NCBI RefSeq assembly: GCF_003313385.1
Contig: NZ_QMHN01000001.1
Location: 1,228,097 to 1,292,096, forward strand
DNA: 64,000 bases
Origin: Pedobacter chitinilyticus
GTDB lineage: Bacteria > Bacteroidota > Bacteroidia > Sphingobacteriales > Sphingobacteriaceae
Direction: 5' to 3'
Shown: positions 1 through 64,000 of the stretch, piece by piece
Position numbering within the stretch: position 1 is the first letter of the stretch
Layout: every line of letters starts with the position of its first letter
Notes under the pieces: generated by a model
The model's database searches: none
The model's input: only the letters and a program-made list of their open reading frames with translations
What the model was told of the DNA's origin: nothing
Made by a program: the position numbers and the translations under genes

Positions 1-632
1 TCTTGCGACATCCCCATCATGTCCTCCCCTTCTTTCTTGAAAACGCCCACCACGGTAACACGTCTGCCCATTAGCTTAATCTGTTTTCCTATAGGGTCGT
101 CGCTTCCAAAAAGCCCTTCGGCTATTTCAGCCCCCATAATACAAACTGGGCTTCCGGATCTGCCCTCATTTTCGGTAAAGTACCTACCTGCCTGAAACTC
201 CAAGTTCCAAGTTCTGTCATACTCCTGTGTAGCAGCATTTAACGTTGCCCCTTCTACCGAATTACTTCTATACTTAATGGTTCTACTACTCGCTGATATT
301 TCGAAGCAAACCCCTTGAGCACTTTCCATTCTTTCTTTTAGCGACAAATAATCTCTATAAGAAGGCTCTGGGCGGTTTACATATTTCCACCAAGGATAAT
401 TGTCTCCGAAAATCCAAGGCCATTTCTGCACAAATAATGTGTTCGAACCAAGCTTGTCTACACTTGCCTGTATTTTATTGCGCATAGTATCTACCCCCGT
501 AAAAACGGCGATAATGATAAAAATACCAATGGTTATTCCCAAAAGGGAAAGCGAAGTCCGCAATTTGTTCTGTCTAAGAGCGTCCCAGGCAAACCTAAAA
601 CTCTCGCCAATAAGTCTAAAAACTAGCACCAT
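1..632 (-). CDS. ABC transporter permease, MacB/FtsX family (N-terminal part; gene runs off the left edge)
   Basis: Reading the minus strand from an ATG at 632 gives an open frame to the window edge. It begins MVLVFRLIGESFRFAWDALR, followed by NKLRTSLSLLGITIGIFII, the amphipathic start and first membrane helix typical of MacB-type permeases. A periplasmic MacB_PCD-like region follows, with motifs GRYFTENEGRSGSPVCIMG and DDPIGKQIKLMGRRVTVVGV. Such proteins are the membrane half of tripartite efflux or mechanotransmission ABC transporters. About 210 residues are visible; the C-terminal FtsX helices and any ATPase partner lie outside. An in-frame TAA at 678-680 limits the start. The family call is firm; the substrate is unknown. 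Confidence 0.85.
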   Translation of the reverse strand, partial: MVLVFRLIGESFRFAWDALRQNKLRTSLSLLGITIGIFIIIAVFTGVDTMRNKIQASVDKLGSNTLFVQKWPWIFGDNYPWWKYVNRPEPSYRDYLSLKERMESAQGVCFEISASSRTIKYRSNSVEGATLNAATQEYDRTWNLEFQAGRYFTENEGRSGSPVCIMGAEIAEGLFGSDDPIGKQIKLMGRRVTVVGVFKKEGEDMMGMSQ

Positions 633-776
633 AATCGTTAGACCAAATGTAATCAAAAAGGTTACACCTATTACGACTTAAAAGTAAAAAGGCGAATACA
701 AAACTGTGGTAAACTATTTACTTCGCTTGTTTGTTAAAACATCTGACAATAGGCTGGCTTATCTACTGACATTTAA

Positions 777-808
777 TTGTAAATACAGAATATATTTTAG
801 TAAATTTG
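777..808 (+). promoter_or_regulatory. Predicted Bacteroidota-type promoter of queA
   Basis: TAAATTTG at 801-808 matches the Bacteroidota -7 element TAnnTTTG exactly. A TTG at 777-779 lies 21 nt upstream as a possible -33 element. Transcription would start about 110 nt before queA. Inferred from consensus only. Confidence 0.45.
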
Positions 809-925
809 CGCCCTAATTTACTGTATCCAAAGTATGAAATCACCTAAAATGCGCTTCCTTTTTATAAAGAGCAAAGCTTTATAGGCAAATTCCATCTGAC
901 AGATAAAAAACAATATAAATTACAC

Positions 926-1975
926 ATGAAATTATCTCAATTCAAGTTCAATCTACCCGACTCACTTCTGGCTTCTGATCCTGCCGAAGAAAGAGATGAA
1001 GCACGTTTAATGGTACTACATAAAGATACTGGTAAGATTGAGCATAAAATCTTCAAAGATGTTTTAAATTATTTTGACGATAAAGATGTAATGATTCTTA
1101 ACAACACCAAGGTTTTCCCTGCCCGTTTATACGGCAACAAGGAGAAAACTGGTGCTACCATAGAAGTATTCCTATTACGTGAACTAAACAAAGAATTACG
1201 TTTATGGGATGTTTTGGTTGATCCAGCACGTAAAATCCGTGTAGGAAACAAACTATATTTCGGGGATGATGATTTATTAGTTGCTGAAGTAGTGGATAAT
1301 ACCACTTCACGCGGTCGTACCATTCGTTTCCTATTTGATGGTACTGATGAAGAATTCAGAAGAAACGTTGAAATCTTAGGCGAAACACCACTTCCTAAAT
1401 ATATCAAGCGTAAAGCTACCGAAATGGACAAAGAGCGTTACCAAACGATTTTTGCTAAACACGAAGGTGCTGTTGCCGCTCCTACTGCTGGTTTACACTT
1501 TAGTAGAGAGTTAATGAAACGCCTTGAACTTAAAGGCATTGAGTTTGCTGAAGTAACCTTGCATGTTGGTTTAGGGACTTTCCGTCAAGTGGAGGTGGAG
1601 GATTTAACCAAGCACAAAATGGATTCTGAGCAATTCATCATCGAGCAAAAAGATGCTGATATTGTAAACAAAGGAATTGAGGATAAAAGAAGAATTTGTG
1701 CAGTTGGTACCACTTCTATGCGTGCTATCGAGTCTGCAGTTTCTGCTAATAAAACGTTGAAAGCTGCTAATGACTGGACTAGCAAGTTCATTTTCCCTCC
1801 TTATGATTTCAGCATTGCAAACTCAATGATTACCAATTTCCACACTTCTGAATCTACCTTGTTAATGATGGTAAGTGCTTTTGGTGGATATGAAAATGTA
1901 ATGAATGCATACGAAGTAGCTGTAAAAGAAAAATATCGTTTCTACAGCTATGGCGATGCGATGTTGATTATATAG
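926..1975 (+). CDS. queA: S-adenosylmethionine:tRNA ribosyltransferase-isomerase QueA
   Basis: QueA transfers and isomerises the ribosyl part of SAM onto 7-aminomethyl-7-deazaguanine in tRNA, making epoxyqueuosine at wobble position 34 (cytoplasmic). The 349-residue product has the full family length. Family motifs are visible: an early [20 protein letters not shown], then [23 protein letters not shown] around residues 180-193, and [10 protein letters not shown] near 262. The ATG at 926 gives the usual [11 protein letters not shown] start. A predicted promoter lies upstream. ispD follows after 118 nt of repeat-like sequence, so cotranscription is uncertain. Confidence 0.97.
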
Positions 1976-2093
1976 GGCTTAGTAGTTAGTTTTTAGTAGG
2001 TAGCTAGCTTATTACATACTAAAAGCCAACAAAAACTAGTTAGTATAATAATTGTTCTAACTACTAAATACTAATACCTAAATACTAACAAAA

Positions 2094-2771
2094 ATGAAAT
2101 TCTACGCAATAATAGTAGCTGGTGGTTCAGGCAAGAGAATGCAATCTGCGATAGCCAAACAGTTTTTATTGCTTAATCATAAGCCTGTAATGATGCATAC
2201 ATTACAGGCTTTTCATCTTTCAGAGATCCAGCCTGAAATTATTTTGGTCCTCAACAAGGACGACCATCAATACTGGAAAGATTTGTGTTTAAAATACCAT
2301 TTTGATATTCCTCACACTTTGGTAGAAGGCGGAAAAGAACGTTTCCATTCTGTAAGAAACGGCCTAATGTCTATTAAAGAAGATGGTGTGGTAGCGATAC
2401 ACGATGCCGTAAGACCCGTAGTTAGCCATGGCTTGATTACTCAAACGTTTAAAGAAGCACTAGAGATTGGAAATGCTATTCCTTGTGTTAAGCCAAGTGA
2501 CTCGGTAAGGAAACTGCAAGACAACGCCAGTAAAATCATCAATAGGGATAAACTGGTATTAATCCAAACGCCACAAACTTTTGATTTAGGACAGTTAAGA
2601 ACTGCCTACCAACAACGTTTTTCTAAAAAATTCACTGATGATGCTTCGGTAGTTGAAGCTGCTGGCTTTCCAATTAACTTAGTAGAAGGAAATAGAAACA
2701 ACATAAAAATTACCTTTCCAGAGGATTTGGAGTTGGCAAGTTTTTTATTGAAGAATAATATTTCTGGATAG
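2094..2771 (+). CDS. ispD: 2-C-methyl-D-erythritol 4-phosphate cytidylyltransferase IspD
   Basis: Third enzyme of the MEP isoprenoid pathway: CTP plus MEP gives CDP-methylerythritol and diphosphate in the cytoplasm. The 225-residue length is normal. The nucleotide-binding start AGGSGKRM at residues 9-16 with the following KQF, the HDAVRP motif near 102 and DDASVVE near 183 are all present. The ATG at 2094 is followed at once by the first beta strand (FYAIIVAGG), so the start is well fixed. It converges with the esterase gene, with only 5 nt between the two stops. Confidence 0.96.
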   Translation: MKFYAIIVAGGSGKRMQSAIAKQFLLLNHKPVMMHTLQAFHLSEIQPEIILVLNKDDHQYWKDLCLKYHFDIPHTLVEGGKERFHSVRNGLMSIKEDGVVAIHDAVRPVVSHGLITQTFKEALEIGNAIPCVKPSDSVRKLQDNASKIINRDKLVLIQTPQTFDLGQLRTAYQQRFSKKFTDDASVVEAAGFPINLVEGNRNNIKITFPEDLELASFLLKNNISG

Positions 2772-2776
2772 TTCAA

Positions 2777-4036
2777 CTAATTTCCCCATTCCGATTTATC
2801 ACATGGGTACATATCTCGTATGTAAAAAATCCCGTCAAAAACCTCTGTCCAAACAGCTTCGCTGCTTCCATGCCATTTTCCCTTCATATGAAAATACGCT
2901 TTCGCCGAAGGATGTAACTTTCTGAACATTTCAAAATCTACAAACGCGTAACTAACATCGGCCGGCATCCAATTTTCGAAGCAATCTATTGCTGGAGGAT
3001 TAGCATTATATTTTTTAGGATTTGTAATCCTCCCAACCATTCCATTTTTCGAACTAAATCCCAACAGATAAGTTTCTTTTGAAGCCAAGCTGTCTTTCGT
3101 GAAAAAATGTCCCATATTGTTCCAGCCTTCACTAGCTACTGTATTTTCTATTAGATGTGGATTTTTCAATATATGTGCACTATGTGCCCAAACAATAATC
3201 TTTTTATTTGGATACTTTTGATAAGCAAGCCATTTCAAATTTTCCGCCATTTGCTTATCCCTTATTTCTATAGAGTTCTTCTCTTTTTTTAGAAATGCCG
3301 CACCACCTCTAAAATCTTCACGAATGTTCCTTAAAAGCAGGTACCTATAGCTATCCCTAAACTCCTCAGGAGCGTTCTCAATTACTGTATTTATCTGATT
3401 AATAAATACATTATACTTCAATGTGTCTTTACTTATTTTTGAAGAATCTAAAAAACTAAGAAACGTATTATATTTCTTCGACTTAATAAGCCGCACTTGC
3501 CACTTGTTCAATATTGAATCAACAAATTTCTTCAAATTTTGGTTACTATAATCGCCGTGCAACTGACTATCAAATCCTGCTATATCAATGGGAGATCTCG
3601 TTTTGTAAGTTTTTGAAATATAGTTGTAGAATAAATCGTCACACTGAGCACAGTTCGTCCAAACTGAGAAAATGTTTTTCTTCAAAAAATCTTCTATCTT
3701 ATCTTTTTTCTTTTCTACTGCATCCCAACCTGCTGTCAGTGCATAAAAATCGCTTTCGAAAGCTAAAACATCAAAACCTTTTTTCTCGTGCAGGTATTTG
3801 ATTAACCGTGTTTTCGCTAAAAATGTAGGCGCATCTCCATGATCTTGCTCGCCCAACATTACAATTCTAGCGTTGCCAATTGCATTACCAATCACTTCTA
3901 AATCTGAGAAATCTAATGAATCTGGACTAATTGCTTTTACAGCTTTCAGGTTATTCTGAACGTATTTTTTAATATTATTTTGAGCAAACAATTGGACGCC
4001 AAACAACACAAAAGTTAAGAGTATTAATTTTTTCAT
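2777..4036 (-). CDS. Secreted erythromycin esterase-like protein
   Basis: The protein starts with a signal peptide (MKKLILLTFVLFGVQLFAQ) and then shows erythromycin-esterase superfamily motifs: GEQDHGDAPTF near residue 62, FES near 95, IAGFDSQLHGDY near 150 and WAHSAHI near 283. The acidic and histidine residues correspond to the EreA/EreB active site. EreA-type enzymes hydrolyse the macrolide lactone, but many Bacteroidota homologues have no proven macrolide activity, so resistance should not be assumed. Length 419 is typical. It is a single gene, convergent with ispD. Confidence 0.85.
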   Translation of the reverse strand: MKKLILLTFVLFGVQLFAQNNIKKYVQNNLKAVKAISPDSLDFSDLEVIGNAIGNARIVMLGEQDHGDAPTFLAKTRLIKYLHEKKGFDVLAFESDFYALTAGWDAVEKKKDKIEDFLKKNIFSVWTNCAQCDDLFYNYISKTYKTRSPIDIAGFDSQLHGDYSNQNLKKFVDSILNKWQVRLIKSKKYNTFLSFLDSSKISKDTLKYNVFINQINTVIENAPEEFRDSYRYLLLRNIREDFRGGAAFLKKEKNSIEIRDKQMAENLKWLAYQKYPNKKIIVWAHSAHILKNPHLIENTVASEGWNNMGHFFTKDSLASKETYLLGFSSKNGMVGRITNPKKYNANPPAIDCFENWMPADVSYAFVDFEMFRKLHPSAKAYFHMKGKWHGSSEAVWTEVFDGIFYIRDMYPCDKSEWGN

Positions 4037-4139
4037 AGCATTTATTTATAATATTAAAGCTAAAAAACTAAATACTTACCCGTTAAAACTTTAACAGAAT
4101 TTAACTACAAATATCGATTTAAGCTTTTATCGCATTACG

Positions 4140-4160
4140 ATTGCCAATCGAGTTGGCAAT
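4140..4160. repeat. Short palindrome of the CGTCATTGC-type intergenic repeat
   Basis: ATTGCCAA (4140-4147) and TTGGCAAT (4153-4160) form perfect 8-bp arms around TCGAG and are followed by GACG. The same theme (ATTGC, GCAATGACG) recurs at 42252-42292. It lies between the esterase gene and the gltD terminator. Confidence 0.6.
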
Positions 4161-4175
4161 GACGGGTTTGTCTAC

Positions 4176-4207
4176 AAAAAAAGGCCCAAACGAAATTCGT
4201 CTGGACC
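4176..4207 (-). terminator. Rho-independent terminator of gltBD
   Basis: On the minus strand a GC-rich hairpin (GGTCCAGACGAA, short loop, TTCGTTTGGGCC) is followed by seven T. It ends 29 nt after the gltD stop and closes the gltBD transcript. Confidence 0.8.
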
Positions 4208-4235
4208 TTGGTTGTAAAAGTATAAAAGCAAATTC

Positions 4236-5705
4236 TTATGCGTAAGCTACCGCATCTTTTGATGGCAGTTTACTAAAGCCCATTAGGTATTCATCTACTT
4301 TGCGAGCGGTTTCACGCCCTTCTGAAATTGCCCAAACCACTAATGATTGACCTCTGCGCATATCGCCAGCAGCAAAAATCTTAGGAATATTGGTTTGATA
4401 GTTTCCTTCCAGCGCCTTAACGTTGCCTCTTTCATCCAATTCAACGCCCAATTTTTCAATCAAGCCTTCTTTTTGAGGATGCAAGAAACCCATCGCCAAT
4501 AGTACCAGCTCACAAGGATATTCTTTTTCGGTACCAGGAACTTCTTTAAACCCAAGAGGTCTTCCAGTGTTTAAATCGATATCCCATTCCACATCAACCA
4601 CTTTTAGGGCTTTTAAATTTCCTTGTTCATCTTTAATGAACTCTTTAGTATTTACCGACCAAGCTCTTTGCGCACCTTCTTCATGTGAAGTAGTGATTTT
4701 TAAAAGCATTGGATAGCTTGGCCAAGGCATATGTTCCGAGCGCAATTGTGGCGGCATCGGCATGATCTCAAATTGAGTTACTGACTTTGCTCCGTGACGA
4801 TTAGAAGTTCCGATACAATCTGAACCAGTATCACCACCGCCAATTACAATGACGTCTTTACCAGTTGCCAAAATCTCTTCAGCTTCAACCTTACGACCAC
4901 CTACACGCTTATTTTGTTGTTTTAAGAAATCCATGGCGAAATGAACTCCTTTAGCCTCTCTTCCTGGTAATTTCAAATCACGTGGAATAGTTGAACCGCC
5001 TGCCAAAACAATGGCCTGATATTCGCGTAACAAGGTACTTATTTCTACATTTTCACCAACGTTAGCATTATATTGAAACGTAATGCCTTCTTCTTCCATT
5101 AGCTTAATCCTTCGTTCCACTACATCCTTTTGCAGTTTAAAATCAGGAATACCATAACGCAATAAACCTCCAGCAACATCGTCACGCTCAAAAACTACTA
5201 CTTCGTGACCAGCTTTGTTCAATTGCGCTGCAGCAGCTAGTCCAGCGGGACCAGAACCCACTACGGCCACTCTTTTACCTGTTCTAATTAAAGGTTCGTT
5301 TGCTTTGATATAGCCTTTTTCAAAAGCAATTTCAATGATATGCTTTTCAATTTCCTCAATAGATACTGGCGACTTGTTGATACCTAACACGCAAGCACTT
5401 TCACAAGGTGCAGGACAAATTCTACCCGTAAACTCTGGGAAGTTATTGGTACTTAACAAAATTTCAGCGGCTTGTAACCATTTACCCTGATAAACGGCAT
5501 CGTTAAACTCTGGAATTACATTTCCCAACGGACAACCCGATTGGCAAAATGGTACGCCACAATCCATACAACGTCCCGATTGTTTGTTCAACTCGTCAGA
5601 TGGCAATAGCGACACAAACTCATTATAATGCTTTAAACGCTCTTGCGGTGCTTGTTTTGAAGGCGAAACTCTTTCGTATTCAAAAAATCCTGTCACTTTT
5701 CCCAT
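4236..5705 (-). CDS. gltD: Glutamate synthase (NADPH) small subunit GltD
   Basis: FAD/NADPH-dependent beta subunit of glutamate synthase; it passes electrons from NAD(P)H to GltB. The 489-residue protein has the N-terminal 4Fe-4S cysteine clusters (CMDCGVPFCQSGCP near residue 45, then CPAPCESACVLG near 97). Next come the FAD fold VAVVGSGPAGLAAAAQL near 147 and the NADPH fold VIVIGGGDTGSDCIG near 287. FAAGDMRRGQSLVV near the end is the second FAD contact. Its start codon lies 1 nt after the gltB stop, so the two are cotranscribed, and a terminator follows. Confidence 0.97.
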   Translation of the reverse strand: MGKVTGFFEYERVSPSKQAPQERLKHYNEFVSLLPSDELNKQSGRCMDCGVPFCQSGCPLGNVIPEFNDAVYQGKWLQAAEILLSTNNFPEFTGRICPAPCESACVLGINKSPVSIEEIEKHIIEIAFEKGYIKANEPLIRTGKRVAVVGSGPAGLAAAAQLNKAGHEVVVFERDDVAGGLLRYGIPDFKLQKDVVERRIKLMEEEGITFQYNANVGENVEISTLLREYQAIVLAGGSTIPRDLKLPGREAKGVHFAMDFLKQQNKRVGGRKVEAEEILATGKDVIVIGGGDTGSDCIGTSNRHGAKSVTQFEIMPMPPQLRSEHMPWPSYPMLLKITTSHEEGAQRAWSVNTKEFIKDEQGNLKALKVVDVEWDIDLNTGRPLGFKEVPGTEKEYPCELVLLAMGFLHPQKEGLIEKLGVELDERGNVKALEGNYQTNIPKIFAAGDMRRGQSLVVWAISEGRETARKVDEYLMGFSKLPSKDAVAYA

Positions 5706-5706
5706 C

Positions 5707-8700
5707 TTACTTAATTTTTACTTGTGTACGTTGTAATAAAACTGCTTTGTATTCTTTAGGGAAAACTTTCACAAAATGTTGCGATTGATTTTCCCAGTCG
5801 CTCAAGATAAACTCTGCTACTTTACTATTGGTTAACCTTACATGATTCTTCAGTAGCGTAAGTATCCTTGTCTCATCCTCTGGTTGTAGCGGATCAAGGT
5901 CAACCATCTCTGGATTGCACTTGTTGGCAAAAGTTTTGCTGGTATCGTAAATCCAAGCCATACCGCCACTCATTCCAGCGGCAAAATTGCTTCCAGTATC
6001 ACCCAAAACAAGCACTTCACCTCCTGTCATGTATTCACACCCGTGATCACCTATTCCTTCTACTACCGCGGTAGCTCCCGAGTTACGTACTGCGAAACGC
6101 TCACCAGCTTTACCGCGAACATATAGCTCACCAGAAGTGGCGCCATAAAGTGCTACGTTTCCGATAATGATATTTTGTTCGGGCACATAGTTGATGTTGG
6201 CAAATGGATAAACCACCAATTTAGCACCTGATAAACCTTTACCTACATAGTCATTACCTTCACCTTCTAAAGTAAGGGTTAACCCTTTGGTAGAGAAAGC
6301 TCCGAAGCTTTGTCCAGCAGAACCGAAGCATTTGAAGTTAACCGTGTCTGGCGCCAAACCTGCGCTCTTGTGCACTTTTGAAATCTCGTTAGATAACATT
6401 GTTCCAATAGAGCGATCGGTATTTTTCACATCAAAGCTGGCAAATACAGGCTCATTGTTTAAAATGGCTGGCTGTGCCGCTGCAATTAACTGATGGTCTA
6501 ACACTTTATCTAAGCCATGGTCTTGGCTCTCGGTATTATATAAAGGTTGACCGTTTGCAGGTTCTTTATATAAAATTGGAGAAAGGTCTACATATTTCAG
6601 TTTCCAATCTGCATCAGCTACTTCTCTAGGCTTTAACAAATCAGATTGACCAACCATTTCATTTACGGTTCTGAAACCAAGCTCTGCCATCAACTCACGT
6701 ACTTCCTGTGCTAGGAAATAGAATAAATTCACTACGTGATCGGCCTCACCTGTAAATAGCTTTCTTAAATTAGGATCTTGCGTAGCCACACCCACTGGAC
6801 AAGTGTTCAAATGGCATTTACGCATCATGATACAGCCCGAGGTTACCAAAGCAGCAGTAGCAACGCCCCACTCCTCTGCACCCAATAAAGTGGCAATTAC
6901 AATATCCCTGCCTGTTTTCAACTGGCCGTCCGTTTGTAGCACTACCCTGCTTCTTAAGCGGTTTTTCACCAAAGTTTGATGTGCTTCGGCCAAACCAAGT
7001 TCCCAAGGTAAACCTGCATGCTGTATAGAAGTTAGCGGTGAAGCTCCAGTACCACCATCATAACCAGAAACCAAAATCACGTCAGCATGCGCTTTGGCAA
7101 CTCCTGCTGCAATGGTTCCTACCCCTGCTTTAGACACTAACTTCACGTTAATTCTGGCTGCTCTGTTTGCATTTTTCAAATCGTAAATCAACTGCGCCAA
7201 ATCTTCAATCGAATAGATATCATGGTGCGGAGGCGGCGAAATTAACCCAACTCCTGGTGTAGAGTGACGAACTTTTGCAATCCAATCATCCACTTTGTGA
7301 CCAGGTAATTGACCACCTTCTCCAGGTTTTGCCCCTTGAGCCATCTTAATTTGCAACTCATCGGCGTTGGTTAAGTAATAACTGGTTACACCAAAACGAG
7401 CCGAAGCAATTTGTTTAATGGCTGAGCGCATCGAATCGCCGTTGGCCATGGTTTGGTAACGGATTTCATCTTCACCACCCTCGCCCGTGTTACTTTTTCC
7501 GCCAATTCTATTCATTGCGATAGCCAAAGTAGAGTGCGCTTCGTGGGAAATAGACCCGAAAGACATTGCCCCAGTGGCAAATCTCTTAAAGATATTCTCA
7601 ATCGGTTCTACTTCATCAATGCTAATAGATGGACGAGTGTAATTAAAATCAAACAAACCCCTAATGGTGTAAGCCTGTGTAGTTTGTTCATTAACTAGTT
7701 TCGAATATTTCTTAAAAGTGGTAAAATCATTCCTACGGGTTGCATTTTGCAATAAATGGATGGTTTCTGGATTAAACAAGTGCTTTTCGCCTCGTCTTCT
7801 CCATTTATAAGTACCACCAGCGGTTAGGATATTTTCTACCTGTGTATGTTTTCCGAAAATACGGTTGTGTTTGATCAATGCTTCTTGTGCAATTTCATCT
7901 AAACCTAAACCACCAATACGAGAAACAGCTCCAGTAAAGTGCGTATTTACCACTTGTTGGTTGATCCCCAAAATTTCGAAAATCTGTGCACCGTGATAAG
8001 ATTGCAAGGTCGAAATTCCCATTTTAGAGAAAATCTTCAACAAGCCGTCTTTTACGGATTTGATATAGTTATAATTTAACTGATCTTGTGTTAAACCACT
8101 TTCTTTTTGGAAAGTATTGATCGTTTCTAAAGCTAAATAAGGGTTTACCGCTGTAGCACCAAAACCAATCAAAGTAGCAAAATGATGCACTTCCCAAACA
8201 TCTCCAGCCTCCACTACAATACCTACGGCACCTCTGTACCCTTTTCTAATCAGGTGGTGGTGAACTGCAGAAACTGCTAATAAAGAAGGAATTGCTGCGT
8301 GGGTTGAGTCCAATGCTCTATCGCTCAAAATAATCACTTGGAAACCATCTTCTACAGCATCCACTGCATAACGGCACAAACGATCTAAAGCTTTTTGCAA
8401 CGATCCAGCTTTACCATCTGCCCTAAAATACATTTGTAGGGTTTTAGATTGGAACAAACCGGTGTCAATACTTCTTAATTTTTCTAGCTCTTGGTTAGTT
8501 AATATTGGATGTTTAATTCCTACACAGTGGCACTGCATTTGATTTTCTTCCAGCAAATTACCGTTATTGCCCATAAATCCCGCCAAGCTCATCACTACCC
8601 GCTCACGGATAGGGTCAATTGGCGGGTTGGTTACCTGTGCAAACAACTGCTTGAAATAGGAAGACAAGTGTTGAGGTTGCTTAGAAAGAACAGCCAAAGG

Positions 8701-10215
8701 GGTATCTGTACCCATTGAACCAATCGCTTCCTTACCATCTATCGCCATTGGTTTCAGCAATAAATCAATGTCTTCTCTTGTATATCCAAATACCTGTTGG
8801 TAATTAAAAATCGATTCTTCTGATAAATTGGTAAACATTACCCTTGGTTCTGGCAGTTCTTCCAACTTAATTTGATATTGGTTAATCCAGTCGGCATAAG
8901 GGCGACGGCCACAAACTTGTTGTTTGATTTCATCGTCGCTAATGATACGTCCCTGCTCCATGTCCACTACAAACATTTTGCCTGGGGTAAGCCTACCTTT
9001 TTCAATCACCGTGCTCTGGTCAATCTCAACCGCTCCCGATTCAGATGCCATGATCACACGATCATCACTGGTCAATACGTAACGAGACGGACGTAACCCG
9101 TTTCTATCCAAAGTAGCACCAATTAAGCTACCATCCGTAAACGCAATAGCTGCTGGGCCATCCCAAGGCTCCATTAACGAAGCGTGGAATTGATAGAAAG
9201 CGCTTTTGATCGGATCCATATCCTTGTTTCCGTCCCAAGCCTCTGGAATCAACATCATCAACACATGCGGTAACGAACGACCTGCATGCAACAATAGTTC
9301 TACTACATTATCTAAACATCCCGAATCTGACTGTGTTTCGTCAATCACTGGCAAAATCATGTTCAACTCCTCCGGAGTAAAATATGGTGATGCAAATGAT
9401 TTCACACTTGACCTAAACCAGTTCAAATTACCTTGTAACGTATTGATTTCACCATTGTGGGCAATATGCCTAAATGGTTGGGCCAAACGCCAAGACGGGA
9501 AAGTATTGGTTGCAAAACGAGAATGCACCAAACCAAACGCAGATACCATGCGCTTATCGCTAAGCTCGGCAAAGTACGTACGCACTTGTAAAGAGGTAAG
9601 CTGTCCTTTGTACACAATGGTTCGCGATGAAAAAGACGCTATGTAAAAATCCTGCTTACTATCCTTTACAGAATTGTAAATGGTTTTGGTGATGTAAGTT
9701 TTAAGCACAAATAACTTACGTTCAAAATCAGCACCAGCAGGCACGTTATATGGGCGAGATACGTAAACCTGTTCAATTTCAGGTTCTACCGAAAGGGCCA
9801 TTTGGCCAATATCCGTCGTATCTACCTGTACTTTTCTAAATCCAAGTACTTCGAAGCCCAACTTCTCTGCGGTACGGTAAATAATTTCTCGACACTCTTC
9901 TCTGGCCCTAATTTCCTTGGGCATAAAGAGCATACCTACACCGTAGTCGCCATATTGCGGCAAACTAAATCCGGTACGTAAGCATTCGTCAAATAGGAAT
10001 TCGTGGGGAACCTGTATCATGATACCAGCACCATCTCCGGTATTAGGTTCAGCACCACATGCGCCTCGGTGATCCAAATTCTCCAAAATGGTAAGCGCAT
10101 CTGAAATGTTCTGATGTGATTTTCTCCCTTTCACATGGGCAACAAAACCTATACCGCAAGCGTCATGCTCAAAACTGTCACGGTACAAACCCTGTTGTTC
10201 ATTTAAATTTTCCAT
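5707..10215 (-). CDS. gltB: Glutamate synthase large subunit GltB
   Basis: Converts glutamine and 2-oxoglutarate to two glutamates. At 1502 residues it has the full bacterial size. Order seen: N-terminal class-II glutamine amidotransferase whose catalytic Cys is in HDACGIGFVAH (residues 18-28; the preceding residues should be removed), the central domain, the FMN-binding synthase domain (GEGGEDEIRY, KPGEGGQLPG, LVSGYDGGTGASPLTS), the 3Fe-4S motif CIMMRKCHLNTCPVG near residue 1130, and the C-terminal GXGXG beta-helix (GATSGELYVRGKAGERF). It precedes gltD. CAAAAATA at 10319-10326 could be its -7 element in reverse. Confidence 0.98.
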   Translation of the reverse strand: MENLNEQQGLYRDSFEHDACGIGFVAHVKGRKSHQNISDALTILENLDHRGACGAEPNTGDGAGIMIQVPHEFLFDECLRTGFSLPQYGDYGVGMLFMPKEIRAREECREIIYRTAEKLGFEVLGFRKVQVDTTDIGQMALSVEPEIEQVYVSRPYNVPAGADFERKLFVLKTYITKTIYNSVKDSKQDFYIASFSSRTIVYKGQLTSLQVRTYFAELSDKRMVSAFGLVHSRFATNTFPSWRLAQPFRHIAHNGEINTLQGNLNWFRSSVKSFASPYFTPEELNMILPVIDETQSDSGCLDNVVELLLHAGRSLPHVLMMLIPEAWDGNKDMDPIKSAFYQFHASLMEPWDGPAAIAFTDGSLIGATLDRNGLRPSRYVLTSDDRVIMASESGAVEIDQSTVIEKGRLTPGKMFVVDMEQGRIISDDEIKQQVCGRRPYADWINQYQIKLEELPEPRVMFTNLSEESIFNYQQVFGYTREDIDLLLKPMAIDGKEAIGSMGTDTPLAVLSKQPQHLSSYFKQLFAQVTNPPIDPIRERVVMSLAGFMGNNGNLLEENQMQCHCVGIKHPILTNQELEKLRSIDTGLFQSKTLQMYFRADGKAGSLQKALDRLCRYAVDAVEDGFQVIILSDRALDSTHAAIPSLLAVSAVHHHLIRKGYRGAVGIVVEAGDVWEVHHFATLIGFGATAVNPYLALETINTFQKESGLTQDQLNYNYIKSVKDGLLKIFSKMGISTLQSYHGAQIFEILGINQQVVNTHFTGAVSRIGGLGLDEIAQEALIKHNRIFGKHTQVENILTAGGTYKWRRRGEKHLFNPETIHLLQNATRRNDFTTFKKYSKLVNEQTTQAYTIRGLFDFNYTRPSISIDEVEPIENIFKRFATGAMSFGSISHEAHSTLAIAMNRIGGKSNTGEGGEDEIRYQTMANGDSMRSAIKQIASARFGVTSYYLTNADELQIKMAQGAKPGEGGQLPGHKVDDWIAKVRHSTPGVGLISPPPHHDIYSIEDLAQLIYDLKNANRAARINVKLVSKAGVGTIAAGVAKAHADVILVSGYDGGTGASPLTSIQHAGLPWELGLAEAHQTLVKNRLRSRVVLQTDGQLKTGRDIVIATLLGAEEWGVATAALVTSGCIMMRKCHLNTCPVGVATQDPNLRKLFTGEADHVVNLFYFLAQEVRELMAELGFRTVNEMVGQSDLLKPREVADADWKLKYVDLSPILYKEPANGQPLYNTESQDHGLDKVLDHQLIAAAQPAILNNEPVFASFDVKNTDRSIGTMLSNEISKVHKSAGLAPDTVNFKCFGSAGQSFGAFSTKGLTLTLEGEGNDYVGKGLSGAKLVVYPFANINYVPEQNIIIGNVALYGATSGELYVRGKAGERFAVRNSGATAVVEGIGDHGCEYMTGGEVLVLGDTGSNFAAGMSGGMAWIYDTSKTFANKCNPEMVDLDPLQPEDETRILTLLKNHVRLTNSKVAEFILSDWENQSQHFVKVFPKEYKAVLLQRTQVKIK

Positions 10216-10516
10216 TTATTAGTTGGTTGTAGTTAGTGTGTAGTGAACACTAAGATAAGAAAAATTTCAAACAAATTATGTATTTGATAAAAAAATTATC
10301 AAAAAACAATATTATAGACAAAAATACGCTTACATATTATCAATATATCAAAAGATAACGATACCAATTGAAATTTTATCAAAGCAAATCAAAACATAAC
10401 ACTGCATTTAAATGATCTAAAGCAACATTCTACAAAAACTAGCCAAAATCGTACAATACACAACTTCCTGGCAATTAACAACTTAAAAAACATTAAAAAT
10501 TAAATGATTTTTAATT
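10216..10516. other. AT-rich intergenic region between gltB and ffs
   Basis: No credible gene. On the minus strand TATTTTTG at 10319-10326 matches TAnnTTTG and could start gltBD about 100 nt upstream of its ATG. Otherwise the stretch is A/T-rich without clear structure. Confidence 0.4.
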
Positions 10517-10545
10517 TTGTAAAATGTACGCTTTTACTACCTTTG
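10517..10545 (+). promoter_or_regulatory. Promoter of ffs
   Basis: TTG at 10517-10519 and TACCTTTG at 10538-10545 are separated by 18 nt. This matches the Bacteroidota TTG(N17-23)TAnnTTTG pattern, with the RNA start expected about 5 nt downstream at the base of the SRP RNA stem. Confidence 0.7.
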
Positions 10546-10549
10546 TGCC

Positions 10550-10646
10550 GGGCAAGTCTTTTACGATCAGCTCCCTTTGAACTCCCCCAGGTTGGGAACA
10601 AAGCAAGGGTAGAAGGTTGTAGCGGTGCGATAAAAGTTGCTTGCCC
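10550..10646 (+). ncRNA. ffs: Signal recognition particle RNA (small 4.5S type)
   Basis: About 97 nt of RNA closed by GGGCAAG (10550-10556) pairing with CTTGCCC (10640-10646). The apical part carries the conserved Ffh-binding domain: CAGGTTGGGAACAAAGCAA (from 10589), equivalent to the E. coli CAGGTCCGGAAGGAAGCAG region with its GGAA-type tetraloop and asymmetric internal loop. A run of seven T follows the closing stem. With Ffh it targets nascent membrane proteins. Boundaries are good to a few nucleotides. Confidence 0.93.
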
Positions 10647-10758
10647 ATTTTTTTACTCCCCTAACGCCCTCCGATAAAATGGAGTAGATTCTGAAGGGGG
10701 AAATAAATTCTTCAGGTTTCCATTGTTGAACCGTTAACCAATTATAGAATTAAACATC

Positions 10759-11418
10759 ATGAAATTTTTTATCGACACCGCCAATCTAGATCAAATTAGA
10801 GAAGCACAAGATTTGGGCGTTTTAGATGGCGTGACCACCAACCCTAGTTTAATGGCCAAAGAAGGCATTACAGGTGATGAAAACGTTATCAACCATTATA
10901 AAGCTATTTGCGATATTGTTGACGACAACGTAAGCGCTGAAGTAATTGCTACCGATTACGAAGGCATCATTAAGGAAGGTGAAGCTCTAGCGGCTTTAAA
11001 TCCTAAAATTGTGGTGAAGGTTCCAATGATCAAAGAAGGCTTAAAAGCCATCAAATATTTCAGCGGAAAAGGCATTAGAACTAACTGTACTTTAATCTTC
11101 TCTCCCGCTCAAGCATTATTAGCCGCTAAAGCTGGTGCTACTTACGTGTCTCCATTTTTAGGCAGATTGGATGATATTTCTACTGATGGCTTAACTTTAA
11201 TTGAAGACATCCGCTTGATTTTTGACAACTATGCTTACGAAACTCAAATTTTAGCAGCTTCTATCCGTGGCCCATTACACATCGTGAGCTGTGCTAAAAT
11301 TGGTGCTGATGTAATCACTGCTCCTCTTTCGGCAATTACTGGCTTATTAAAACACCCGTTAACTGATAGCGGCTTAGCTACTTTCTTGGCAGATCATGCT
11401 AAGGCAGCAGGGAAATAA
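10759..11418 (+). CDS. fsa: Fructose-6-phosphate aldolase / transaldolase (TalC/FSA family)
   Basis: A compact 219-residue single-domain transaldolase. It starts [16 protein letters not shown], and has [14 protein letters not shown] near residue 24 and [11 protein letters not shown] near 81, where the second Lys is the Schiff-base residue. GRLDDIS and ASIRGP follow near 138 and 173. Members either cleave fructose 6-phosphate to dihydroxyacetone and glyceraldehyde 3-phosphate, or act as a true transaldolase of the pentose phosphate pathway; sequence reading cannot separate these. The gene ends in its own terminator. Confidence 0.9.
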
Positions 11419-11441
11419 GCGATACATACCTTATATATAAA

Positions 11442-11470
11442 GGCCTTCAGATCACTGGAGGCCTTTTTTT
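11442..11470 (+). terminator. Rho-independent terminator of the aldolase gene
   Basis: GGCCTTCAG (11442-11450) and CTGGAGGCC (11455-11463) form a near-perfect stem with a 4-nt loop, followed by seven T. Confidence 0.85.
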
Positions 11471-11510
11471 ATTATTTATCGTTTTACTTATGTCAAATAG
11501 CAACATGCTA

Positions 11511-11539
11511 GATCTCTCCTAAGGTTGAGATGACGACGG
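11511..11539. repeat. Dispersed intergenic repeat, GATYTCTC...GAGATGACG family
   Basis: A copy of a degenerate element seen also near 14902, 18102, 18144, 53306 and 60915. It opens with GATCTCTCC and ends TTGAGATGACG, so the two ends are loosely palindromic. Confidence 0.55.
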
Positions 11540-11620
11540 ATAGCGTTTGGCTACTATTGATCTACCTAACTATTCTCTAAAACTTTTTTGTTTTTACTAG
11601 GTTATGCTAACTTTACCATA

Positions 11621-12460
11621 ATGAAAGCTAAAAACGTACTTCTCTCCCTATCTGTAATTGCTGCCACCCTGCTAACCAGCAATACTTTTGCACAGCATCA
11701 GTTATCAACTCCATTATGGGAAGCAAAAGAAAATTTGCCTGTACCCGAATCGGTGCTTTACAAAGCAAACACTAAGGAACTTTTTGTAAGCTTGATTGAT
11801 GGCCCTGGAAATGTGAAAGATGGCAAAGGTGGTGTAGCCATATTGAATTTAGATGGCTCCATGAAAAATGCAAATTGGGTTACGGGCTTAAATGCACCAA
11901 AAGGATTAGCCTTATACCAAAACACGCTATACATTGCTGACCTCACTGCGGTAGTGAGCGTAGACATTCGTAGTGGAAAAGTTAAAGAAACGCTGGAAAT
12001 TGAAGGGGCTGTATTTTTAAATGACCTCACCGTTGATGATCAGGGAGCGGTATATGTTTCTGATACCAGAACACATAAAATCTATAAAATTGACAATGGA
12101 AAGTACTCCTTATATATGGAGAATGCCAAAGGCGCCAACGGACTAAAGTGGCTAAACAACATGCTTTATGTTTTGGCGAGTACCGAACTTTGGCAAGTTG
12201 ATGCTCAAAAGCAGGTAAAAGTAATTGCCAAAGGGTTTGAAAAAGGTGGTGATGGCCTAGAACCTGTAGGCAATGGCGATTTTATCGTTACTTGCTGGGC
12301 AGGCATTATTTATTACGTAAAAGCTAACGGCGATATTGAAAAACTATTGGATGTGCAGGGAAAAATGAATACTGCTGATATTGGATACAATGCCAAAGAA
12401 AGGATTATTTACGTACCCACTTTTAACCAAAACAGCGTGGTTGCTTACCAGCTTAAATAA
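11621..12460 (+). CDS. Exported SMP-30/gluconolactonase-like beta-propeller protein
   Basis: The ATG at 11621 is preferred over an upstream in-frame one at 11588 because it starts a clean signal peptide (MKAKNVLLSLSVIAATLLTS then NTFAQ). The 279-residue product has repeated propeller blades with motifs such as APKGLALYQNTLYIADL, LNDLTVDDQGAVYVSDT and NGLKWLNNMLYVL. This is typical of SMP-30/NHL-like six-bladed propellers, some of which are lactonases. No substrate can be assigned. It stands alone after the aldolase terminator. Confidence 0.75.
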   Translation: MKAKNVLLSLSVIAATLLTSNTFAQHQLSTPLWEAKENLPVPESVLYKANTKELFVSLIDGPGNVKDGKGGVAILNLDGSMKNANWVTGLNAPKGLALYQNTLYIADLTAVVSVDIRSGKVKETLEIEGAVFLNDLTVDDQGAVYVSDTRTHKIYKIDNGKYSLYMENAKGANGLKWLNNMLYVLASTELWQVDAQKQVKVIAKGFEKGGDGLEPVGNGDFIVTCWAGIIYYVKANGDIEKLLDVQGKMNTADIGYNAKERIIYVPTFNQNSVVAYQLK

Positions 12461-12524
12461 CGCATAAACATTTATGGACAACAATAAAAAATGTTGTCTA
12501 GTAGTAAAAAAACGCTTTGATCAA

Positions 12525-12755
12525 TTATTCTGCTTGGAATGCCGAAGCTAACTCTTGCAATTGTTGCGAAGAGATTTGACTTGGGTCTTTGTACTGTTTC
12601 TCCAGCAGGTCTTGCGCAATGCTAATTTTACCGCTCGTTGTTCTAATCAAACACTCGCCATTTTCAATGGTGCTAGAAATGTATCTACCAATTTGGCGAT
12701 TGACATACGAAAAACGGAGCACTAATTCATGGAAAATAAATACCGGATAATTCAT
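12525..12755 (-). CDS. Small uncharacterised protein (76 aa)
   Basis: The ATG start at 12755 leads to MNYPVFIFHELVLRFSYVNR. A short basic region and a Ser/Gln-rich helical C-terminus follow (DPSQISSQQLQELASAFQAE). No signal peptide or known motif is recognised. It sits alone between the SMP-30-like gene and the Crp-type regulator, with plausible codon use. It is probably real, but without a family assignment. Confidence 0.55.
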   Translation of the reverse strand: MNYPVFIFHELVLRFSYVNRQIGRYISSTIENGECLIRTTSGKISIAQDLLEKQYKDPSQISSQQLQELASAFQAE

Positions 12756-12863
12756 AGATTAAAGGTAAATGCCCAATGTTAATTTAACGTTAACAAAAAG
12801 TCACTAAAATATTAAATAGGTTAAGCGGATGTTAATTGTGTCATGGCAGAAAAACAAGTCCTT

Positions 12864-13430
12864 TTATTTCGACTTTAACCTGCTCAAGGTTTCTTGAGAG
12901 ATATTAAGATAAGAAGCTACCATTTTATTGGAAAGCCTTTGAACAATGATCGGATTTTCTTCCAATAGCTGATGATATTTTGCAAGTGCATCTTGAGTGA
13001 GAAATGACATAAGGCGCTTAGTGTTACTCACGTAAGCATTTTCAAGATACATTCTGTAAAACTTTTCCCATTGCGGAATAACCTCTAGCAAATGATAAAA
13101 GCTTTTGTGCGTGATGTAATAGATTTCCGTAGTTTCTACCGCTTGTACATACTCATCGGAAGGCGCTGCATTAATAAAGCTCATCAAAGCGGTGGCAAAC
13201 TGATTTTCGAATGCTAAATATCGGGTAGATTCATGTCCAGCTTCGTCAATAAAGAAAATCCTTAAACAACCCTTTACCACAAAAAAGGTCCGTTGGCTCA
13301 ACTCGCCTTGAGAAAGCAGTATTTGGTTTTTCCTTAGTTTGAGCGGTACAAAATAAGAGAGAATGGTATTCAGTTCTTCTTCTGTTACCGATATTCTATT
13401 TTTAATATACGCTCCTAATGCTTCCGTCAT
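12864..13430 (-). CDS. Crp/Fnr-family transcriptional regulator
   Basis: A 188-residue protein with an N-terminal cyclic-nucleotide-binding-like barrel (LSQGELSQRTFFVVKGCLRI near residue 40). The C-terminal DNA-binding helix-turn-helix contains SNKMVASYLNISQETLSRLKS, the recognition pattern of Bacteroidota Crp homologues. The barrel lacks the RAA-type phosphate cassette of true cAMP receptors, so the ligand is unknown. It lies 124 nt downstream of the MFS exporter gene on the same strand and may regulate it. That link is inference. Confidence 0.88.
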   Translation of the reverse strand: MTEALGAYIKNRISVTEEELNTILSYFVPLKLRKNQILLSQGELSQRTFFVVKGCLRIFFIDEAGHESTRYLAFENQFATALMSFINAAPSDEYVQAVETTEIYYITHKSFYHLLEVIPQWEKFYRMYLENAYVSNTKRLMSFLTQDALAKYHQLLEENPIIVQRLSNKMVASYLNISQETLSRLKSK

Positions 13431-13554
13431 TTGTATAAATCAGCTTGGCAAATTTATATATAAATAACGAAGGCCAATGGTGTTTATTCCTGTTTTATTG
13501 GTACAAATAATGGGTATTAAGCAGGCTTACTTTAAAGTCTGCCTAATTTAAAAC

Positions 13555-14730
13555 TCATTTTTTATTGAACATTAGGATGATGATGGAAAGCACTACGCTA
13601 AGTCCTCCAAATAAATACACGGCCTGATAGCTAAACCAGCCTGCAATTAATCCAGCCAATGGTCCAGATAGGCCTAATGAAAGGTCAACAAAAGCCACGT
13701 AAGCACCCAATGCTGTTCCTCTCATTTGTGGCTTTACTTTTTGGATGGCCAACACGCCCAAGGATGGAAAAACCAAGGAGAAGCCAATCCCCGTTAATCC
13801 ACAGCCAATGATGGCCATGCCTTTTGAAGCAGCAGTCCAAATCATGACCTGCCCTATCACTTCAATAATAAGCGAGAAGAAAGCCACTCGGTAACCGCCA
13901 AATTTATCTGGAAAGGAAGCAAAGAATAGTCTGGTGAGTACATAGCAAGTGCCAAAAGTGATGAAAGCCAAGGAGGCGTCGCCCCAATGCTTTTCGGCAA
14001 AAAACAAGGCAATAAATGAGGCGATACAGCCAAATGCCATGGATGAAAAGGCCAAACTTAACCCTTGACCTGACACTGTTCCAATCACTTTGTAAAAAGG
14101 GGTTCTTACATGGTCCTTATCAATATGCGTTGCAGGAAGCTTTGCCGTAGCCAACCAACTTACTAAAGGCAATAACACAATAATGGCAAAGGCAGGAAAA
14201 TAACCGTAAGCACCGCTAATCCATATGCTTAAGGGTGCTCCAATAGCGATTCCTGCATACATAGCAATGCCGTTCCAAGTCATTACCTTCCCCGATTTTG
14301 AGGGTCCAACTAAAGTGATTCCCCAAGTGAGCGCTGCTGTCACCAAAAGGCTTTCGGCAATGCCGTGGATGATGCGAGCCAATAACAACAATCCCAAAGC
14401 AAATACTGGAGTACCTTGAGAAACCACCGAAAGTACATAGGCAATACCCGCAACAATGGCAAAGGTAATGCCTAGCATTTTACTGCTTTTAGCTCCTTTG
14501 GTGTCTGTTGTTTTACCCGAATAAGCTCTGGTTAACAAGGTAGATAAAAATTGTAGACCGATGACCAGCCCCACAATGAGGGTATTAAAGCCCAATTGTT
14601 GCTGCACAAATTTGGGAAGTATGCCCAAGGCAATACCAATGGTAAGGTAAACCGCAAAAACAGAAATGATAATTGGAATGACGGCTTTATAGAAATCGAT
14701 GGTTTGATCTTTTTGTAAGGTGATACTCAT
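13555..14730 (-). CDS. MFS transporter, YhhS/YfcJ-like efflux family
   Basis: A 391-residue inner-membrane protein with about twelve hydrophobic segments. The loop GKTTDTKGAKSSKMLG between helices 2 and 3 resembles the MFS motif A region. LARIIHGIAESLLVTAALTW and ALGAYVAFVDLSLGLSGPLA match the drug/arabinose-efflux YhhS group. It probably exports small molecules by proton antiport; the substrate is unknown. The Crp-type regulator gene follows on the same strand. Confidence 0.85.
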   Translation of the reverse strand: MSITLQKDQTIDFYKAVIPIIISVFAVYLTIGIALGILPKFVQQQLGFNTLIVGLVIGLQFLSTLLTRAYSGKTTDTKGAKSSKMLGITFAIVAGIAYVLSVVSQGTPVFALGLLLLARIIHGIAESLLVTAALTWGITLVGPSKSGKVMTWNGIAMYAGIAIGAPLSIWISGAYGYFPAFAIIVLLPLVSWLATAKLPATHIDKDHVRTPFYKVIGTVSGQGLSLAFSSMAFGCIASFIALFFAEKHWGDASLAFITFGTCYVLTRLFFASFPDKFGGYRVAFFSLIIEVIGQVMIWTAASKGMAIIGCGLTGIGFSLVFPSLGVLAIQKVKPQMRGTALGAYVAFVDLSLGLSGPLAGLIAGWFSYQAVYLFGGLSVVLSIIILMFNKK

Positions 14731-14901
14731 AATTTTTACTTGATAAAATTTTCATTGCAAAAATGCGAGTACCGAAATTGCTAACCTTTGACTTAGGTCA
14801 AAAAAACGAGCTTAGCTAATTTTGTTAAGGAACCCTGTCATCCAGAGCATTACCTGTCCCGACACTTCGGGAGCGAAGGATCTTTTTCAGTACTATTATT
14901 G

Positions 14902-14929
14902 GAGATTCCTCGTGATACTCGGAATGACA
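14902..14929. repeat. Dispersed repeat, GAGATTCCTC...TCGGAATGACA family
   Basis: GAGATTCCTCGTGATACTCG followed by GAATGACA. It is nearly the same as the copy at 60915-60941 and related to those at 11511, 18102 and 53306. Confidence 0.6.
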
Positions 14930-15026
14930 AGCAGGTGAGGCCAGGGCGCACCTGGAACAACAAGTAGTTGAAGCAAGAATGCACATATACCAACTATTCG
15001 ACAACGATGGATTACTTTCAGAGTTA

Positions 15027-15079
15027 CTATGTGTCTATGTGGTTCATATAAAAGAAAGTATAACCACATAGACACATAG
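15027..15079. repeat. Long palindromic intergenic repeat (18-bp perfect arms)
   Basis: CTATGTGTCTATGTGGTT (15027-15044) is the exact reverse complement of AACCACATAGACACATAG (15062-15079), with a 17-nt loop. A relative with 12-bp arms lies at 57343-57395. There is no T-run, so it does not look like a simple terminator. Confidence 0.8.
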
Positions 15080-15089
15080 GGACTTATTT

Positions 15090-15638
15090 TTAAAGATAAT
15101 TTTCTCGAATTCCATTCCACTTTGTTCGGTCAATTTGATAGACGAAATTCAGTTTGGGCTGTTCACCAAAATAAGTTACTTCCTGTTCTGCTACCTTTTC
15201 TGCACCAATGCGACCCACGGCAATTTGCGAACGTACGTTAGTAGTCCCTACATGCAAATTTACTTTTGACACGAACTGGAAGATGTAATCCAACATCATT
15301 TTCTTTACCGAATGATTAATGCCTTTGCCCCAATAAGCGGTACCATAAAAGGTATAACCTATTAAAATACTATCTTCAGCAGCATCGTAATCATAAAACC
15401 TGGTGCTGCCAATTACTTGTCCATTTGTTTGATCTACGATTTTAAAAGCACCCTTGCTTTGCATGGCGCCATCAAAAAAGATTTGAAACACGTCTCTTTT
15501 CCAACGATCTTTATTCGGGTGTTGCTCCCACACTTTTGGATCAGAGGCCACTTCATACAAAGCTTCAAAATCGGTTTCTTGCAAGGGAACAAGGGTTACC
15601 CTGTCATTTTCTAAAGTAGGCTGTATGCTAAAAGTCAT
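15090..15638 (-). CDS. GNAT acetyltransferase, RimJ/RimL-like
   Basis: A 182-residue acetyl-CoA-dependent N-acetyltransferase. The pattern LVPLQETDFEALYEVASDP (residues 16-34), IGSTRFYDYDAAEDSILIGY (about 75-94) and GKGINHSVKKMMLDYIF (the acetyl-CoA loop, variant Q/RxxGxG) is typical of the RimJ/RimL group acting on protein or small-molecule amines. Its start lies 3 nt after the stop of the nitronate monooxygenase gene, so they are cotranscribed as the tail of a MarR-led operon. The substrate is unknown. Confidence 0.88.
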   Translation of the reverse strand: MTFSIQPTLENDRVTLVPLQETDFEALYEVASDPKVWEQHPNKDRWKRDVFQIFFDGAMQSKGAFKIVDQTNGQVIGSTRFYDYDAAEDSILIGYTFYGTAYWGKGINHSVKKMMLDYIFQFVSKVNLHVGTTNVRSQIAVGRIGAEKVAEQEVTYFGEQPKLNFVYQIDRTKWNGIRENYL

Positions 15639-15641
15639 GGT

Positions 15642-16703
15642 TTAAAAATTTTCGGCTTCAGTAATCAATTGTTGTATCATCTCGGTGGTAGATTTTGAGG
15701 AGTAATCGTGTATCGATTGTCCAGCCCAAATATTTACGAAATCGGCATTGCGATATTGTCTGGCTACTTTTCTTAATTCGCCAGTCAGTTTATTTTGATA
15801 TGGATAAGGCAGCACCATGCCGCTGTTTTCCATGGATTGGATAAAAGCATTTCTCAATCCCCTGGCATAGCGACCAGAAAAGCTTTTGGTGAGCATTACA
15901 TCACTTTCATTGGCTTGGCGCAGCCGTTGCTTTTCAAATTCCTGCAGGGAACTTTCTTTGGTGCCTAGCAGCAAACTTCCTATTTGGAAACCTTGCGCTC
16001 CTAATACTTTTGCAGCATGTAAGGTTTTGGCATTATAAATTCCACCTGCATAAATCAAGGGCGTTTTCACCTGCTCACAAACCTGTGCCAATAAGGATAA
16101 ACCTCCAATTTGAGGAATGTCATGGTCTTCAAAACTTCCCCTGTGCCCTCCTGCTTCAATACCCTGTACACAGATGAGGTCTATCCCAGCTTGTTCCAAT
16201 TGAATAGCTTCGTTTACCGAGGTGCAAGTGCCTATTAACACTGTGCCGTGAGCCTTCAGCTTTTGGATACTTTGAGCATCCAAGTTACCAAAAATGAAAC
16301 TCACGATTTTACACCCTTCGGCAATAATGGCATCCACTTGATCGTGGTAATCGGTCAGCTTAATCTGATCGATGTTGGGCAGCTCCACTTCCAAACCATG
16401 GTGCTCTGCCAATTGCGCTACATATTGTTTGGTTTGGGCATATTGCGTCCTCAGCTCGGCTGAAAGTGGCGGAATAGCATTTACAAAAATATTAACCGCA
16501 AAGGTCTTCGGAGTTAACGCTTTGGTTGCACGAATAGTGGCTATACACTGATCGGCAGGTAAATCGGCCAATGGTAAAGAACCTAAGGCATCGGCTTGAG
16601 CTGCCGCGGCCACCATTTGCGGCGTGGTCACGCCAAACATAGGCGCCTGAACAATTGGATAACGTACTCCTAGTATTTTGCTGATGCTATTTTCCCATTT
16701 CAT
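15642..16703 (-). CDS. Nitronate monooxygenase (2-nitropropane dioxygenase family)
   Basis: An FMN enzyme that oxidises alkyl nitronates such as propionate-3-nitronate to aldehyde and nitrite or nitrate. In the 353-residue protein, VRYPIVQAPMFGVTTP near residue 13 forms the FMN-binding start. CVQGIEAGGHRGS near 180 holds the active-site His, and YAGGIYNAKTL with LGAQGFQIGSLLLGTKES is the phosphate-binding end. Gap of 13 nt to the secreted-protein gene upstream and 3 nt to the GNAT gene downstream. Detoxification is the known family role; the operon role is inferred. Confidence 0.9.
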   Translation of the reverse strand: MKWENSISKILGVRYPIVQAPMFGVTTPQMVAAAAQADALGSLPLADLPADQCIATIRATKALTPKTFAVNIFVNAIPPLSAELRTQYAQTKQYVAQLAEHHGLEVELPNIDQIKLTDYHDQVDAIIAEGCKIVSFIFGNLDAQSIQKLKAHGTVLIGTCTSVNEAIQLEQAGIDLICVQGIEAGGHRGSFEDHDIPQIGGLSLLAQVCEQVKTPLIYAGGIYNAKTLHAAKVLGAQGFQIGSLLLGTKESSLQEFEKQRLRQANESDVMLTKSFSGRYARGLRNAFIQSMENSGMVLPYPYQNKLTGELRKVARQYRNADFVNIWAGQSIHDYSSKSTTEMIQQLITEAENF

Positions 16704-16716
16704 AGGACCTTATTTG

Positions 16717-17478
16717 CTACTCAAAAATCACATAATTCACTTTATCCACCCCCGTGTTGCCCGTTTGTTTATCATAGGCATACAAAATTAGCTCATAATT
16801 GCCAGGCTGGTCTATCAAATCGCTCCCTTCAAACAAATTGGTAGAAACCCATGACATTTTAACTTCTTTAAATGGCTTTCCGTCTTTTTTAAGAATGCCT
16901 TTTACTTCCATATCCTCTGAATTCCATACGCCACCTTTATCAATCACACAGCCACACATCATCACCACATTGGCCTGAAATTGAAAAGGCTTGTCTTTAA
17001 TCTCTTTCAGCGAAATGTATTGATGAGTTCTGGGTTTTAAGATATCAATGATAAAGCCTGGGATTTCCAACACAATACCATCTCCCAAAATATGTTTCCC
17101 TGGAATAAGCCATAATTCGGTGCTTACTTTGGCTTGGGCCTGTTTTAAGTTGTAGGGCGAAACCACTTCTATACTCACAAACGTCGGTTCATCTATCTCT
17201 ATTTTTGCCATAAAACCAGCAGTCTTCTCATCAGCAATGGAAGTTGCACGGGTTTTAGGATTTTTCATGATCAAATCGGTATTCCCAGTGCTTCCTGTTG
17301 TTTTTCCTTCGGCCAAAATCTGCTGGTTGGCTTTGTTCCTCACCACAACATAAGCTCCACCAAGCGAACTGCCAATAAACTTGGCGTCTCTGGCCTTGGC
17401 CCTAATCATTATTTTAGTTTCAATGGCCGAAACGGTCAAACTACAAAGCAGTATTGTGGCAAATAAAAATGTTCTCAT
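16717..17478 (-). CDS. Secreted protein of unknown function in a MarR-led operon
   Basis: 253 residues with a signal peptide (MRTFLFATILLCSLTVSAIE). The rest looks like beta-sandwich or carbohydrate-binding-like structure, with a paired-Cys patch VVMMCGCVIDKGGVWNSED near residue 172 and an ending PGNYELILYAYDKQTGNTG that resembles a Big/CARDB-like strand pattern. No family is recognised. The start overlaps the MarR stop by 4 nt (ATGA), so it is translationally coupled to the regulator. Confidence 0.75.
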   Translation of the reverse strand: MRTFLFATILLCSLTVSAIETKIMIRAKARDAKFIGSSLGGAYVVVRNKANQQILAEGKTTGSTGNTDLIMKNPKTRATSIADEKTAGFMAKIEIDEPTFVSIEVVSPYNLKQAQAKVSTELWLIPGKHILGDGIVLEIPGFIIDILKPRTHQYISLKEIKDKPFQFQANVVMMCGCVIDKGGVWNSEDMEVKGILKKDGKPFKEVKMSWVSTNLFEGSDLIDQPGNYELILYAYDKQTGNTGVDKVNYVIFE

Positions 17479-17969
17479 GATTCTTTTGAGGTTAAGTAAG
17501 CTTGTTTAAATCGTTGATGAAATGAGGTGTTTTTTAAAGCAGTGTCAATATCATCTAAATATTGAAGGATGGTCAAATCCTTAGCCAGCAGCTCCAAAAT
17601 GGCCTGCTCGCAACTGTGCCAAATCTGCTCTAAAGTTGGCAGTAGTTTAATGGCTTTGGGTGAAAGCGAAATCATTTGCTTCCGTTTATCTACTTCGTCT
17701 TTTTTGATCTTTACGTAATCCTTTTCGGCCATTTTTTTCACTAAGGCCACTATTGATGGATGCGCATAACCCAAGGCCTCGGCAATGGTGACCATGGAGA
17801 TGGTTCCCCTTTTTTGGAGCAGCATAAATACGAGATACCAATTGGGTTCTACATCAATGCCCAACTCTTTGTAAAGTTTACGTACATCATGCGCCATGCG
17901 ATCACTAATGCGCTTAAACCTGCTGTCTAGTGCTTTGTAGCCTAAATCTTTAATAAAATCAACGCTCAT
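17475..17969 (-). CDS. MarR-family transcriptional regulator
   Basis: 164 residues with the winged-helix region MLLQKRGTISMVTIAEALGY, HPSIVALVKKMAEKDYVKI and DEVDKRKQMISLSPKA, the MarR recognition helix and wing (DxRxxxxxLT-like). It is longer than average, with an N-terminal helical dimerisation part. It heads a four-gene operon with a secreted protein, a nitronate monooxygenase and a GNAT enzyme (spacings -4, 13 and 3 nt). It probably represses its own operon in response to a small aromatic or reactive compound; that is inference. Confidence 0.88.
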   Translation of the reverse strand: MSVDFIKDLGYKALDSRFKRISDRMAHDVRKLYKELGIDVEPNWYLVFMLLQKRGTISMVTIAEALGYAHPSIVALVKKMAEKDYVKIKKDEVDKRKQMISLSPKAIKLLPTLEQIWHSCEQAILELLAKDLTILQYLDDIDTALKNTSFHQRFKQAYLTSKES

Positions 17970-18101
17970 TTTAGAAATTATTTGACGACAAATATATACA
18001 AATAAAGCAAACTATATAGTTCACTTTATTTGTTTTAAAATACTAAGATATGTCCAGCATAGTGAAGCGTCGATTTAGCATTACCAAGTAGCATGCCGCT
18101 A

Positions 18102-18173
18102 GATTTCTCACCTGCGTTCGAAATGACGAGCATGCGCCTAACCCATCATTTCGACGACGGAAGGAGGAAATTT
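18102..18173. repeat. Inverted pair of the TTTCTC...GAAATGACG dispersed repeat
   Basis: GATTTCTCACCTGCGTTCG then AAATGACG starts at 18102, and an inverted copy (CATCATTTCGACGACGG then AAGGAGGAAATTT) occupies 18144-18173, touching the ACR3 stop codon. Together they could form a long hairpin behind the arsenic operon. Confidence 0.55.
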
Positions 18174-19209
18174 AACCCCTGTTATAATATTTTTGCTTTA
18201 ACCAAGCGCTGACATTGACCAGCAAAATGAGTACTGGCACTTCAACCAGGGGGCCTATTACCCCTACAAATGCCTGCGGTGAGTGTATGCCAAATACGGC
18301 AATGGCTACCGCAATAGCCAATTCGAAATTATTTCCAGTGGCTGTAAATGATACAGCAGCATTTTTATCGTAAGGAACTTTTAAGGATTTATTGATGAAA
18401 AAACTTAATAGGAACATGAGCACAAAATACACCACCAACGGGATGGCCACTTTTATGACATCCATGGGCAGCTCCAGTATTTTATCTCCCTTTAAACTGA
18501 ACATTAATACGATAGTGAACAATAGTGCATATAAGGTTAATGGAGATATGGCTGGCACAAATTTTCGATTGTACCATGCCATACCTTTTAATTTCACCAG
18601 TAAATACCTACTTATAAAGCCTGCTAAAAACGGAATACCTAAATAAATCAACACGCTTTCGGTAACGTCTTTTACCGATACTTCCACTTTAAAATTGGCC
18701 AAGCCCAATTTGCTTGGCAATACATTGATAAATAACCAGACTAAAAAACTGTATGTAAATACTTGGAAAATGCTATTTAAGGCAACCAATAATGCCGCAT
18801 ATTCTCTGTTGCCCTTTGCCAAATCGTTCCAAACCATTACCATAGCAATACACCTGGCTAATCCAATAAGGATCAGTCCAACCATATAATCGGGTTCATC
18901 CTTTAAAAAAAGAATTGCTAAAACAAACATCAATATTGGCCCAATTATCCAATTGAGCAGCAACGAGATGCTTATCACCTTTTTATCTTTGAAAGCCATT
19001 GGCAGAAGCGAATAATCTACTTTTGCCAATGGTGGATACATCATTAAAATGAGGCCCAGGGCCAACGGTATGTTGGTTGTCCCTATAGATAAAGCGTTGG
19101 TTAAATTAGAAACTTGGGGAAAGAAATATCCTAGACCAATTCCCAAGGCCATGGCCATAAATATCCATAACGTGAGATAACGATCTAAAAATTTTAGTTT
19201 AACCTGCAT
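18172..19209 (-). CDS. Arsenite efflux permease, ACR3 family
   Basis: A ten-helix inner-membrane carrier that extrudes arsenite. From the ATG at 19209 the 345-residue product starts [20 protein letters not shown], the standard ACR3 start; a longer frame to 19239 would overlap arsC. Diagnostic segments are [28 protein letters not shown] (the conserved Cys of helix 4) and [20 protein letters not shown]. It begins 4 nt after the arsC stop and ends the ars operon. A repeat-derived hairpin follows its stop. Confidence 0.95.
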
Positions 19210-19213
19210 TACG

Positions 19214-19837
19214 TTATTGCTTAATTTGTGAAAAAACATAGCACATTTCTGTAGCTATTTCTAAACTTCTTTCCATGTACACTTGTGCCTGTTGTGGTGT
19301 ATGGTCAGAAATCTTCGGATCTTGGTAAGTGATGGGGATCCGTTGATCAGCCCCTGCAATAAATGGGCAGCCACCATCTGCTTGCGAACAAGTCAATACC
19401 GCTACAAACGCCGTAGCTGGATTAAACGGATGGTCGTAATTTTTGGAAAAACCGATGATGGGCACAGCATTAGGACTATGTTTGACGGCGTATACGGGAT
19501 TATTCCCGTCTGCAATTTTAAAAATGTTAAACCCTTGTACGGCCAATGTTTCTACCACCATGGGAAACAAAGCAGTTTCCTCTGTTCCGCCAGAGTAGCA
19601 ATGTACATAAGGCACCTTAAAATAAGTAGCTGCTACCTGTGCCCAAATTTGCGCCAAATGACTCCTTCTGGAATTGTGCGTACAAATAAAATTGATATTG
19701 ATGGATTTACCCTCATTTATCTTAAGTTGGATATGCTCTATCAGTGGCTGTAAAGCCAATTTACGATCTGCATTAATGGACTTATCTACCTCCAATTGTT
19801 GAATGGTATTTACTAAAGCTGGGTACATCGTATTCAT
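19214..19837 (-). CDS. arsC: Arsenate reductase, low-molecular-weight phosphatase (thioredoxin-dependent) type
   Basis: Reduces arsenate to arsenite for export by ACR3. The ATG at 19837 (208 aa) is chosen because it lies 2 nt after the upstream stop; the longer frame runs back into that gene. The catalytic loop CTHNSRRS (CX5R) is near residue 54. A later Cys pair in [11 protein letters not shown] near 150 fits the redox relay of this class, and YDHPFNP is near 137. The N-terminal helical extension of about 45 residues is typical of the Bacteroidota branch. Confidence 0.9.
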
Positions 19838-19839
19838 TA

Positions 19840-20292
19840 TTAACAACCTCCAGCATTTGGTGCACAACAAGCCGACTGGGTAACTTTTAAAGTTGGCAAG
19901 GGTATGCCGCAACCATCCTGCGCTAAGCAAGCAGTGGTTTTGTTCTTTAACACAAAGGTTTTGCCATTAAAATCCAAATCGTATTTGCCAATGGTGCTGC
20001 TTTGGTATTCTACTTCTATTTCTACGTCTTCTATGCCCAGTTTTTCTTCGGATAGTTGGATGATGTGCAACAACTTGCCTGGCTTTAAACGATGTTCGTA
20101 GTCATCGGCATTCCACAACTGGAAGTTTACCGTTTTTTCGTGACGGATCACCCCGCCACAATCAATAAAGTTTTTGCTGATTTGCCCTACTTCGGTCACG
20201 TGAAAATGCTCGGGAACAAACGTTCCATCTGCTAATTGAAATTCAACATTACTAAGTGTTGGAAGAATGGCTTTAATTTGTGATAGTTTCAT
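19840..20292 (-). CDS. DUF6428-type protein of the ars operon
   Basis: 150 residues starting MKLSQIKAILPTLSNVEFQL. It resembles the DUF6428 family that accompanies arsenic genes in Bacteroidota; its biochemical role is unknown. The core is beta-rich and cytoplasmic, without a signal peptide. The C-terminal 30 residues are rich in Cys (ACLAQDGCG, then SACCAPNAGGC), which could bind arsenite or another soft metal; this is inference. It is the first gene behind an ArsR operator at 20324-20345 and lies 2 nt upstream of arsC. Confidence 0.8.
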   Translation of the reverse strand: MKLSQIKAILPTLSNVEFQLADGTFVPEHFHVTEVGQISKNFIDCGGVIRHEKTVNFQLWNADDYEHRLKPGKLLHIIQLSEEKLGIEDVEIEVEYQSSTIGKYDLDFNGKTFVLKNKTTACLAQDGCGIPLPTLKVTQSACCAPNAGGC

Positions 20293-20323
20293 ATGCTTAT
20301 ATTTTAAGTATTACTGTTTAAAC

Positions 20324-20345
20324 AACATCGTAATATTACGATGTT
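20324..20345. promoter_or_regulatory. ArsR operator 1, perfect 22-bp palindrome
   Basis: A perfect palindrome whose half is AACATCGTAAT, centred between 20334 and 20335. It lies 31 nt upstream of the DUF6428 gene and downstream of arsR, so it gives the DUF6428-arsC-ACR3 genes their own regulated promoter. A related site sits upstream of arsR. Confidence 0.8.
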
Positions 20346-20365
20346 AAAAGTCAAAAAAAGGGCCT

Positions 20366-20695
20366 TTAACAGCATTGTTTTACTTTTACATCTTGGTTAA
20401 ATAGTTCGTTAAACTTCATTTGAATTTGTTTCCAAACTTTTTCATCAATGCAATAGCAAACAGATTTACCCTCAACCGAACCTTGAATAATCCCAACATT
20501 TTTCAGTTCTTTTAGGTGTTGCGAAATGGTGGCCTGCGCCAATCCCAACTCCCCTACCAAATCATTACAAATGCATGCCTTTTGTTTAATGATATGTTGC
20601 AGGATGGCAATGCGAGCGGGATGCGCCAATACTTTAAACAGTAAGGCCAGTTCATTTTGCTCGTCGGTAAATATTTCTGCTTTGGTAAGTCCCAT
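20366..20695 (-). CDS. arsR: ArsR-family metalloregulator
   Basis: 109-residue winged-helix repressor. LFKVLAHPARIAILQHII, KQKACICNDLVGELGL and AQATISQHLKELKNVGII are the ArsR helices. The pair CIC (near residues 41-43) plus CYC (near 83-85) and a terminal CC give several thiols for As(III) binding. It opens the arsenic cluster, with palindromic operators on both sides (20705-20720 upstream, 20324-20345 downstream). Derepression by arsenite is known for the family. Confidence 0.95.
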   Translation of the reverse strand: MGLTKAEIFTDEQNELALLFKVLAHPARIAILQHIIKQKACICNDLVGELGLAQATISQHLKELKNVGIIQGSVEGKSVCYCIDEKVWKQIQMKFNELFNQDVKVKQCC

Positions 20696-20704
20696 TTTCT
20701 TTAC

Positions 20705-20720
20705 ATCGCAATATTACGAT
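20705..20720. promoter_or_regulatory. ArsR operator 2, upstream of arsR
   Basis: ATCGCAATATTACGAT differs from a perfect palindrome at one pair and matches the core of the site at 20324-20345 (ATCGTAATATTACGAT) except one base. It lies 10 nt before the arsR ATG, which fits autorepression. Confidence 0.75.
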
Positions 20721-20788
20721 AATAAATTCTAAAAAACCAAAAAGTTTTTTTGCCATTGGTCGAAAACCCTGTTACAACAATTTAAAAG

Positions 20789-21268
20789 CTAAACGATTTC
20801 ATGTAACATCCAAATGGAGCAAGAGTAGTGGCCAGTATTCCCCAATGGCCCTTGCAGCTTTTTAAAACCTAATTTCTCGTACGCAACCACGGCGGCGCTC
20901 AGTTCGGGCATGGTTTCTAAATAAATTTTCTGATAGCCTTCTGATTTTGCCAACTCCATACATTTGAGCATGAGCTTTTTGCCGATCCCCTTGCCACGGC
21001 TTGCGGCCGACATGTACATTTTCACCAGCTCAACGGTATCGCTTGGCAAACCCTCGCTTGGATAAATGCCCGCACCGCCTAAAATCTCGCCAGCCTCTTC
21101 GGCCACAAAGTACCCCGCTTTTTCTATTTGAAAGCTCTCAAACAATCGGTCGGTACTTTCGTCAAAATAAGCGGTTCCTGGAATGTTTAATCCAAATTCT
21201 TCTAAACTCGATCGAAGGATCTTGGCCATGGCCACGTTGTCTGCTGCAGTAATGGGTCTGATATTCAT
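20789..21268 (-). CDS. GNAT-family N-acetyltransferase
   Basis: 159 residues with GNAT structure: MNIRPITAADNVAMAKILR at the start, VELVKMYMSAASRGKGIGKK as the acetyl-CoA loop (RGKGIG near residue 92), and YLETMPELSAAVVAYEKLGF near the end. The substrate is unknown. It lies upstream of arsR on the same strand, 93 nt away, with the ArsR operator between them, so it is probably not part of the ars operon. Its own upstream region holds the 22-bp-period palindromes. Confidence 0.85.
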   Translation of the reverse strand: MNIRPITAADNVAMAKILRSSLEEFGLNIPGTAYFDESTDRLFESFQIEKAGYFVAEEAGEILGGAGIYPSEGLPSDTVELVKMYMSAASRGKGIGKKLMLKCMELAKSEGYQKIYLETMPELSAAVVAYEKLGFKKLQGPLGNTGHYSCSIWMLHEIV

Positions 21269-21390
21269 AACTTATGTGGTACAAATATCGCAATAAACAT
21301 AAGAAAAGGCGCATCGTTAAATGCACCTTTCCATCATCTATTTACTTAATTTATCACTATGGCTAAAGACCAAAAAATTCATATTGTAAA

Positions 21391-21472
21391 ATGACACACG
21401 TGTCATCAGGTAACGACACACGTGTCATCGGGCAACGGCACGCGTGTCATTTGGTGTTCACACGCGTGCCAT
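21391..21472. repeat. Four tandem palindromes at an exact 22-bp period
   Basis: Four copies of a core like GACAC-RC-GTGTCAT begin at 21393, 21415, 21437 and 21459, each exactly 22 bp apart. The first is a perfect inverted repeat, ATGACAC-AC-GTGTCAT; later ones vary at single bases (GGCAC, CACAC, GTGCC). The array ends 4 nt before the stop of the HU-like gene and lies upstream of the GNAT gene. The two-helical-turn period would place all sites on one DNA face. Confidence 0.85.
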
Positions 21473-21475
21473 TTT

Positions 21476-21868
21476 TTAAAGCCAATCTGCCTTTTTAAAA
21501 GTTGCCGCTTTTAGGGCGTCAATAATCCTTTTTCCTGGGCGATAATTCACATAGGCTTCTTTAATAAAACTGCTGTTAAACTCGTCCTTCGTTGCGGCTC
21601 CATTACTACTCAGTCCTGGGTAAAAGCTACCCAATTTATCCATTCGAATTATTCTACCATTATTCAAATTTTCTTGGATCACATTTTCCAAGGCAATGAT
21701 CACGCCTCGAATGTCGGCTTCAGAGAGCGCCGAAAATTTTTCAATTTGTTTCGCTAAATCGTCTACACTGAGCTCTCCGTCGGGTGCAACGTTAGCATAC
21801 CACTTTTTGGTGCCCCCGCCTACTACGCCAGGTTGACCTTTTTCAATTAAGTTATACTTAATAGCCAT
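21476..21868 (-). CDS. HU-family DNA-binding protein (HU-HIG type)
   Basis: From the ATG at 21868 the 130-residue protein begins MAIKYNLIEKGQPGVVGGG, the conserved start of Bacteroidota HU-HIG proteins; a longer frame upstream lacks support. VDDLAKQIEKFSALSEADIR, NGRIIRMDKLGSFYP and VNYRPGKRIIDAL follow the HU fold (strand-loop arms and C-terminal helix). It probably compacts or bends DNA. A striking array of four palindromes lies directly after its stop. Whether it recognises them is untested. Confidence 0.85.
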   Translation of the reverse strand: MAIKYNLIEKGQPGVVGGGTKKWYANVAPDGELSVDDLAKQIEKFSALSEADIRGVIIALENVIQENLNNGRIIRMDKLGSFYPGLSSNGAATKDEFNSSFIKEAYVNYRPGKRIIDALKAATFKKADWL

Positions 21869-22177
21869 TTTTAATAGGATTAATGTTTTTTGTCTTTCTA
21901 GAGGATGGAAGATGTTATAAAGCTCATCTTGCTTGCAATAGACGTATCGGCAGATAGTAGGGCAAACATGCAAAATTTTTCGATACATCGTATCTCTTCT
22001 TAGAAGATTTTTTTACTTTTTTTAGTGAAGATAAGGCTTTAAACATTTAAGTTTTAAGCACTTTAGGCTTTGGCTATTATCACCAATTACACTTTAAGGC
22101 AAGGAAAATATTTTACTATATTTATTTTATATCTAAATAAAATTATACCTAAAAAATTCTTCTATAACATTCAACCC
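21869..22177. other. Intergenic region between divergent HU-HIG and XRE genes
   Basis: AT-rich, divergent promoter space. Long frames here are extensions of the flanking genes upstream of their likely starts. No RNA gene or clear repeat was seen. Confidence 0.4.
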
Positions 22178-22390
22178 ATGAAAAAAATAATCTACAACAG
22201 GATCAAATCCGTATTAGCCGAAAATGGCAAAAGCATTAATGAATTAGCTATCTTTCTGAAGTTGAAAGATACAACCATTTCTAATTGGTGTGAAAATAAA
22301 AGTCAGCCTTCCCTTCAAAATCTTGATAAAATTGCCTTTTTTCTTCAGATTGATATCAGGGAATTATTAGTACAAACAAAGTGGGACTGA
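22178..22390 (+). CDS. Small XRE-type helix-turn-helix regulator
   Basis: The ATG at 22178 gives a 70-residue protein that is essentially one Cro/CI-type HTH: KSVLAENGKSINELAIFLKL, then KDTTISNWCENKSQPSLQNL and DKIAFFLQIDIRELL. It resembles the short stand-alone XRE regulators of Bacteroidota that bind DNA as dimers. The upstream 36 codons of the frame are unlikely to be translated. A structured 67-nt repeat begins 20 nt after its stop. The target is unknown. Confidence 0.85.
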   Translation: MKKIIYNRIKSVLAENGKSINELAIFLKLKDTTISNWCENKSQPSLQNLDKIAFFLQIDIRELLVQTKWD

Positions 22391-22409
22391 TTGACCCTTT
22401 CTCGTGGTT

Positions 22410-22476
22410 GGTGTTATTGCTACACCACAATTTACCTATTAATAATGATTAGTGACAATACCAACCAGAGGTTAAA
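22410..22476 (+). repeat. 67-nt structured repeat, copy 1
   Basis: Aligns without gaps to 25809-25875 (44 of 67 identical, differences mostly transitions). Both fold with positions 1-13 pairing to 41-53. Here the stem is GGTGTTATTGCTA with TAGTGACAATACC. Pairs 11-43 (C-G here, T-A there) and 12-42 (T-A here, C-G there) change together. It lies 20 nt after the XRE stop and before the cspA promoter. Confidence 0.6.
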
Positions 22477-22560
22477 ATTATTCTTCTGCCCTTTAAACCA
22501 TAATTATTACACATTACAGTCACTTATCTTAAAGAAAACTGGAAATCAATAAATTATATT

Positions 22561-22568
22561 TATGTTTG
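22561..22568 (+). promoter_or_regulatory. Predicted -7 element of the cold shock gene
   Basis: TATGTTTG matches TAnnTTTG exactly and ends 20 nt before the ATG. The -33 element is not clear. Confidence 0.45.
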
Positions 22569-22588
22569 TAGCCTAATAAAAAAATACA

Positions 22589-22780
22589 ATGCAACAAGGA
22601 ACAGTAAAATTTTTCAATGAGTCAAAAGGTTTTGGCTTCATTGTACCTTCTAATGGCGATGCCGAAATTTTTGTACACATCTCAGGTCTAGTTGATCAAA
22701 TTCGTGAAAACGACACGGTTAACTATGAAGTTGAGCAAGGAAAAAAAGGTTTAAATGCCGTTAACGTAACTATCGCTTAA
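22589..22780 (+). CDS. Cold shock protein (CspA family)
   Basis: 63-residue single cold-shock domain: MQQGTVKFFNESKGFGFIVP carries RNP1 (KGFGFI), and EIFVHISGL is RNP2. These proteins bind single-stranded RNA and melt secondary structure. It has its own predicted promoter and a strong terminator, so it is monocistronic. It lies between two direct copies of the structured repeat (22410 and 22857). Confidence 0.96.
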   Translation: MQQGTVKFFNESKGFGFIVPSNGDAEIFVHISGLVDQIRENDTVNYEVEQGKKGLNAVNVTIA

Positions 22781-22802
22781 GACAATTCTTCTTATAGTTA
22801 GG

Positions 22803-22833
22803 AACATCCGCTTTTTTGCGGATGTTTTTTTTT
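22803..22833 (+). terminator. Rho-independent terminator of the cold shock gene
   Basis: ACATCCGC and GCGGATGT form perfect arms around TTTTTT and are followed by nine T. Confidence 0.9.
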
Positions 22834-22856
22834 GCCTTAGGTTTTTACTTTAGGTT

Positions 22857-22915
22857 TGTGTTGTCACCATACCACCATTGACCTATCAGCAATAATTACA
22901 ACAATATAGAGAAGA
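22857..22915 (+). repeat. 67-nt structured repeat, degenerate copy 2
   Basis: It shares the core GACCTATCAGCAAT with copy 3 at 25809-25875 and keeps a shorter stem (GTTGT with ACAAC), shifted as if a few bases of the right arm were lost. Confidence 0.45.
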
Positions 22916-22961
22916 TAAGATTGGTAATAATCCCAAGCAAGTAATGACACCTAGGACATCG

Positions 22962-24242
22962 CTATTTGGCCATGAGGATAATTTCGCGTGTTTGCAACCT
23001 TTCAGAAAGCCATTTTCTTAACTTGGTAGTATCGGTTTTTGCTCCACTACCGTAAAGAAAAAGAAAACTTAGTTTTGCACTGTCGGTAGCTGGATACTTT
23101 TCTACCTTTCCCAAAGTAATGTCCCTTAATTCTGGAAACAAGATATTCATCTCCCTTACCAAACTAGGATCGTTAACCTTATACCGATCAAGTTCCTGTC
23201 TGAGGCTATTAATGGTCAGGTCTTTTTCAGAGATGGAAGTATTTCGCTTATTGACCTCATTGAGTATCTCCGACTTCAGGTCGGTATCATCCTGTCTAAT
23301 TTGCAGCGAAGCATTTACGCCACGTTCATTAAGCAACTTGTTATAGTCTTTAATCTCTTTGCCGCTGAGCTTCCTGTTCAAGAAAGCTAATTCAATCGCT
23401 TTTGGACGGGCATGGTAGTTGATTTTTTTATAAATGACTGTGTAGCCGCGGCTGGTAAATTCGGTACCAATAAATTCTTCAACCGTTTTAATAAATTTCT
23501 TTTCGTTCCAAAGGGTATAAGCCAAATAACAGCTGGGAATAATCATCACCATAATGAGGCTAGTAATGCCATAACGTATACGCTTGCGGTATTTGTCATC
23601 TACTAACGCCGACGGATATTTTAGGTACTTTACCAGCAGAAAAGTAGCGATACAGATAAAGAAACAGTTGATGGTGTACAAGTAAAACGCACCAAAAAAA
23701 TAGGTAAAATTAAAGGTGGCCAAACCATATCCTGCGGTACATAATGGTGGCATTAGTGCGGTGGCAATGGCCACTCCTGGAATGGGATTTCCTTTTTCTA
23801 CCCGCGTGATGGCAATAACCCCTACCAGTCCGCCAAAAAAGGCGATCAGTACGTCGTAAATATTGGGAGAAGTTCTAGCCAAAAGTTCAGACTGTACATC
23901 TTTAAAGGGGCTGATGTAGAAATAAATACAGGAAACCACCAGACTAACCACCGTGGCAATCAATAGGTTTTTTATCGACTTTTTCAATAAACCAAAATCA
24001 TAAGTACCTAGGGCGAAACCCGCACCCACAATGGGTCCCATTAACGGGGAAATTAACATTGCACCAATGATTACAGCGGTTGAGTTAACATTCAATCCTA
24101 CCGAGGCAATTAGGATGGCACAGGCCAATATCCACAGATTGGAACCTCTAAAGGAAGTATTTGAAGTCACATTGTCTAATACCTTATTCTTGTCTTCTTC
24201 TCCACTGTGGAGGTCGATAAAATTAAATATCGGATTGCCCAT
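22962..24242 (-). CDS. DUF389 membrane protein
   Basis: 426 residues. The N-terminal half has about five to six membrane segments with the DUF389 signatures ASVGLNVNSTAVIIGAMLIS, PLMGPIVGAGFALG and NPIPGVAIATALMPPLCTAG. The C-terminal half is soluble, with a helical part (EILNEVNKRNTSISEKDL) and a BON- or OB-like end. The function of DUF389 is unknown. Its start lies 5 nt after the nhaA stop, so the two are cotranscribed. A link to ion homeostasis is an inference from this pairing. Confidence 0.9.
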   Translation of the reverse strand: MGNPIFNFIDLHSGEEDKNKVLDNVTSNTSFRGSNLWILACAILIASVGLNVNSTAVIIGAMLISPLMGPIVGAGFALGTYDFGLLKKSIKNLLIATVVSLVVSCIYFYISPFKDVQSELLARTSPNIYDVLIAFFGGLVGVIAITRVEKGNPIPGVAIATALMPPLCTAGYGLATFNFTYFFGAFYLYTINCFFICIATFLLVKYLKYPSALVDDKYRKRIRYGITSLIMVMIIPSCYLAYTLWNEKKFIKTVEEFIGTEFTSRGYTVIYKKINYHARPKAIELAFLNRKLSGKEIKDYNKLLNERGVNASLQIRQDDTDLKSEILNEVNKRNTSISEKDLTINSLRQELDRYKVNDPSLVREMNILFPELRDITLGKVEKYPATDSAKLSFLFLYGSGAKTDTTKLRKWLSERLQTREIILMAK

Positions 24243-24247
24243 AGTAT

Positions 24248-25579
24248 TTATCTTTTTTTGGTAGATGGTCTTTTAAGTATGGCATAACCTGCTATGCCGC
24301 CAATGAGCGAAGCCGCAAAAATACCGATTTTGGCTTGGGTAATATGTTCCTGATGGCTAAAGGCCAACGAAGTAATAAACAGGGACATGGTAAAGCCAAT
24401 GGCAGCCAACATGCCAAGTCCAATCAGGTTACGAATGTTCATACCTCTTGGAAATGGAGCTACGCCCAGTTTTACAAAAAGCAGGGTAAAACCTACCACG
24501 CCAATTACCTTGCCCAGCAGCAGCCCCATGGCCACGCCAATGGCTACATTGGAGCTGAACAGGCTATCGAGATCAATGGAAAGCGATACGCCAGCATTGG
24601 CCAATGCAAAAATTGGAATGATAAAAAAGCTAATCATGGGATGCATGGCATGCTCTAAACGTTGCAGTGGTGGAGTGGCCGCAATTGTAGTAGTGTTGAT
24701 TTGCTCCAGTACATGAAGCTGCTCATTGGTGAGTGTAGGTGTATTTTCCGTTGGATCCAAATTGCGGAAACGATCGAGGTAACGCTGGATTTTTTCAATA
24801 AACGATTTTTCATTGATCCTAACATCTGCTGGAATGGTAAAGGCTGCCAGTACCGCCGCAATGGTTGCATGTACACCCGATAACAAAAAGGTAGTCCAAA
24901 CACCACCGATGCCCAATACAGCATAAAAGAAGATACTCCTCACCCCCAACTTGTTGCCAATATACATGAGCACGAGTACCATTCCGCCAATGAACAAGTG
25001 TACTGTAGATATATCTGAGGTGTAAAAGAAAGCAATTACCAGTACCGCACCAAGGTCGTCTACAATGGCCAAGGCAGTAAGGAACACTTTTAGTGATAGC
25101 GGTATCCGATCACCTAAAAGGTACAGCACCCCCAAAGCAAAAGCAATATCGGTAGCCATAGGGATGCCCCATCCACTGTGGGCCTCTCCGCTAGGATTGA
25201 AAAGTAAGTAAATGGCTGCAGGTACAGCCATCCCGCCTAAGGCAGCAGCAATAGGCAGCATAGCCTTTCTTGGATTAGCAAGCTCTCCGCCAACAATTTC
25301 CCGTTTCAGTTCCAATCCCACCACAAAAAAGAAAATGGCCATCAGTCCGTCGTTAATCCAATGGTGCAAATTGAAATCAAAATACGATTTCCCATTCCAT
25401 TGGAAACCAAAACTGTTCTCCAGAAAATGATGATAGCTATCTGCCCAGGCCGAATTGGCAAGGATGAGGGCCAAGACCACGCTGATACCCAATACGATGC
25501 CACCAGATTTCTCTTGGGCGATAAAACTTTGTATAGGTTTCGAAATTCTTTCGATGGGGCTTTGTTTGATGGTCTGCAT
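24248..25579 (-). CDS. nhaA: Na+/H+ antiporter NhaA
   Basis: 443-residue inner-membrane antiporter that exports Na+ or Li+ for H+. Family motifs: GLMAIFFFVVGLELKREIVG near residue 72, GWGIPMATDIAFALGVLYLL near 136 and LTALAIVDDLGAVLVIAFFY near 166 with the ion-binding Asp-Asp. IPIFALANAGVSL is near 322. The loop of about 60 residues before helix 9 is longer than in E. coli. It is the first gene of an nhaA-DUF389 pair. Confidence 0.97.
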   Translation of the reverse strand: MQTIKQSPIERISKPIQSFIAQEKSGGIVLGISVVLALILANSAWADSYHHFLENSFGFQWNGKSYFDFNLHHWINDGLMAIFFFVVGLELKREIVGGELANPRKAMLPIAAALGGMAVPAAIYLLFNPSGEAHSGWGIPMATDIAFALGVLYLLGDRIPLSLKVFLTALAIVDDLGAVLVIAFFYTSDISTVHLFIGGMVLVLMYIGNKLGVRSIFFYAVLGIGGVWTTFLLSGVHATIAAVLAAFTIPADVRINEKSFIEKIQRYLDRFRNLDPTENTPTLTNEQLHVLEQINTTTIAATPPLQRLEHAMHPMISFFIIPIFALANAGVSLSIDLDSLFSSNVAIGVAMGLLLGKVIGVVGFTLLFVKLGVAPFPRGMNIRNLIGLGMLAAIGFTMSLFITSLAFSHQEHITQAKIGIFAASLIGGIAGYAILKRPSTKKR

Positions 25580-26007
25580 GAATATTTAGTATGTTATAAA
25601 GTAAGACATTAAAAATAGGGAATATCAAAAGTAGCAAATTTAGACGTATTGTGGATTAGTTTATGCCAGCTTTAGGTCTTATAAAGCTTTATATTTAGCG
25701 TAAGTATTTGTGCAACTGTACTTGTACCTTTGCAGGAGTTAGAAGCGCTTATTCGGAGAGAATAGGTTCCCAAAAGTTTAACTTTCGGTCACTTTTTTAC
25801 TCATCCTCGGTATTATCATCATATCAAGACTAACCTATCAGCAATGGTTGATGATAACATCAAACAAAAGTTAAATGTTTAAAGATATAAAAGCAGTTAA
25901 ATTTTATCTTTAATTTAGCATACTATCCCTTTGTAAAACCATCATTTCAGCAGGTAGCTGAGATAAAAAACCTACAAATCACTCCACTAAACAAGAAAGC
26001 TCAGCAC
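25580..26007. other. 428-bp divergent intergenic region with a structured repeat
   Basis: Between nhaA (minus) and the DUF5694 gene (plus). TACCTTTG at 25725-25732 matches the Bacteroidota -7 element and would start a plus-strand RNA about 270 nt before the ATG. That RNA would include structured repeat copy 3 (25809-25875). No protein-like frame was found. Confidence 0.5.
25809..25875 (+). repeat. 67-nt structured repeat, copy 3
   Basis: The stem is GGTATTATCATCA with TGATGATAACATC (12 of 13 pairs). The loop contains AACCTATCAGCAATGGT, shared with copy 2. It lies about 130 nt before the DUF5694 gene and possibly inside its leader. Confidence 0.6.
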
Positions 26008-27060
26008 ATGAAGTATCTCTTTTTTTTATTTTTTCTCTTCTCTATCCACGCCAAAGCACAAGATGTTGAAGTTTTACTGATCGGTGTTTCCCATGATTAT
26101 AGTAAATATCCCACACAGGATTTTTCTAGCATCCATCAAAAAATCAAAAAGTTTAAGCCCGATGCCTTTTTTGGTGAGTTTTTGAGTAAGGAAGACGAGC
26201 GACTGGTAATGGATTATTGGTGTAAACAGCCCAATAATCATCGGCTAAAAATACTGAGAGGCAACAGAGCCATCAAAGAGGAATTACTACCGCATACGAT
26301 TGACAGCTTAAAACAGCTATCCCTGCGGAAACCCAATGATTATTGGATAAAAGCAGCGCTGGCCCATGGCTATTACCTTGATCAGGATGTAGCCAATGGC
26401 CATTATCAATTTTGGCAAGTTTACCATTCCCTACAGCAACAACCCAATGCAGAGCTTGAAAGTTACGTGGACAAATTGCTTAGCCCTCGGTTAGATACCA
26501 CTGGACGAAGCATGAGAAGGCTGAAAACTTCGGAATATGCCTATATCGCCTTCCCGATGATGAGGGAGTTAGGCATGAAGGAATTACTTCCTATGGATAA
26601 CCAAGAATACGACTTGAATTGGCAAGCCTCGTGGACAGCATTCGACGCTGCTTTCACTTTGTTCAGAAAAGACCTCAACGATTCGCTTAAACAGCAGTTA
26701 AAATCAGCTTTAACCTCGATTAACAATGGCTACAAGCGATATGATCAAATCGAAATGTCTTCCAATAAAGTCACGGAATGGTTAAACACTGATGAAGCCT
26801 CTGGCATTTCGGCCTCGGGAGATTTCTACTTACCTGTGATGTATGACATGAAAGGCTTTCCTAAAGAAGAAATGCTGTCGAAAATACATTGGTGGATCAT
26901 GAGAAATGAGGGCATGTGCCGTAATGTGGTAAACAGAGCGAAAAAGGCAGGCGCTAAAAGAGTAGTGGTTTTGGCGGGCGCCAATCACAGAAAATACATG
27001 CAAGACATTTTCAAGACCATGCCCCATGTCAAAGTGAAAAACATTAATGAGGTTAACTAA
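26008..27060 (+). CDS. Exported DUF5694 (TraB/TIKI-like) protein
   Basis: 350 residues starting with a signal peptide (MKYLFFLFFLFSIHAKAQ). The mature part opens VEVLLIGVSHDY, has KPDAFFGEFLS (the conserved acidic position) and ends VVVLAGANHRKYMQDIF, the GxNH-type motif. Together these are the features of DUF5694, related to TraB/TIKI-like metallopeptidase folds (GxxH near the start, GxxH near the end). Function unknown. It sits behind a long leader that may include the structured repeat. Confidence 0.75.
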   Translation: MKYLFFLFFLFSIHAKAQDVEVLLIGVSHDYSKYPTQDFSSIHQKIKKFKPDAFFGEFLSKEDERLVMDYWCKQPNNHRLKILRGNRAIKEELLPHTIDSLKQLSLRKPNDYWIKAALAHGYYLDQDVANGHYQFWQVYHSLQQQPNAELESYVDKLLSPRLDTTGRSMRRLKTSEYAYIAFPMMRELGMKELLPMDNQEYDLNWQASWTAFDAAFTLFRKDLNDSLKQQLKSALTSINNGYKRYDQIEMSSNKVTEWLNTDEASGISASGDFYLPVMYDMKGFPKEEMLSKIHWWIMRNEGMCRNVVNRAKKAGAKRVVVLAGANHRKYMQDIFKTMPHVKVKNINEVN

Positions 27061-27233
27061 ATGGCAACTACGCTGAAGGGATAAAAAGGTTAACATCAAA
27101 AGTGTAATGCGCTGTAAGCTGAACCACCAAATCCCTCCTTCTGGCGCAAGCATTGTCGGAGCAGTGCTTGTGCTTTAACTATTTCATCTAAATGCTTCTC
27201 GATCTAAGGATTTAACTGAGGATACACTATCTC

Positions 27234-27893
27234 TTAGCTTAACCCATATTTCTCAATGATGGGCTGGCTCTTTTCTGGATAGTAGGTCAATCCAAATCTT
27301 TTATCTAATTCGGCCACACGTTTTGCAATTCCAGGTTCTTCAAAAGATATTTTCCGTTCAATAACTTCAGGAATGATTTGATGATATATTTCCTCTAAAT
27401 AATCTTCAAAATTTTGATTGAAATACATATCAATCAATCGTAAATTCTTATCGCCAGCATTCCATACCACATGAACAATTCCTCTAGGCCTTAAATGCCA
27501 GCTTCCAGCAGAAACCTCCACCACTTCATCGCCCATTAAAACCGAAGCAGTTCCTTCTAATACGTACATCAGTTCATCCAAGTGATCGTGCTTATGAGGA
27601 GCCCCAGCAATCTTTTTAGGTGCCAATACGGCCTCTACACAAGAAAACTGGGTATTGGTTTGAGCACTGCGAATTAATGTACGCATGTTGCTGCCCAAAG
27701 GCCCAACTTCAAGTACCGTTTTTGGAGGGATTAAAAAAGGCATTGGAGCTTTATTTGTTACAGTCTCAACCTCTTGTTTCTTTTCGGTATCACTGCAAGA
27801 AGTTAGAGGAAGAACACACAAGGCGGCTGCGAATAAACCTATTTTTTGCAAGGCCTCACGTCGGGATGTTTCATTTACCTGCATCATTTGCAT
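27234..27893 (-). CDS. Exported cupin-domain protein, probable lipoprotein
   Basis: 219 residues. The N-terminus has SRREALQKIGLFAAALCVLP, a Tat-like SRRxxL start, and a lipobox LTSC at residues 30-33. The cupin barrel shows KIAGAPHKHDHLDELMYVLE (metal-ligand pattern HxH...E) and RPRGIVHVVWNAG (second His). Cupins of this form include dioxygenases and sugar isomerases; no substrate can be named. It is the last chromosomal gene before the left end of the tRNA-Lys island. Confidence 0.8.
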   Translation of the reverse strand: MQMMQVNETSRREALQKIGLFAAALCVLPLTSCSDTEKKQEVETVTNKAPMPFLIPPKTVLEVGPLGSNMRTLIRSAQTNTQFSCVEAVLAPKKIAGAPHKHDHLDELMYVLEGTASVLMGDEVVEVSAGSWHLRPRGIVHVVWNAGDKNLRLIDMYFNQNFEDYLEEIYHQIIPEVIERKISFEEPGIAKRVAELDKRFGLTYYPEKSQPIIEKYGLS

Positions 27894-28001
27894 TTTAGCG
27901 TTTGTTAATGAAATTATTCAGTATGATGTTTTTTTGTAGGCGAACGTTGTAAGAAATATATAGTATTAAAGATAAGGAATACCCAATAGCTTATGAAACA
28001 A

Positions 28002-28048
28002 AAAAGCCTCAACTTTCGTTGAGGCTTTGTCTGTGATCCCGCTGGGAT
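28002..28048. mobile_element. attL of the tRNA-Lys island (47-bp direct repeat)
   Basis: Identical over 47 bp to 34467-34513. It consists of the tRNA-Lys terminator hairpin (GCCTCAAC-TTTC-GTTGAGGC), a spacer and the last 15 nt of the tRNA gene, then stops abruptly. No complete tRNA is here, so this is the displaced attachment copy. Confidence 0.9.
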
Positions 28049-28112
28049 AATAACTTAATAATCCAAACGGTACTAAATGAGCAAGTTATAAATAATAGTT
28101 AGTTGTCATTTC

Positions 28113-28135
28113 AAATTGGGCACTAAATTGGGCAC
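28113..28135. repeat. Tandem 11-bp repeats near attL, possible integrase arm sites
   Basis: AAATTGGGCAC occurs twice in direct orientation (28113-28123 and 28125-28135), 65 bp inside the left attachment repeat. Tyrosine integrases often bind such repeated arm sites. Here the integrase itself is missing, so this is inference. The surrounding 28049-28290 contains no gene. Confidence 0.4.
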
Positions 28136-28290
28136 CAGTTATTTCGAAACGATTTGACTAACTTTAAAGAACAATTTGTAACTCAAATATAAAAAAACAC
28201 AGTCAAAATTGCAAGAAATACGAATTAGCGTATCTTCTCGAAAACATAGTTTTTGGAGATATGCTCAGATATTCCTTCAAATATTTCAGT

Positions 28291-30255
28291 TTATTTTTCA
28301 AGGATACTGTTAAGATATTTATCAAAGAGTTCCTGTTGCTCTGAGGCAGATTTTCCCTCGAAATTTTTAGCAATTTTTTCTTGCAAAGATGGATTTTTTG
28401 TTAAGGTCTTGAGCTTATCTTGTATTTTAGCTTTTGGTTTCAGTCCAGTAAGAATTGCAATTTCATCTTTTTGAGAAATAAATGGCTCATATAATTTGTT
28501 AAAACCTCTCCCTACAGCACCTTGAAACATAATTAATTCTGGATTGAGTTCTTCATCCGTACCATTTTTCAATGTGTGGGTAGTTGCAATTCCTGGATAA
28601 GGGTCTATATAGAAAATTTCCTTTATACCTAATTGGTAAGCCTTCTTTGAACATAATTCACAAGGGCTAGCTGTTGTAAACAATTTTCCTCCTTTTATGC
28701 CAACACCTCCAAATTTGGTAATTTGCATCATTGCATTTTCTTCAGCATGTAAAGAACGAGTATGCACCTGATTTTTCTCGCCCTCAAAAGCATTATGAAA
28801 GTCTCGGAAACAAAAATTGCATATTCTGCCGTCCAAATGAATAACATTGGCGTTTTGATACTCCTTTTCTGCTTTAAGTTTGAAACTTACGCCATCATCA
28901 TAATTACTGCCTGATTTTTCAAATTTCGAAAACATAAATGAGTTCTCGCCATTGATTAGATGACCTAAATCTCTTAAGCCACAAGGGACTTGATTCTCTG
29001 GAACATCATTCCATCCTATGGCTTTTATGGAATATTGTTCATCAGTAACTACAGCACCGACTTGGCGAGATATGCAACCAGAATTTGATTTTGAATTGTA
29101 AGCAACCTGCATAAAGTGTTCGTTTATTGAAGGTGTAACTAGACCTGGCTTTTTGATTAGTGCGACTAGTTTAATTAATTGATCTTCAAATGAAACATAT
29201 TTCTTCTCCGTTTCTTTTATCTCTCCCTCTATAAATATATGATAATCACACTTTTGTATGCAATGCTCGATATCTGGACTATAAAACTTGCCTGCCTTAA
29301 AATCATTTGTTTTAAATTCTTCATCATCTAAAAAGGTTAATGCAATATTATCTTCTGGATCATTATGACCATATTTACGATTGGCATCCTTTATGCTTTG
29401 TAAACGATCAGCCTCGGTTTTATTACTTGCTACCATGTAGAATGCCGAAAACTTCTCTTTGAAATACATTATTTCCAAAGAATTTTTCAACGAATCAATA
29501 ACAAATCTAGTTGGTTTTTTAGTTTCTTTACGCCACGCTTTAACAATTCTGTTTATTGTATTTGCAATGGTATTGATGTGTTTCAGCTCAAGATTTAGTT
29601 CCTTTTTTTTAACAGTTCCATTTGCTCTCAAGTATAAAGCTATATCATGAGTAAATCTTGTGCGTTTAATCATGTTATAGCTATTTAATACTTGATAAAA
29701 ATCATCACAAAACTTAATAAAAACGCCCTCAAAGTAAAGCTGATAAACCATTGACTTATTTTGGAGATTTTCTGACAAAGATTTTTCAAAATTAAATTTC
29801 GCCCTAAAGCCCATCAGATAATCTTGATTTGATCTCAAAAAAGATGTAAACTCATTATCAATAAAATTACTATCCTCTTTTTTGTCAAAGCGGTTTTTAG
29901 TTTGGGGATTTATACTTTTTCCATTCTGTGTCAGAGTATCGGTTATATCAAAAATCCAATCCTCTATTCTTTCCCCCTTAATACATTCAAATAAAAGATG
30001 TAGTAGTAAGATATTTTTGTAATTTATAACCTGAAATGGAACCCAATTTCCGTCGTAGGCTAAAAAATCAAATGATATTTTATGTTTTAGATCTTCAAGC
30101 GAACTCTTACTGTCTATTATTTTAGGTGTTTGTGATTTAATGAATTTCTCATCTTTTAGACTTCCTGCAATCTGACTGCATCCAGATCCTAACCTGCCGG
30201 TTAATCCAATGATTGTGAAATCATTTCTTAGTGAATAAAATTCTGTAAGTTTCAT
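28291..30255 (-). CDS. Anti-phage dCTP deaminase-type protein (P-loop plus cytidine/dCMP deaminase domain)
   Basis: The ATG at 30255 gives 654 residues; the frame extends to a TTG at 30279. The N-terminus has the P-loop GLTGRLGSGCS (residues 17-27) of a kinase-like domain. The C-terminal deaminase domain has SRQVGAVVTDEQYSIKAIGW near 395, the zinc motif HAEEN near 501 and PCELC near 530. This architecture matches the defence deaminases that destroy dCTP/dCMP during phage infection (AvcD/dCTP deaminase systems). Extra Cys in CNFCFRDFH are notable. It is divergent from the HTH gene. Confidence 0.88.
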   Translation of the reverse strand: MKLTEFYSLRNDFTIIGLTGRLGSGCSQIAGSLKDEKFIKSQTPKIIDSKSSLEDLKHKISFDFLAYDGNWVPFQVINYKNILLLHLLFECIKGERIEDWIFDITDTLTQNGKSINPQTKNRFDKKEDSNFIDNEFTSFLRSNQDYLMGFRAKFNFEKSLSENLQNKSMVYQLYFEGVFIKFCDDFYQVLNSYNMIKRTRFTHDIALYLRANGTVKKKELNLELKHINTIANTINRIVKAWRKETKKPTRFVIDSLKNSLEIMYFKEKFSAFYMVASNKTEADRLQSIKDANRKYGHNDPEDNIALTFLDDEEFKTNDFKAGKFYSPDIEHCIQKCDYHIFIEGEIKETEKKYVSFEDQLIKLVALIKKPGLVTPSINEHFMQVAYNSKSNSGCISRQVGAVVTDEQYSIKAIGWNDVPENQVPCGLRDLGHLINGENSFMFSKFEKSGSNYDDGVSFKLKAEKEYQNANVIHLDGRICNFCFRDFHNAFEGEKNQVHTRSLHAEENAMMQITKFGGVGIKGGKLFTTASPCELCSKKAYQLGIKEIFYIDPYPGIATTHTLKNGTDEELNPELIMFQGAVGRGFNKLYEPFISQKDEIAILTGLKPKAKIQDKLKTLTKNPSLQEKIAKNFEGKSASEQQELFDKYLNSILEK

Positions 30256-30459
30256 ATTAAGTACGTTAAGTTTTCCCAATGCTACAAAATTTTATTGAAA
30301 AAAGGTCATTGCATAATTGTATGATGATTCACTAATTATTTTGAATTTTATCTTTAGTTTTTTAGAAATTATCTATTTTTTTTGACAAGGTTACTAGTGA
30401 GTTGTCCATAGTTAAGGCTTTCACTTGGCAGATTTGTCTGATAACTTAAAAGGATAATT

Positions 30460-30735
30460 ATGGCAACTATAGAATTTATAACCAAAGAAGATTTAGATAA
30501 GTTCAAACAGGAGCTTTTCTCCGAACTGAGAAGACCTGGACAAAAACTGCACAAAAACAGTGAGCAAAAAGAATGGCTAAAAAGTTATGAAGTACGTAAG
30601 CTATTAAGCATCTCGCCAGGAACTTTACAAAGTCTTCGTGATTCGGGCACACTTAAATTTAGCAAAGTTGGCGGATTGATGTTTTACAAATATGATGATG
30701 TGGCAGCGCTCATTGACGGAAAAAAGAATAAATGA
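30460..30735 (+). CDS. Excisionase-like helix-turn-helix protein
   Basis: 91 residues. An N-terminal helix (EFITKEDLDKFKQELFSELR) is followed by the MerR/Xis-type HTH: WLKSYEVRKLLSISPGTLQS, LRDSGTLKFSKVGGLMFYKY and DDVAALI. This is the small HTH protein common in Bacteroidota integrative elements, where it may act as a recombination directionality factor or regulator. It is divergent from the deaminase gene with 204 nt between them and is followed 105 nt later by the PD-(D/E)XK gene. Confidence 0.85.
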   Translation: MATIEFITKEDLDKFKQELFSELRRPGQKLHKNSEQKEWLKSYEVRKLLSISPGTLQSLRDSGTLKFSKVGGLMFYKYDDVAALIDGKKNK

Positions 30736-30840
30736 GGTTTGAACGTGTCTACAGATTGTTTTGTTCTATAGAACTGTAAGGAAACAACTATATATAGGCA
30801 ATTGGCTAATTCCATTAAAGAATTTCTGTAGATTAGCGTG

Positions 30841-31923
30841 ATGACTAATCAGGTACTTTTCGATATAAAAATACGGACTGAGACACGCCCAGCGTTTGGG
30901 AATGAAAATTCATTCGATTATTTTAACAATACTGCCCGAAATGATGTAGACCCGATAAGAGAAGTCATGGAAGGCTGGTATAGCATTTATCCAGATTCTG
31001 AAAAATTCGAAATTAGACAACGACTTAAATCTGATTTTCAGCCTGCGTTTTACGAATTGGGAATGCACGCTTATTTTAAAAATCTCGGCTTTGATTTAAC
31101 TATTCATCCAAAGTTACTGACTACGACAAAGCACCCTGATTTTTTGGTCGTAAAAGACAGTGAGGACTTTTATGTGGAAATTAAAGAGATGAGGATGTTT
31201 TCAGATGCAGAACGTTTGCTTGCTAAGCAAAAAAATACTTTGCTTGACTCCCTTAACCGTATCGACAGCACTAATTTTTTGCTATCTATTCAAAAAATCA
31301 TATTTAAGAATGGAAGTCAGCCTAGTGGTAAAAAAATTATTAGTCATTTTGATAAGATTATAAGCACTATCGAACCAGATCCTTTTAGGATACTCATGGA
31401 AAATGGAGGCTATGGTGGTATGCCACATCTTAATTATGAGGACGAAAGTGTCTATATCGATCTCAAACTAATACCTAAGGCAACACATCTTCGTGGAAAT
31501 ACAGGCAGAGCAATTGGTAGTTATGGAGCATATTCAAAGATTGGAGGAGATGAAGCAGCTATAAGAGATGCTTTATTGCAAAAAGCAAAACGTTACGGTG
31601 AATTGGATAAGCCATTTTTGATCTGTCTTAATTACCCAAGTTCTTTTCTTGATGAAGATGATGTCAAAGTTGCGTTGTTTGGATTGAATAACCAGATTTA
31701 TGAAAATGGTTTCGATGGTTTTTTCGGCACTGAAGAAAACCCAAAAAACACGCGTGTTTCCGCCGTTTTAATTACTGGTTTTACCGTGTCAGGGCTTTCA
31801 AATGGTAAAATCTACTATTATAAAAATCCATTTGCAAAAAGAGCAATTACTTTTTTGCCATCATTTGATCTTATCACGAGCTTAGGATTGAGTGATAGCT
31901 ATGTCGAGAAATTTGGCATCTAA
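30841..31923 (+). CDS. Uncharacterised protein with PD-(D/E)XK nuclease-like motif
   Basis: 360 residues from the ATG at 30841; a GTG just before it (30838) is the alternative start. No family is recognised, but residues 71-115 read YELGMHAYFKNLGFDL...HPDFLV...YVEIKE. This is the E72, D100, E113-x-K115 arrangement of a PD-(D/E)XK nuclease core. The later half has a Gly-rich stretch (NGGYGGMPHLN) and SSFLDEDDVKVALFGLN. In a defence island next to a deaminase it may be a restriction-like effector; that is inference. Same strand as the HTH gene. Confidence 0.7.
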   Translation: MTNQVLFDIKIRTETRPAFGNENSFDYFNNTARNDVDPIREVMEGWYSIYPDSEKFEIRQRLKSDFQPAFYELGMHAYFKNLGFDLTIHPKLLTTTKHPDFLVVKDSEDFYVEIKEMRMFSDAERLLAKQKNTLLDSLNRIDSTNFLLSIQKIIFKNGSQPSGKKIISHFDKIISTIEPDPFRILMENGGYGGMPHLNYEDESVYIDLKLIPKATHLRGNTGRAIGSYGAYSKIGGDEAAIRDALLQKAKRYGELDKPFLICLNYPSSFLDEDDVKVALFGLNNQIYENGFDGFFGTEENPKNTRVSAVLITGFTVSGLSNGKIYYYKNPFAKRAITFLPSFDLITSLGLSDSYVEKFGI

Positions 31924-32006
31924 AGCTGATGTTATGTTATCGTCAACTTAGATATACGACCGTAAGCTATTTTCAACAAATCTTTGGTTTAGGGTGTCTT
32001 TGCAGT

Positions 32007-32867
32007 TTAAGGATTAATCTTTGGAACTTCAATTTCACTATCTTCTAAATAAATAGGCATAACCAAATATTTGGATAAATTCCAACTAATCCTCTTTTGT
32101 AGGTCTTCAAAGTGCTCGGCTTTAATGCTGTTAACTCTATTTTCCTTCAATAAGCGAAAAGGATTGCTTTTATCTTCTGCACTTTCGTGAAAGACAAACA
32201 GACAATATTCGCCAGAGAGAGGAAGGTAAATCTCAGCTTCAATCGGTATGAGTGCTTCGAAATTATTCTTCCTGTCAATCACTACTGGATTATCGGTTGT
32301 CATCCATTGAATATCACCCGGCTTTTCGATTACCAAGAATTTAAAATACCCAAATACTTCGGCCAAATACGCAGTAATTGTTCCAAGGATGGTATTTAGT
32401 TGCAAATCTATAGGGACAATTTTTAGGGTTTCCTCCAAAATATCTTTGTTCTCATTAAACATACAGATTTCATCAACAAATCTTTTACAAGCTTCCTCAT
32501 CCCTTAAAATCATTTGAATGAAATTAGTAAAAGGTATTGATCTAGTTAGCAAACTAGCCAAGAAATGACATAGTACGTCAACGTTTTTCCAAGTAAGCTG
32601 TTTTTGGTTTTGTAGGTTGGAGATTATGGTCAAATAAAAATTTTCTACCTTGCCGCATTGTGTTTCAAAATTACGTCTGAATTCAATATCGCCATATGGT
32701 GCATCAAAAATGTTAAAATCTGCGGTAAACTCGGATATTCGCAAATTTTCCGTCATTTTATTTCCAAGCCGATATACTGATACTTTCCATTCCCCATCAA
32801 CGATATGTCCAAATTGTTTTAGATATACTTGGGAAACTCGATGCTGATTCTGATATTCTGGATGCAT
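32007..32867 (-). CDS. DUF4238-type protein
   Basis: 286 residues. The start MHPEYQNQHRVSQVYLKQFG matches the DUF4238 signature (HxVPxxYLxxF-like), followed by a typical helical middle (CHFLASLLTRSIPFTNFIQM) and WMTTDNPVVIDRKN near residue 190, which is also conserved in that family. Function unknown; members are often found in accessory and defence regions. It starts 33 nt after the phospholipase-D-like gene on the same strand, so the two probably form an operon. Confidence 0.75.
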   Translation of the reverse strand: MHPEYQNQHRVSQVYLKQFGHIVDGEWKVSVYRLGNKMTENLRISEFTADFNIFDAPYGDIEFRRNFETQCGKVENFYLTIISNLQNQKQLTWKNVDVLCHFLASLLTRSIPFTNFIQMILRDEEACKRFVDEICMFNENKDILEETLKIVPIDLQLNTILGTITAYLAEVFGYFKFLVIEKPGDIQWMTTDNPVVIDRKNNFEALIPIEAEIYLPLSGEYCLFVFHESAEDKSNPFRLLKENRVNSIKAEHFEDLQKRISWNLSKYLVMPIYLEDSEIEVPKINP

Positions 32868-32900
32868 ACTTATCGGTTCGAATGGGTTAAAAAACTGATT

Positions 32901-33704
32901 TCACTTTATGAGTTGCATAAATTCATTAGCATATTTTTCTGCCAAATCCCTGCTGTTTTCAACACTAACAGTTTCTTTATTCCACTTTGCTTTAACAGTC
33001 CAATTATATGATCCATGTACAACAGTCCTGAAATCTACAATACAAAATTTGTGATGCATTATATTTTCATATTGTCCAGTTTTTTGAACCCTTTTTGTCT
33101 CGAAAAATTTTTCGTATGGAAAGCCGTACTTGCTATTTATATCGTCGTCAAGAATAACTAGCCTTACATTTACACCTTCTCTAGCCTTTGAAACCAGTTC
33201 CTTCATCAATTCCCTGTCGGTAAACCAAGCCACTGCTATCCATATCGTAAATTTAGCTGATCGAATTTGTTCGATGATTTGGGTCTGTATATCCTCAAAG
33301 TGTACTTCTACCTCTATGGCGTCTGGAAAGTCGGCCCCGATGACCTTATATCTTCCATCGGTATCTTCTAAACGGTAGCCATCCTGGAGTATTAATGGAT
33401 TAAAATTCTCAACTGCTTGTTTTAAATCTTTTTTTCCATCCATGGCAAAATGTCTAGGGTCGAACACTAGTTCGGCTAATAAGACCATTTGCTTAGTACC
33501 GTTTATTTCATAGAGTTTTTCTCTTACATATGCATTTCTGCTAAGGCTGTTAGGCATACCGCCATCGCCCCATTTATATACATCTTTGTATCCGATATGA
33601 TTGAACAGTTTTAGAATATTTGTTCCGCTCAAGTATGGTGTGTAGCCATTGTCTCCTGAAACGAATTCAATGATGCTTTCGATAGTTAAATCTGAGAGTT
33701 TCAC
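32901..33704 (-). CDS. Phospholipase D-like nuclease (single HKD motif) with N-terminal domain
   Basis: 267 residues. The C-terminal PLD domain has IRSAKFTIWIAVAWFTDREL, VRLVILDD and a single HKD site, HHKFCIVD (near residue 216) followed by HGSYNWT. One motif per chain implies a dimeric active site, as in Nuc-type nucleases. The N-terminal 120 residues (GYKDVYKWGDGGMPNSLSRN, LLAELVFDPRHF) recall AbiJ-like N-terminal domains of abortive-infection proteins; this is a weaker call. It is first in a two-gene unit with the DUF4238 gene. Confidence 0.8.
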   Translation of the reverse strand: MKLSDLTIESIIEFVSGDNGYTPYLSGTNILKLFNHIGYKDVYKWGDGGMPNSLSRNAYVREKLYEINGTKQMVLLAELVFDPRHFAMDGKKDLKQAVENFNPLILQDGYRLEDTDGRYKVIGADFPDAIEVEVHFEDIQTQIIEQIRSAKFTIWIAVAWFTDRELMKELVSKAREGVNVRLVILDDDINSKYGFPYEKFFETKRVQKTGQYENIMHHKFCIVDFRTVVHGSYNWTVKAKWNKETVSVENSRDLAEKYANEFMQLIK

Positions 33705-33884
33705 TTGCTTAATTTATTGGTGGTTATACAAAGTTAACCAATCTGTTGATCAGTAAGGAATATCGTGCATTATTTGGTGAGGTTACAGACACCTTGTCAA
33801 ACACTTCCAAAAACACAGCTCATTTTTGCTTCCGATAACTATGTAAAAATCCAAGTTCAGCACGACTGTTCTATGGGCCAAGTG

Positions 33885-33982
33885 CAAACACCCGAGTGTT
33901 TGGCAAGATGTATTTTTGTCCACAGGACAAAAACATCTTGCCGCCCTTACGGTCGGAGCAGGCACTCGGAACTCGTGCCTGC
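33885..33982. other. Candidate oriT: three consecutive hairpins before mobC
   Basis: Perfect arms CAAACAC/GTGTTTG (33885-33902, 4-nt loop); a long stem GGCAAGATG(TA)TTTTTGTCC with GGACAAAAACATCTTGCC (33902-33942, 3-nt loop, 2-nt bulge); and GCAGGCAC/GTGCCTGC (33958-33982). They end 24 nt before mobC, the usual position of a transfer origin in mobilizable elements. The rest of 33705-34006 has no gene. Confidence 0.5.
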
Positions 33983-34006
33983 CTGAACTTCTTCAGATGT
34001 ACCTAT

Positions 34007-34330
34007 ATGAGCATAAAAGCAGCCAATAAGGATAGCAACAAACTGATCCATCCCATTAGGACAAGGGTAAATAAAGAGACCTACCAAAAATTGGAAAGCC
34101 TACTTGAAAACAGCACCTGCCAAAGCATCGGTGAACTTGCCCGAAAGCTCATCACAAGGGAAAAGATCAACTGCACGTACAAGGACATAACGATGAACGC
34201 CCCAATGGAATCGCTATCTGCGAGAAGAGAAGAACTCTGGCGCATCGGTCTCAACATCAACCAGGTGACACGCCTGGTTAGTCTCGCTTATATTGAAATA
34301 TCGCTTTTTAACGATTTGGAGGCTGTTTAA
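34007..34330 (+). CDS. MobC-like relaxosome protein, C-terminally truncated
   Basis: The ATG at 34007 gives 107 residues: an N-terminal ribbon-helix-helix-like part (IRTRVNKETYQKLESLLENS), SIGELARKLITREKI and LSARREELWRIGLNINQVTR, typical of Bacteroidota MobC proteins. Family members normally continue about 30 residues; here the sequence departs after NQVTR into an unrelated 18-residue tail ending beside a degenerate att site. The relaxase gene expected downstream is absent. It is thus a remnant, though it could still bind the hairpins upstream. Confidence 0.75.
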   Translation: MSIKAANKDSNKLIHPIRTRVNKETYQKLESLLENSTCQSIGELARKLITREKINCTYKDITMNAPMESLSARREELWRIGLNINQVTRLVSLAYIEISLFNDLEAV

Positions 34331-34338
34331 ATAAATAT

Positions 34339-34380
34339 GGCCTTCGTTGAAAGGCTATCTGTGATCCCACGGGGATTGGT
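34339..34380. mobile_element. Degenerate third att copy
   Basis: GGCCTTCGTTGAAAGGCTAT followed by CTGTGATCCCACGGGGATTGG is a diverged version of the 47-bp repeat (terminator half plus tRNA 3' end). It begins 9 nt after the mobC stop. The next 86 bp contain tRNA-like scraps (TCGAACCCAG, TTCGAATCCCGC), suggesting repeated insertions at this site. Confidence 0.65.
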
Positions 34381-34466
34381 TCAGTCCCGCATTTCCCAAA
34401 CTCGACCTTGAGCCTTTTCCAAATCGAACCCAGCCAACCCTTCTGTTCGAATCCCGCTTAAACGAC

Positions 34467-34492
34467 AAAAGCCTCAACTTTCGTTGAGGCTT
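34467..34492 (-). terminator. Terminator of tRNA-Lys
   Basis: Minus-strand hairpin GCCTCAAC-GAAA-GTTGAGGC followed by TTTT, starting 9 nt after the tRNA 3' end. The same hairpin was carried to attL. Confidence 0.8.
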
Positions 34493-34513
34493 TGTCTGTG
34501 ATCCCGCTGGGAT
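34467..34513. mobile_element. attR of the island, overlapping tRNA-Lys
   Basis: Identical to 28002-28048. It includes the tRNA terminator hairpin and the last 15 nt of the functional tRNA-Lys, so integration restored the tRNA. Confidence 0.9.
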
Positions 34514-34571
34514 TCGAACCCAGGACCACTACATTAAAAGTGTAATGCTCTACCAGCTGAGCTACGGAATC
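34499..34571 (-). tRNA. tRNA-Lys (anticodon TTT)
   Basis: The minus strand reads GATTCCGTAGCTCAGCTGGT at the start, an anticodon loop CTTTTAA and a T arm CTGGGTTCGAATCCCAG. The acceptor stem GATTCCG/CGGGATC has one G-T pair, with discriminator A and no encoded CCA. 73 nt. It is the integration target of the island on its left. Confidence 0.97.
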
Positions 34572-34741
34572 TTCCTTCGTTCTAAGGAGGTGCAAATATA
34601 GAAATATTAATTAATGCTTCAAATAAAATATTAAAAAAGTATTAAATATTTTTTGGGGCCAAGAAACAGTCGAAAAACCAAATGGGATATTGGGTTTAAA
34701 CGAGGCATTTTTCCATAGAAAAAAGACAAAAAAATGAGGTC

Positions 34742-34812
34742 AAAAAAAAAAGGGCCAAGAAACTAGTTCCTGACCCTACATCTACCTATGAAAAACATAC
34801 CCCCGAAAGGGT
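34742..34812 (-). ncRNA. Candidate small RNA or orphan terminator
   Basis: On the minus strand TACATTTG (34818-34825) matches the -7 element. About 70 nt follow with a hairpin TACCC-TTTCG-GGGTA and then a strong terminator: GGGTCAGGAAC, loop TA, GTTTCTTGGCCC and ten T (34742-34776). It is either a short independent RNA or the 3' end of the hexuronate operon transcript, which ends at 34928 upstream. The rest of 34572-34927 shows no gene. Confidence 0.4.
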
Positions 34813-34927
34813 AAGCCCAAATGTAAAAACATTTTTTTGAATTCTATAATATTTCTCAAAAAAAATTAAATAATATTTCAATTGACACATGTTTGTTACA
34901 ATAACCGTGTTTATAGCCTGTTTAATC

Positions 34928-36547
34928 CTAAAACAGGTACTTTGTGCTGAGGAAATTAGAGCTATGCCCGTCGATAATTTCGTTCAAAAGTTGTTTATTA
35001 TTATCATTTAATTTGGTAGCCACTAGCGAACGGATAGAGAAAGCTCTCAGTGCATCCACCACCGAAAGTGTTCCTTCGGCACTGTCTTTTCTCCCCGTAA
35101 ACGGAAACACATCTGGTCCTCGCTGACATTGGCAATTGATGTTTACCCTACTCACTTGGTTTACGATTGGATCAATTAAAGCGGCTACCTCTTCATTGGC
35201 ATTACTGAAAATACTCACCTGCTGTCCGTGGGTAGATTCAATCAGGTAATTAATCGGCTCTTCAATGTCATCAAAAGTCACTACTGGAATGACAGGACCA
35301 AATTGTTCCTCGGTGTAAAGCTTCATTTCTTTGGTGACTGGATAAACCACCGCAGGATATACGAAGGACTCTTTCGTTTGTCCCCCATTTTCATTAATCA
35401 CCTGGGCTCCCTTAGTTACCGCATCATCAATCAACTCCTGCAAATAAGCTGGCTTTTGCGGTTCGGGCAGTGGCGTTAGCGACACGCCATCTTGCCAAGG
35501 CATACCGAATTTAAGTTTGGCAATCTCGGCCGACAGCTCTTTCACAAACTGATCGACATGCTTTTTATGTACAAAAATGATTTTTAAAGCGGTACAGCGC
35601 TGACCATTAAAGGACAAAGCACCCAATACCGTTTCTTTTACTGCCAGGTTTAAATCGGCATTGGCTGTAATGATGGCCGCATTTTTGGCATCTAAACCTA
35701 AAATAGCACGTAAGCGGTTTACTTTAGGGTGCATCTTTTTAAGTTCGTTGGCCACTTTGCTGGAGCCAATAAGCGTCAGCACATTAATTTTACCCGACTC
35801 CATTAAACCAGGAATGATTTTATTGCCCCTACCATAAATGGTGTTCACCACACCTTTAGGAAAATTGTCCCTAAACGCTTTTAACAAAGGGTAAAACAAC
35901 AAGGTACCGTGTTTAGGTGGTTTAAATAAAATGGTATTCCCCATAATTAAAGCAGGGATTAATGTAGTGAAGGTTTCATTTAAAGGATAATTAAATGGTC
36001 CCATGCAAAGCACTACGCCCAAAGGTGAACGACGGATTTGCGCCACAATGCCTTGTTCAATGGTAAACCCTGCCGATTTACGGTCAATGTCTTTTAAAGC
36101 ATCAATGGTCGCGTTGATATATTCGATGGTTCTGTCGAATTCTTTTACCGAGTCGCCATAAGTCTTCCCTATTTCCCACATGATCAGTTTCACCACTTCC
36201 TGCTTCTTCTCCATAATATCACGGGTGAACTTCTCTACGCATTCAATGCGTTGTGCTACGCTCATGGTAGGCCACTCGCCTCTTCCGTTATTATAGGCAT
36301 GAACGGCTGCATCTAAAGCGATTTGCGCCTCTTTCTCGCCACAAAGTGGATAAGTACCGATCAGCTTTCGTTCCAAGCCTTTTGCGGTTTTGATACAAAT
36401 TGGAGACAGTACGGTGTGTACATCTCCCGACCAAGTCAACATATCTCCGTTAGAGAGATAGCTACGTTGGTCTAAAGGTCCTTCGAGTGCATACTCGGCA
36501 GGAACATCTGCTTCGGCGGGAAACAGATTTTCTAGGTTTAGGGACAT
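34928..36547 (-). CDS. gapN: NADP-dependent glyceraldehyde-3-phosphate dehydrogenase-like aldehyde dehydrogenase (GapN group)
   Basis: 539 residues, slightly longer than standard ALDH. Visible: VVLCMGPFNYPLNETFTTLI (the catalytic Asn region), LIGSSKVANELKK (cofactor loop), GLDAKNAAII and FNGQRCTALKI with the catalytic Cys. The set fits the non-phosphorylating GapN group, which oxidises glyceraldehyde 3-phosphate directly to 3-phosphoglycerate with NADP+. As last gene of the hexuronate operon it could consume the triose from KDPG cleavage; the exact substrate remains inferred. Confidence 0.8.
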   Translation of the reverse strand: MSLNLENLFPAEADVPAEYALEGPLDQRSYLSNGDMLTWSGDVHTVLSPICIKTAKGLERKLIGTYPLCGEKEAQIALDAAVHAYNNGRGEWPTMSVAQRIECVEKFTRDIMEKKQEVVKLIMWEIGKTYGDSVKEFDRTIEYINATIDALKDIDRKSAGFTIEQGIVAQIRRSPLGVVLCMGPFNYPLNETFTTLIPALIMGNTILFKPPKHGTLLFYPLLKAFRDNFPKGVVNTIYGRGNKIIPGLMESGKINVLTLIGSSKVANELKKMHPKVNRLRAILGLDAKNAAIITANADLNLAVKETVLGALSFNGQRCTALKIIFVHKKHVDQFVKELSAEIAKLKFGMPWQDGVSLTPLPEPQKPAYLQELIDDAVTKGAQVINENGGQTKESFVYPAVVYPVTKEMKLYTEEQFGPVIPVVTFDDIEEPINYLIESTHGQQVSIFSNANEEVAALIDPIVNQVSRVNINCQCQRGPDVFPFTGRKDSAEGTLSVVDALRAFSIRSLVATKLNDNNKQLLNEIIDGHSSNFLSTKYLF

Positions 36548-36636
36548 GGTTGTTTTATTTTTACTTAGTTTATAGATTTACTAGATTTTATACTTAATAA
36601 TATATCCCCTCGTGTTTAAGGAGAGGATATATTGAT

Positions 36637-38076
36637 TTAAAGTTGAATGATTTTCATTTTAGGCACTAGGGATTTCATCACTACCCAAGCAATTAAATAA
36701 GCAACTGCACAAAAAGAGAAGATGATAAAATAACCTGCTTCTATCCCTTGAAAACCCATGAATTTCATTTGCGTTTGTTCGGCATGATCAAATAGCCAGC
36801 CTGAAAATTTATTGATGAAGGTTGAACCTACACCGCCAGCCAAACCACCAATACCAGTTACGGTAGCAATGGCTTTTTTAGGGAAGCTGTCGCCAATGGT
36901 AGAGAAGATATTAGCCGACCATGACTGATGGGCAGCACCAGCAATTCCAATTAACACTACTGGAACCCAGTAAGAAATATATCCCAATGGTTGTGTTAAC
37001 AGCGCCAAAAGTGGAAAGAAAGCAAAAATCAACATGGCTTTCATTCTACCTTCGTATGGGTTCATCTTTTTCTTGTCAACAAAATAGCTAGGCAACCAAC
37101 CACCAAAGATCGATAACAAGGTGATGGCGTACAAAACGAAAATGGCCAACTGCCCTTCGGTATCTGATGATTTGATGTGATAAACTTCTGATAAGTACGC
37201 TGGCATCCAAAATAGATAAAACCACCATACACCATCGGTCATGAATTTACCAAACACAAATGCCCAAGTCTGTTTGTAGCTGAAACATTTAGCAAAAGAT
37301 ACTTTTTGATTGTCTGTAGGCAAAGCCTCAACTTGCACCTGTAATTCTTCATCCTGATTGATATAAGCAAGCTCCTGGGCATTAACTTTGGTATTGGTCT
37401 CAGGCTTCTTGTATAAAAATACCCAAAATCCCATCCACACAAAACCTAATGCGCCAATAATGATGAAAGACATTTCCCAACCATAATATTTGGCAATTAC
37501 AGGAATGGTAAGGGGTGCGCAAAGGGCTCCAATGGTTGCGCCTGCATTAAAAATACTGGTGGCCAAAGCCCTATCTTTCTTCGGGAAATACTCTGCCGTA
37601 GCTTTAATGGCGGCTGGAAAGTTACCCGCCTCTCCTACTGCCAGTACAAAACGGGCGAAGATGAATAGGGTTACACTTACGTTGATGATTAAACCTACAT
37701 CGTTAACGGTTTCGATGGCGTGCTTGGCACCTTCAAACCCTACAAACCAATTACCAGTAATGATTCCCGAAGTGGCAATACCGCAAAAAGCGTGTAAAAC
37801 CGCTCCTATTGACCAGATACCAATGGCCCAAAGAAAACCTTTTTTGGTATCCATCCAATCGACAAACCTACCTGCCAACAACATACTTATGGCATAAAAT
37901 ATGGAAAACAAGGCGGTAATATTTCCGTAGTCGTTGTTAGTCCAATGGAATTCGGGACTAATAAAGTCCTTCCATGTTAATGATAATACCTGTCTATCGA
38001 GGTAATTGATGGTTGTTGCAAAAAACAACAGCGCACAAATGGTCCATCGGTAGCTACTTGGTTTAATTTGGTTCAT
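36637..38076 (-). CDS. MFS hexuronate transporter (ExuT-like)
   Basis: 479 residues with twelve membrane segments. It starts YRWTICALLFFATTINYLDR, the anion:cation symporter (ACS) family signature (NYxDR). FARFVLAVGEAGNFPAAIKA near residue 130 and NAGATIGALCAPLTIPVIAK match ExuT/GudP-like porters. It probably imports galacturonate or glucuronate with protons. It lies between eda and gapN in the operon, 63 nt after eda. The central cytoplasmic loop near residue 230 is longer than usual. Confidence 0.9.
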   Translation of the reverse strand: MNQIKPSSYRWTICALLFFATTINYLDRQVLSLTWKDFISPEFHWTNNDYGNITALFSIFYAISMLLAGRFVDWMDTKKGFLWAIGIWSIGAVLHAFCGIATSGIITGNWFVGFEGAKHAIETVNDVGLIINVSVTLFIFARFVLAVGEAGNFPAAIKATAEYFPKKDRALATSIFNAGATIGALCAPLTIPVIAKYYGWEMSFIIIGALGFVWMGFWVFLYKKPETNTKVNAQELAYINQDEELQVQVEALPTDNQKVSFAKCFSYKQTWAFVFGKFMTDGVWWFYLFWMPAYLSEVYHIKSSDTEGQLAIFVLYAITLLSIFGGWLPSYFVDKKKMNPYEGRMKAMLIFAFFPLLALLTQPLGYISYWVPVVLIGIAGAAHQSWSANIFSTIGDSFPKKAIATVTGIGGLAGGVGSTFINKFSGWLFDHAEQTQMKFMGFQGIEAGYFIIFSFCAVAYLIAWVVMKSLVPKMKIIQL

Positions 38077-38139
38077 TTTGGTTATTTGGTTAATTGTATA
38101 ATTTGGTTAACTGTAAAGTGAAAACTGGTAACTGAAAAC

Positions 38140-38805
38140 TTACGCTCTCACTTTATTAATGATTTCAAAGGTTTTGATGGTTAATGATTGTAAGGTTTCG
38201 TAATCGCGTTTTTCGATGATTGATTTGCTCACTAATTTACTGCCCATGCCCACGGCACACACGCCTGCTTTAAACCAGTTGGAGATGTTATTTTCTTCAA
38301 TTTCTACTCCGCCTGTTGGTACAAATAGCTGGCCTTGGAAAAGTTCTCTGATGGACGAAAGGAAATCAGGGCCTAACACATTTGCGGGAAATAATTTGAT
38401 GATCCCTGCTTGGTTTTGTTGTGCCAAATTGATCTCTGTTGGGGTCATACACCCTGGTATCCAAAGCAAACCTGCTTCGTGCGTAACTTTTGCCACTTCA
38501 GGGTTTACAATTGGACAAACGATAAAATCGGCACCTGCACTGATAAAATCTTGTGCCTGTGCTGCTGTCTTGATAGTACCAATGCCCAAAAACAAATCCT
38601 GCATCTCGGTTTTTAAAGCTTCCTTAATGAATTTGAAATTGCTTAAAGCGGCTTCTCCTCTGTTGGTATATTCAAAAACACGTACGCCACCTTTATAGAG
38701 AGCCCTAATAATCTCTAAACTGATTTGGGCATCTTCATAATAAAATAAGGGTAATAATCCTTGTTGTTGAATGGCTTGTATAGCGGTTTCTTTATTCTTA
38801 GTCAT
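38140..38805 (-). CDS. eda: KDPG/KHG aldolase
   Basis: Cleaves 2-keto-3-deoxy-6-phosphogluconate to pyruvate and glyceraldehyde 3-phosphate. The ATG at 38805 (221 aa, MTKNKETAIQAIQQQGLLPL) overlaps the kdgK end by 8 nt; the longer frame runs inside kdgK. Seen: RVFEYTNRGEAAL with the catalytic Glu, IVCPIVNPEVAKV, PGCMTPTEI, IIKLFPANVLG with the Schiff-base Lys, and FVPTGGVEIEE for phosphate binding. Translational coupling to kdgK is likely. Confidence 0.93.
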   Translation of the reverse strand: MTKNKETAIQAIQQQGLLPLFYYEDAQISLEIIRALYKGGVRVFEYTNRGEAALSNFKFIKEALKTEMQDLFLGIGTIKTAAQAQDFISAGADFIVCPIVNPEVAKVTHEAGLLWIPGCMTPTEINLAQQNQAGIIKLFPANVLGPDFLSSIRELFQGQLFVPTGGVEIEENNISNWFKAGVCAVGMGSKLVSKSIIEKRDYETLQSLTIKTFEIINKVRA

Positions 38806-39811
38806 GTTGGGCAATGGTTTGGTGAACGTCTTGAACGGTTGCAGTGGTACAATCGCTAGGAATGTACAGTTTGTTGTAAGCGGCGGCGGTGGCAAATTCT
38901 AAAATCTGCTGTGGCTCATGTTGGTTGTAAAAACCATAAATTAAGCCACCCATGTAGCAGTCGCCACTACCCACACGGTCTAAAATTTGTTCCGAAAGAT
39001 ATTCTTTAGATACATACAATTGGCCGCTGGTAAACAACGTAGTGTAATACCTGATGCCTGCTTTATAATCAAACCTAAAAGTGTTGGCTACGTGCTTGCA
39101 TTTTGGAAACTTAGCGATGATCTCCTTAGAAGTGATTTCCGCCTGTTTAAGATAGTTTTCTTTGGTATCAATGGCTACAATGTCAACTGGCAAAATAATG
39201 CCTAACATTCTTTCTGCCGCCCAAATGTTCCCCATAATTAAATCAGCATATTTTGCCAATTCTGGCACAATGTCAATAGGCTCTTTACCGTATTTCCAAA
39301 GTTTAGCTCGGTAATTTAAGTCGATAGAAATGGTGATTCCTCGTTCATCAGCCGCTTTAACTGCTTCTAAGCAAATATCTGCCGCATCTTGATTTAAGGC
39401 TGGACAAATGGTGCTAAAATGGAACCAAGACACGTCCTTAAAAATCTCGTCCCAGTTTAAAGTATTGGGTTGAATACTAGCGAAAGAGGAATGTGCCCTA
39501 TCGTAAATGACACCTGCGTTTTTGAGGTCTTTCCCTTTTGGCAAGTAATACAGTCCTAAGCGTTCGCCACTCAATTGCATTCTCGACGAATCGATGTTGC
39601 ACTTGTTCACGTAGTGGAGGATTTGCTCGGACATGAAATTATCTGGCAATGCCGAAAAATACGCCGATGGGACTTCCCAAAGCGCCAATGCGGTGGCCAC
39701 GTTCAATTCTGCGCCACCAACATAAAAAGGTAGTTCATTATCCGCAAGCCATTGTCCATCCACATCAGGACAAATGCGCAGCAGTAATTCCCCAAAACTT
39801 AAAACTTTCAT
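38798..39811 (-). CDS. kdgK: 2-keto-3-deoxygluconate kinase (PfkB family)
   Basis: Phosphorylates KDG to KDPG. 337 residues with the ribokinase fold: VLSFGELLLRICPD at the start, YVGGAELNVATALALW near residue 31 and the anion hole and catalytic base in DRVGSGDCYMGGLIYGF near 265. The C-terminal AAAYNKLYIPSDCTT is typical of Bacteroidota KdgK. It lies between uxaC and eda and overlaps eda by 8 nt, a pairing that supports the KDG role over other sugar-kinase roles. Confidence 0.92.
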   Translation of the reverse strand: MKVLSFGELLLRICPDVDGQWLADNELPFYVGGAELNVATALALWEVPSAYFSALPDNFMSEQILHYVNKCNIDSSRMQLSGERLGLYYLPKGKDLKNAGVIYDRAHSSFASIQPNTLNWDEIFKDVSWFHFSTICPALNQDAADICLEAVKAADERGITISIDLNYRAKLWKYGKEPIDIVPELAKYADLIMGNIWAAERMLGIILPVDIVAIDTKENYLKQAEITSKEIIAKFPKCKHVANTFRFDYKAGIRYYTTLFTSGQLYVSKEYLSEQILDRVGSGDCYMGGLIYGFYNQHEPQQILEFATAAAYNKLYIPSDCTTATVQDVHQTIAQHD

Positions 39812-39893
39812 TTAGCTAGTAATTTGTTTTTAACGGTGTAAAATATCATGATCGCGGTGAGTTCTCGAACGAATTTGATCATGATTTCTTCAA

Positions 39894-41294
39894 TTAAAAG
39901 CTAAAATAGGCTTTTGCATTGTGATAACAAATATTTTCCACTAATTGGCTAACCAATTTTATATCATTCGGAATTTCACCGTTTTCCATATCAGTACCGA
40001 ACAGATCGCATAAGATACGACGGAAATATTCGTGACGTGGAAAAGATAGGAAACTTCGTGAATCGGTTAACATGCCCACAAATTGGCTCAACAGGCCCAT
40101 ATTTGATAAGGTATTGATTTGCTTGATCATGCCATCTTTCTGATCTAAAAACCACCAACCAGAGCCCCATTGCACTTTACCTGCTACGGTACCATCTTGA
40201 TAATTACCAATCATGGTCGCCATTAGCTCGTTATCTGCTGGGTTTAAGTTATACAAAATGGTTTTGGCCAATTGGTTATTTGCATCTAACTTATTTAAAA
40301 ATCTAGCCAATTGTCTACCTTGTGAAAAATCACCAATAGAATCGAAACCAGTATCAGGCCCTAAACTAGCCAATAAACGATCGTTGTTATTGCGGATAGC
40401 GCCGAGGTGATATTGTTGCACCCAACCTCTCTCATGATCCCAAATGGCAAAAGTAAATAGCATTGCCGATTTGAACTTTAAGTTTTCTTCTGCCGTGATG
40501 CTTTCGCCATTTCTTATTTTAAGGAAGATTTGGGCAACTTCTTCTTCGGTATAGTCTTCGGCATAAATTTGCTCTAAGCCATGGTCAGACACTGAAGCAC
40601 CATTTTCGACAAAGAAATCATGACGAGATTTTAATGCCGCCAAATACTCCTGATAGTTCGCAATCGGCTTCTCAACAATGCTTGCTAATTTATCAATGTA
40701 CTGGTTCAATGCCACCGTATCATCAGCATTCATAGCCTTATCAGGTCTGAAAGCTGGCAAAACCACTAAATCAACACCACTGGATTTAATTTGTTGGTGA
40801 AACTCCAAGTTATCCAAAGGATCATCAGTAGTACACAGGGTTTTCACGTTCATCTTTTTCAATAAACCTAAAACGCTATACTCCTTGGTTTGCAGCTTTG
40901 CATTACATTCGTCCCAAATTTTCTTGGCCGTTGCTGGCGAAAGCAAATCATAGACATCAAAATAACGCTGAAGCTCCAAATGTGTCCAATGGTATAATGG
41001 ATTTCTTAAAGTATAAGGAACGGTTTCTGCCCACTTTTCGAATTTTTCCCAATCGGAAGCGCCTCCAGTGATGTAGTATTCATCGATGCCGAAAGTACGC
41101 ATGGCTCGCCATTTATAGTGGTCGCCATATAACCAAACTTGGGTAATATTCTCGAACTGTTTATCTTCTGCTATTTGTTCAGGAATTAAGTGATTGTGGT
41201 AATCAATAATGGGCATTTGCTTTGCATATTGATGATACAAAGTTTTTGCGGTTTCCGTCTGCAATAAAAAATTCTCGTCTAAAAACTGTTTCAC
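39894..41294 (-). CDS. uxaC: Uronate (glucuronate/galacturonate) isomerase UxaC
   Basis: Converts galacturonate to tagaturonate and glucuronate to fructuronate. 466 residues. The start codon is GTG at 41294, giving the conserved start KQFLDENFLLQTETAKTLYH. Seen: MPIIDYHNHLIPEQIAEDKQ (metal-binding HxH near residue 34), CTTDDPLDNLEFH near 163, AFRPDKAMN, and SFLSFPRHEYFRRILCDLFG near 421. Third catabolic step gene in the operon, 83 nt after the SDR gene. Confidence 0.96.
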   Translation of the reverse strand: MKQFLDENFLLQTETAKTLYHQYAKQMPIIDYHNHLIPEQIAEDKQFENITQVWLYGDHYKWRAMRTFGIDEYYITGGASDWEKFEKWAETVPYTLRNPLYHWTHLELQRYFDVYDLLSPATAKKIWDECNAKLQTKEYSVLGLLKKMNVKTLCTTDDPLDNLEFHQQIKSSGVDLVVLPAFRPDKAMNADDTVALNQYIDKLASIVEKPIANYQEYLAALKSRHDFFVENGASVSDHGLEQIYAEDYTEEEVAQIFLKIRNGESITAEENLKFKSAMLFTFAIWDHERGWVQQYHLGAIRNNNDRLLASLGPDTGFDSIGDFSQGRQLARFLNKLDANNQLAKTILYNLNPADNELMATMIGNYQDGTVAGKVQWGSGWWFLDQKDGMIKQINTLSNMGLLSQFVGMLTDSRSFLSFPRHEYFRRILCDLFGTDMENGEIPNDIKLVSQLVENICYHNAKAYFSF

Positions 41295-41376
41295 TTATAC
41301 TTTTTTTATTTGTTTATTAGTTCATTAGTCATTGATTCATTAGTTTTGAGCTCGTAACTCAAAACTCATCACCTAC

Positions 41377-42192
41377 TTATACTCCTCCAAAAACAGAGAA
41401 GCCGCCGTCTACACAAATCATGGCGCCTGTTACAAATTGAGAAGCGTCGCTTAGCAACCAAACCAATGCACCTTTTAATTCATCAGGGTTACCAAAACGT
41501 TTGAAAGGTGTTTGATTGATTACCGCACCACCTCTTGGGGTGTAGCCACCATCAGGCGTCGTTAATAAATTGCGGTTTTGTTCTGTTAAAAAGAAGCCTG
41601 GTGCCAAAGCATTCATTCTGATTTTATCGCCATAACGGTTAGCCAATTCAACGGCGAACCATTGGGTGTAGCAATCTACAGCAGCTTTGCCCATATTGTA
41701 GCCTAATACTTTGGTAATGGCTCTTTTTGAGTTCATCGAAGAAATATTCACGATACTTCCTTTTCCTGTTTCGGCAATGGCTTTACCAAAAACTTGCGTA
41801 GGAATTAAGGTTCCCCAGAGGTTTAAGTCTAGCACGGTTTTCATGCCGTCCATTTTCATTTCAAAAATGTTTTCGTCTGGTTGTAATACGCCATCAGGCA
41901 TGTTACCCCCTGCAGCGTTTACCAAACCGTCAATTTTACCATAAGCAGCCAGCACTTTCTCGCGAGCAGCAATCAGCTGTTCTTCGTTCATGGCATCAGC
42001 GATTAAAGCGATGGCTTTACCACCATTTTTATTGATTTCGTCTGCACGTTCGTTGGCTACTTTTTCGTTTCTGCCTAAAATACCTACAGTGCCTCCTGCT
42101 TCAACAATGGCGTTGATGAAAGAAAGGCCTAATATTCCTGTACCGCCTGTTACAACGATTACTTTATCTTTTAATGAAAATGATTGTTCCAT
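41377..42192 (-). CDS. SDR oxidoreductase, mannonate/fructuronate or KduD type
   Basis: 271 residues with the classical SDR fold: VIVVTGGTGILGLSFINAIV (TGGxxxLG), VNAAGG, the catalytic Ser in IVNISSMNSKRA, YNMGKAA (YxxxK) and LAPGFFLTEQNRNLLTTPDG. The last stretch resembles the UxuB-like SDRs (YjmF group) that interconvert fructuronate and mannonate. Its place right after kduI would equally suit a KduD role reducing diketo-deoxygluconate to KDG. No mannonate dehydratase gene is in this operon, which favours KduD somewhat. Class certain, reaction open. Confidence 0.85.
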   Translation of the reverse strand: MEQSFSLKDKVIVVTGGTGILGLSFINAIVEAGGTVGILGRNEKVANERADEINKNGGKAIALIADAMNEEQLIAAREKVLAAYGKIDGLVNAAGGNMPDGVLQPDENIFEMKMDGMKTVLDLNLWGTLIPTQVFGKAIAETGKGSIVNISSMNSKRAITKVLGYNMGKAAVDCYTQWFAVELANRYGDKIRMNALAPGFFLTEQNRNLLTTPDGGYTPRGGAVINQTPFKRFGNPDELKGALVWLLSDASQFVTGAMICVDGGFSVFGGV

Positions 42193-42211
42193 TTTATGTT
42201 TTTATTTATCA

Positions 42212-42244
42212 AGACTTACGAAGTTTTGAAAACTTCGTAAGTCT
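42212..42244. repeat. 33-bp palindromic repeat, AGACTTACGAAGTTTT family
   Basis: AGACTTACGAAGTTTT, one G, then its exact reverse complement (16-bp arms). A near copy lies at 55041-55073. It lies in the gap between kduI and the SDR gene, inside the operon. Confidence 0.85.
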
Positions 42245-42251
42245 CTGCTAT

Positions 42252-42292
42252 ATTTCGTCTTAAGATTGCTTCGTTCCTCGCAATGACGAAAT
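42252..42292. repeat. CGTCATTGC-type nested palindrome
   Basis: ATTTCGTC...GACGAAAT encloses ATTGC...GCAAT, with TTCGTTCCTC between. It sits directly beside the previous palindrome and is related to 4140-4160. Confidence 0.65.
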
Positions 42293-42302
42293 AGGTTAAT
42301 AT

Positions 42303-43133
42303 CTATCTCAATTCTCCTACTGCAAATGTGTCCATATCAGCATAGTCCAAATTCTCACCTGCCATGCCCCAAATGAAGCTGTAGTTTTTGGTACCTGCTC
42401 CAGAGTGAATGCTCCATGAAGGTGATAAAACTGCTTCGTGATTAGCCATTACAATGTGACGAGTTTGTTGAGGCTGTCCCATGAAATGGATCACCCTTTG
42501 ATCTGGTTCTACATCAAAATAGAAGTAAACTTCCATTCTTCTGTCGTGGGTATGCGGCGGAATAGTGTTCCAAATAGAGCCCGTTGATAAGGAAGTTAAG
42601 CCCATCACCAATTGACAGCTTTGAATCCCATCTTTATGAATATAACGTGAAATTGTACGTTGATTAGCCGTCTCTACTGCACCTAAATCTGCAGAAAAAA
42701 CATCCGCATGGCTAGCAAAAGTAGTTGGATAGCTGGTGTGCGCAGGTGCTGAAAGCGCATAAAAAACAGCAGGATTGCTGCTATCTTTACTGCTAAATTT
42801 CACTTCCTTAACACCTTTACCTAAATATAGGCAATCTTTTTTAGCTAAATCATAGCTTGTTCCATCGGCAACAATTGTTCCTTGGCCACCTACGTTAATT
42901 ACGCCTAATTCTCTTCTTTCTAAAAAGTACTCCGCACGTAAAATATCATAGTTACCTAAATCTACCACACTGTTTACTGGTGTAATTAATCCAGTAATCA
43001 TCCTGTCGTAGTGTGAGTAGACAAAATTCGCTTTGTCTGTCGCTTTCAAGTCGTCCAACAAAAATCTTTCTCTGATTTTTTCGGTGTCGTAACTCTTGAA
43101 ATCTTCTGAGTGTACTGCTTGTATTTGTTTCAT
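42303..43133 (-). CDS. kduI: 5-dehydro-4-deoxy-D-glucuronate isomerase KduI
   Basis: Isomerises the product of unsaturated uronate breakdown (from pectin or glycosaminoglycan lyases) to 3-deoxy-D-glycero-2,5-hexodiulosonate. 276 residues, family length. Seen: YSHYDRMITGLITPVN near residue 39, FFLERRELGV-like EYFLERRELGVINVGGQG near 68, and the cupin metal site in IWNTIPPHTHDRRMEVYFYF near 191 (HxH plus Glu). FMGQPQQTRHIVM and PSWSIHSGAGTKNYSFIWGM complete the pattern. It extends the operon to unsaturated uronates. Confidence 0.95.
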   Translation of the reverse strand: MKQIQAVHSEDFKSYDTEKIRERFLLDDLKATDKANFVYSHYDRMITGLITPVNSVVDLGNYDILRAEYFLERRELGVINVGGQGTIVADGTSYDLAKKDCLYLGKGVKEVKFSSKDSSNPAVFYALSAPAHTSYPTTFASHADVFSADLGAVETANQRTISRYIHKDGIQSCQLVMGLTSLSTGSIWNTIPPHTHDRRMEVYFYFDVEPDQRVIHFMGQPQQTRHIVMANHEAVLSPSWSIHSGAGTKNYSFIWGMAGENLDYADMDTFAVGELR

Positions 43134-43202
43134 TGTTCTATATTTTGTTCCATCATTAGAGGTTTTGGTTTGGTCCTCATGTTTAATGACAGATGGTTTT
43201 GG

Positions 43203-44846
43203 CTATAAAGATACCCCTCTTTTCCAAGGGATGAAATCATCTTGGTTAAGTAATACTGCTTTGGGAATTACTTCGCCGCTGGCAGCTTTAATGCAATACT
43301 CCAAAATGTCTTCGCCCATTTCTTCAATGGTTCTCTCTCCTTCTATCACTGGTCCCGTATTGATGTCAATAATATCGCCCATACGTTGGGTTAAGGCATT
43401 ATTGGTAGCTACTTTAATTACTGGACAAACGGGATTTCCTGTTGGTGTTCCCAATCCCGTTGTAAATAAAATCAGGGTAGCACCACTTGCGGCCTTTCCT
43501 GTAGTCGCTTCTACATCATTACCTGGTGTACAAACTAAGTTTAGACCTGGTTTGGTAGAAGGTTCTGTATAATCAAGTACATCCACAATAGGTGATGTTC
43601 CACCTTTTTTGGCTGCACCATTACTTTTAATGGCATCGGTAATTAAACCGTCTTTAATGTTTCCTGGCGATGGATTCATGTGAAAACCAGAACCTGCATT
43701 TTCAGCTGCTTCGCTGTAAGCCCCCATCAGTTTCATGAACTTTCTGGCCGAAGCTTCTTCCATGGTCCTGTCAATCATGTTCTGTTCAGCACCGCATAAT
43801 TCTGGAAACTCGGCCAACAATACGGTTCCGCCCAAAGCTACCAGCAAATCGGCACAGTAGCCTACGGCTGGATTAGCAGAAATACCGCTGAAACCATCGC
43901 TACCACCACATTTCACACCTAAATTCATTTTGCTTAAAGGAGCTGGCTTTCTTTCTATTTTATTGGCTTCCACTAAACCTTCAAAAGTTTTTTTGATGGC
44001 TAGTGCAATCATGTTTTCTTCGCTTTGCGATTGCTGTTGCTCGAAAATGAAAAGTGGCTTATCAAAATTCGGATTGCGTTCTTTTAAATCGGCAGCAAAA
44101 TCACTGAGTTGCAAGTTTTGACATCCCAAGCTCAACACGGTTACACCTGCCACATTGGGATGGTCAGCGTAAGCAGCCAAAAGCTTACTCAATACTGCTG
44201 CATCTTGTCTGATTCCGCCACAGCCACCTTGGTGGTTTAAAAATTTAATGCCGTCAATGTTTTTGAAAAGTCTGTTGTGTGTTGCTTCTCCAAAGGTAAG
44301 CGGCGCTTCTAATGATGAAATAGCCGTACCATTTTGATAGGCTTCTACTAAATGACGGGTGTAGTTTTTATATTTTGCGGTTACCGCATAACCCAATTCA
44401 TTGTGCAAAGCTTCTTTAATGACATCCAAGTTTCTGTTTTCGCAAAAAACAGTTGGAATAAACAACCAGTAGTTAGCAGTGCCCACTTTACCATCTGAAC
44501 GGTGGTAACCATTAAATGTTCTGCCTTCAAATTTTGAAACATCTGGTGCCTGCCACTCGTAGTGATATGGTCTGAACTCATAAGGTGCAGCAGCGTGTTT
44601 AAGGTTATCGGTGGTCATTCTGGTGCCCAGTTTTACCGGAAATTGAATTTTGCCTACCAAAGTACCATACATATACACTTCATCGCCAGTTTGCATATCC
44701 TGTGTATAGAATTTATGCTTGGCATCCACGTCATCTACCAATTGGTAATTGGCACCTCTATAACCAACAATCTGGCCAGCCTTTAAATTGGTAAGGGCTA
44801 CCAAAACGTTGTCTTTTGGATGTACTTTTAATACTTGTTGTTTCAT
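43203..44846 (-). CDS. uxaA: Altronate dehydratase UxaA
   Basis: Dehydrates altronate to KDG using Fe2+. 547 residues: an N-terminal SAF domain (VLKVHPKDNVLVALTNLKAG) fused to the catalytic part, with HQGGCGGIRQDA near residue 206, LGVKCGGSDGFSGISANPAV near 312, CGAEQNMIDRTMEEASARKF near 353 and TTGLGTPTGNPVCPVIKVAT near 465. The conserved Cys and His ligands are in place. Its ATG follows the uxaB stop without a gap, so translation is coupled. Confidence 0.95.
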   Translation of the reverse strand: MKQQVLKVHPKDNVLVALTNLKAGQIVGYRGANYQLVDDVDAKHKFYTQDMQTGDEVYMYGTLVGKIQFPVKLGTRMTTDNLKHAAAPYEFRPYHYEWQAPDVSKFEGRTFNGYHRSDGKVGTANYWLFIPTVFCENRNLDVIKEALHNELGYAVTAKYKNYTRHLVEAYQNGTAISSLEAPLTFGEATHNRLFKNIDGIKFLNHQGGCGGIRQDAAVLSKLLAAYADHPNVAGVTVLSLGCQNLQLSDFAADLKERNPNFDKPLFIFEQQQSQSEENMIALAIKKTFEGLVEANKIERKPAPLSKMNLGVKCGGSDGFSGISANPAVGYCADLLVALGGTVLLAEFPELCGAEQNMIDRTMEEASARKFMKLMGAYSEAAENAGSGFHMNPSPGNIKDGLITDAIKSNGAAKKGGTSPIVDVLDYTEPSTKPGLNLVCTPGNDVEATTGKAASGATLILFTTGLGTPTGNPVCPVIKVATNNALTQRMGDIIDINTGPVIEGERTIEEMGEDILEYCIKAASGEVIPKAVLLNQDDFIPWKRGVSL

Positions 44847-46361
44847 TTATATTGCTTTAAGCTGCGCCGACATTTGCTTGGTCAACACGGCTTCTATCCC
44901 CTCGTCTAATATCGCCTGGTATTGTGCTTTCACAGTTGGCACAAAATCTGATAATTGGCTCAAGTTTGCTCCCCAAAAAGTTTGATCTGTTAAAACCTCC
45001 TCTACAAAGGTTTCTTGATTTTGGTTGTATTTTTCAAATAAATAAGGTGCAGAGTCATCGTTTAACCGATAACTCGCACCATTATCCAAACCAAAATATA
45101 GATTGTTCTCCTTTCTCTGCGCACGAGAAAAGGCCAAGTAAGCGGCAAAGCCTAGGGCAATATGCGTTGGAACTTGGTTAAATATTTTATAGTAATTCAG
45201 TAACAATGGCAGTATTCTGATTTTCATCTTCATACTGTACTGAAATGCAATGCTGGTCCACAAATGTTCAATGGATGGATTTGCAAAACGGTCTTTAACA
45301 CTATTGGCAAAGGCATCCGTTTGCTTTTTGTCCACTTTATAAGGAATTGCAGGCGCTATCTCATTGGCCATTAAGGTTTCGATATAGCTCGTCATCAACT
45401 CTTGGCTCATGGCATTTTTAACCGTATCAATTCCTAATAAAAAGGCAATGCCTGAGCTTAGGGTGTGCGTACCATTGAGTAAACGTACCTTTAGCTCCCT
45501 GTATATTTCAATGTCTTCGGCAATGATTACTCCTTGGTCTACCGTAGCGAAAGAAAGCACCTCTGTAACGTGTTTACCACCTTCAATTGCCCACAAACGG
45601 TAAGGTTCGGTCATGGAGAGTAACGTATCTTCATAGCCTAGTTCTTCTTGCAATACTTGATAGGTTTCTGCATCTGGTTTTCCGGGCACAATTCTATCTA
45701 CCAAAGAATTACAGAAGTGATTAGCTTGCACCAACCAAGCCATAAAGCTGGCTTCCAGCTGATTATAACGCGCTAACTTAAGCACAATTTCACCTAATTT
45801 TTTCCCATTATCTGGAATAAGCTCGGTAGCTACCATCACCAATCCTTTATCTGGCTGACCATTAAAAGCTTGATAACGCTCGTAAAGTACCGCTAATAAT
45901 TTTGCTGGGAATGAGCTCGGAGGATTCAACTGAATATTTTCCTCCACGTATTGTATCCCTACTTCGGTAGTATTAGAAATAACGATTTGTAAATCTTCGG
46001 ACTTGGCAATCTCTAAAATCAACTGCCAATCTTTTTCAGCCGCAATAACTCTGCTTATGGCTGATGAAATGATGTTTTCTGAAACAGGATTTCCGTTTTC
46101 AATGCCACGTACGCAAAGGGTATACAAAGCATCTTGATGATCAAATTCAGTGGTATTTGCACCTGTTGATTTAACTACCGCAATGCGACCATTGAAAATG
46201 CCCTCACGGTTCGCTTTATCAATAAAGTAATCTGGCAAGCCTCGCAACAACACCCCAGTCCCAAACTGCAAAACCTTCTCTGGTAAATCAAAGATTTGCG
46301 GGCTTGGCACTACCACATTTTCAGTGGCTATCAATTTCAGATTATCTTTTGATAAAATCAT
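44847..46361 (-). CDS. uxaB: Tagaturonate reductase (altronate oxidoreductase) UxaB
   Basis: NADH-dependent reduction of tagaturonate to altronate. 504 residues of the mannitol-dehydrogenase family: VLQFGTGVLLRGLPDYFIDK near residue 30 (Rossmann start), AVVKSTGANTTEFDHQDALY, ISNTTEVGIQY, then NHFCNSLVDRIVPGKPD near 215 and VRLLNGTHTLSSGIAFLLGI near 292 with the catalytic Lys/Asn/His region. First gene of the operon. Two palindromes at 46478-46509 lie about 120 nt upstream. Confidence 0.95.
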   Translation of the reverse strand: MILSKDNLKLIATENVVVPSPQIFDLPEKVLQFGTGVLLRGLPDYFIDKANREGIFNGRIAVVKSTGANTTEFDHQDALYTLCVRGIENGNPVSENIISSAISRVIAAEKDWQLILEIAKSEDLQIVISNTTEVGIQYVEENIQLNPPSSFPAKLLAVLYERYQAFNGQPDKGLVMVATELIPDNGKKLGEIVLKLARYNQLEASFMAWLVQANHFCNSLVDRIVPGKPDAETYQVLQEELGYEDTLLSMTEPYRLWAIEGGKHVTEVLSFATVDQGVIIAEDIEIYRELKVRLLNGTHTLSSGIAFLLGIDTVKNAMSQELMTSYIETLMANEIAPAIPYKVDKKQTDAFANSVKDRFANPSIEHLWTSIAFQYSMKMKIRILPLLLNYYKIFNQVPTHIALGFAAYLAFSRAQRKENNLYFGLDNGASYRLNDDSAPYLFEKYNQNQETFVEEVLTDQTFWGANLSQLSDFVPTVKAQYQAILDEGIEAVLTKQMSAQLKAI

Positions 46362-46477
46362 CTCTCTATATACTGCTATTCAAATTGTTTAGGCCAATAA
46401 AGAGACATAAAGTACCTTTACTAGCATTTGGTCGAAACAATTCTACATAATTTATGCTAGTAAAATCCCGATTTTAA

Positions 46478-46509
46478 CGCAAATATTTGCGCAATCGTTC
46501 CCGAGAACG
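46478..46509. promoter_or_regulatory. Candidate operators of the hexuronate operon
   Basis: A perfect palindrome CGCAAATATTTGCG (46478-46491) resembles LacI/PurR-family boxes, and CGTTC-CCGA-GAACG (46496-46509) is a second inverted repeat 4 nt away. They lie in the 218-bp gap between the alpha-2-macroglobulin and uxaB genes. No regulator gene lies in the operon, so control would be by a regulator encoded elsewhere. Confidence 0.5.
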
Positions 46510-46579
46510 TAGGGCGTTTGAGTTCTTAGATTTTATGTTAGTATATCCGTTATTTTTTATCTGCCATAGGCAACTAAGA

Positions 46580-49500
46580 TTAATTGATGCGAATACTTTT
46601 CATGTCCTCACGCCCAAAAAACACTGGAAAATACATCATTTCTGCTTTGGCTGGATTTAAAGTGTATTGCCCATTGTAACGAGGCATTAAGGATATTTCG
46701 AAAGTATATTTCCCTTGTTTTAGTTTGGTACAGAAGATGGACGTTTTTTCCTTGAAGTATTCTCGATGCGTTTCTAATCCCCAATATCCCTTCGTTTTGT
46801 TTTCATAAGAGCATCCTGCTGGAATTGGCACTTCTATCATCACATAATCTGCATCTGCTTTTACATCCACTTCAATTTTTAACGTGGCAACTTCTCCCGC
46901 TTTTAATATTTGATTAACTTTTCCTTTCTGGGAAATGGAAGTACGCACCACAAACTCTTTATCTACTTTTGTTGGATTGATGTTTTGGAACTGCTGATAG
47001 GCGGCGAAGTAGATAGGCATCTCCCCTTTCTTTTGAAGTGATAGCTGATCGTTCTTGTCTAGTTCCTGTTGATAAGGGAATTGCTTTACCACGTTGCCGT
47101 TCAACACCAGTTCTGTTGGTTTTTGATCTGTTTTTCTTTTCAATAACTCTGGTACAATCATTTCCAATATCAATGAAGACTCGTAGGTGTTCCGCCATTT
47201 CCCATCTCTTCTTTGCTCCAAGAAATAGTTAACGATTTTTTGCTGCTCCTGCTGATTGCCACCGGAAGCTTTCAATATCTTATAAGCCAGCAATGTATTC
47301 TGGATGTGATTATCCCAAAAGCCCGCCTTGTTTTCTCCCCAATAGCTGTTGCCAAACATGGTGTTCTTTTTGATTTTCAATAAGCTATCGATGTTTACCT
47401 TCATTCCCGCTATTTGTTTCAAATACATTAAGCTCAATTTGTCGTACAAGGTTGGGACGAAGTATAAGGTTTTACTTTTCTCGATGGCTTTTAACCAATC
47501 TTTGGTGACTTCTTTATTGTTTAACAGCTGTATCAACTCCACTACTTTTAATTTACTGTAGTCTTGCTGATCGACTAATTGCCTGCGCAGATAGTTGTAG
47601 ATTTTATCTTTATTCAGTTTCACCTGATAGCCATCTTTTTCGGATAACAGTAATGCCTCTATTACATGTAAACTGATCCATATCTCTTCGTCACCATCTT
47701 GCCACCAACCCCAAGTTCCTTGATTTTTTTGGGTAGCATTTAACTTTCTAATGAGATTTTTGATTTCTTTCTCATACTTAAAGTCTTGTTTTAAATAGCT
47801 TTTTAATTGTTTCTGAAGAAGAAGCGCTTTAAGTTTAGAAGCCATTTGTTCATTGCACAAATACTCGTAACGGTATAAGTGCTCCATTTCATCTAAAAGT
47901 ACAGGAAATACTGATGCTTCTGCCCTCACCATCACCTTGCCCAAGCGTTTATCAAAATTGTAATGAATGGTGGTATCGCTGTGCAGCGCATTGAAATAAC
48001 CTTTGGTTTCCTTTATGCCTTTTTCAAATACAGGGATTTTTCTGATCTCACCATCAAAATAGCCATTGTCTTGCGTAAGTGTGTACTCGAAGTGCAAGCT
48101 ATCTTTTTCGGCTATTGCCTTTACTGGAATAGTATCGATCAGAGAGTTTTTAATGGTCACTGTACTATTCAATAGTGATTGTTGGTTATAGCTCATTTTC
48201 CTGACCACTTTTTCGGCTATCGGCGAATAGTTCATCAGCTTGCCTATAATGTTAATGCTATCGCCTTTAATAGCAAATTGAGGAGCAGTTAAATTGGCGC
48301 TCAGTGATTTAAAAGACTTTATTTTGGCGGTAGTAGTTCCCGACTGTTTCTTCCCGTTCATAGCAATTACCTTAGCATTCCAACTGGTAATATCATCTGG
48401 GAATTTCACGACGAAGGTGGCATTGCCATCATTATCGGTATTCAATTTAGGTTTCCAAAAACCAACATCAGAAAAATTAGTGCGCATGGTTTGTTGCTGT
48501 GTCACCAATTCTCCAGCTTCGTTCATGGCACTATTGCCTTTTTTGGTTTTAATGATGAGTACACCATTAGCGGCTCGAGCACCGTAAATAGCTACTGCAC
48601 TGGCATCTTTAAGGACGGTAATATCCGCCAAGTCATCTTTATTTAAACTTGCCATATCGCCCGAAAATGGCACCCCATCAATAATTACCAAAGGTTGTTC
48701 ATTTGCATTGATAGATGCAGCACCTCTAATCATAATTTTATCGCTTCCACCTAAAGACACCCCTGCTACTTTTCCAGCCAAAGCACTCTCAAAGCTTATA
48801 CTGGAGACCGAACCTGTCATTTCCTTTCTCATCATGGTTCCATATCCTGTTATCACAACTTCTTGAAGAGAACTAGTGCTTTCTTCTAAGTAAACATCCC
48901 CTAAATTCCCTGATTTGATCTCTTTTTCTACCGTATTAAAACCGATAGACATAAAGCTTATTTTTCCTTTTTCAGGCGCATCTATTTTAAAATACCCATT
49001 GGCATTGGTAAACACCCCCTCTTTTACACCCACTATTTTTATCATAACGCCTGGCAAGGGTGACTTATCGCTTTTTGCCAAGACTCTTCCCGTAACGAGG
49101 TTCTTGAAAAGCGTATAATCTATATATTCATCATTAACGACTTCTAACACTTTAGAATCGATCTTATTGTTACTGCGTTTGAGCGACTTGATATATTTAT
49201 CAAGCTCTACACTTTTTTGATCCGCTTTTTTAGCCTTGAGTAAAGACCATTCGTAATAATTAACGCCATTAGGTTTAACTTTTACGTTTTCAACCAAGTA
49301 ATAAGAATTGTCTTTCAATAGGAACATGATTTTATAAGTACCCTCTTCCAAGCGTATTTCCCACTGTGAATTTCCTTGGTAAATGTGCATGAAACTTGGT
49401 CTTTCTGGTTGATAAATCACGATATTTTTCAAGTAAGGGGATTTGATTAAACTATCAGCTAACTTAAAACGTAATCTTCCTATATGTTCATCTCTTGGCT

Positions 49501-52351
49501 GCTCATTTTGAAAAAGTGCCGTGGTGTAACTTCTTAAGTCCAAATAATCGTTCCAAATGCTGTCAATTTCTATCTTGTTGATCACGTGTTGCAAATAGCT
49601 GTCGTTACCCAATTTAGGTGTTGAGGAAAGGGTTCGATCAAAGGCAAAAGGGCCTTGGAATGATTTCTGTTTGATCAAACCAGGGAAAAAGGTATAGGTG
49701 TAACCCGATTCGCGAATGAATTGATGTGAAAAATCTTCCGTTTTGTACATTAACAGGTTATCTTTAAAAGGACCTACTAAAAACTCGGCGCCAACATTTT
49801 TTTGTGGGGCATTTAAAAGTACGGTAGTGCTATCGTAGCCCATCAACAACTTTTCATAAGGCTTATTAAAGTTCGTGATCCTCATCATGTACCTATCCAA
49901 CCGTTGTGCCTCCTGATCACTAAGCACATTCTTTTCGTCAGAAACCATGGTATTTGCATTATTTGACTGCGAGGAAACGCTGAAGATGGTCTTTTTACCC
50001 GCTATCATCTCCACCTCTTTTAAAACAACTTTTTTGTTGACCGTTCTAAGTCCAATTTTATGCTTACCAGGAGTAATTTCAAATGCGTAGGAAGTTAGTT
50101 GATCTGCCTTATCAAAAAAGACAGGGATATCATCAACATACACCACATTTACGGGTTCAATCTGCCCATCGTTAATGACAAAGGGAGCAAATTGAGTAAT
50201 GTTGTTTTTAGCATTTTCGGTAGTGATGTATAAATCGTTGTGGTTAGTAAACCTGTAGTACTCTACCGTATCCAATCGGAGCGATTTTGCCCATTTAGCC
50301 CACAATAGTTTAAAATTACCAGAAGCTGTTAGTTCATCTGCTTCTACTATATCTTTTAGTTTACGACTATAATAGCTTTTCGAAAACCTTGGTAGGTTGG
50401 GCTGTCTGACTTCGCCAAATTTAGTCGTGTGTGCATAAGCGGTAACGTCTACATCAGCAACGGGTTTCGAATCAACATCAGTCACCTTCACCAACATATT
50501 TACCTTTTGACCAGGATACACCATATCTGGTGCAATGAATTTTACATTTAGCTCATTTGGATTATAAAAGGTGCTGGCTTGATGGGTCCTTTCTTCATTA
50601 TCCCAAAAATAACTGATGCTAATGTGTACTGCTTTTGCGTTGCTATGTTTTATCAGGGTATCTAATTTTGTAGCATATCCCTTAAATTTCACGGCATTCC
50701 CCGAAAACACGATATACCAAAAAGGAATCTTATGCTCATTATTGATTTGAATCCTTACAGAATCTTTGGTGTGTTGGGCAGCAATGGAAAGCTGTGGTTT
50801 ATTGTCAGCGAGATAATAATCTTGCTGTTTACCTGCATAACGTAGCTCATAATACTCCGCCCTATAATCAGCTTTTATTTTGGGAGTATTGATGGTTAAC
50901 GAATCTAAAAGTTCATCATTAAATGAAAATGACTTGAGTAGAAAAGCTTTGTTAAACGCTATGCCTTCACCATTATAAAAAGCCAAGCTATCTTTCTCCA
51001 ACTTCACTGTAATTAAATCAGCTTCCACATCTTCTCTAGTCAAACTCACATTGGCATTCCTACTCTCATTATTGGAATTTAAAAACTGGGCATTCACCCT
51101 AAAATTGATTTCAGCATTAGGAAATACGTGCGCAGGAATCACCAATTTTGTTTCTCCAACAGGCTCCAATTTGATCTCCTTTGTCCAAAGCGTATCAGGT
51201 ACAAAAACAACTTGAGTGGTGTATTTTCTAACATCAGAAGTCACTACGGATAGCTTCACTCTCCCATCAGGAACTGCTAATTCATTTTCATCGGTGGCTT
51301 TCATAAAAAGCATAACAGAATCGTTTTTAGCAAAAGTAGACTTGCTTGCCCTCAAGTTAAAGTCAATGCTTTTCAGTTCATACTCTTCGTAGTTAAAACC
51401 ATCACTTAGTACTACCCCCTCATTCGCTTCCTTGCCTTTCTCCACCAACCAAACTTGATATCTTTTGTCTAAGGTCATATTGAGCGAATCGGCCAGTACA
51501 AAACTGTATTCATAAGCGCCGTTACGATAAGGTTTAAGTGTGGTTAAGGTCTTTTTACTTTGATAATCTTTAAACAAAACCACGTCTAAATCTTGAGGCT
51601 TAATTTCCTTACCGCTTTTGTCCACCACATAGGCTTTAAACTGAACGGTATCCAGAGGTTTGTATTTAGGCTTGCTAAAAACCATATAGCCTTTATATTG
51701 CTTCTGTTTTTTATTTGAATATTTTATTTTCCTATACAGGTTTTTAAAGGGCATCCAAGTATAGCGAACTGGGGAACTGTAAAGGATGCGTTTGGCTAAG
51801 CTCCAGTCTTCTTTGTAGTTATATCGTTCGTCAATTTCAAAAGAGAAAAAACTGCTTACATCTTGATACTTCACCTTGATCACGTCCTCCTTTTTTTGAT
51901 AGCTGCTCGTATACAACCCCGTTGCCTCATCGTAAGTTGCCTTTTTACCTTTTCCTATTTGCACCTCGGCATCTTTAATCAAATTTCCTTTCAAATCTTT
52001 CACGTAGAACTGAAAATGCTTTTGATCATTCACAAAAGCGATTTCTACATTTTTACGATCCTTTAGTACATATTCCCACTTATTTTTAACAGGAGTTGCG
52101 TACAGATAATTTCCATAATGAAGTTTGCGTGGATATTTAGCAGCAATTTTAAAACTGTCTATTTTGGTATGAAGATAACTGTCATTAATGGCGTATTTAC
52201 CTTCCAGCGCAATATCCAACATCTCCTTGTCGGTAAGCCGATAGATGTAAGTATAACCTCCAGAAGTTTTGCTGTTGGATAATTTCTGCTGTGCAACTAC
52301 ATTAAGACAAGCCAATAAGGCCAAAGTGAAAAGCGTAAAATGTATCTTCAT
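46580..52351 (-). CDS. Alpha-2-macroglobulin family protein with embedded CarboxypepD_reg and TonB-plug domains
   Basis: 1923 residues with a signal peptide (MKIHFTLFTLALLACLNVVAQ). Repeated MG-type beta domains fill residues 40-1060 (for example YKPLDTVQFKAYVVDKSGKE). Near 1080-1155 lies a carboxypeptidase-regulatory-like domain (TGRVLAKSDKSPLPGVMIKI), then at 1160-1275 a SusC-like TonB plug (ITGYGTMMRKEMTGSVSS, LVIIDGVPFSG, AIYGARAANGVLIIKTKKG). The A2M thioester region follows with CNEQ at 1499-1502 and an alpha-toroid of helical repeats to about 1750. No beta-barrel follows the plug. It probably traps proteases or modifies the envelope; monocistronic. Confidence 0.88.
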   Translation of the reverse strand: MKIHFTLFTLALLACLNVVAQQKLSNSKTSGGYTYIYRLTDKEMLDIALEGKYAINDSYLHTKIDSFKIAAKYPRKLHYGNYLYATPVKNKWEYVLKDRKNVEIAFVNDQKHFQFYVKDLKGNLIKDAEVQIGKGKKATYDEATGLYTSSYQKKEDVIKVKYQDVSSFFSFEIDERYNYKEDWSLAKRILYSSPVRYTWMPFKNLYRKIKYSNKKQKQYKGYMVFSKPKYKPLDTVQFKAYVVDKSGKEIKPQDLDVVLFKDYQSKKTLTTLKPYRNGAYEYSFVLADSLNMTLDKRYQVWLVEKGKEANEGVVLSDGFNYEEYELKSIDFNLRASKSTFAKNDSVMLFMKATDENELAVPDGRVKLSVVTSDVRKYTTQVVFVPDTLWTKEIKLEPVGETKLVIPAHVFPNAEINFRVNAQFLNSNNESRNANVSLTREDVEADLITVKLEKDSLAFYNGEGIAFNKAFLLKSFSFNDELLDSLTINTPKIKADYRAEYYELRYAGKQQDYYLADNKPQLSIAAQHTKDSVRIQINNEHKIPFWYIVFSGNAVKFKGYATKLDTLIKHSNAKAVHISISYFWDNEERTHQASTFYNPNELNVKFIAPDMVYPGQKVNMLVKVTDVDSKPVADVDVTAYAHTTKFGEVRQPNLPRFSKSYYSRKLKDIVEADELTASGNFKLLWAKWAKSLRLDTVEYYRFTNHNDLYITTENAKNNITQFAPFVINDGQIEPVNVVYVDDIPVFFDKADQLTSYAFEITPGKHKIGLRTVNKKVVLKEVEMIAGKKTIFSVSSQSNNANTMVSDEKNVLSDQEAQRLDRYMMRITNFNKPYEKLLMGYDSTTVLLNAPQKNVGAEFLVGPFKDNLLMYKTEDFSHQFIRESGYTYTFFPGLIKQKSFQGPFAFDRTLSSTPKLGNDSYLQHVINKIEIDSIWNDYLDLRSYTTALFQNEQPRDEHIGRLRFKLADSLIKSPYLKNIVIYQPERPSFMHIYQGNSQWEIRLEEGTYKIMFLLKDNSYYLVENVKVKPNGVNYYEWSLLKAKKADQKSVELDKYIKSLKRSNNKIDSKVLEVVNDEYIDYTLFKNLVTGRVLAKSDKSPLPGVMIKIVGVKEGVFTNANGYFKIDAPEKGKISFMSIGFNTVEKEIKSGNLGDVYLEESTSSLQEVVITGYGTMMRKEMTGSVSSISFESALAGKVAGVSLGGSDKIMIRGAASINANEQPLVIIDGVPFSGDMASLNKDDLADITVLKDASAVAIYGARAANGVLIIKTKKGNSAMNEAGELVTQQQTMRTNFSDVGFWKPKLNTDNDGNATFVVKFPDDITSWNAKVIAMNGKKQSGTTTAKIKSFKSLSANLTAPQFAIKGDSINIIGKLMNYSPIAEKVVRKMSYNQQSLLNSTVTIKNSLIDTIPVKAIAEKDSLHFEYTLTQDNGYFDGEIRKIPVFEKGIKETKGYFNALHSDTTIHYNFDKRLGKVMVRAEASVFPVLLDEMEHLYRYEYLCNEQMASKLKALLLQKQLKSYLKQDFKYEKEIKNLIRKLNATQKNQGTWGWWQDGDEEIWISLHVIEALLLSEKDGYQVKLNKDKIYNYLRRQLVDQQDYSKLKVVELIQLLNNKEVTKDWLKAIEKSKTLYFVPTLYDKLSLMYLKQIAGMKVNIDSLLKIKKNTMFGNSYWGENKAGFWDNHIQNTLLAYKILKASGGNQQEQQKIVNYFLEQRRDGKWRNTYESSLILEMIVPELLKRKTDQKPTELVLNGNVVKQFPYQQELDKNDQLSLQKKGEMPIYFAAYQQFQNINPTKVDKEFVVRTSISQKGKVNQILKAGEVATLKIEVDVKADADYVMIEVPIPAGCSYENKTKGYWGLETHREYFKEKTSIFCTKLKQGKYTFEISLMPRYNGQYTLNPAKAEMMYFPVFFGREDMKSIRIN

Positions 52352-52449
52352 AAAAATGGTTTATTTAAAGATACATTCTATACTGATATTCCATAAAGTG
52401 ATGGTGTTTTATATTATCAAATACCTGTAGCCGATTAATGCACAATTTC

Positions 52450-52457
52450 TATATTTG
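52450..52457 (+). promoter_or_regulatory. Predicted -7 element of the YceH-like gene
   Basis: TATATTTG matches TAnnTTTG, 28 nt before the ATG. The -33 element is unclear. Confidence 0.4.
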
Positions 52458-52485
52458 GGCTATCACCTTTAACATTTAACGAAAC

Positions 52486-53133
52486 ATGGACAACGAAATA
52501 AAAATACCTGTACTTACTGCCGAACAAATTAGAGTTTTAGGTGCCTTAATGGAAAAGGCCAAAACCACTCCAGATTATTACCCGATGACGATGAACGGTT
52601 TGGTTTCGGCATGTAACCAAAAAACATCGAGAAAGCCCGTAGTTAATTATGATGAAGAAGTGATTGGTGCAGCTTTAAACTCCTTAAAGATTGCTGGCCT
52701 AACTTCTACAGCTACTGGAGGATCTATCCGCAACATCAAATACAAGCACAATTTTGCCATTGTTTATCCCTTACTGCCTTCTGAAGTGGCTGTAATGTGC
52801 CTATTGTTTTTACGTGGACCACAAACACCTGGAGAAATCAATACCAACTCTGGTCGTTTATATGAGTTTGAAACCTTAGAAGAAGTTCAACAAACTTTGG
52901 AAAAACTTGCTAATGAAGGTTATGTTAAACAATTGCCGAAACGCCCTGGACAAAAAGAGCAACGTTATATGCATCTTTTTACTGGCGATGTTGAATTTAA
53001 CGAAGAAGATTATACCACAGATGAAACTCCAACTAAATCAAATTCGCAACTTGAAGAAAGGGTAGCGAAGTTAGAAACTGAATTGGCAGAGCTTAAGGAA
53101 AACTTTGAGAAGCTGATGAAGGAACTTTATTAG
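52486..53133 (+). CDS. YceH-like (DUF480) protein
   Basis: 215 residues: IPVLTAEQIRVLGALMEKAK at the start, PDYYPMTMNGLVSACNQKTS, then a second winged-helix part (LLFLRGPQTPGEINTNSGRL, ANEGYVKQLPKRPGQKEQRY). It ends in a coiled coil (LEERVAKLETELAELKENFE). This is the standard DUF480 layout of two winged helices plus a coiled coil. Cytoplasmic and possibly DNA-binding; function unproven. Stand-alone gene. Confidence 0.92.
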   Translation: MDNEIKIPVLTAEQIRVLGALMEKAKTTPDYYPMTMNGLVSACNQKTSRKPVVNYDEEVIGAALNSLKIAGLTSTATGGSIRNIKYKHNFAIVYPLLPSEVAVMCLLFLRGPQTPGEINTNSGRLYEFETLEEVQQTLEKLANEGYVKQLPKRPGQKEQRYMHLFTGDVEFNEEDYTTDETPTKSNSQLEERVAKLETELAELKENFEKLMKELY

Positions 53134-53464
53134 GGGTTAGTGGTTAGCAACTAGTTATTGGTACTTAGATAGAGGGAAAAATCTCTTATGATGACACACA
53201 CTTTAGGGAAGATACCTAACCTCGAAAAAGGAATCAGCTCTTGTCGTTCGGAGTGTAAGTTGTACTATTTTAATCAATAGTGAATAATTTCATTAACAGA
53301 TCCAAAGATCTCTCCACTAGGGTCGAGATGACGGTATAGGAATAGGATCACTAATTCCTAATTAACTGATGAACCAATGAACCAAACAAACTAATTTCAA
53401 AGAGTCGGCACTGTGCATAGCCCTTATCTACTAACAACTAGGTCACTAATCCCTAGCCACTAAT
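53134..53464. other. Repeat-derived intergenic region
   Basis: 331 bp without a gene. The two ends are loosely inverted copies (GGTTAGTGGTTAGCAACTAG near 53137 and CTAACAACTAGGTCACTAAT near 53430). The middle holds the TCTCC...GAGATGACG repeat. Similar CTAACTACTAAATACTAAT strings occur at 1976-2093. Confidence 0.5.
53306..53334. repeat. Dispersed repeat, AGATCTCTCC...GTCGAGATGACGG copy
   Basis: Very close to the copy at 11511 (GATCTCTCC then TGAGATGACG). Confidence 0.55.
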
Positions 53465-54244
53465 TTAAACAAACCTCTTAATCACCCTTAATTTATGGCT
53501 GTACCTATCTAATTCCAAATTATAAATCCCTTGGTTATCAATAGGGTCAATTCTAACCTTACCAGCCGAATGGATAATTTTATCATTGCTTAACATCATC
53601 CCTACGTGGATAATTTTTCCTTCCTCGTTATCAAAAAAGGCTAAATCCCCCATTTTGGCCGAAGCTAAAAAGTCGACCAGTTCCCCTTCTTCCACTTGTT
53701 GCGAAGCATCTCTGCGTAAACTAAGGCCCAACAATTTATAAACAATTTGTACAAATCCAGAGCAGTCGATACCGAAAAAGCTACGTCCGCCCCAAAGGTA
53801 AGGCGAGTTTAAAAAAAACTTGGCAGTGGCTTCTACCTTAGTGGCAAAGTTGGCAACATTTGGAATAAAAGGCTCTGTTTTTACCTCAAACCTACTTTCA
53901 CCCAAATAACAATAACCATCTTCATAAAAAGGTAAAGTACTTCCTGGACTTAGGTAATAAACCGTGCCAGCATCATCTACCAAACGATTATCGAAATTTA
54001 CTGCCGTAACATATCGATAGCTCTGCTCGTCGTGATATTGCAAATCAGTAACCCATTGCAACTGCTTATGGTCCATCCAACCCTCATATTGGTCATGATG
54101 GGTTCTCACTAGACACCATTTTTCGGTTTTTTCCAAAAGCAGTACCCTATCGCCAAATAATAACTGTGAAACAATCTCGCTTCGGTCTGATGGTTCTTTT
54201 CTAAGTGGAGCTACTGCTATGCGACAAACGTGGTACATTTCCAT
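53465..54244 (-). CDS. C40-family (NlpC/P60) peptidoglycan hydrolase with SH3-like domain
   Basis: The ATG at 54244 (259 aa, MEMYHVCRIAVAPLRKEPSD) starts directly with an SH3b-like domain; a longer frame exists but would overlap the divergent promoter. The C-terminal NlpC/P60 domain has the catalytic Cys in SFFGIDCSGFVQIVYKLLGL near residue 160 and His in KIIHVGMMLSN near 217, followed by IHSAGKVRIDP. It resembles YkfC-type gamma-D-Glu-L-Lys/Dpm endopeptidases that act on muropeptides. No signal peptide is evident, so recycling in the cytoplasm is possible. Confidence 0.88.
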   Translation of the reverse strand: MEMYHVCRIAVAPLRKEPSDRSEIVSQLLFGDRVLLLEKTEKWCLVRTHHDQYEGWMDHKQLQWVTDLQYHDEQSYRYVTAVNFDNRLVDDAGTVYYLSPGSTLPFYEDGYCYLGESRFEVKTEPFIPNVANFATKVEATAKFFLNSPYLWGGRSFFGIDCSGFVQIVYKLLGLSLRRDASQQVEEGELVDFLASAKMGDLAFFDNEEGKIIHVGMMLSNDKIIHSAGKVRIDPIDNQGIYNLELDRYSHKLRVIKRFV

Positions 54245-54371
54245 ATTACAAAACTGAATTGCGATAAAAATAATGGAAATATGTGACATATATCAATCAT
54301 TTTTGTGCCCAAATGTGAGAAACTTTATGCTTTACTTTTTGTTACTTAGTAGAAACAAAAAACTTAAAGCC

Positions 54372-54821
54372 ATGAACTACAAAAGAATTTTAATTGCGGT
54401 AGACAATAGCACTTGTGCTGAAAAAGCCGCGAAAAGTGGTTATGAAATGGCGGCTCTTTACGATGCCGAAGTAGCACTCTTGAACATTGTAGAACCAGCT
54501 CCGCCAATTGCCAACCCCGATTTTGGCTTTACCCCTGCCATTATCGACCTTTACGACAATAGCATTGAAAATAGTCATGTTTTATTGAAAGAAATTGAAG
54601 ACAAATTCAGTAATGGGCGAGCAACTACCTATCTCTCTGCACTCGATACGGCTACAAACGGCATCTTACAACAATCAGAAGAATGGCATGCCGATTTAAT
54701 TGTGATTGGTACTCATGGACGTACGGGACTAAACCATTTTTTAATGGGCAGTGTAGCCGAGCATGTGGCCAGAAAATCTGCTTGCCCAGTATTAATTGTG
54801 CCCAACAAAGCAGAAGTTTAA
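54372..54821 (+). CDS. Universal stress protein (UspA family)
   Basis: 149 residues from the ATG at 54372: MNYKRILIAVDNSTCAEKAA, a single Usp domain with the ATP-binding motif VIGTHGRTGLNHFLMGSVAE (G-2x-G-9x-G-S/T type) and the end CPVLIVPNKAEV. The longer upstream frame is unlikely. It is expected to bind ATP and respond to stress. The last 15 codons are repeated in diverged form 375 bp downstream (55147-55194), evidence of a lost tandem paralogue. Confidence 0.92.
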   Translation: MNYKRILIAVDNSTCAEKAAKSGYEMAALYDAEVALLNIVEPAPPIANPDFGFTPAIIDLYDNSIENSHVLLKEIEDKFSNGRATTYLSALDTATNGILQQSEEWHADLIVIGTHGRTGLNHFLMGSVAEHVARKSACPVLIVPNKAEV

Positions 54822-55040
54822 ATCAAATCAGTCCTTTTTTTGAAGCGCAAATTTCTGCAAGTTACCACCAACAGTCCCGCCATCCATTACAAGTCCGCAC
54901 TCGCTATGCTCACTTGCGGGCTTTCCTTTACTGTCGGGGCTACCTAACAAAAAGCTATGCAATAACCGCCCTATTCTCGTCATTTCAATCATGATGGTGC
55001 TGATACTTCGATAGAAAAATCTAACAATATTCCATATTTG

Positions 55041-55073
55041 AGACTTACGAAGTTTCTAAAACTTCGTAAGTCT
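55041..55073. repeat. 33-bp palindromic repeat, second copy of AGACTTACGAAGTTT
   Basis: AGACTTACGAAGTTT and its reverse complement with a 3-nt loop. It differs from 42212-42244 by two central bases. Confidence 0.85.
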
Positions 55074-55090
55074 GGACAGAGACGTTAAAC

Positions 55091-55124
55091 CTCGTAGATT
55101 TTTAAAAACCTGCGAGTTTTTTTT
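55091..55124 (+). terminator. Terminator-like hairpin, CTCGTAGATTTTT with AAAAACCTGCGAG
   Basis: The arms pair at 12 of 13 positions, one of them G-T, and are followed by eight T. It may be a repeat captured as terminator for the universal stress protein transcript. Confidence 0.6.
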
Positions 55125-55146
55125 CTTTGGCTCACTACAAAATGAA

Positions 55147-55194
55147 AAATCTGCCTGTCCAGTACTCACGGCACCAAACAAGGCAGAAGTTTAG
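55147..55194 (+). pseudogene. C-terminal remnant of a second universal stress protein gene
   Basis: Reads KSACPVLTAPNKAEV and a stop, against KSACPVLIVPNKAEV in the intact gene at 54372-54821. The DNA differs at about a dozen sites, several of them synonymous, so the copy diverged as a coding sequence before the rest was lost. No upstream Usp sequence remains. Confidence 0.75.
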
Positions 55195-55212
55195 TTAGTG
55201 TTAGTTAAGGTT

Positions 55213-56433
55213 CTAAATATCTTCGTATTGCAACACGTAGTTTTTGTAAAGACTACTTAATGCAAAAGTTCTCTCTAAAATAATAAGGATAATGGTTGGC
55301 AGAAAAATCAACTCCACCCAATCTAATTGGTAAAACACAAAGCCAAACAGCAATATTAATCTTACACATTCCAAGTAGTAAATCCATTTGCGTTGTTCTA
55401 ACAGGGCCCCACAATTAATAAGTGTAATGAGCACAAATATGAGGATAGCTAAGGCATCAAAAACATTAATGTAAGCCCAAAAAGCCGTAGTTAAAGTTAA
55501 TATCACCACACTTAGGCCTAATTGTAGGTTGATATATCCTTTTAGCTTAAATTTAGCGGTAGCAGCCGATTTATGCTGTAAAAACCTATGTTCCAATTGG
55601 GGCCTAATCTCTTGATCCAGCAATGCGGGACTCCCAAAAACAATTTTCACCTTGTTCCAAGTACCATCAGTTTTACGACAAGCCTCTATCACCTCTAAGT
55701 AATAGTGAAAATGCTGCCATAAAAAGCTATTACTCTTAATAGGATGCGTTAATCCGTAGGTTGGCGGTTCCTCTTCCTTTTGAAAGGTACCGAACATTTT
55801 ATCCCAAAACACAAATACATCACCGTAGTTTTTATCCAAATACTTATCATCGCTAGCGTGATGTACCCCATGCAATGATGGTGTAATCAATACATTTTCT
55901 AGCCAGCCCAGTTTGCCAATCAGCTGTGTGTGGGTGAAAAATGAATAAGCGCCATGTATCGTTAAAATAACCACCACCATCAGCGGATGAAAGCCCAACA
56001 GTGGCAAGGCACACCAAAATACCCCTCTTATCAAAGCTTGAAGCGTAGTAATACGAGCCGATACCGTTAAGTTAAATTCCTCACTTTGATGATGTACAAT
56101 ATGAGCCGCCCATAAAAAATTCACTTCGTGTCCTAGCCTATGATACCAATACCAAACAAAATCAGTGGCTAAAATTAGTAAAACCCACACCCACCAAGTG
56201 TTTGGGATATTAAATAAGGCATAATTTTGATAAACGTAGCTGAACAGTTCGTAAAAGCTTGCCGCAATAAACAAGTTCAACAATCGCTCTGCAATACCAA
56301 TGCTAATATTTGCTACTGAGCTTTCATACTTAAAAAAATGTGCCTTGTTCTTTCTTACGGCCAACATATATTCCAAATACACAAAAAGGAAAAATGCAGG
56401 AATAGCAAAAGCCAGGTAATTGATTTTTTCCAT
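55213..56433 (-). CDS. Sterol desaturase/fatty acid hydroxylase-family membrane protein
   Basis: 406 residues from the ATG at 56433 (MEKINYLAFAIPAFFLFVYL); the TTG upstream at 56445 would overlap the hydrolase. Helices flank the di-iron histidine motifs HRLGHE (near 102), HIVHHQSEEFN (near 116), HGVHHASDDKYLDKNYGD (near 193). This order matches the fatty acid hydroxylase superfamily, including alkylglycerol monooxygenase-like proteins. The C-terminal 120 residues add further membrane helices. It starts 1 nt after the hydrolase stop, so the two form an operon. Confidence 0.87.
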   Translation of the reverse strand: MEKINYLAFAIPAFFLFVYLEYMLAVRKNKAHFFKYESSVANISIGIAERLLNLFIAASFYELFSYVYQNYALFNIPNTWWVWVLLILATDFVWYWYHRLGHEVNFLWAAHIVHHQSEEFNLTVSARITTLQALIRGVFWCALPLLGFHPLMVVVILTIHGAYSFFTHTQLIGKLGWLENVLITPSLHGVHHASDDKYLDKNYGDVFVFWDKMFGTFQKEEEPPTYGLTHPIKSNSFLWQHFHYYLEVIEACRKTDGTWNKVKIVFGSPALLDQEIRPQLEHRFLQHKSAATAKFKLKGYINLQLGLSVVILTLTTAFWAYINVFDALAILIFVLITLINCGALLEQRKWIYYLECVRLILLFGFVFYQLDWVELIFLPTIILIILERTFALSSLYKNYVLQYEDI

Positions 56434-56434
56434 C

Positions 56435-57190
56435 TTAAGAAGCAAGGAATTGACTTACATATTCATTAAACAATTCAGGTTGCTCCATCATTGGCGCATG
56501 TCCGCACTCATCAATAAAGCGCAGGGTAGCATTGGGCAAATGTTCGTAAAACTCTTCAGCCACGGCTGGAGGTGTCACCACATCCTGCAATCCCCAAATT
56601 AACAACACGGGTATTTGAATAAAATGGAGCAGTTCTTTCAAGTTTTGCTTTTGCGCATCTCTGGCCAGCATAATTACAGAAAGCGCTTTAGTTTTTTGCT
56701 GTACAATGTCAAATACATAGTTTACCATTTCCTCATCTACCACTTCCTTCCTATCAAATACATCTTCTACTTTTTGCTTGATGTACTGATAATCTTTCAC
56801 CCTTGGAAAAGAACCTCCAAAGGAATTCTCATACAAACCAGAACTACCAGTAAGCACTAAACTCGTCACCTTTTGCGGATACTTTAGCGCATACAGCAAC
56901 GCTATGTGGCCACCTAAGGAATTGCCAATCAGAATAGGATTACTGATTTGCTGGGTGTTGAGAAAATCTTCTAAAAAGTCAGCTAATTTATTTAGTCCTC
57001 CTCCCAAAAAATGATTAAAAAGAGGAAGCTCTGGCGTCCAAACATTGTAATTCGCAGATAGTTCTTTATGCAACAACCGCCAATTGCTGAGATTTCCAAA
57101 CAGACCATGCAAAAGCACCACATCTTTCGCAACTGTTGTTGGATAAGGCATTGGATGAGCAGCTAAAGCTTGATTGATTTGTAATTGCAT
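56435..57190 (-). CDS. Alpha/beta hydrolase
   Basis: 251 residues. VVLLHGLFGNLSNWRLLHKE gives the oxyanion-hole HG motif, ILIGNSLGGHIALLYALKYP the nucleophile Ser (GNSLGG near residue 93), PVLLIWGLQDVVTPPAVAEE the acid and FIDECGHAPMMEQPELFNEY the His. No signal peptide. It resembles small carboxylesterase/MenH-like hydrolases; the substrate is unknown. First gene of a pair with the sterol-desaturase-family gene, which may suggest lipid metabolism. Confidence 0.9.
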   Translation of the reverse strand: MQLQINQALAAHPMPYPTTVAKDVVLLHGLFGNLSNWRLLHKELSANYNVWTPELPLFNHFLGGGLNKLADFLEDFLNTQQISNPILIGNSLGGHIALLYALKYPQKVTSLVLTGSSGLYENSFGGSFPRVKDYQYIKQKVEDVFDRKEVVDEEMVNYVFDIVQQKTKALSVIMLARDAQKQNLKELLHFIQIPVLLIWGLQDVVTPPAVAEEFYEHLPNATLRFIDECGHAPMMEQPELFNEYVSQFLAS

Positions 57191-57342
57191 ATGTTAAAGC
57201 TTGGGTTAAAAACCATCAATGCTTCAAAATTAGCAATACTTTTCAAAAAAACTACTATTTCTATAGATTAAATATTTATTAATTCAATATGAACATATCA
57301 AAGTGAAGATTATCGACTATGATCGGTAAGAATCATGCCCTA

Positions 57343-57395
57343 ATGTGTCTATGTGTTCACATTTTTCTTTAATTAAATGAAGTACATAGACACAT
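57343..57395. repeat. Palindromic repeat related to 15027-15079
   Basis: ATGTGTCTATGT (57343-57354) and ACATAGACACAT (57384-57395) are perfect 12-bp arms with a 29-nt loop. Same core words as the copy at 15027. Confidence 0.7.
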
Positions 57396-57464
57396 AGAAA
57401 AAAGCAATGGGCTACATTACCGAAACAGTTGGGATAAACTGCACCTTGCAATAACGTATAAAGG

Positions 57465-58955
57465 TTAAACTTTTCCTACAGCAGCTTGGGTAGGTTGATT
57501 ATTTACGGTACGCCAAATATTTAAAGGATTTTCATTTTTCAATTCGTCAGGTAAAAACTCGTTATCCCAATTTTGGAAACTTACTGGTCTGGCAAAACGT
57601 TTAATCCCATCTGCTCCTACGGCGGTAAACCTGCTGTCGGTACAAGCAGGGAATGGTCCTCCATGTTGCATAGCCAAAGCCACTTCTACCCCTGTAGGTA
57701 CACTATTCATGATAAATCTGCCACATTTCTCTTGCAGCACATTCACTAAACCTGAGTTGTTGTTAATATCGTTAACGGTAGCCATTAAAGTAGTGGTCAA
57801 TTGGCCTTCCAAATGCTGGGCTATCTTTAACATCTCGGCCTCGTCGCTACATTCTACCAATAAAGAATAAGGGCCAAACACCTCTTGACGCAGCTGTACA
57901 TTGGTTAAAAAATATTTTCCTGGCACTTTAGCAATGGTAACCATCCCATCTTCTTCTCCCAATTTGTTGTCACTTTGATAAAGCACATCTACATGTCTTT
58001 GTGTAATGGCGGTTTGCATGTTGTTGATGTAATTTCTAGCAATTCCCTTATGCAGCATTTTGCTAGGCGTCACTTCATGTAATTTAACCAAAAGCTGTTT
58101 GACGTATTGGTCTAACGCCCCACCTTTCACAGCAATCATCAATCCTGGATTGGTACAAAACTGCCCCATATCCTGAGTAATAGAAGCAGCCATTTTATCG
58201 GCAAGCCATTGATGGTCTTGCTGCAATTTATCAGGCAATAAAAACACTGGATTAACACTACCCATTTCCGCAAAAACTGGAATGGGCGCTTTGCGTTGTG
58301 CAGCCAAATCAAACAAGGCACGCCCACCGCTGTAAGAGCCCGTAAAACCAACGGCTTTCACCGCCTCATGCTTCACCAAATATTCTCCCACTTTAAAATC
58401 TGCCCCGTAAATGTGCGTAAAAATCCCTTCGGGCATGTTGCATTGTTCGGCAGCTTTTGAAATCGCTCTGGCCACGAGTGTTGAAGTTTCTACATGAGCT
58501 GGATGCGCTTTCACAATCACTGGGCAACCTGCTGCAAATGCACAAGCGGTATCTCCACCAGCCGTTGAATAGGCAAACGGGAAATTGCTGGCACCAAAAA
58601 CCACTACTGGCCCTAGCGGAACCAGCATTTTTCGCAAATCTGGCTTTGATGGAGTTTTGTCCGCATCACCCAGATCAATTCTGGCCTCTAACCAATTCCC
58701 TTGCTCAGCCGCATCTGCATAGCTATTCAATTGAAAAATGGTTCGCTTACGTTCAGCAATTAATCGCTTTTCTGATAAATGCGTCTCTTTTTGAGCAGCG
58801 GTAATCAGTTCTTCTCCCAAGGCTTCTATTTCTGCAGCAATGCTACGCATGAAATGAGCTCTTTCCTTTAAAGAGAGATTTTTATATTGATAAAATGCTG
58901 CTTCTGATTTGGCTAATAGGGTATCTATTTCAGTGGTCGAATGGTCGGTATACAT
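57465..58955 (-). CDS. Aldehyde dehydrogenase, 2-ketoglutarate semialdehyde dehydrogenase type
   Basis: 496 residues of the NADP-dependent ALDH branch that oxidises 2,5-dioxovalerate to 2-oxoglutarate. Seen: VVVFGASNFPFAYSTAGGDT near residue 118, CPVIVKAHPAHVETS (cofactor Lys), VGFTGSYSGGRALFD, FAEMGSVNPVFLLP with the general-base Glu, and DMGQFCTNPGLMIAV with the catalytic Cys near 270. The AEMGSVNP and QFCTNPG forms are characteristic of this subgroup. No neighbouring pathway genes, so the pathway (pentose, glucarate or hydroxyproline) is open. Confidence 0.87.
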   Translation of the reverse strand: MYTDHSTTEIDTLLAKSEAAFYQYKNLSLKERAHFMRSIAAEIEALGEELITAAQKETHLSEKRLIAERKRTIFQLNSYADAAEQGNWLEARIDLGDADKTPSKPDLRKMLVPLGPVVVFGASNFPFAYSTAGGDTACAFAAGCPVIVKAHPAHVETSTLVARAISKAAEQCNMPEGIFTHIYGADFKVGEYLVKHEAVKAVGFTGSYSGGRALFDLAAQRKAPIPVFAEMGSVNPVFLLPDKLQQDHQWLADKMAASITQDMGQFCTNPGLMIAVKGGALDQYVKQLLVKLHEVTPSKMLHKGIARNYINNMQTAITQRHVDVLYQSDNKLGEEDGMVTIAKVPGKYFLTNVQLRQEVFGPYSLLVECSDEAEMLKIAQHLEGQLTTTLMATVNDINNNSGLVNVLQEKCGRFIMNSVPTGVEVALAMQHGGPFPACTDSRFTAVGADGIKRFARPVSFQNWDNEFLPDELKNENPLNIWRTVNNQPTQAAVGKV

Positions 58956-59118
58956 GCTGATATGGTTAATTGACTAAAGTTAGGGATAGCTATCCAAATA
59001 TGTGTAGTTTTTTCTTCATTTACCTTTATTTGACATTTGTGGCATTACTTTTTGAACCGAGCTTTCCTTTAATTGCGAAATAATCCATTACTTTGACAAC
59101 TAAATATTATTTGCAAAA

Positions 59119-60894
59119 ATGACACATCCAGAAAAACTAGCCGCTATCCGTGAGTTGATGAAAAAAGATGGTGTTGCAGCCTATATCATCCCTTCTGCCG
59201 ACCCACACATTAGCGAATATCTACCAGATTTTTATAAAAGTATTCCTTTCGTTACTGGCTTTACAGGTTCTGTAAGTACCGTAGTAATTACAGAAGATTT
59301 TGCTGGCTTATGGGCCGACTCTAGATATTTTGTTCAAGCCGAAGAACAATTAAAAAACAGCGGTTTTGAACTGGTGAAACTGAAAGCACAAGGGGTAGCC
59401 GAATATATTGATTGGTTAGGCGAAAAACTGCCTACAGGAAGCAAAATTGCCTTCGATGAGAAAACTGTTTCTGTACTTCTTGGTCTGCAACTTGAAAAAC
59501 AACTGGCTTTTAATGACGTTAGCTTTCAACACCAAGATTATGTAGGACAAATTTGGAAAGATAGGCCTTCCCTACCTGATGAACCTGCTTTTTTATTGGC
59601 TGATGAAGTAGTTGGACAATCGGTACCAAGCAAATTGGAAGCGATTAGGTCATCGCTTAAGAAACAGCGTGTAAACTACCATTTGGTTTCTTCATTAGAT
59701 GATATGGCTTGGATTTTCAATCTACGTGGACAAGATGTGGGTTTTAACCCTGTGGTATTAAGCTTTGCATTAATTGCTGAGGATAAAGTAAAGATCTATC
59801 TTGATCAACATAAACTGACTGCTAGTGATTTAGCTACGCTATCTGCCCAAAATGTTGAAGTAGTTGGTTATGATACTTTAGCTTCCGACTTACAGCAAAT
59901 CCCTTCAGACAGTTCTATCCTGATTGACCCTAAGCGCAACTGCCTTTTCATGTATAAACAGGTTCCTGCTGGGGTACAAAAAATTTTAGAAACAAATCCT
60001 TCTACTTACTTAAAGGCTATTAAAAATGAAGTAGAGATTGCCAACACCCGTAAAACCATGATTAAGGACGGTGCAGCCATGACCAAGTTCTTTAAATGGG
60101 TAAAAGAAAACGTGGACAAAGTGGAAATCACCGAAATATCTGCGGCAGAAAAACTGAGAGGTTTTAGGGCAGAGCAAGATGGTTTTGTTGGTGAAAGTTT
60201 CAATACCATTGCTGGTTACAAAGCACACGGTGCCTTGCCGCATTATGCCGCTACACCAGAAAGTGATGTTCAGGTAAAAGCGGATGGCTTATTCTTAGTC
60301 GATTCTGGTGGTCAGTATCAATATGGCACCACCGATATTACTCGTGTGCTACCAATGGGCAACAATACCGATGAGGAAAGCACTGATTATACTTTGGTCC
60401 TAAAAGCGATGATTGAAGGTTGCAAAACCCGTTTTCCTAAAGGTACTTGTGGTTATCAGATCGATGCTATTACCCGTCGCCCGATGTGGGATTACGCCTT
60501 AAATTATGGACATGGCACAGGCCATGGTGTGGGTTATTATTTGAATGTACACGAAGGTCCGCATATCTTCAATGCATCAGCCACACCAATTGCCATTGAG
60601 TTAGGTACCATTACTTCTATTGAGCCAGGCATTTACCGTATTGGTAAGCACGGTATCCGCATTGAAAACTTAGTTTTAACGGTTAAAGATACAGCTAATG
60701 AGTTCAACGAGTTTTATGCTTTTGAAAGCTTAACCCTTGCTCCTATTGATACAACTTTAGTGAAGAAAGAGTTATTAGAGGCCTCGCATATCAACTGGCT
60801 GAACAATTACCATCAAGAGGTTTACGAAAAGGTAAGTCCTTTGTTGAATGAGGAGGAAAAAGCATTTTTAAAGGAAATGACGAAGGCGATATAG
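59119..60894 (+). CDS. Xaa-Pro aminopeptidase (aminopeptidase P, M24B)
   Basis: 591 residues, the long three-domain form. It has two creatinase-like N-terminal domains (VAAYIIPSADPHISEYLPDF, ITEDFAGLWADSRYFVQAEE) and a C-terminal pita-bread metallopeptidase domain. Metal ligands are seen in LFLVDSGGQYQYGTTDITRV (both Asp), GHGTGHGVGYYLNVHEGP (His), TSIEPGIYR (Glu) and GIRIENLVLTV (Glu). It removes N-terminal residues before proline; cytoplasmic, no signal peptide. A bidirectional terminator follows. Confidence 0.95.
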   Translation: MTHPEKLAAIRELMKKDGVAAYIIPSADPHISEYLPDFYKSIPFVTGFTGSVSTVVITEDFAGLWADSRYFVQAEEQLKNSGFELVKLKAQGVAEYIDWLGEKLPTGSKIAFDEKTVSVLLGLQLEKQLAFNDVSFQHQDYVGQIWKDRPSLPDEPAFLLADEVVGQSVPSKLEAIRSSLKKQRVNYHLVSSLDDMAWIFNLRGQDVGFNPVVLSFALIAEDKVKIYLDQHKLTASDLATLSAQNVEVVGYDTLASDLQQIPSDSSILIDPKRNCLFMYKQVPAGVQKILETNPSTYLKAIKNEVEIANTRKTMIKDGAAMTKFFKWVKENVDKVEITEISAAEKLRGFRAEQDGFVGESFNTIAGYKAHGALPHYAATPESDVQVKADGLFLVDSGGQYQYGTTDITRVLPMGNNTDEESTDYTLVLKAMIEGCKTRFPKGTCGYQIDAITRRPMWDYALNYGHGTGHGVGYYLNVHEGPHIFNASATPIAIELGTITSIEPGIYRIGKHGIRIENLVLTVKDTANEFNEFYAFESLTLAPIDTTLVKKELLEASHINWLNNYHQEVYEKVSPLLNEEEKAFLKEMTKAI

Positions 60895-60914
60895 TTAATA
60901 TCATTGCGCTATGG

Positions 60915-60941
60915 GAGATTCCTCCTAACGTCGGAATGACA
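60915..60941. repeat. Dispersed repeat, GAGATTCCTC...TCGGAATGACA copy
   Basis: Nearly identical to 14902-14929, with CTAACG in place of GTGATAC in the middle. Confidence 0.6.
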
Positions 60942-60945
60942 AAGT

Positions 60946-60979
60946 AAAAAAAAGGTCGAGAAACTTCTCGACCTTTTTT
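60946..60979. terminator. Bidirectional terminator
   Basis: GGTCGAGAA and TTCTCGACC form a perfect stem (60954-60973) with an A-run before and a T-run after. It ends the aminopeptidase P transcript and faces the cytochrome c peroxidase remnant. Confidence 0.85.
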
Positions 60980-60980
60980 G

Positions 60981-61135
60981 TTATTTATCCCTAGGCAATT
61001 GTTCGGGTCTGTGCATTTTATACTGCGTTGCCGTAATTGATTTCAAGAATACGACCACTGTTTGTATTTCACTTTGGTGAGCTTCAGTTTTTTAATAAAA
61101 GGATCGGTAACTAGATTTATCTGGTTCTGCTACCA
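60981..61135 (-). pseudogene. Fragment of a second cytochrome c peroxidase gene
   Basis: The minus strand matches the C-terminus of the peroxidase at 61862-63025. After a one-base deletion the frame reads EIQTVVVFLKSITATQYKMH then RPEQLPRDK and stop; before it, VTDPFIKKLKLTK. The intact gene has EIQAVIAFLESITATQYKMH then RPEQLPRDNR. Another shift occurs further upstream, and no haem motifs remain. It lies between aminopeptidase P and a lipoprotein gene. Confidence 0.85.
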
Positions 61136-61210
61136 TTCTTTTAAAGATTATAGCAAATATTCAAAATTTAGTATTTTTTTTATTAATTTAGACTAATTTA
61201 AATTAAATAC

Positions 61211-61747
61211 ATGAAAAAAAAACTATTTCTTTTAATGGCGCTCATATTAGTAGCCATTAGCTCTTGTAAACATGAAAAATTAAGTATTGTTAAAGCCAAA
61301 GACAACATCTCAATTGTTAAAGTCGATGGAGAATTGTTTATTCGTCAAGAAACTAATGGTAAAATCGAAATGCATAAAAAAATCGATTATGAAAATTACT
61401 CTTTAACACCTTATCAAATTAGTAAAAACTTATTTGGGCTACAAATGGATCTAACGAAAAATACAAGAAAAAACAAGGCAAGTGTTTTAGCCGATGTATT
61501 TTATGACTTCTATCAAGATAGATATTTATGTGATAAAACTGCGGAAAATAGTTGCGGAGAAGGCCCGTTTGGCTTAAAAGTTTATGAAGGTGAATATTGC
61601 AATTTGATTGTTCACTTTGGGGGAGCAGATTATGACTTGAGAAATTTTGGTGGGTATAGCTTGAAAGTAGCTACACCTGAAGAAATAGCATATTTGGACT
61701 GTTGGGCAGAGACAGATCCAAATAATTCAGTTGTAAAACGGAAATAA
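61211..61747 (+). CDS. Small lipoprotein of unknown function
   Basis: 178 residues with a lipoprotein signal (MKKKLFLLMALILVAISSCK, lipobox ISSC at residues 16-19). The mature part has no recognised domain; a motif DFYQDRYLCDKTAENSCGEG and two further Cys (EYCN, DCWAE) suggest disulfides in the periplasm or outer membrane. It lies between the peroxidase fragment and the intact peroxidase gene, as if it arrived with or after the duplication. It ends before a very long palindrome. Confidence 0.7.
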   Translation: MKKKLFLLMALILVAISSCKHEKLSIVKAKDNISIVKVDGELFIRQETNGKIEMHKKIDYENYSLTPYQISKNLFGLQMDLTKNTRKNKASVLADVFYDFYQDRYLCDKTAENSCGEGPFGLKVYEGEYCNLIVHFGGADYDLRNFGGYSLKVATPEEIAYLDCWAETDPNNSVVKRK

Positions 61748-61760
61748 TCTATTGAGAATT

Positions 61761-61816
61761 GTTTCATTAACAAAATAGCCGTTTTAAAATTAAAACGGCT
61801 ATTTTGTTAATGAAAC
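61761..61816. terminator. 56-bp near-complete palindrome, bidirectional terminator or repeat
   Basis: 26-bp perfect arms (61761-61786 and 61791-61816; half begins GTTTCATTAACAAAATAGCC) around AAAT. It separates the convergent lipoprotein and peroxidase genes. Flanking A/T tracts inside the arms would work as terminators in both directions, but the arms are unusually long. Confidence 0.75.
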
Positions 61817-61861
61817 GCTTTATAAATTTACACTTTCATTAGCTACGCTATATAGCTCCAA

Positions 61862-63025
61862 TTATCTATTATCTCTAGGCAACTGTTCTGGCCTATGCAT
61901 TTTATATTGCGTTGCTGTAATCGATTCGAGGAAAGCTATTACTGCTTGTATTTCATCTCTGGTCAAGTTCAATTTCTTCATCAGAGGATCGGTCACTGGA
62001 TGCATTGGATCTGCTGCTTTTTGGGCTGCCGTAGCGGTATTCATCTGCATTCCACTGTTGTAAACATTTAAAAGCCCTGTGATATTGTCAAACAAGCCAT
62101 TATGCATCCAAGGGCCGGTATTCATCACATCTCTTAAAGATGGTGTACGGAACTTACCTACATCGTTAGGATCCTTGGTCACATTATAACGCCCCAAATC
62201 TTCATATTTGCGTTTATAATAGGTTAAACCAATATTATGGAAGCTCTCGTCGGTAAAATATTGTCCATTATGGCAATTGATACATCTGGCTTTGGTACGG
62301 AACAAATGCAGTCCTTCCAGCTCTTTATCGTTTAATTGCTTGTACTCTCCATCCAAAAACCTGTCAAAGCGACTTCTTCTACTGGTTAAGGTACGTTGAA
62401 AGCTAGCTAGAGCTTTAGCCACATGATCGAAAGTTATTTTATCGGTTCCATAGGCTTTCTTCACCAATTCCTTATAAGCTTTAATGCCATTTAACTTTGC
62501 AGGCAATTCTTTCAAGTTCATCGCCATCTCATTATGGGCCTCAATAGGGCTTTTCACTTGGTCTTCCAAAGTAGTTGCTCTACCATCCCAAAAAAAAGAT
62601 TTACGTTCTTTTACATTCAATAATGATGGCGTATTTCTATTGCCTGAGGCATGGTCGTGACCGATAGAAACAGACAGCTTATCTGCCCAAGAGGTTTGAG
62701 GATTATGGCAACTACTGCAAGAGATTTGATTGGAACCTGACAGTATAGGATCGAAGAAAAGGTTTTTACCCAAAACCACTTGAGCACTTTCCATGGTGGC
62801 AAAATAAGCTTTACTATCCATTTCAGGTAAGGCTTTAAACTCCTTCCATTTCACACCGCTATCTACATTGGGCTTAGGCCATTGCGCTACTGGACGTTCG
62901 TACAAACTGCGCAAGCTGTCTATCTTGATTCCTCCAGAGGTATAACCTATTTCTCTAAACGAAAAATGTAGCAAACTAAATGCTGTCAATAGCCCAGTTG
63001 CCACAAAAAGTTTCATCTTCTTCAT
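61862..63025 (-). CDS. Di-haem cytochrome c peroxidase (MauG/CcpA family)
   Basis: 387 residues exported by MKKMKLFVATGLLTAFSLLH. Two c-type haem sites: CSSCH near residue 103 and CINCH near 251. The stretch LGKNLFFDPILSGSNQ before the first, and TPSLLNVKERKSFFWDGRAT and RTPSLRDVMNTGPWMHNGLF afterwards, are family signatures, the last holding the distal Met/His. It reduces H2O2 in the periplasm using electrons from cytochromes. The start lies downstream of the barrel-protein gene on the same strand, 39 nt away. Confidence 0.93.
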   Translation of the reverse strand: MKKMKLFVATGLLTAFSLLHFSFREIGYTSGGIKIDSLRSLYERPVAQWPKPNVDSGVKWKEFKALPEMDSKAYFATMESAQVVLGKNLFFDPILSGSNQISCSSCHNPQTSWADKLSVSIGHDHASGNRNTPSLLNVKERKSFFWDGRATTLEDQVKSPIEAHNEMAMNLKELPAKLNGIKAYKELVKKAYGTDKITFDHVAKALASFQRTLTSRRSRFDRFLDGEYKQLNDKELEGLHLFRTKARCINCHNGQYFTDESFHNIGLTYYKRKYEDLGRYNVTKDPNDVGKFRTPSLRDVMNTGPWMHNGLFDNITGLLNVYNSGMQMNTATAAQKAADPMHPVTDPLMKKLNLTRDEIQAVIAFLESITATQYKMHRPEQLPRDNR

Positions 63026-63064
63026 CCCTGCAAAATATTAATATGTTTTGTTTTGTTATTTAAA

Positions 63065-64000
63065 CTAAAAGTTACAGCCTACACTTAATCCAGCCACTCC
63101 AAAACTACTTCCCAAAAATTGGGTATCAAAAGCTTTGGTAAAACTGTAGTTTAATTTCACATAAGGTGATATATTCTCTTTTAATTTCTTCGTGTATTGC
63201 AAATCTATATCTGCAGAGACTCTCGGCTTTGTGAAATATTCAAATTCTTGGTATAGGTATGAATCCATACTGGTTGGTGCCAAATCCAACTGATCAGCAG
63301 AAGGAGAAGCATATAAGCCGTCGTATTTGGCCAAACCACTACCTGAACCGTATCCTAATCCTAAACCTAAACTATACATCTGATCAGCTTTAACAACATT
63401 TCTCTTCACGTTAACTTTTGCCTGATAACTATTGATTGTTTGGTCTCTATAGAAAGGATAAACAGACGTTGTTTGTTGACGACGAATATAGTTTCCATCT
63501 ATATTAAAAATCCACGATGGATTATTATTTTCTATATTTTTAAAAAAAGTATAATTCAAATTTGCTTCTAGTTGTTGTTTGTCTAACACATCTCTTCGAC
63601 CAAAATATACTATCCTAGCCCCCCCACCCGGCATTACTTCTCGCCTGTACACATTCTCAATATTGAATAAGGTAGCGTAATTTGCTTTCAAAGCAATTTG
63701 ATGTTCATTTTTATTTCTCGAAATAGACAGCACCCCTGCGTAAGCATATTTTTCTGCAGCATGTTCTGTATACAAAATACTTGCCGTACCCTTTTCTCCA
63801 AAAAATCCTTTAGGTTTACCATAAGTAAATTCATTAAAAAGACTAATCTTTTCATTTAGCTTAAGATTTAATTGGAATGAAAAACCATGGCTAAAATTAG
63901 TTAATGGCCTTATAGCCGAATCATAAGTATAACCGTACTCTCCAAATGTTTCTAACGGGCCATAAAATGATCCGAAACTAATAATAGAAGATAATGGTTC
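63065..64000 (-). CDS. Outer-membrane beta-barrel protein, DUF6850-like (N-terminal part beyond the right edge)
   Basis: The frame is open from the stop at 63065 to the window edge, at least 311 residues. Alternating hydrophobic and polar strands (FSFQLNLKLNEKISLFNEFT, YSLGLGLGYGSGSGLAKYDG, YVKLNYSFTKAFDTQFLGSS) and the terminal Phe of VGLSV-type end (GLSVGCNF) mark an outer-membrane barrel. It resembles DUF6850-type proteins found with cytochrome c peroxidases in Bacteroidota. That family name is a moderate guess. It is upstream of and probably cotranscribed with the peroxidase gene. Confidence 0.75.
   Translation of the reverse strand, partial: EPLSSIISFGSFYGPLETFGEYGYTYDSAIRPLTNFSHGFSFQLNLKLNEKISLFNEFTYGKPKGFFGEKGTASILYTEHAAEKYAYAGVLSISRNKNEHQIALKANYATLFNIENVYRREVMPGGGARIVYFGRRDVLDKQQLEANLNYTFFKNIENNNPSWIFNIDGNYIRRQQTTSVYPFYRDQTINSYQAKVNVKRNVVKADQMYSLGLGLGYGSGSGLAKYDGLYASPSADQLDLAPTSMDSYLYQEFEYFTKPRVSADIDLQYTKKLKENISPYVKLNYSFTKAFDTQFLGSSFGVAGLSVGCNF

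Follow-up and report, generated by a model that had tools for sequence, protein, structure and literature searches.

Cis-mobilizable elements (CIMEs) are described, in the available text of PMC5704250 and PMC7563491, as derivatives of ICEs or IMEs that keep flanking attL and attR sites, carry no integrase, relaxase, coupling or transfer genes, and move by accretion with an incoming element. The CIME counts given in that text come from streptococci. Gene-free, att-bounded units of 130-220 bp, termed microCIMEs, are also reported in the available part of PMC7563491, according to which the most decayed units in S. salivarius lie farthest from the target gene. A 6.5-kb island beside a tRNA-Lys gene of Pedobacter chitinilyticus, located within the window analysed here (the whole stretch of 64,000 nucleotides, to which all positions refer), is probably a further remnant of this kind, a CIME. 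It would be the product of an internal deletion, able to move only once a relative has integrated alongside it. The retention of att repeats, a left arm and an oriT-like stretch, together with the lack of an integrase or relaxase gene, points to this reading.

The island is flanked by a 47-bp perfect direct repeat, with attL at 28002-28048 and attR at 34467-34513 (both on the forward strand), and the earlier note on this DNA was correct in placing an exact repeat, and an integration event, at tRNA-Lys. Each copy comprises 30 bp of tRNA terminator and a 17-bp core common to relatives (TGTGATCCCGCTGGGAT; 28032-28048 in the left copy and 34497-34513 in the right). The integration target, a tRNA-Lys(ttt) gene on the reverse strand (34498-34571; ARAGORN; Rfam RF00005, 9e-15), overlaps the right copy at its 3' end, and in an Rfam search of 26900-34800 this tRNA alone exceeded the gathering score. 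When three mismatches at most are allowed, the 5.05-Mb host genome has two copies of the repeat and none of a reversed-pattern control; the count is that of an ungapped pattern, and a similar region with small gaps at the host's second tRNA-Lys (C9; 98% over a 134-base query) falls outside it. In 1-kb bins, GC content is 31-35% across 28000-32999 and 39% across 33000-34999. Of the remaining 15 bins of 20000-41999, 14 range between 38 and 44%, the exception being 22000-22999 (31.5%). Positions 1-12816 of the window are homologous to P. xixiisoli DNA lying beyond that species' own tRNA-Lys element, which puts the variable region at about 12.8-34.5 kb. A wider island was nevertheless rejected as a repeat-bounded unit, since the 47-bp repeat encloses only 28.0-34.5 kb.

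The left arm of the element (28049-28192, forward strand) is 90-91% identical to the left ends of two relatives, G167 and G133, and contains arm-type repeats at 28118 (GGGCACTA) and 28130 (GGGCACCA), at conserved positions. IntB-type elements carry such repeats at both ends, in fixed positions. Among 145 genomes of the genus, 20 contain the left-end signature, at 21 sites in all, and a reversed control gave none. The right core could be reached at 14 of these sites, with an intact integrase there in six, an N-terminal fragment in three and none in five. Larger integrase-bearing versions, which the earlier note had proposed seeking in related genomes, were thus found, and four of the six intact-integrase sites span about 83-119 kb. 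The eight sites without an intact integrase at the right core, this island among them, contain no PF00589 match. Two of the integrase-less sites, G147 and G157, are without the left arm repeats and may belong to other families; when they are set aside, the intact-integrase count is six of 12. These data bear on the proposal that the locus was never mobile, the repeat having come from a local duplication of the end of tRNA-Lys and the intervening genes being ordinary chromosomal ones. A further tRNA-Lys-like fragment is present at 27093-27133, and the second tRNA-Lys of the host has a terminator copy 2 kb away, no integrase separating the two, both observations being in keeping with such a duplication. 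However, the recurrence of the same left arm after the same core across the genus, and the integrase at the other end of six followed sites, strongly disfavour this proposal and leave it with hardly any probability.

Among the relatives, G133 is a 26.7-kb element from the same genus, with an IntB of 429 aa adjoining tRNA-Lys and a relaxase of 422 aa. The left arm (91%), an HTH gene and an oriT-like/mobA stretch are common to this element and the island. These shared parts suggest derivation from an ICE or IME, as does an independent broken relative, G167, which is a second integrase-less island of the family. Its relaxase match ends at residue 318 of 422, and it is fused to a right end resembling that of G133 (92% over 118 bp). 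Tandem arrays are found at such sites, for example in G017, where a right end directly precedes a left end. An empty version of the exact site, which the earlier note had likewise proposed seeking, was not found, the site being occupied in all four relatives in which tRNA-Lys has the same neighbouring gene, and no second strain of the host species was found in the collections searched.

The cargo consists mostly of predicted virus-defence genes, much as the earlier note had it. On the reverse strand, 28291-30279 encodes a dCTP-deaminase family protein of 662 aa, predicted to be anti-phage (PADLOC dCTPase, 1.9e-119; NCBIfam NF041025, 1.2e-94), although its score against NF041025, the anti-phage dCTP deaminase profile, is 317.6 bits, under the curated cut-off of 400. 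A 91-aa HTH_17 protein follows on the forward strand (30460-30735; Pfam, 1.3e-8), with a match to the NCBIfam 'excise' model (0.0025) of 18.1 bits, under the cut-off of 28.8 bits. The earlier note had called it excisionase-like, and such a role is putative. This protein is 97%, 92% and 89% identical to its counterparts in G133, G167 and G075, respectively, and its gene adjoins the oriT-like region in G133 and G075, whereas in the island cargo separates the two. The PD-(D/E)XK-like protein, a candidate nuclease (361 aa; 30838-31923, forward), has a weak PADLOC match to PD-T7-5 (7.9e-5) and none in Pfam or NCBIfam, and residues D101 and E114 are invariant across 14 sequences. A DUF4238 protein (286 aa; 32007-32867; PF14022, 6e-20) and a PLD-domain protein (267 aa; 32901-33704; PF13091, 1.6e-23) are encoded on the reverse strand, the PLD gene lying 33 bp upstream of the DUF4238 gene. 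The PD-(D/E)XK-like protein is present in seven of 395 genomes of the class, host included, with the six others made up of five clear cases and one fragment. A fixed cassette of PD-(D/E)XK-like, DUF4238 and PLD genes was rejected, as DUF4238/PLD were not found within 1.5 kb in those six genomes; in a protein database, the best matches of two cassette proteins fall on equal-length contigs in three cases (9299, 3185 and 14595), which only hints at linkage. In a search of IMG/VR, neither the deaminase nor the PD-(D/E)XK-like protein had a confirmed relative, leaving a phage-satellite reading or viral origin unsupported for the two proteins searched. It is predicted that the cargo protects against phages, in which case the deaminase would deplete dC nucleotides during infection.

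Downstream of the cargo lies an oriT-like hairpin region (33844-34006, forward), conserved across five aligned elements, with a single-strand fold (z -7.3) that none of 200 shuffles equalled. Over three consecutive 30-column windows it is identical to that of a relaxase-bearing relative, in agreement with the earlier note's proposal of an oriT-like region, and this stretch probably starts transfer. It is followed by a mobA/mobC-type gene (107 aa; 34007-34330, forward), with matches to MobC_2 (1.8e-4) and NF041324 (1e-3) that are both under the cut-offs. The oriT/mobA stretch is 96.7% identical to that of G133 over 367 bp, but mobA identity drops after about 34210 and the C-terminus is altered: relatives align to residues 1-91, and the G133 version has 136 aa. 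Profile scans of all six island proteins gave no match to integrase or relaxase families, as the note had reported, and coupling and transfer genes are likewise absent from the six, the mobA/mobC-type accessory gene alone remaining. An IME or autonomous satellite would have its own integrase, and none is present in the island.

At the right end, a decayed inner core (34360-34376, forward; two of 17 positions changed) precedes the right core by 137 bp. This core, the mobA/mobC-type ORF and the 17-bp shared core are all additions to the earlier note. The spacer and terminator that separate the inner core from the outer one (34377-34496, forward), taken with one core, form a microCIME-like unit of 137 bp without an annotated gene. 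Across 310 columns the spacer region is 80% identical to sequence downstream of the G086 tRNA-Lys, and across 163 columns it is 77% identical to G075. A comparison of 34201-34530 with the G133 and G167 right ends gave a good match only at the core, tRNA and terminator; beyond the core, the stretch adjoining the inner core matches neither right end, and the ancestor's right end was therefore not located. Right-arm repeats were sought in the window and in G167, and none were found, while the left pair is retained in both.

These features could also be those of a dead remnant, which would have the same deletion origin but could not move even in cis, and would persist by chance or on account of its defence genes. 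The missing right-arm repeats, the decayed inner core, the altered end of mobA and a host in which no cognate integrase was found all favour this explanation. Against it, to a modest degree, are the 47-bp identity of the distal repeat, which takes in 30 bp of terminator no longer serving the tRNA, and the retention of left arm repeats and oriT-like region, and a dead remnant is accordingly an appreciable but clearly less probable alternative. Mobilisation in trans, which the earlier note had proposed, would require a helper integrase and relaxase to act directly on the att sites and oriT of the island as a satellite. Both cores and the oriT-like region are available for this, and the host has one relaxase. 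However, beyond the lack of right-arm repeats, the host genome contains two PF00589 (tyrosine-recombinase) matches, both Xer-sized, so that a cognate integrase was not found, and its sole relaxase match is 39% identical to the G133 relaxase and sits in a separate element. This host conjugative element was rejected as a helper: its mobA shows 22% identity to the G133 version and its coupling protein 59% (over 318 aa), and matches of the oriT-like region there do not rise above chance level (best E 0.46). Mobilisation in trans is thus very improbable.

The best reading is that of a CIME together with a 137-bp microCIME-like unit; if this can move at all, it would do so through accretion with an incoming element. 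On the sequence evidence, an ancestral ICE or IME would have lost the stretch from mobA to near the right end, a deletion that gave rise to the island. An ICE with matching att specificity could then arrive and integrate in the tRNA-side core, after which recombination between the island attL and the ICE attR would excise the two as a single unit for transfer from an oriT. Such mobilisation is predicted from sequence, and tandem arrangements do occur in relatives. Counted against the CIME reading are the lack of a match between the stretch at the inner core and the G133 and G167 right ends, the two integrase-less sites that may belong to other families, the possibility that the 47-bp identity comes from gene conversion and the position of the 137-bp unit nearest the target gene, opposite to the S. 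salivarius pattern. The eight of 14 followed sites without an intact integrase raise the speculation, a rather doubtful one, that integrase-less Pedobacter islands are a standing life-form, in which deletion keeps yielding att/oriT carriers that act as accretion parasites of intact tRNA-Lys ICEs and shuttle phage-defence genes between strains; if so, the tRNA-Lys hotspot would serve for the exchange of defence genes while lacking integrases itself. It does not follow from att flanks and an oriT-like region that a defence island is a mobile satellite. Moreover, this Bacteroidota family has defined ends, fixed arm repeats, intact relatives and countable broken members, which makes the movement of decayed islands and their defence genes directly testable.

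Of the known systems, AvcD, an anti-phage dCTP deaminase that lowers dC nucleotides upon infection (available text of PMC10511110), belongs to the same profile families as the island deaminase, which differs in scoring under the NCBIfam cut-off; an AvcI-like RNA was searched for by Rfam only. NBU1 and kin, ICE-dependent elements of Bacteroidetes, resemble the island in helper-dependent transfer and a tRNA target but encode their own integrase and relaxase (available text of PMC5704250), whereas the island encodes neither. The Pedobacter tRNA-Lys IntB elements (G133, G022, G013, G148 and G092) share the core, left arm repeats, HTH and oriT/mobA with the island (HTH in five of five and mobA in four of five, G148 being covered in part). 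What sets them apart from the island is an intact integrase together with right-arm repeats; relaxase genes were seen in four, and sizes are 26.7-119 kb. The streptococcal CIMEs and microCIMEs (S. salivarius; S. agalactiae tRNA-Lys), as presented in the available text of PMC7563491, are likewise att-flanked, without integrase, relaxase or transfer genes, ICE- or IME-derived and situated at a tRNA 3' end. The gene-free unit of the island, at 137 bp, is within the 130-220 bp of the streptococcal microCIMEs, but lies nearest the tRNA rather than farthest from it. The island also differs from the streptococcal CIMEs in its phylum, its element family, its predicted defence cargo and the oriT-like region that it has kept.

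The 47-bp repeat copies that bracket the island (28002-28048 and 34467-34513) were identical on direct sequence comparison, and the right copy consists of the 3' end of tRNA-Lys(ttt) and its terminator. The repeat is not a common genomic one, a point on which the earlier note had made its reading depend: in the host genome, with ≤3 mismatches allowed, it occurs only twice, at the two island ends. GC content is 31-35% across 28000-32999. Of the cargo genes, one encodes a dCTP-deaminase homologue, another an HTH_17 protein and a third a PD-(D/E)XK-like protein, and the DUF4238 and PLD genes adjoin each other; right of these come oriT-like DNA and a gene resembling mobA whose end is altered. The deaminase is clearly homologous to the dCTP deaminases that act against phage, with a score under the NCBI cut-off; for the PD-(D/E)XK-like protein the family assignment is plausible but tentative. 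DUF4238 is listed among defence systems in Pseudomonas islands in PMC12629846, and a defence role is predicted for the cargo. Outside the island, immediately past the DUF5694 gene, 27093-27133 shows 78% identity to the 5' 41 bases of tRNA-Lys and is the top match in the window besides the gene itself (score 23 versus 18 for the runner-up near 55300), possibly a trace of an older insertion.

The island's mobA-like protein was matched in 65 of 145 genus genomes, its two nearest relatives lying in G167 and G133; in both of these, nucleotide identity to the window is 81-97% at the left end, in the HTH gene and along oriT/mobA. In the G133 element (26.7 kb) a 429-aa tyrosine integrase, IntB, sits next to tRNA-Lys genes arranged in tandem, and the element also has a relaxase of 422 aa and part of a transfer region; it is a larger, integrase-bearing version of the kind that the earlier note proposed to look for in related genomes. 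The G167 island (8.2 kb, at tRNA-Lys) is without an integrase. Its relaxase matches as far as residue 318 of 422 and adjoins a right end that shares 92% identity with the G133 one over 118 bp; the family thus includes another broken island, with its breakpoint elsewhere than in the window island. The 163 bp ahead of mobA are strongly conserved in five aligned elements chosen as best matches (window, G133, G167, G091, G075), with the window equal to G133 over three consecutive 30-column windows. This strand folds far better than shuffled sequence (z -7.3, 0/200 shuffles), and the region is a putative oriT.

The left-end signature was found at 21 sites in 20 of the 145 genus genomes, host included (≤3 mismatches; reversed control 0), and in 18 genomes of a 399-genome family sample, all belonging to this one of 25 genera. 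Fourteen sites were followed to the right core, the other seven (G126, G023, G084, G109 twice, G159, G067) running into contig ends. An intact integrase is present at the right core in six: IntA in G017 (19.4 kb), and IntB in G133, G022 (83 kb), G013 (95 kb), G148 (119 kb) and G092 (83 kb), the last four being read at their two ends, so that they could be tandems. The IntB proteins of these four are 61-74% identical to that of G133. Only the integrase N-terminus is present at three sites (G076, G020, G165) and none at five (window, G167, G147, and G075 and G157, in which no tRNA follows the right core). A whole-genome profile scan gave 0 PF00589 matches inside these eight sites, an absence that concerns the tyrosine type only, serine recombinases lying outside the profile. 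G075 (L197) and G165 (L241), both lacking an intact integrase, have peptidase-type ABC transporters, with neighbours that by eye resemble peptide export clusters. G017 C9:1-27530 (L229, L033) holds two IntA copies, each at a right end, one of which directly precedes a left end, forming a tandem array; SMC-like and SIR2-like genes lie in or near it (by eye).

The core common to the window and relatives is TGTGATCCCGCTGGGAT. In the left arm, GGGCACCA-like repeats (≤1 change) lie 86 and 98 bases in, in 10/14 elements; they are shifted one base further in in G022, reduced to one of the two in G165, and absent, among the 14 searched, in G147 and G157, and leaving these two out gives six sites with an intact integrase and six lacking it. 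In the right arm there are three repeats, at distances of 164 (reverse), 137 and 125 bases from where the core ends, in seven of the 14 (G133, G076, G020, G022, G013, G148, G092). G147 has one, at a different place, and none was found in the window, G167, G017, G075, G157 or G165. We infer that the repeats are integrase arm sites, the weight resting on their fixed positions because ≥2 such sites also occur in 61/2000 random 400-bp stretches of these elements.

With the right-arm repeats gone, one would not expect excision of the island by itself through an integrase acting in trans, which speaks against the helper-moved satellite of the earlier note. The host genome has two PF00589 matches, in frames of 321 and 297 aa, presumably XerC and XerD by size. 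Its one relaxase match, distant from the cognate (G133-type) relaxase, lies in a separate element (G000:C3:118000-150000; L253, L254), which also carries mobA, a coupling protein of 662 aa and an ORF of 536 aa that at its start resembles a serine recombinase by eye. On host contig C9 the terminator of the host's second tRNA-Lys is repeated 2 kb off (L077:10876-10906 and 12927-12957); the interval between the copies contains an AraC-type gene and a small gene of lipoprotein-like type but no integrase.

The simplest reading of the island is a deletion-derived CIME, a cis-mobilizable element; an ICE inserting into the tRNA-side core would supply an attR able to pair with the island attL. Having neither right-arm repeats nor an integrase, the island might instead be a dead remnant, unable to move, which we regard as less likely. 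That the terminator copy at the far end is identical hints at an insertion of fairly recent date, perhaps later than the loss of the integrase. A match of 30 bp is slight evidence, however, and would also result from gene conversion.

The flanking aldehyde dehydrogenase places the host in the Pedobacter/Nubsella clade: it is 95% identical in Flavobacteriaceae PS02338 and 94% in P. xixiisoli and Nubsella, and the identity to Pedobacter sp. ASV17 is 99% (residues 26-539). Twenty-four of 80 named dehydrogenase loci were compared with the window, the first 12 being scanned for tRNAs, and the empty site sought by the earlier note was not found among them. In the four relatives with tRNA-Lys adjoining this dehydrogenase, an integrase-like gene follows the tRNA (PF00589 match in G017 and P. 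xixiisoli; resemblance in PS02338 and ASV17); Nubsella has no tRNA-Lys beside the dehydrogenase. Genes of window 1-12.8 kb lie on the far side of the P. xixiisoli element, and G017 has a gene 84% identical to the island's left neighbour, then terminator copies. In ASV17 (L089:2304-11176) the integrase is a different one, followed by a prophage-like region with a diversity-generating-type reverse transcriptase (by eye). The short intergenic stretch 42203-42244 matches several places in relatives, in both orientations.

The window also contains an inner core, with 2/17 positions changed, 137 bp ahead of the tRNA-side core. The gene-free unit so bounded resembles the sequence downstream of the G086 tRNA-Lys (80%) and a stretch beside a right end in G075 (77%). 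According to PMC7563491, the microCIMEs of S. salivarius are 130-220 bp, a range that includes the 137-bp unit, but theirs lie farthest from the target gene, whereas the window unit is nearest to it.
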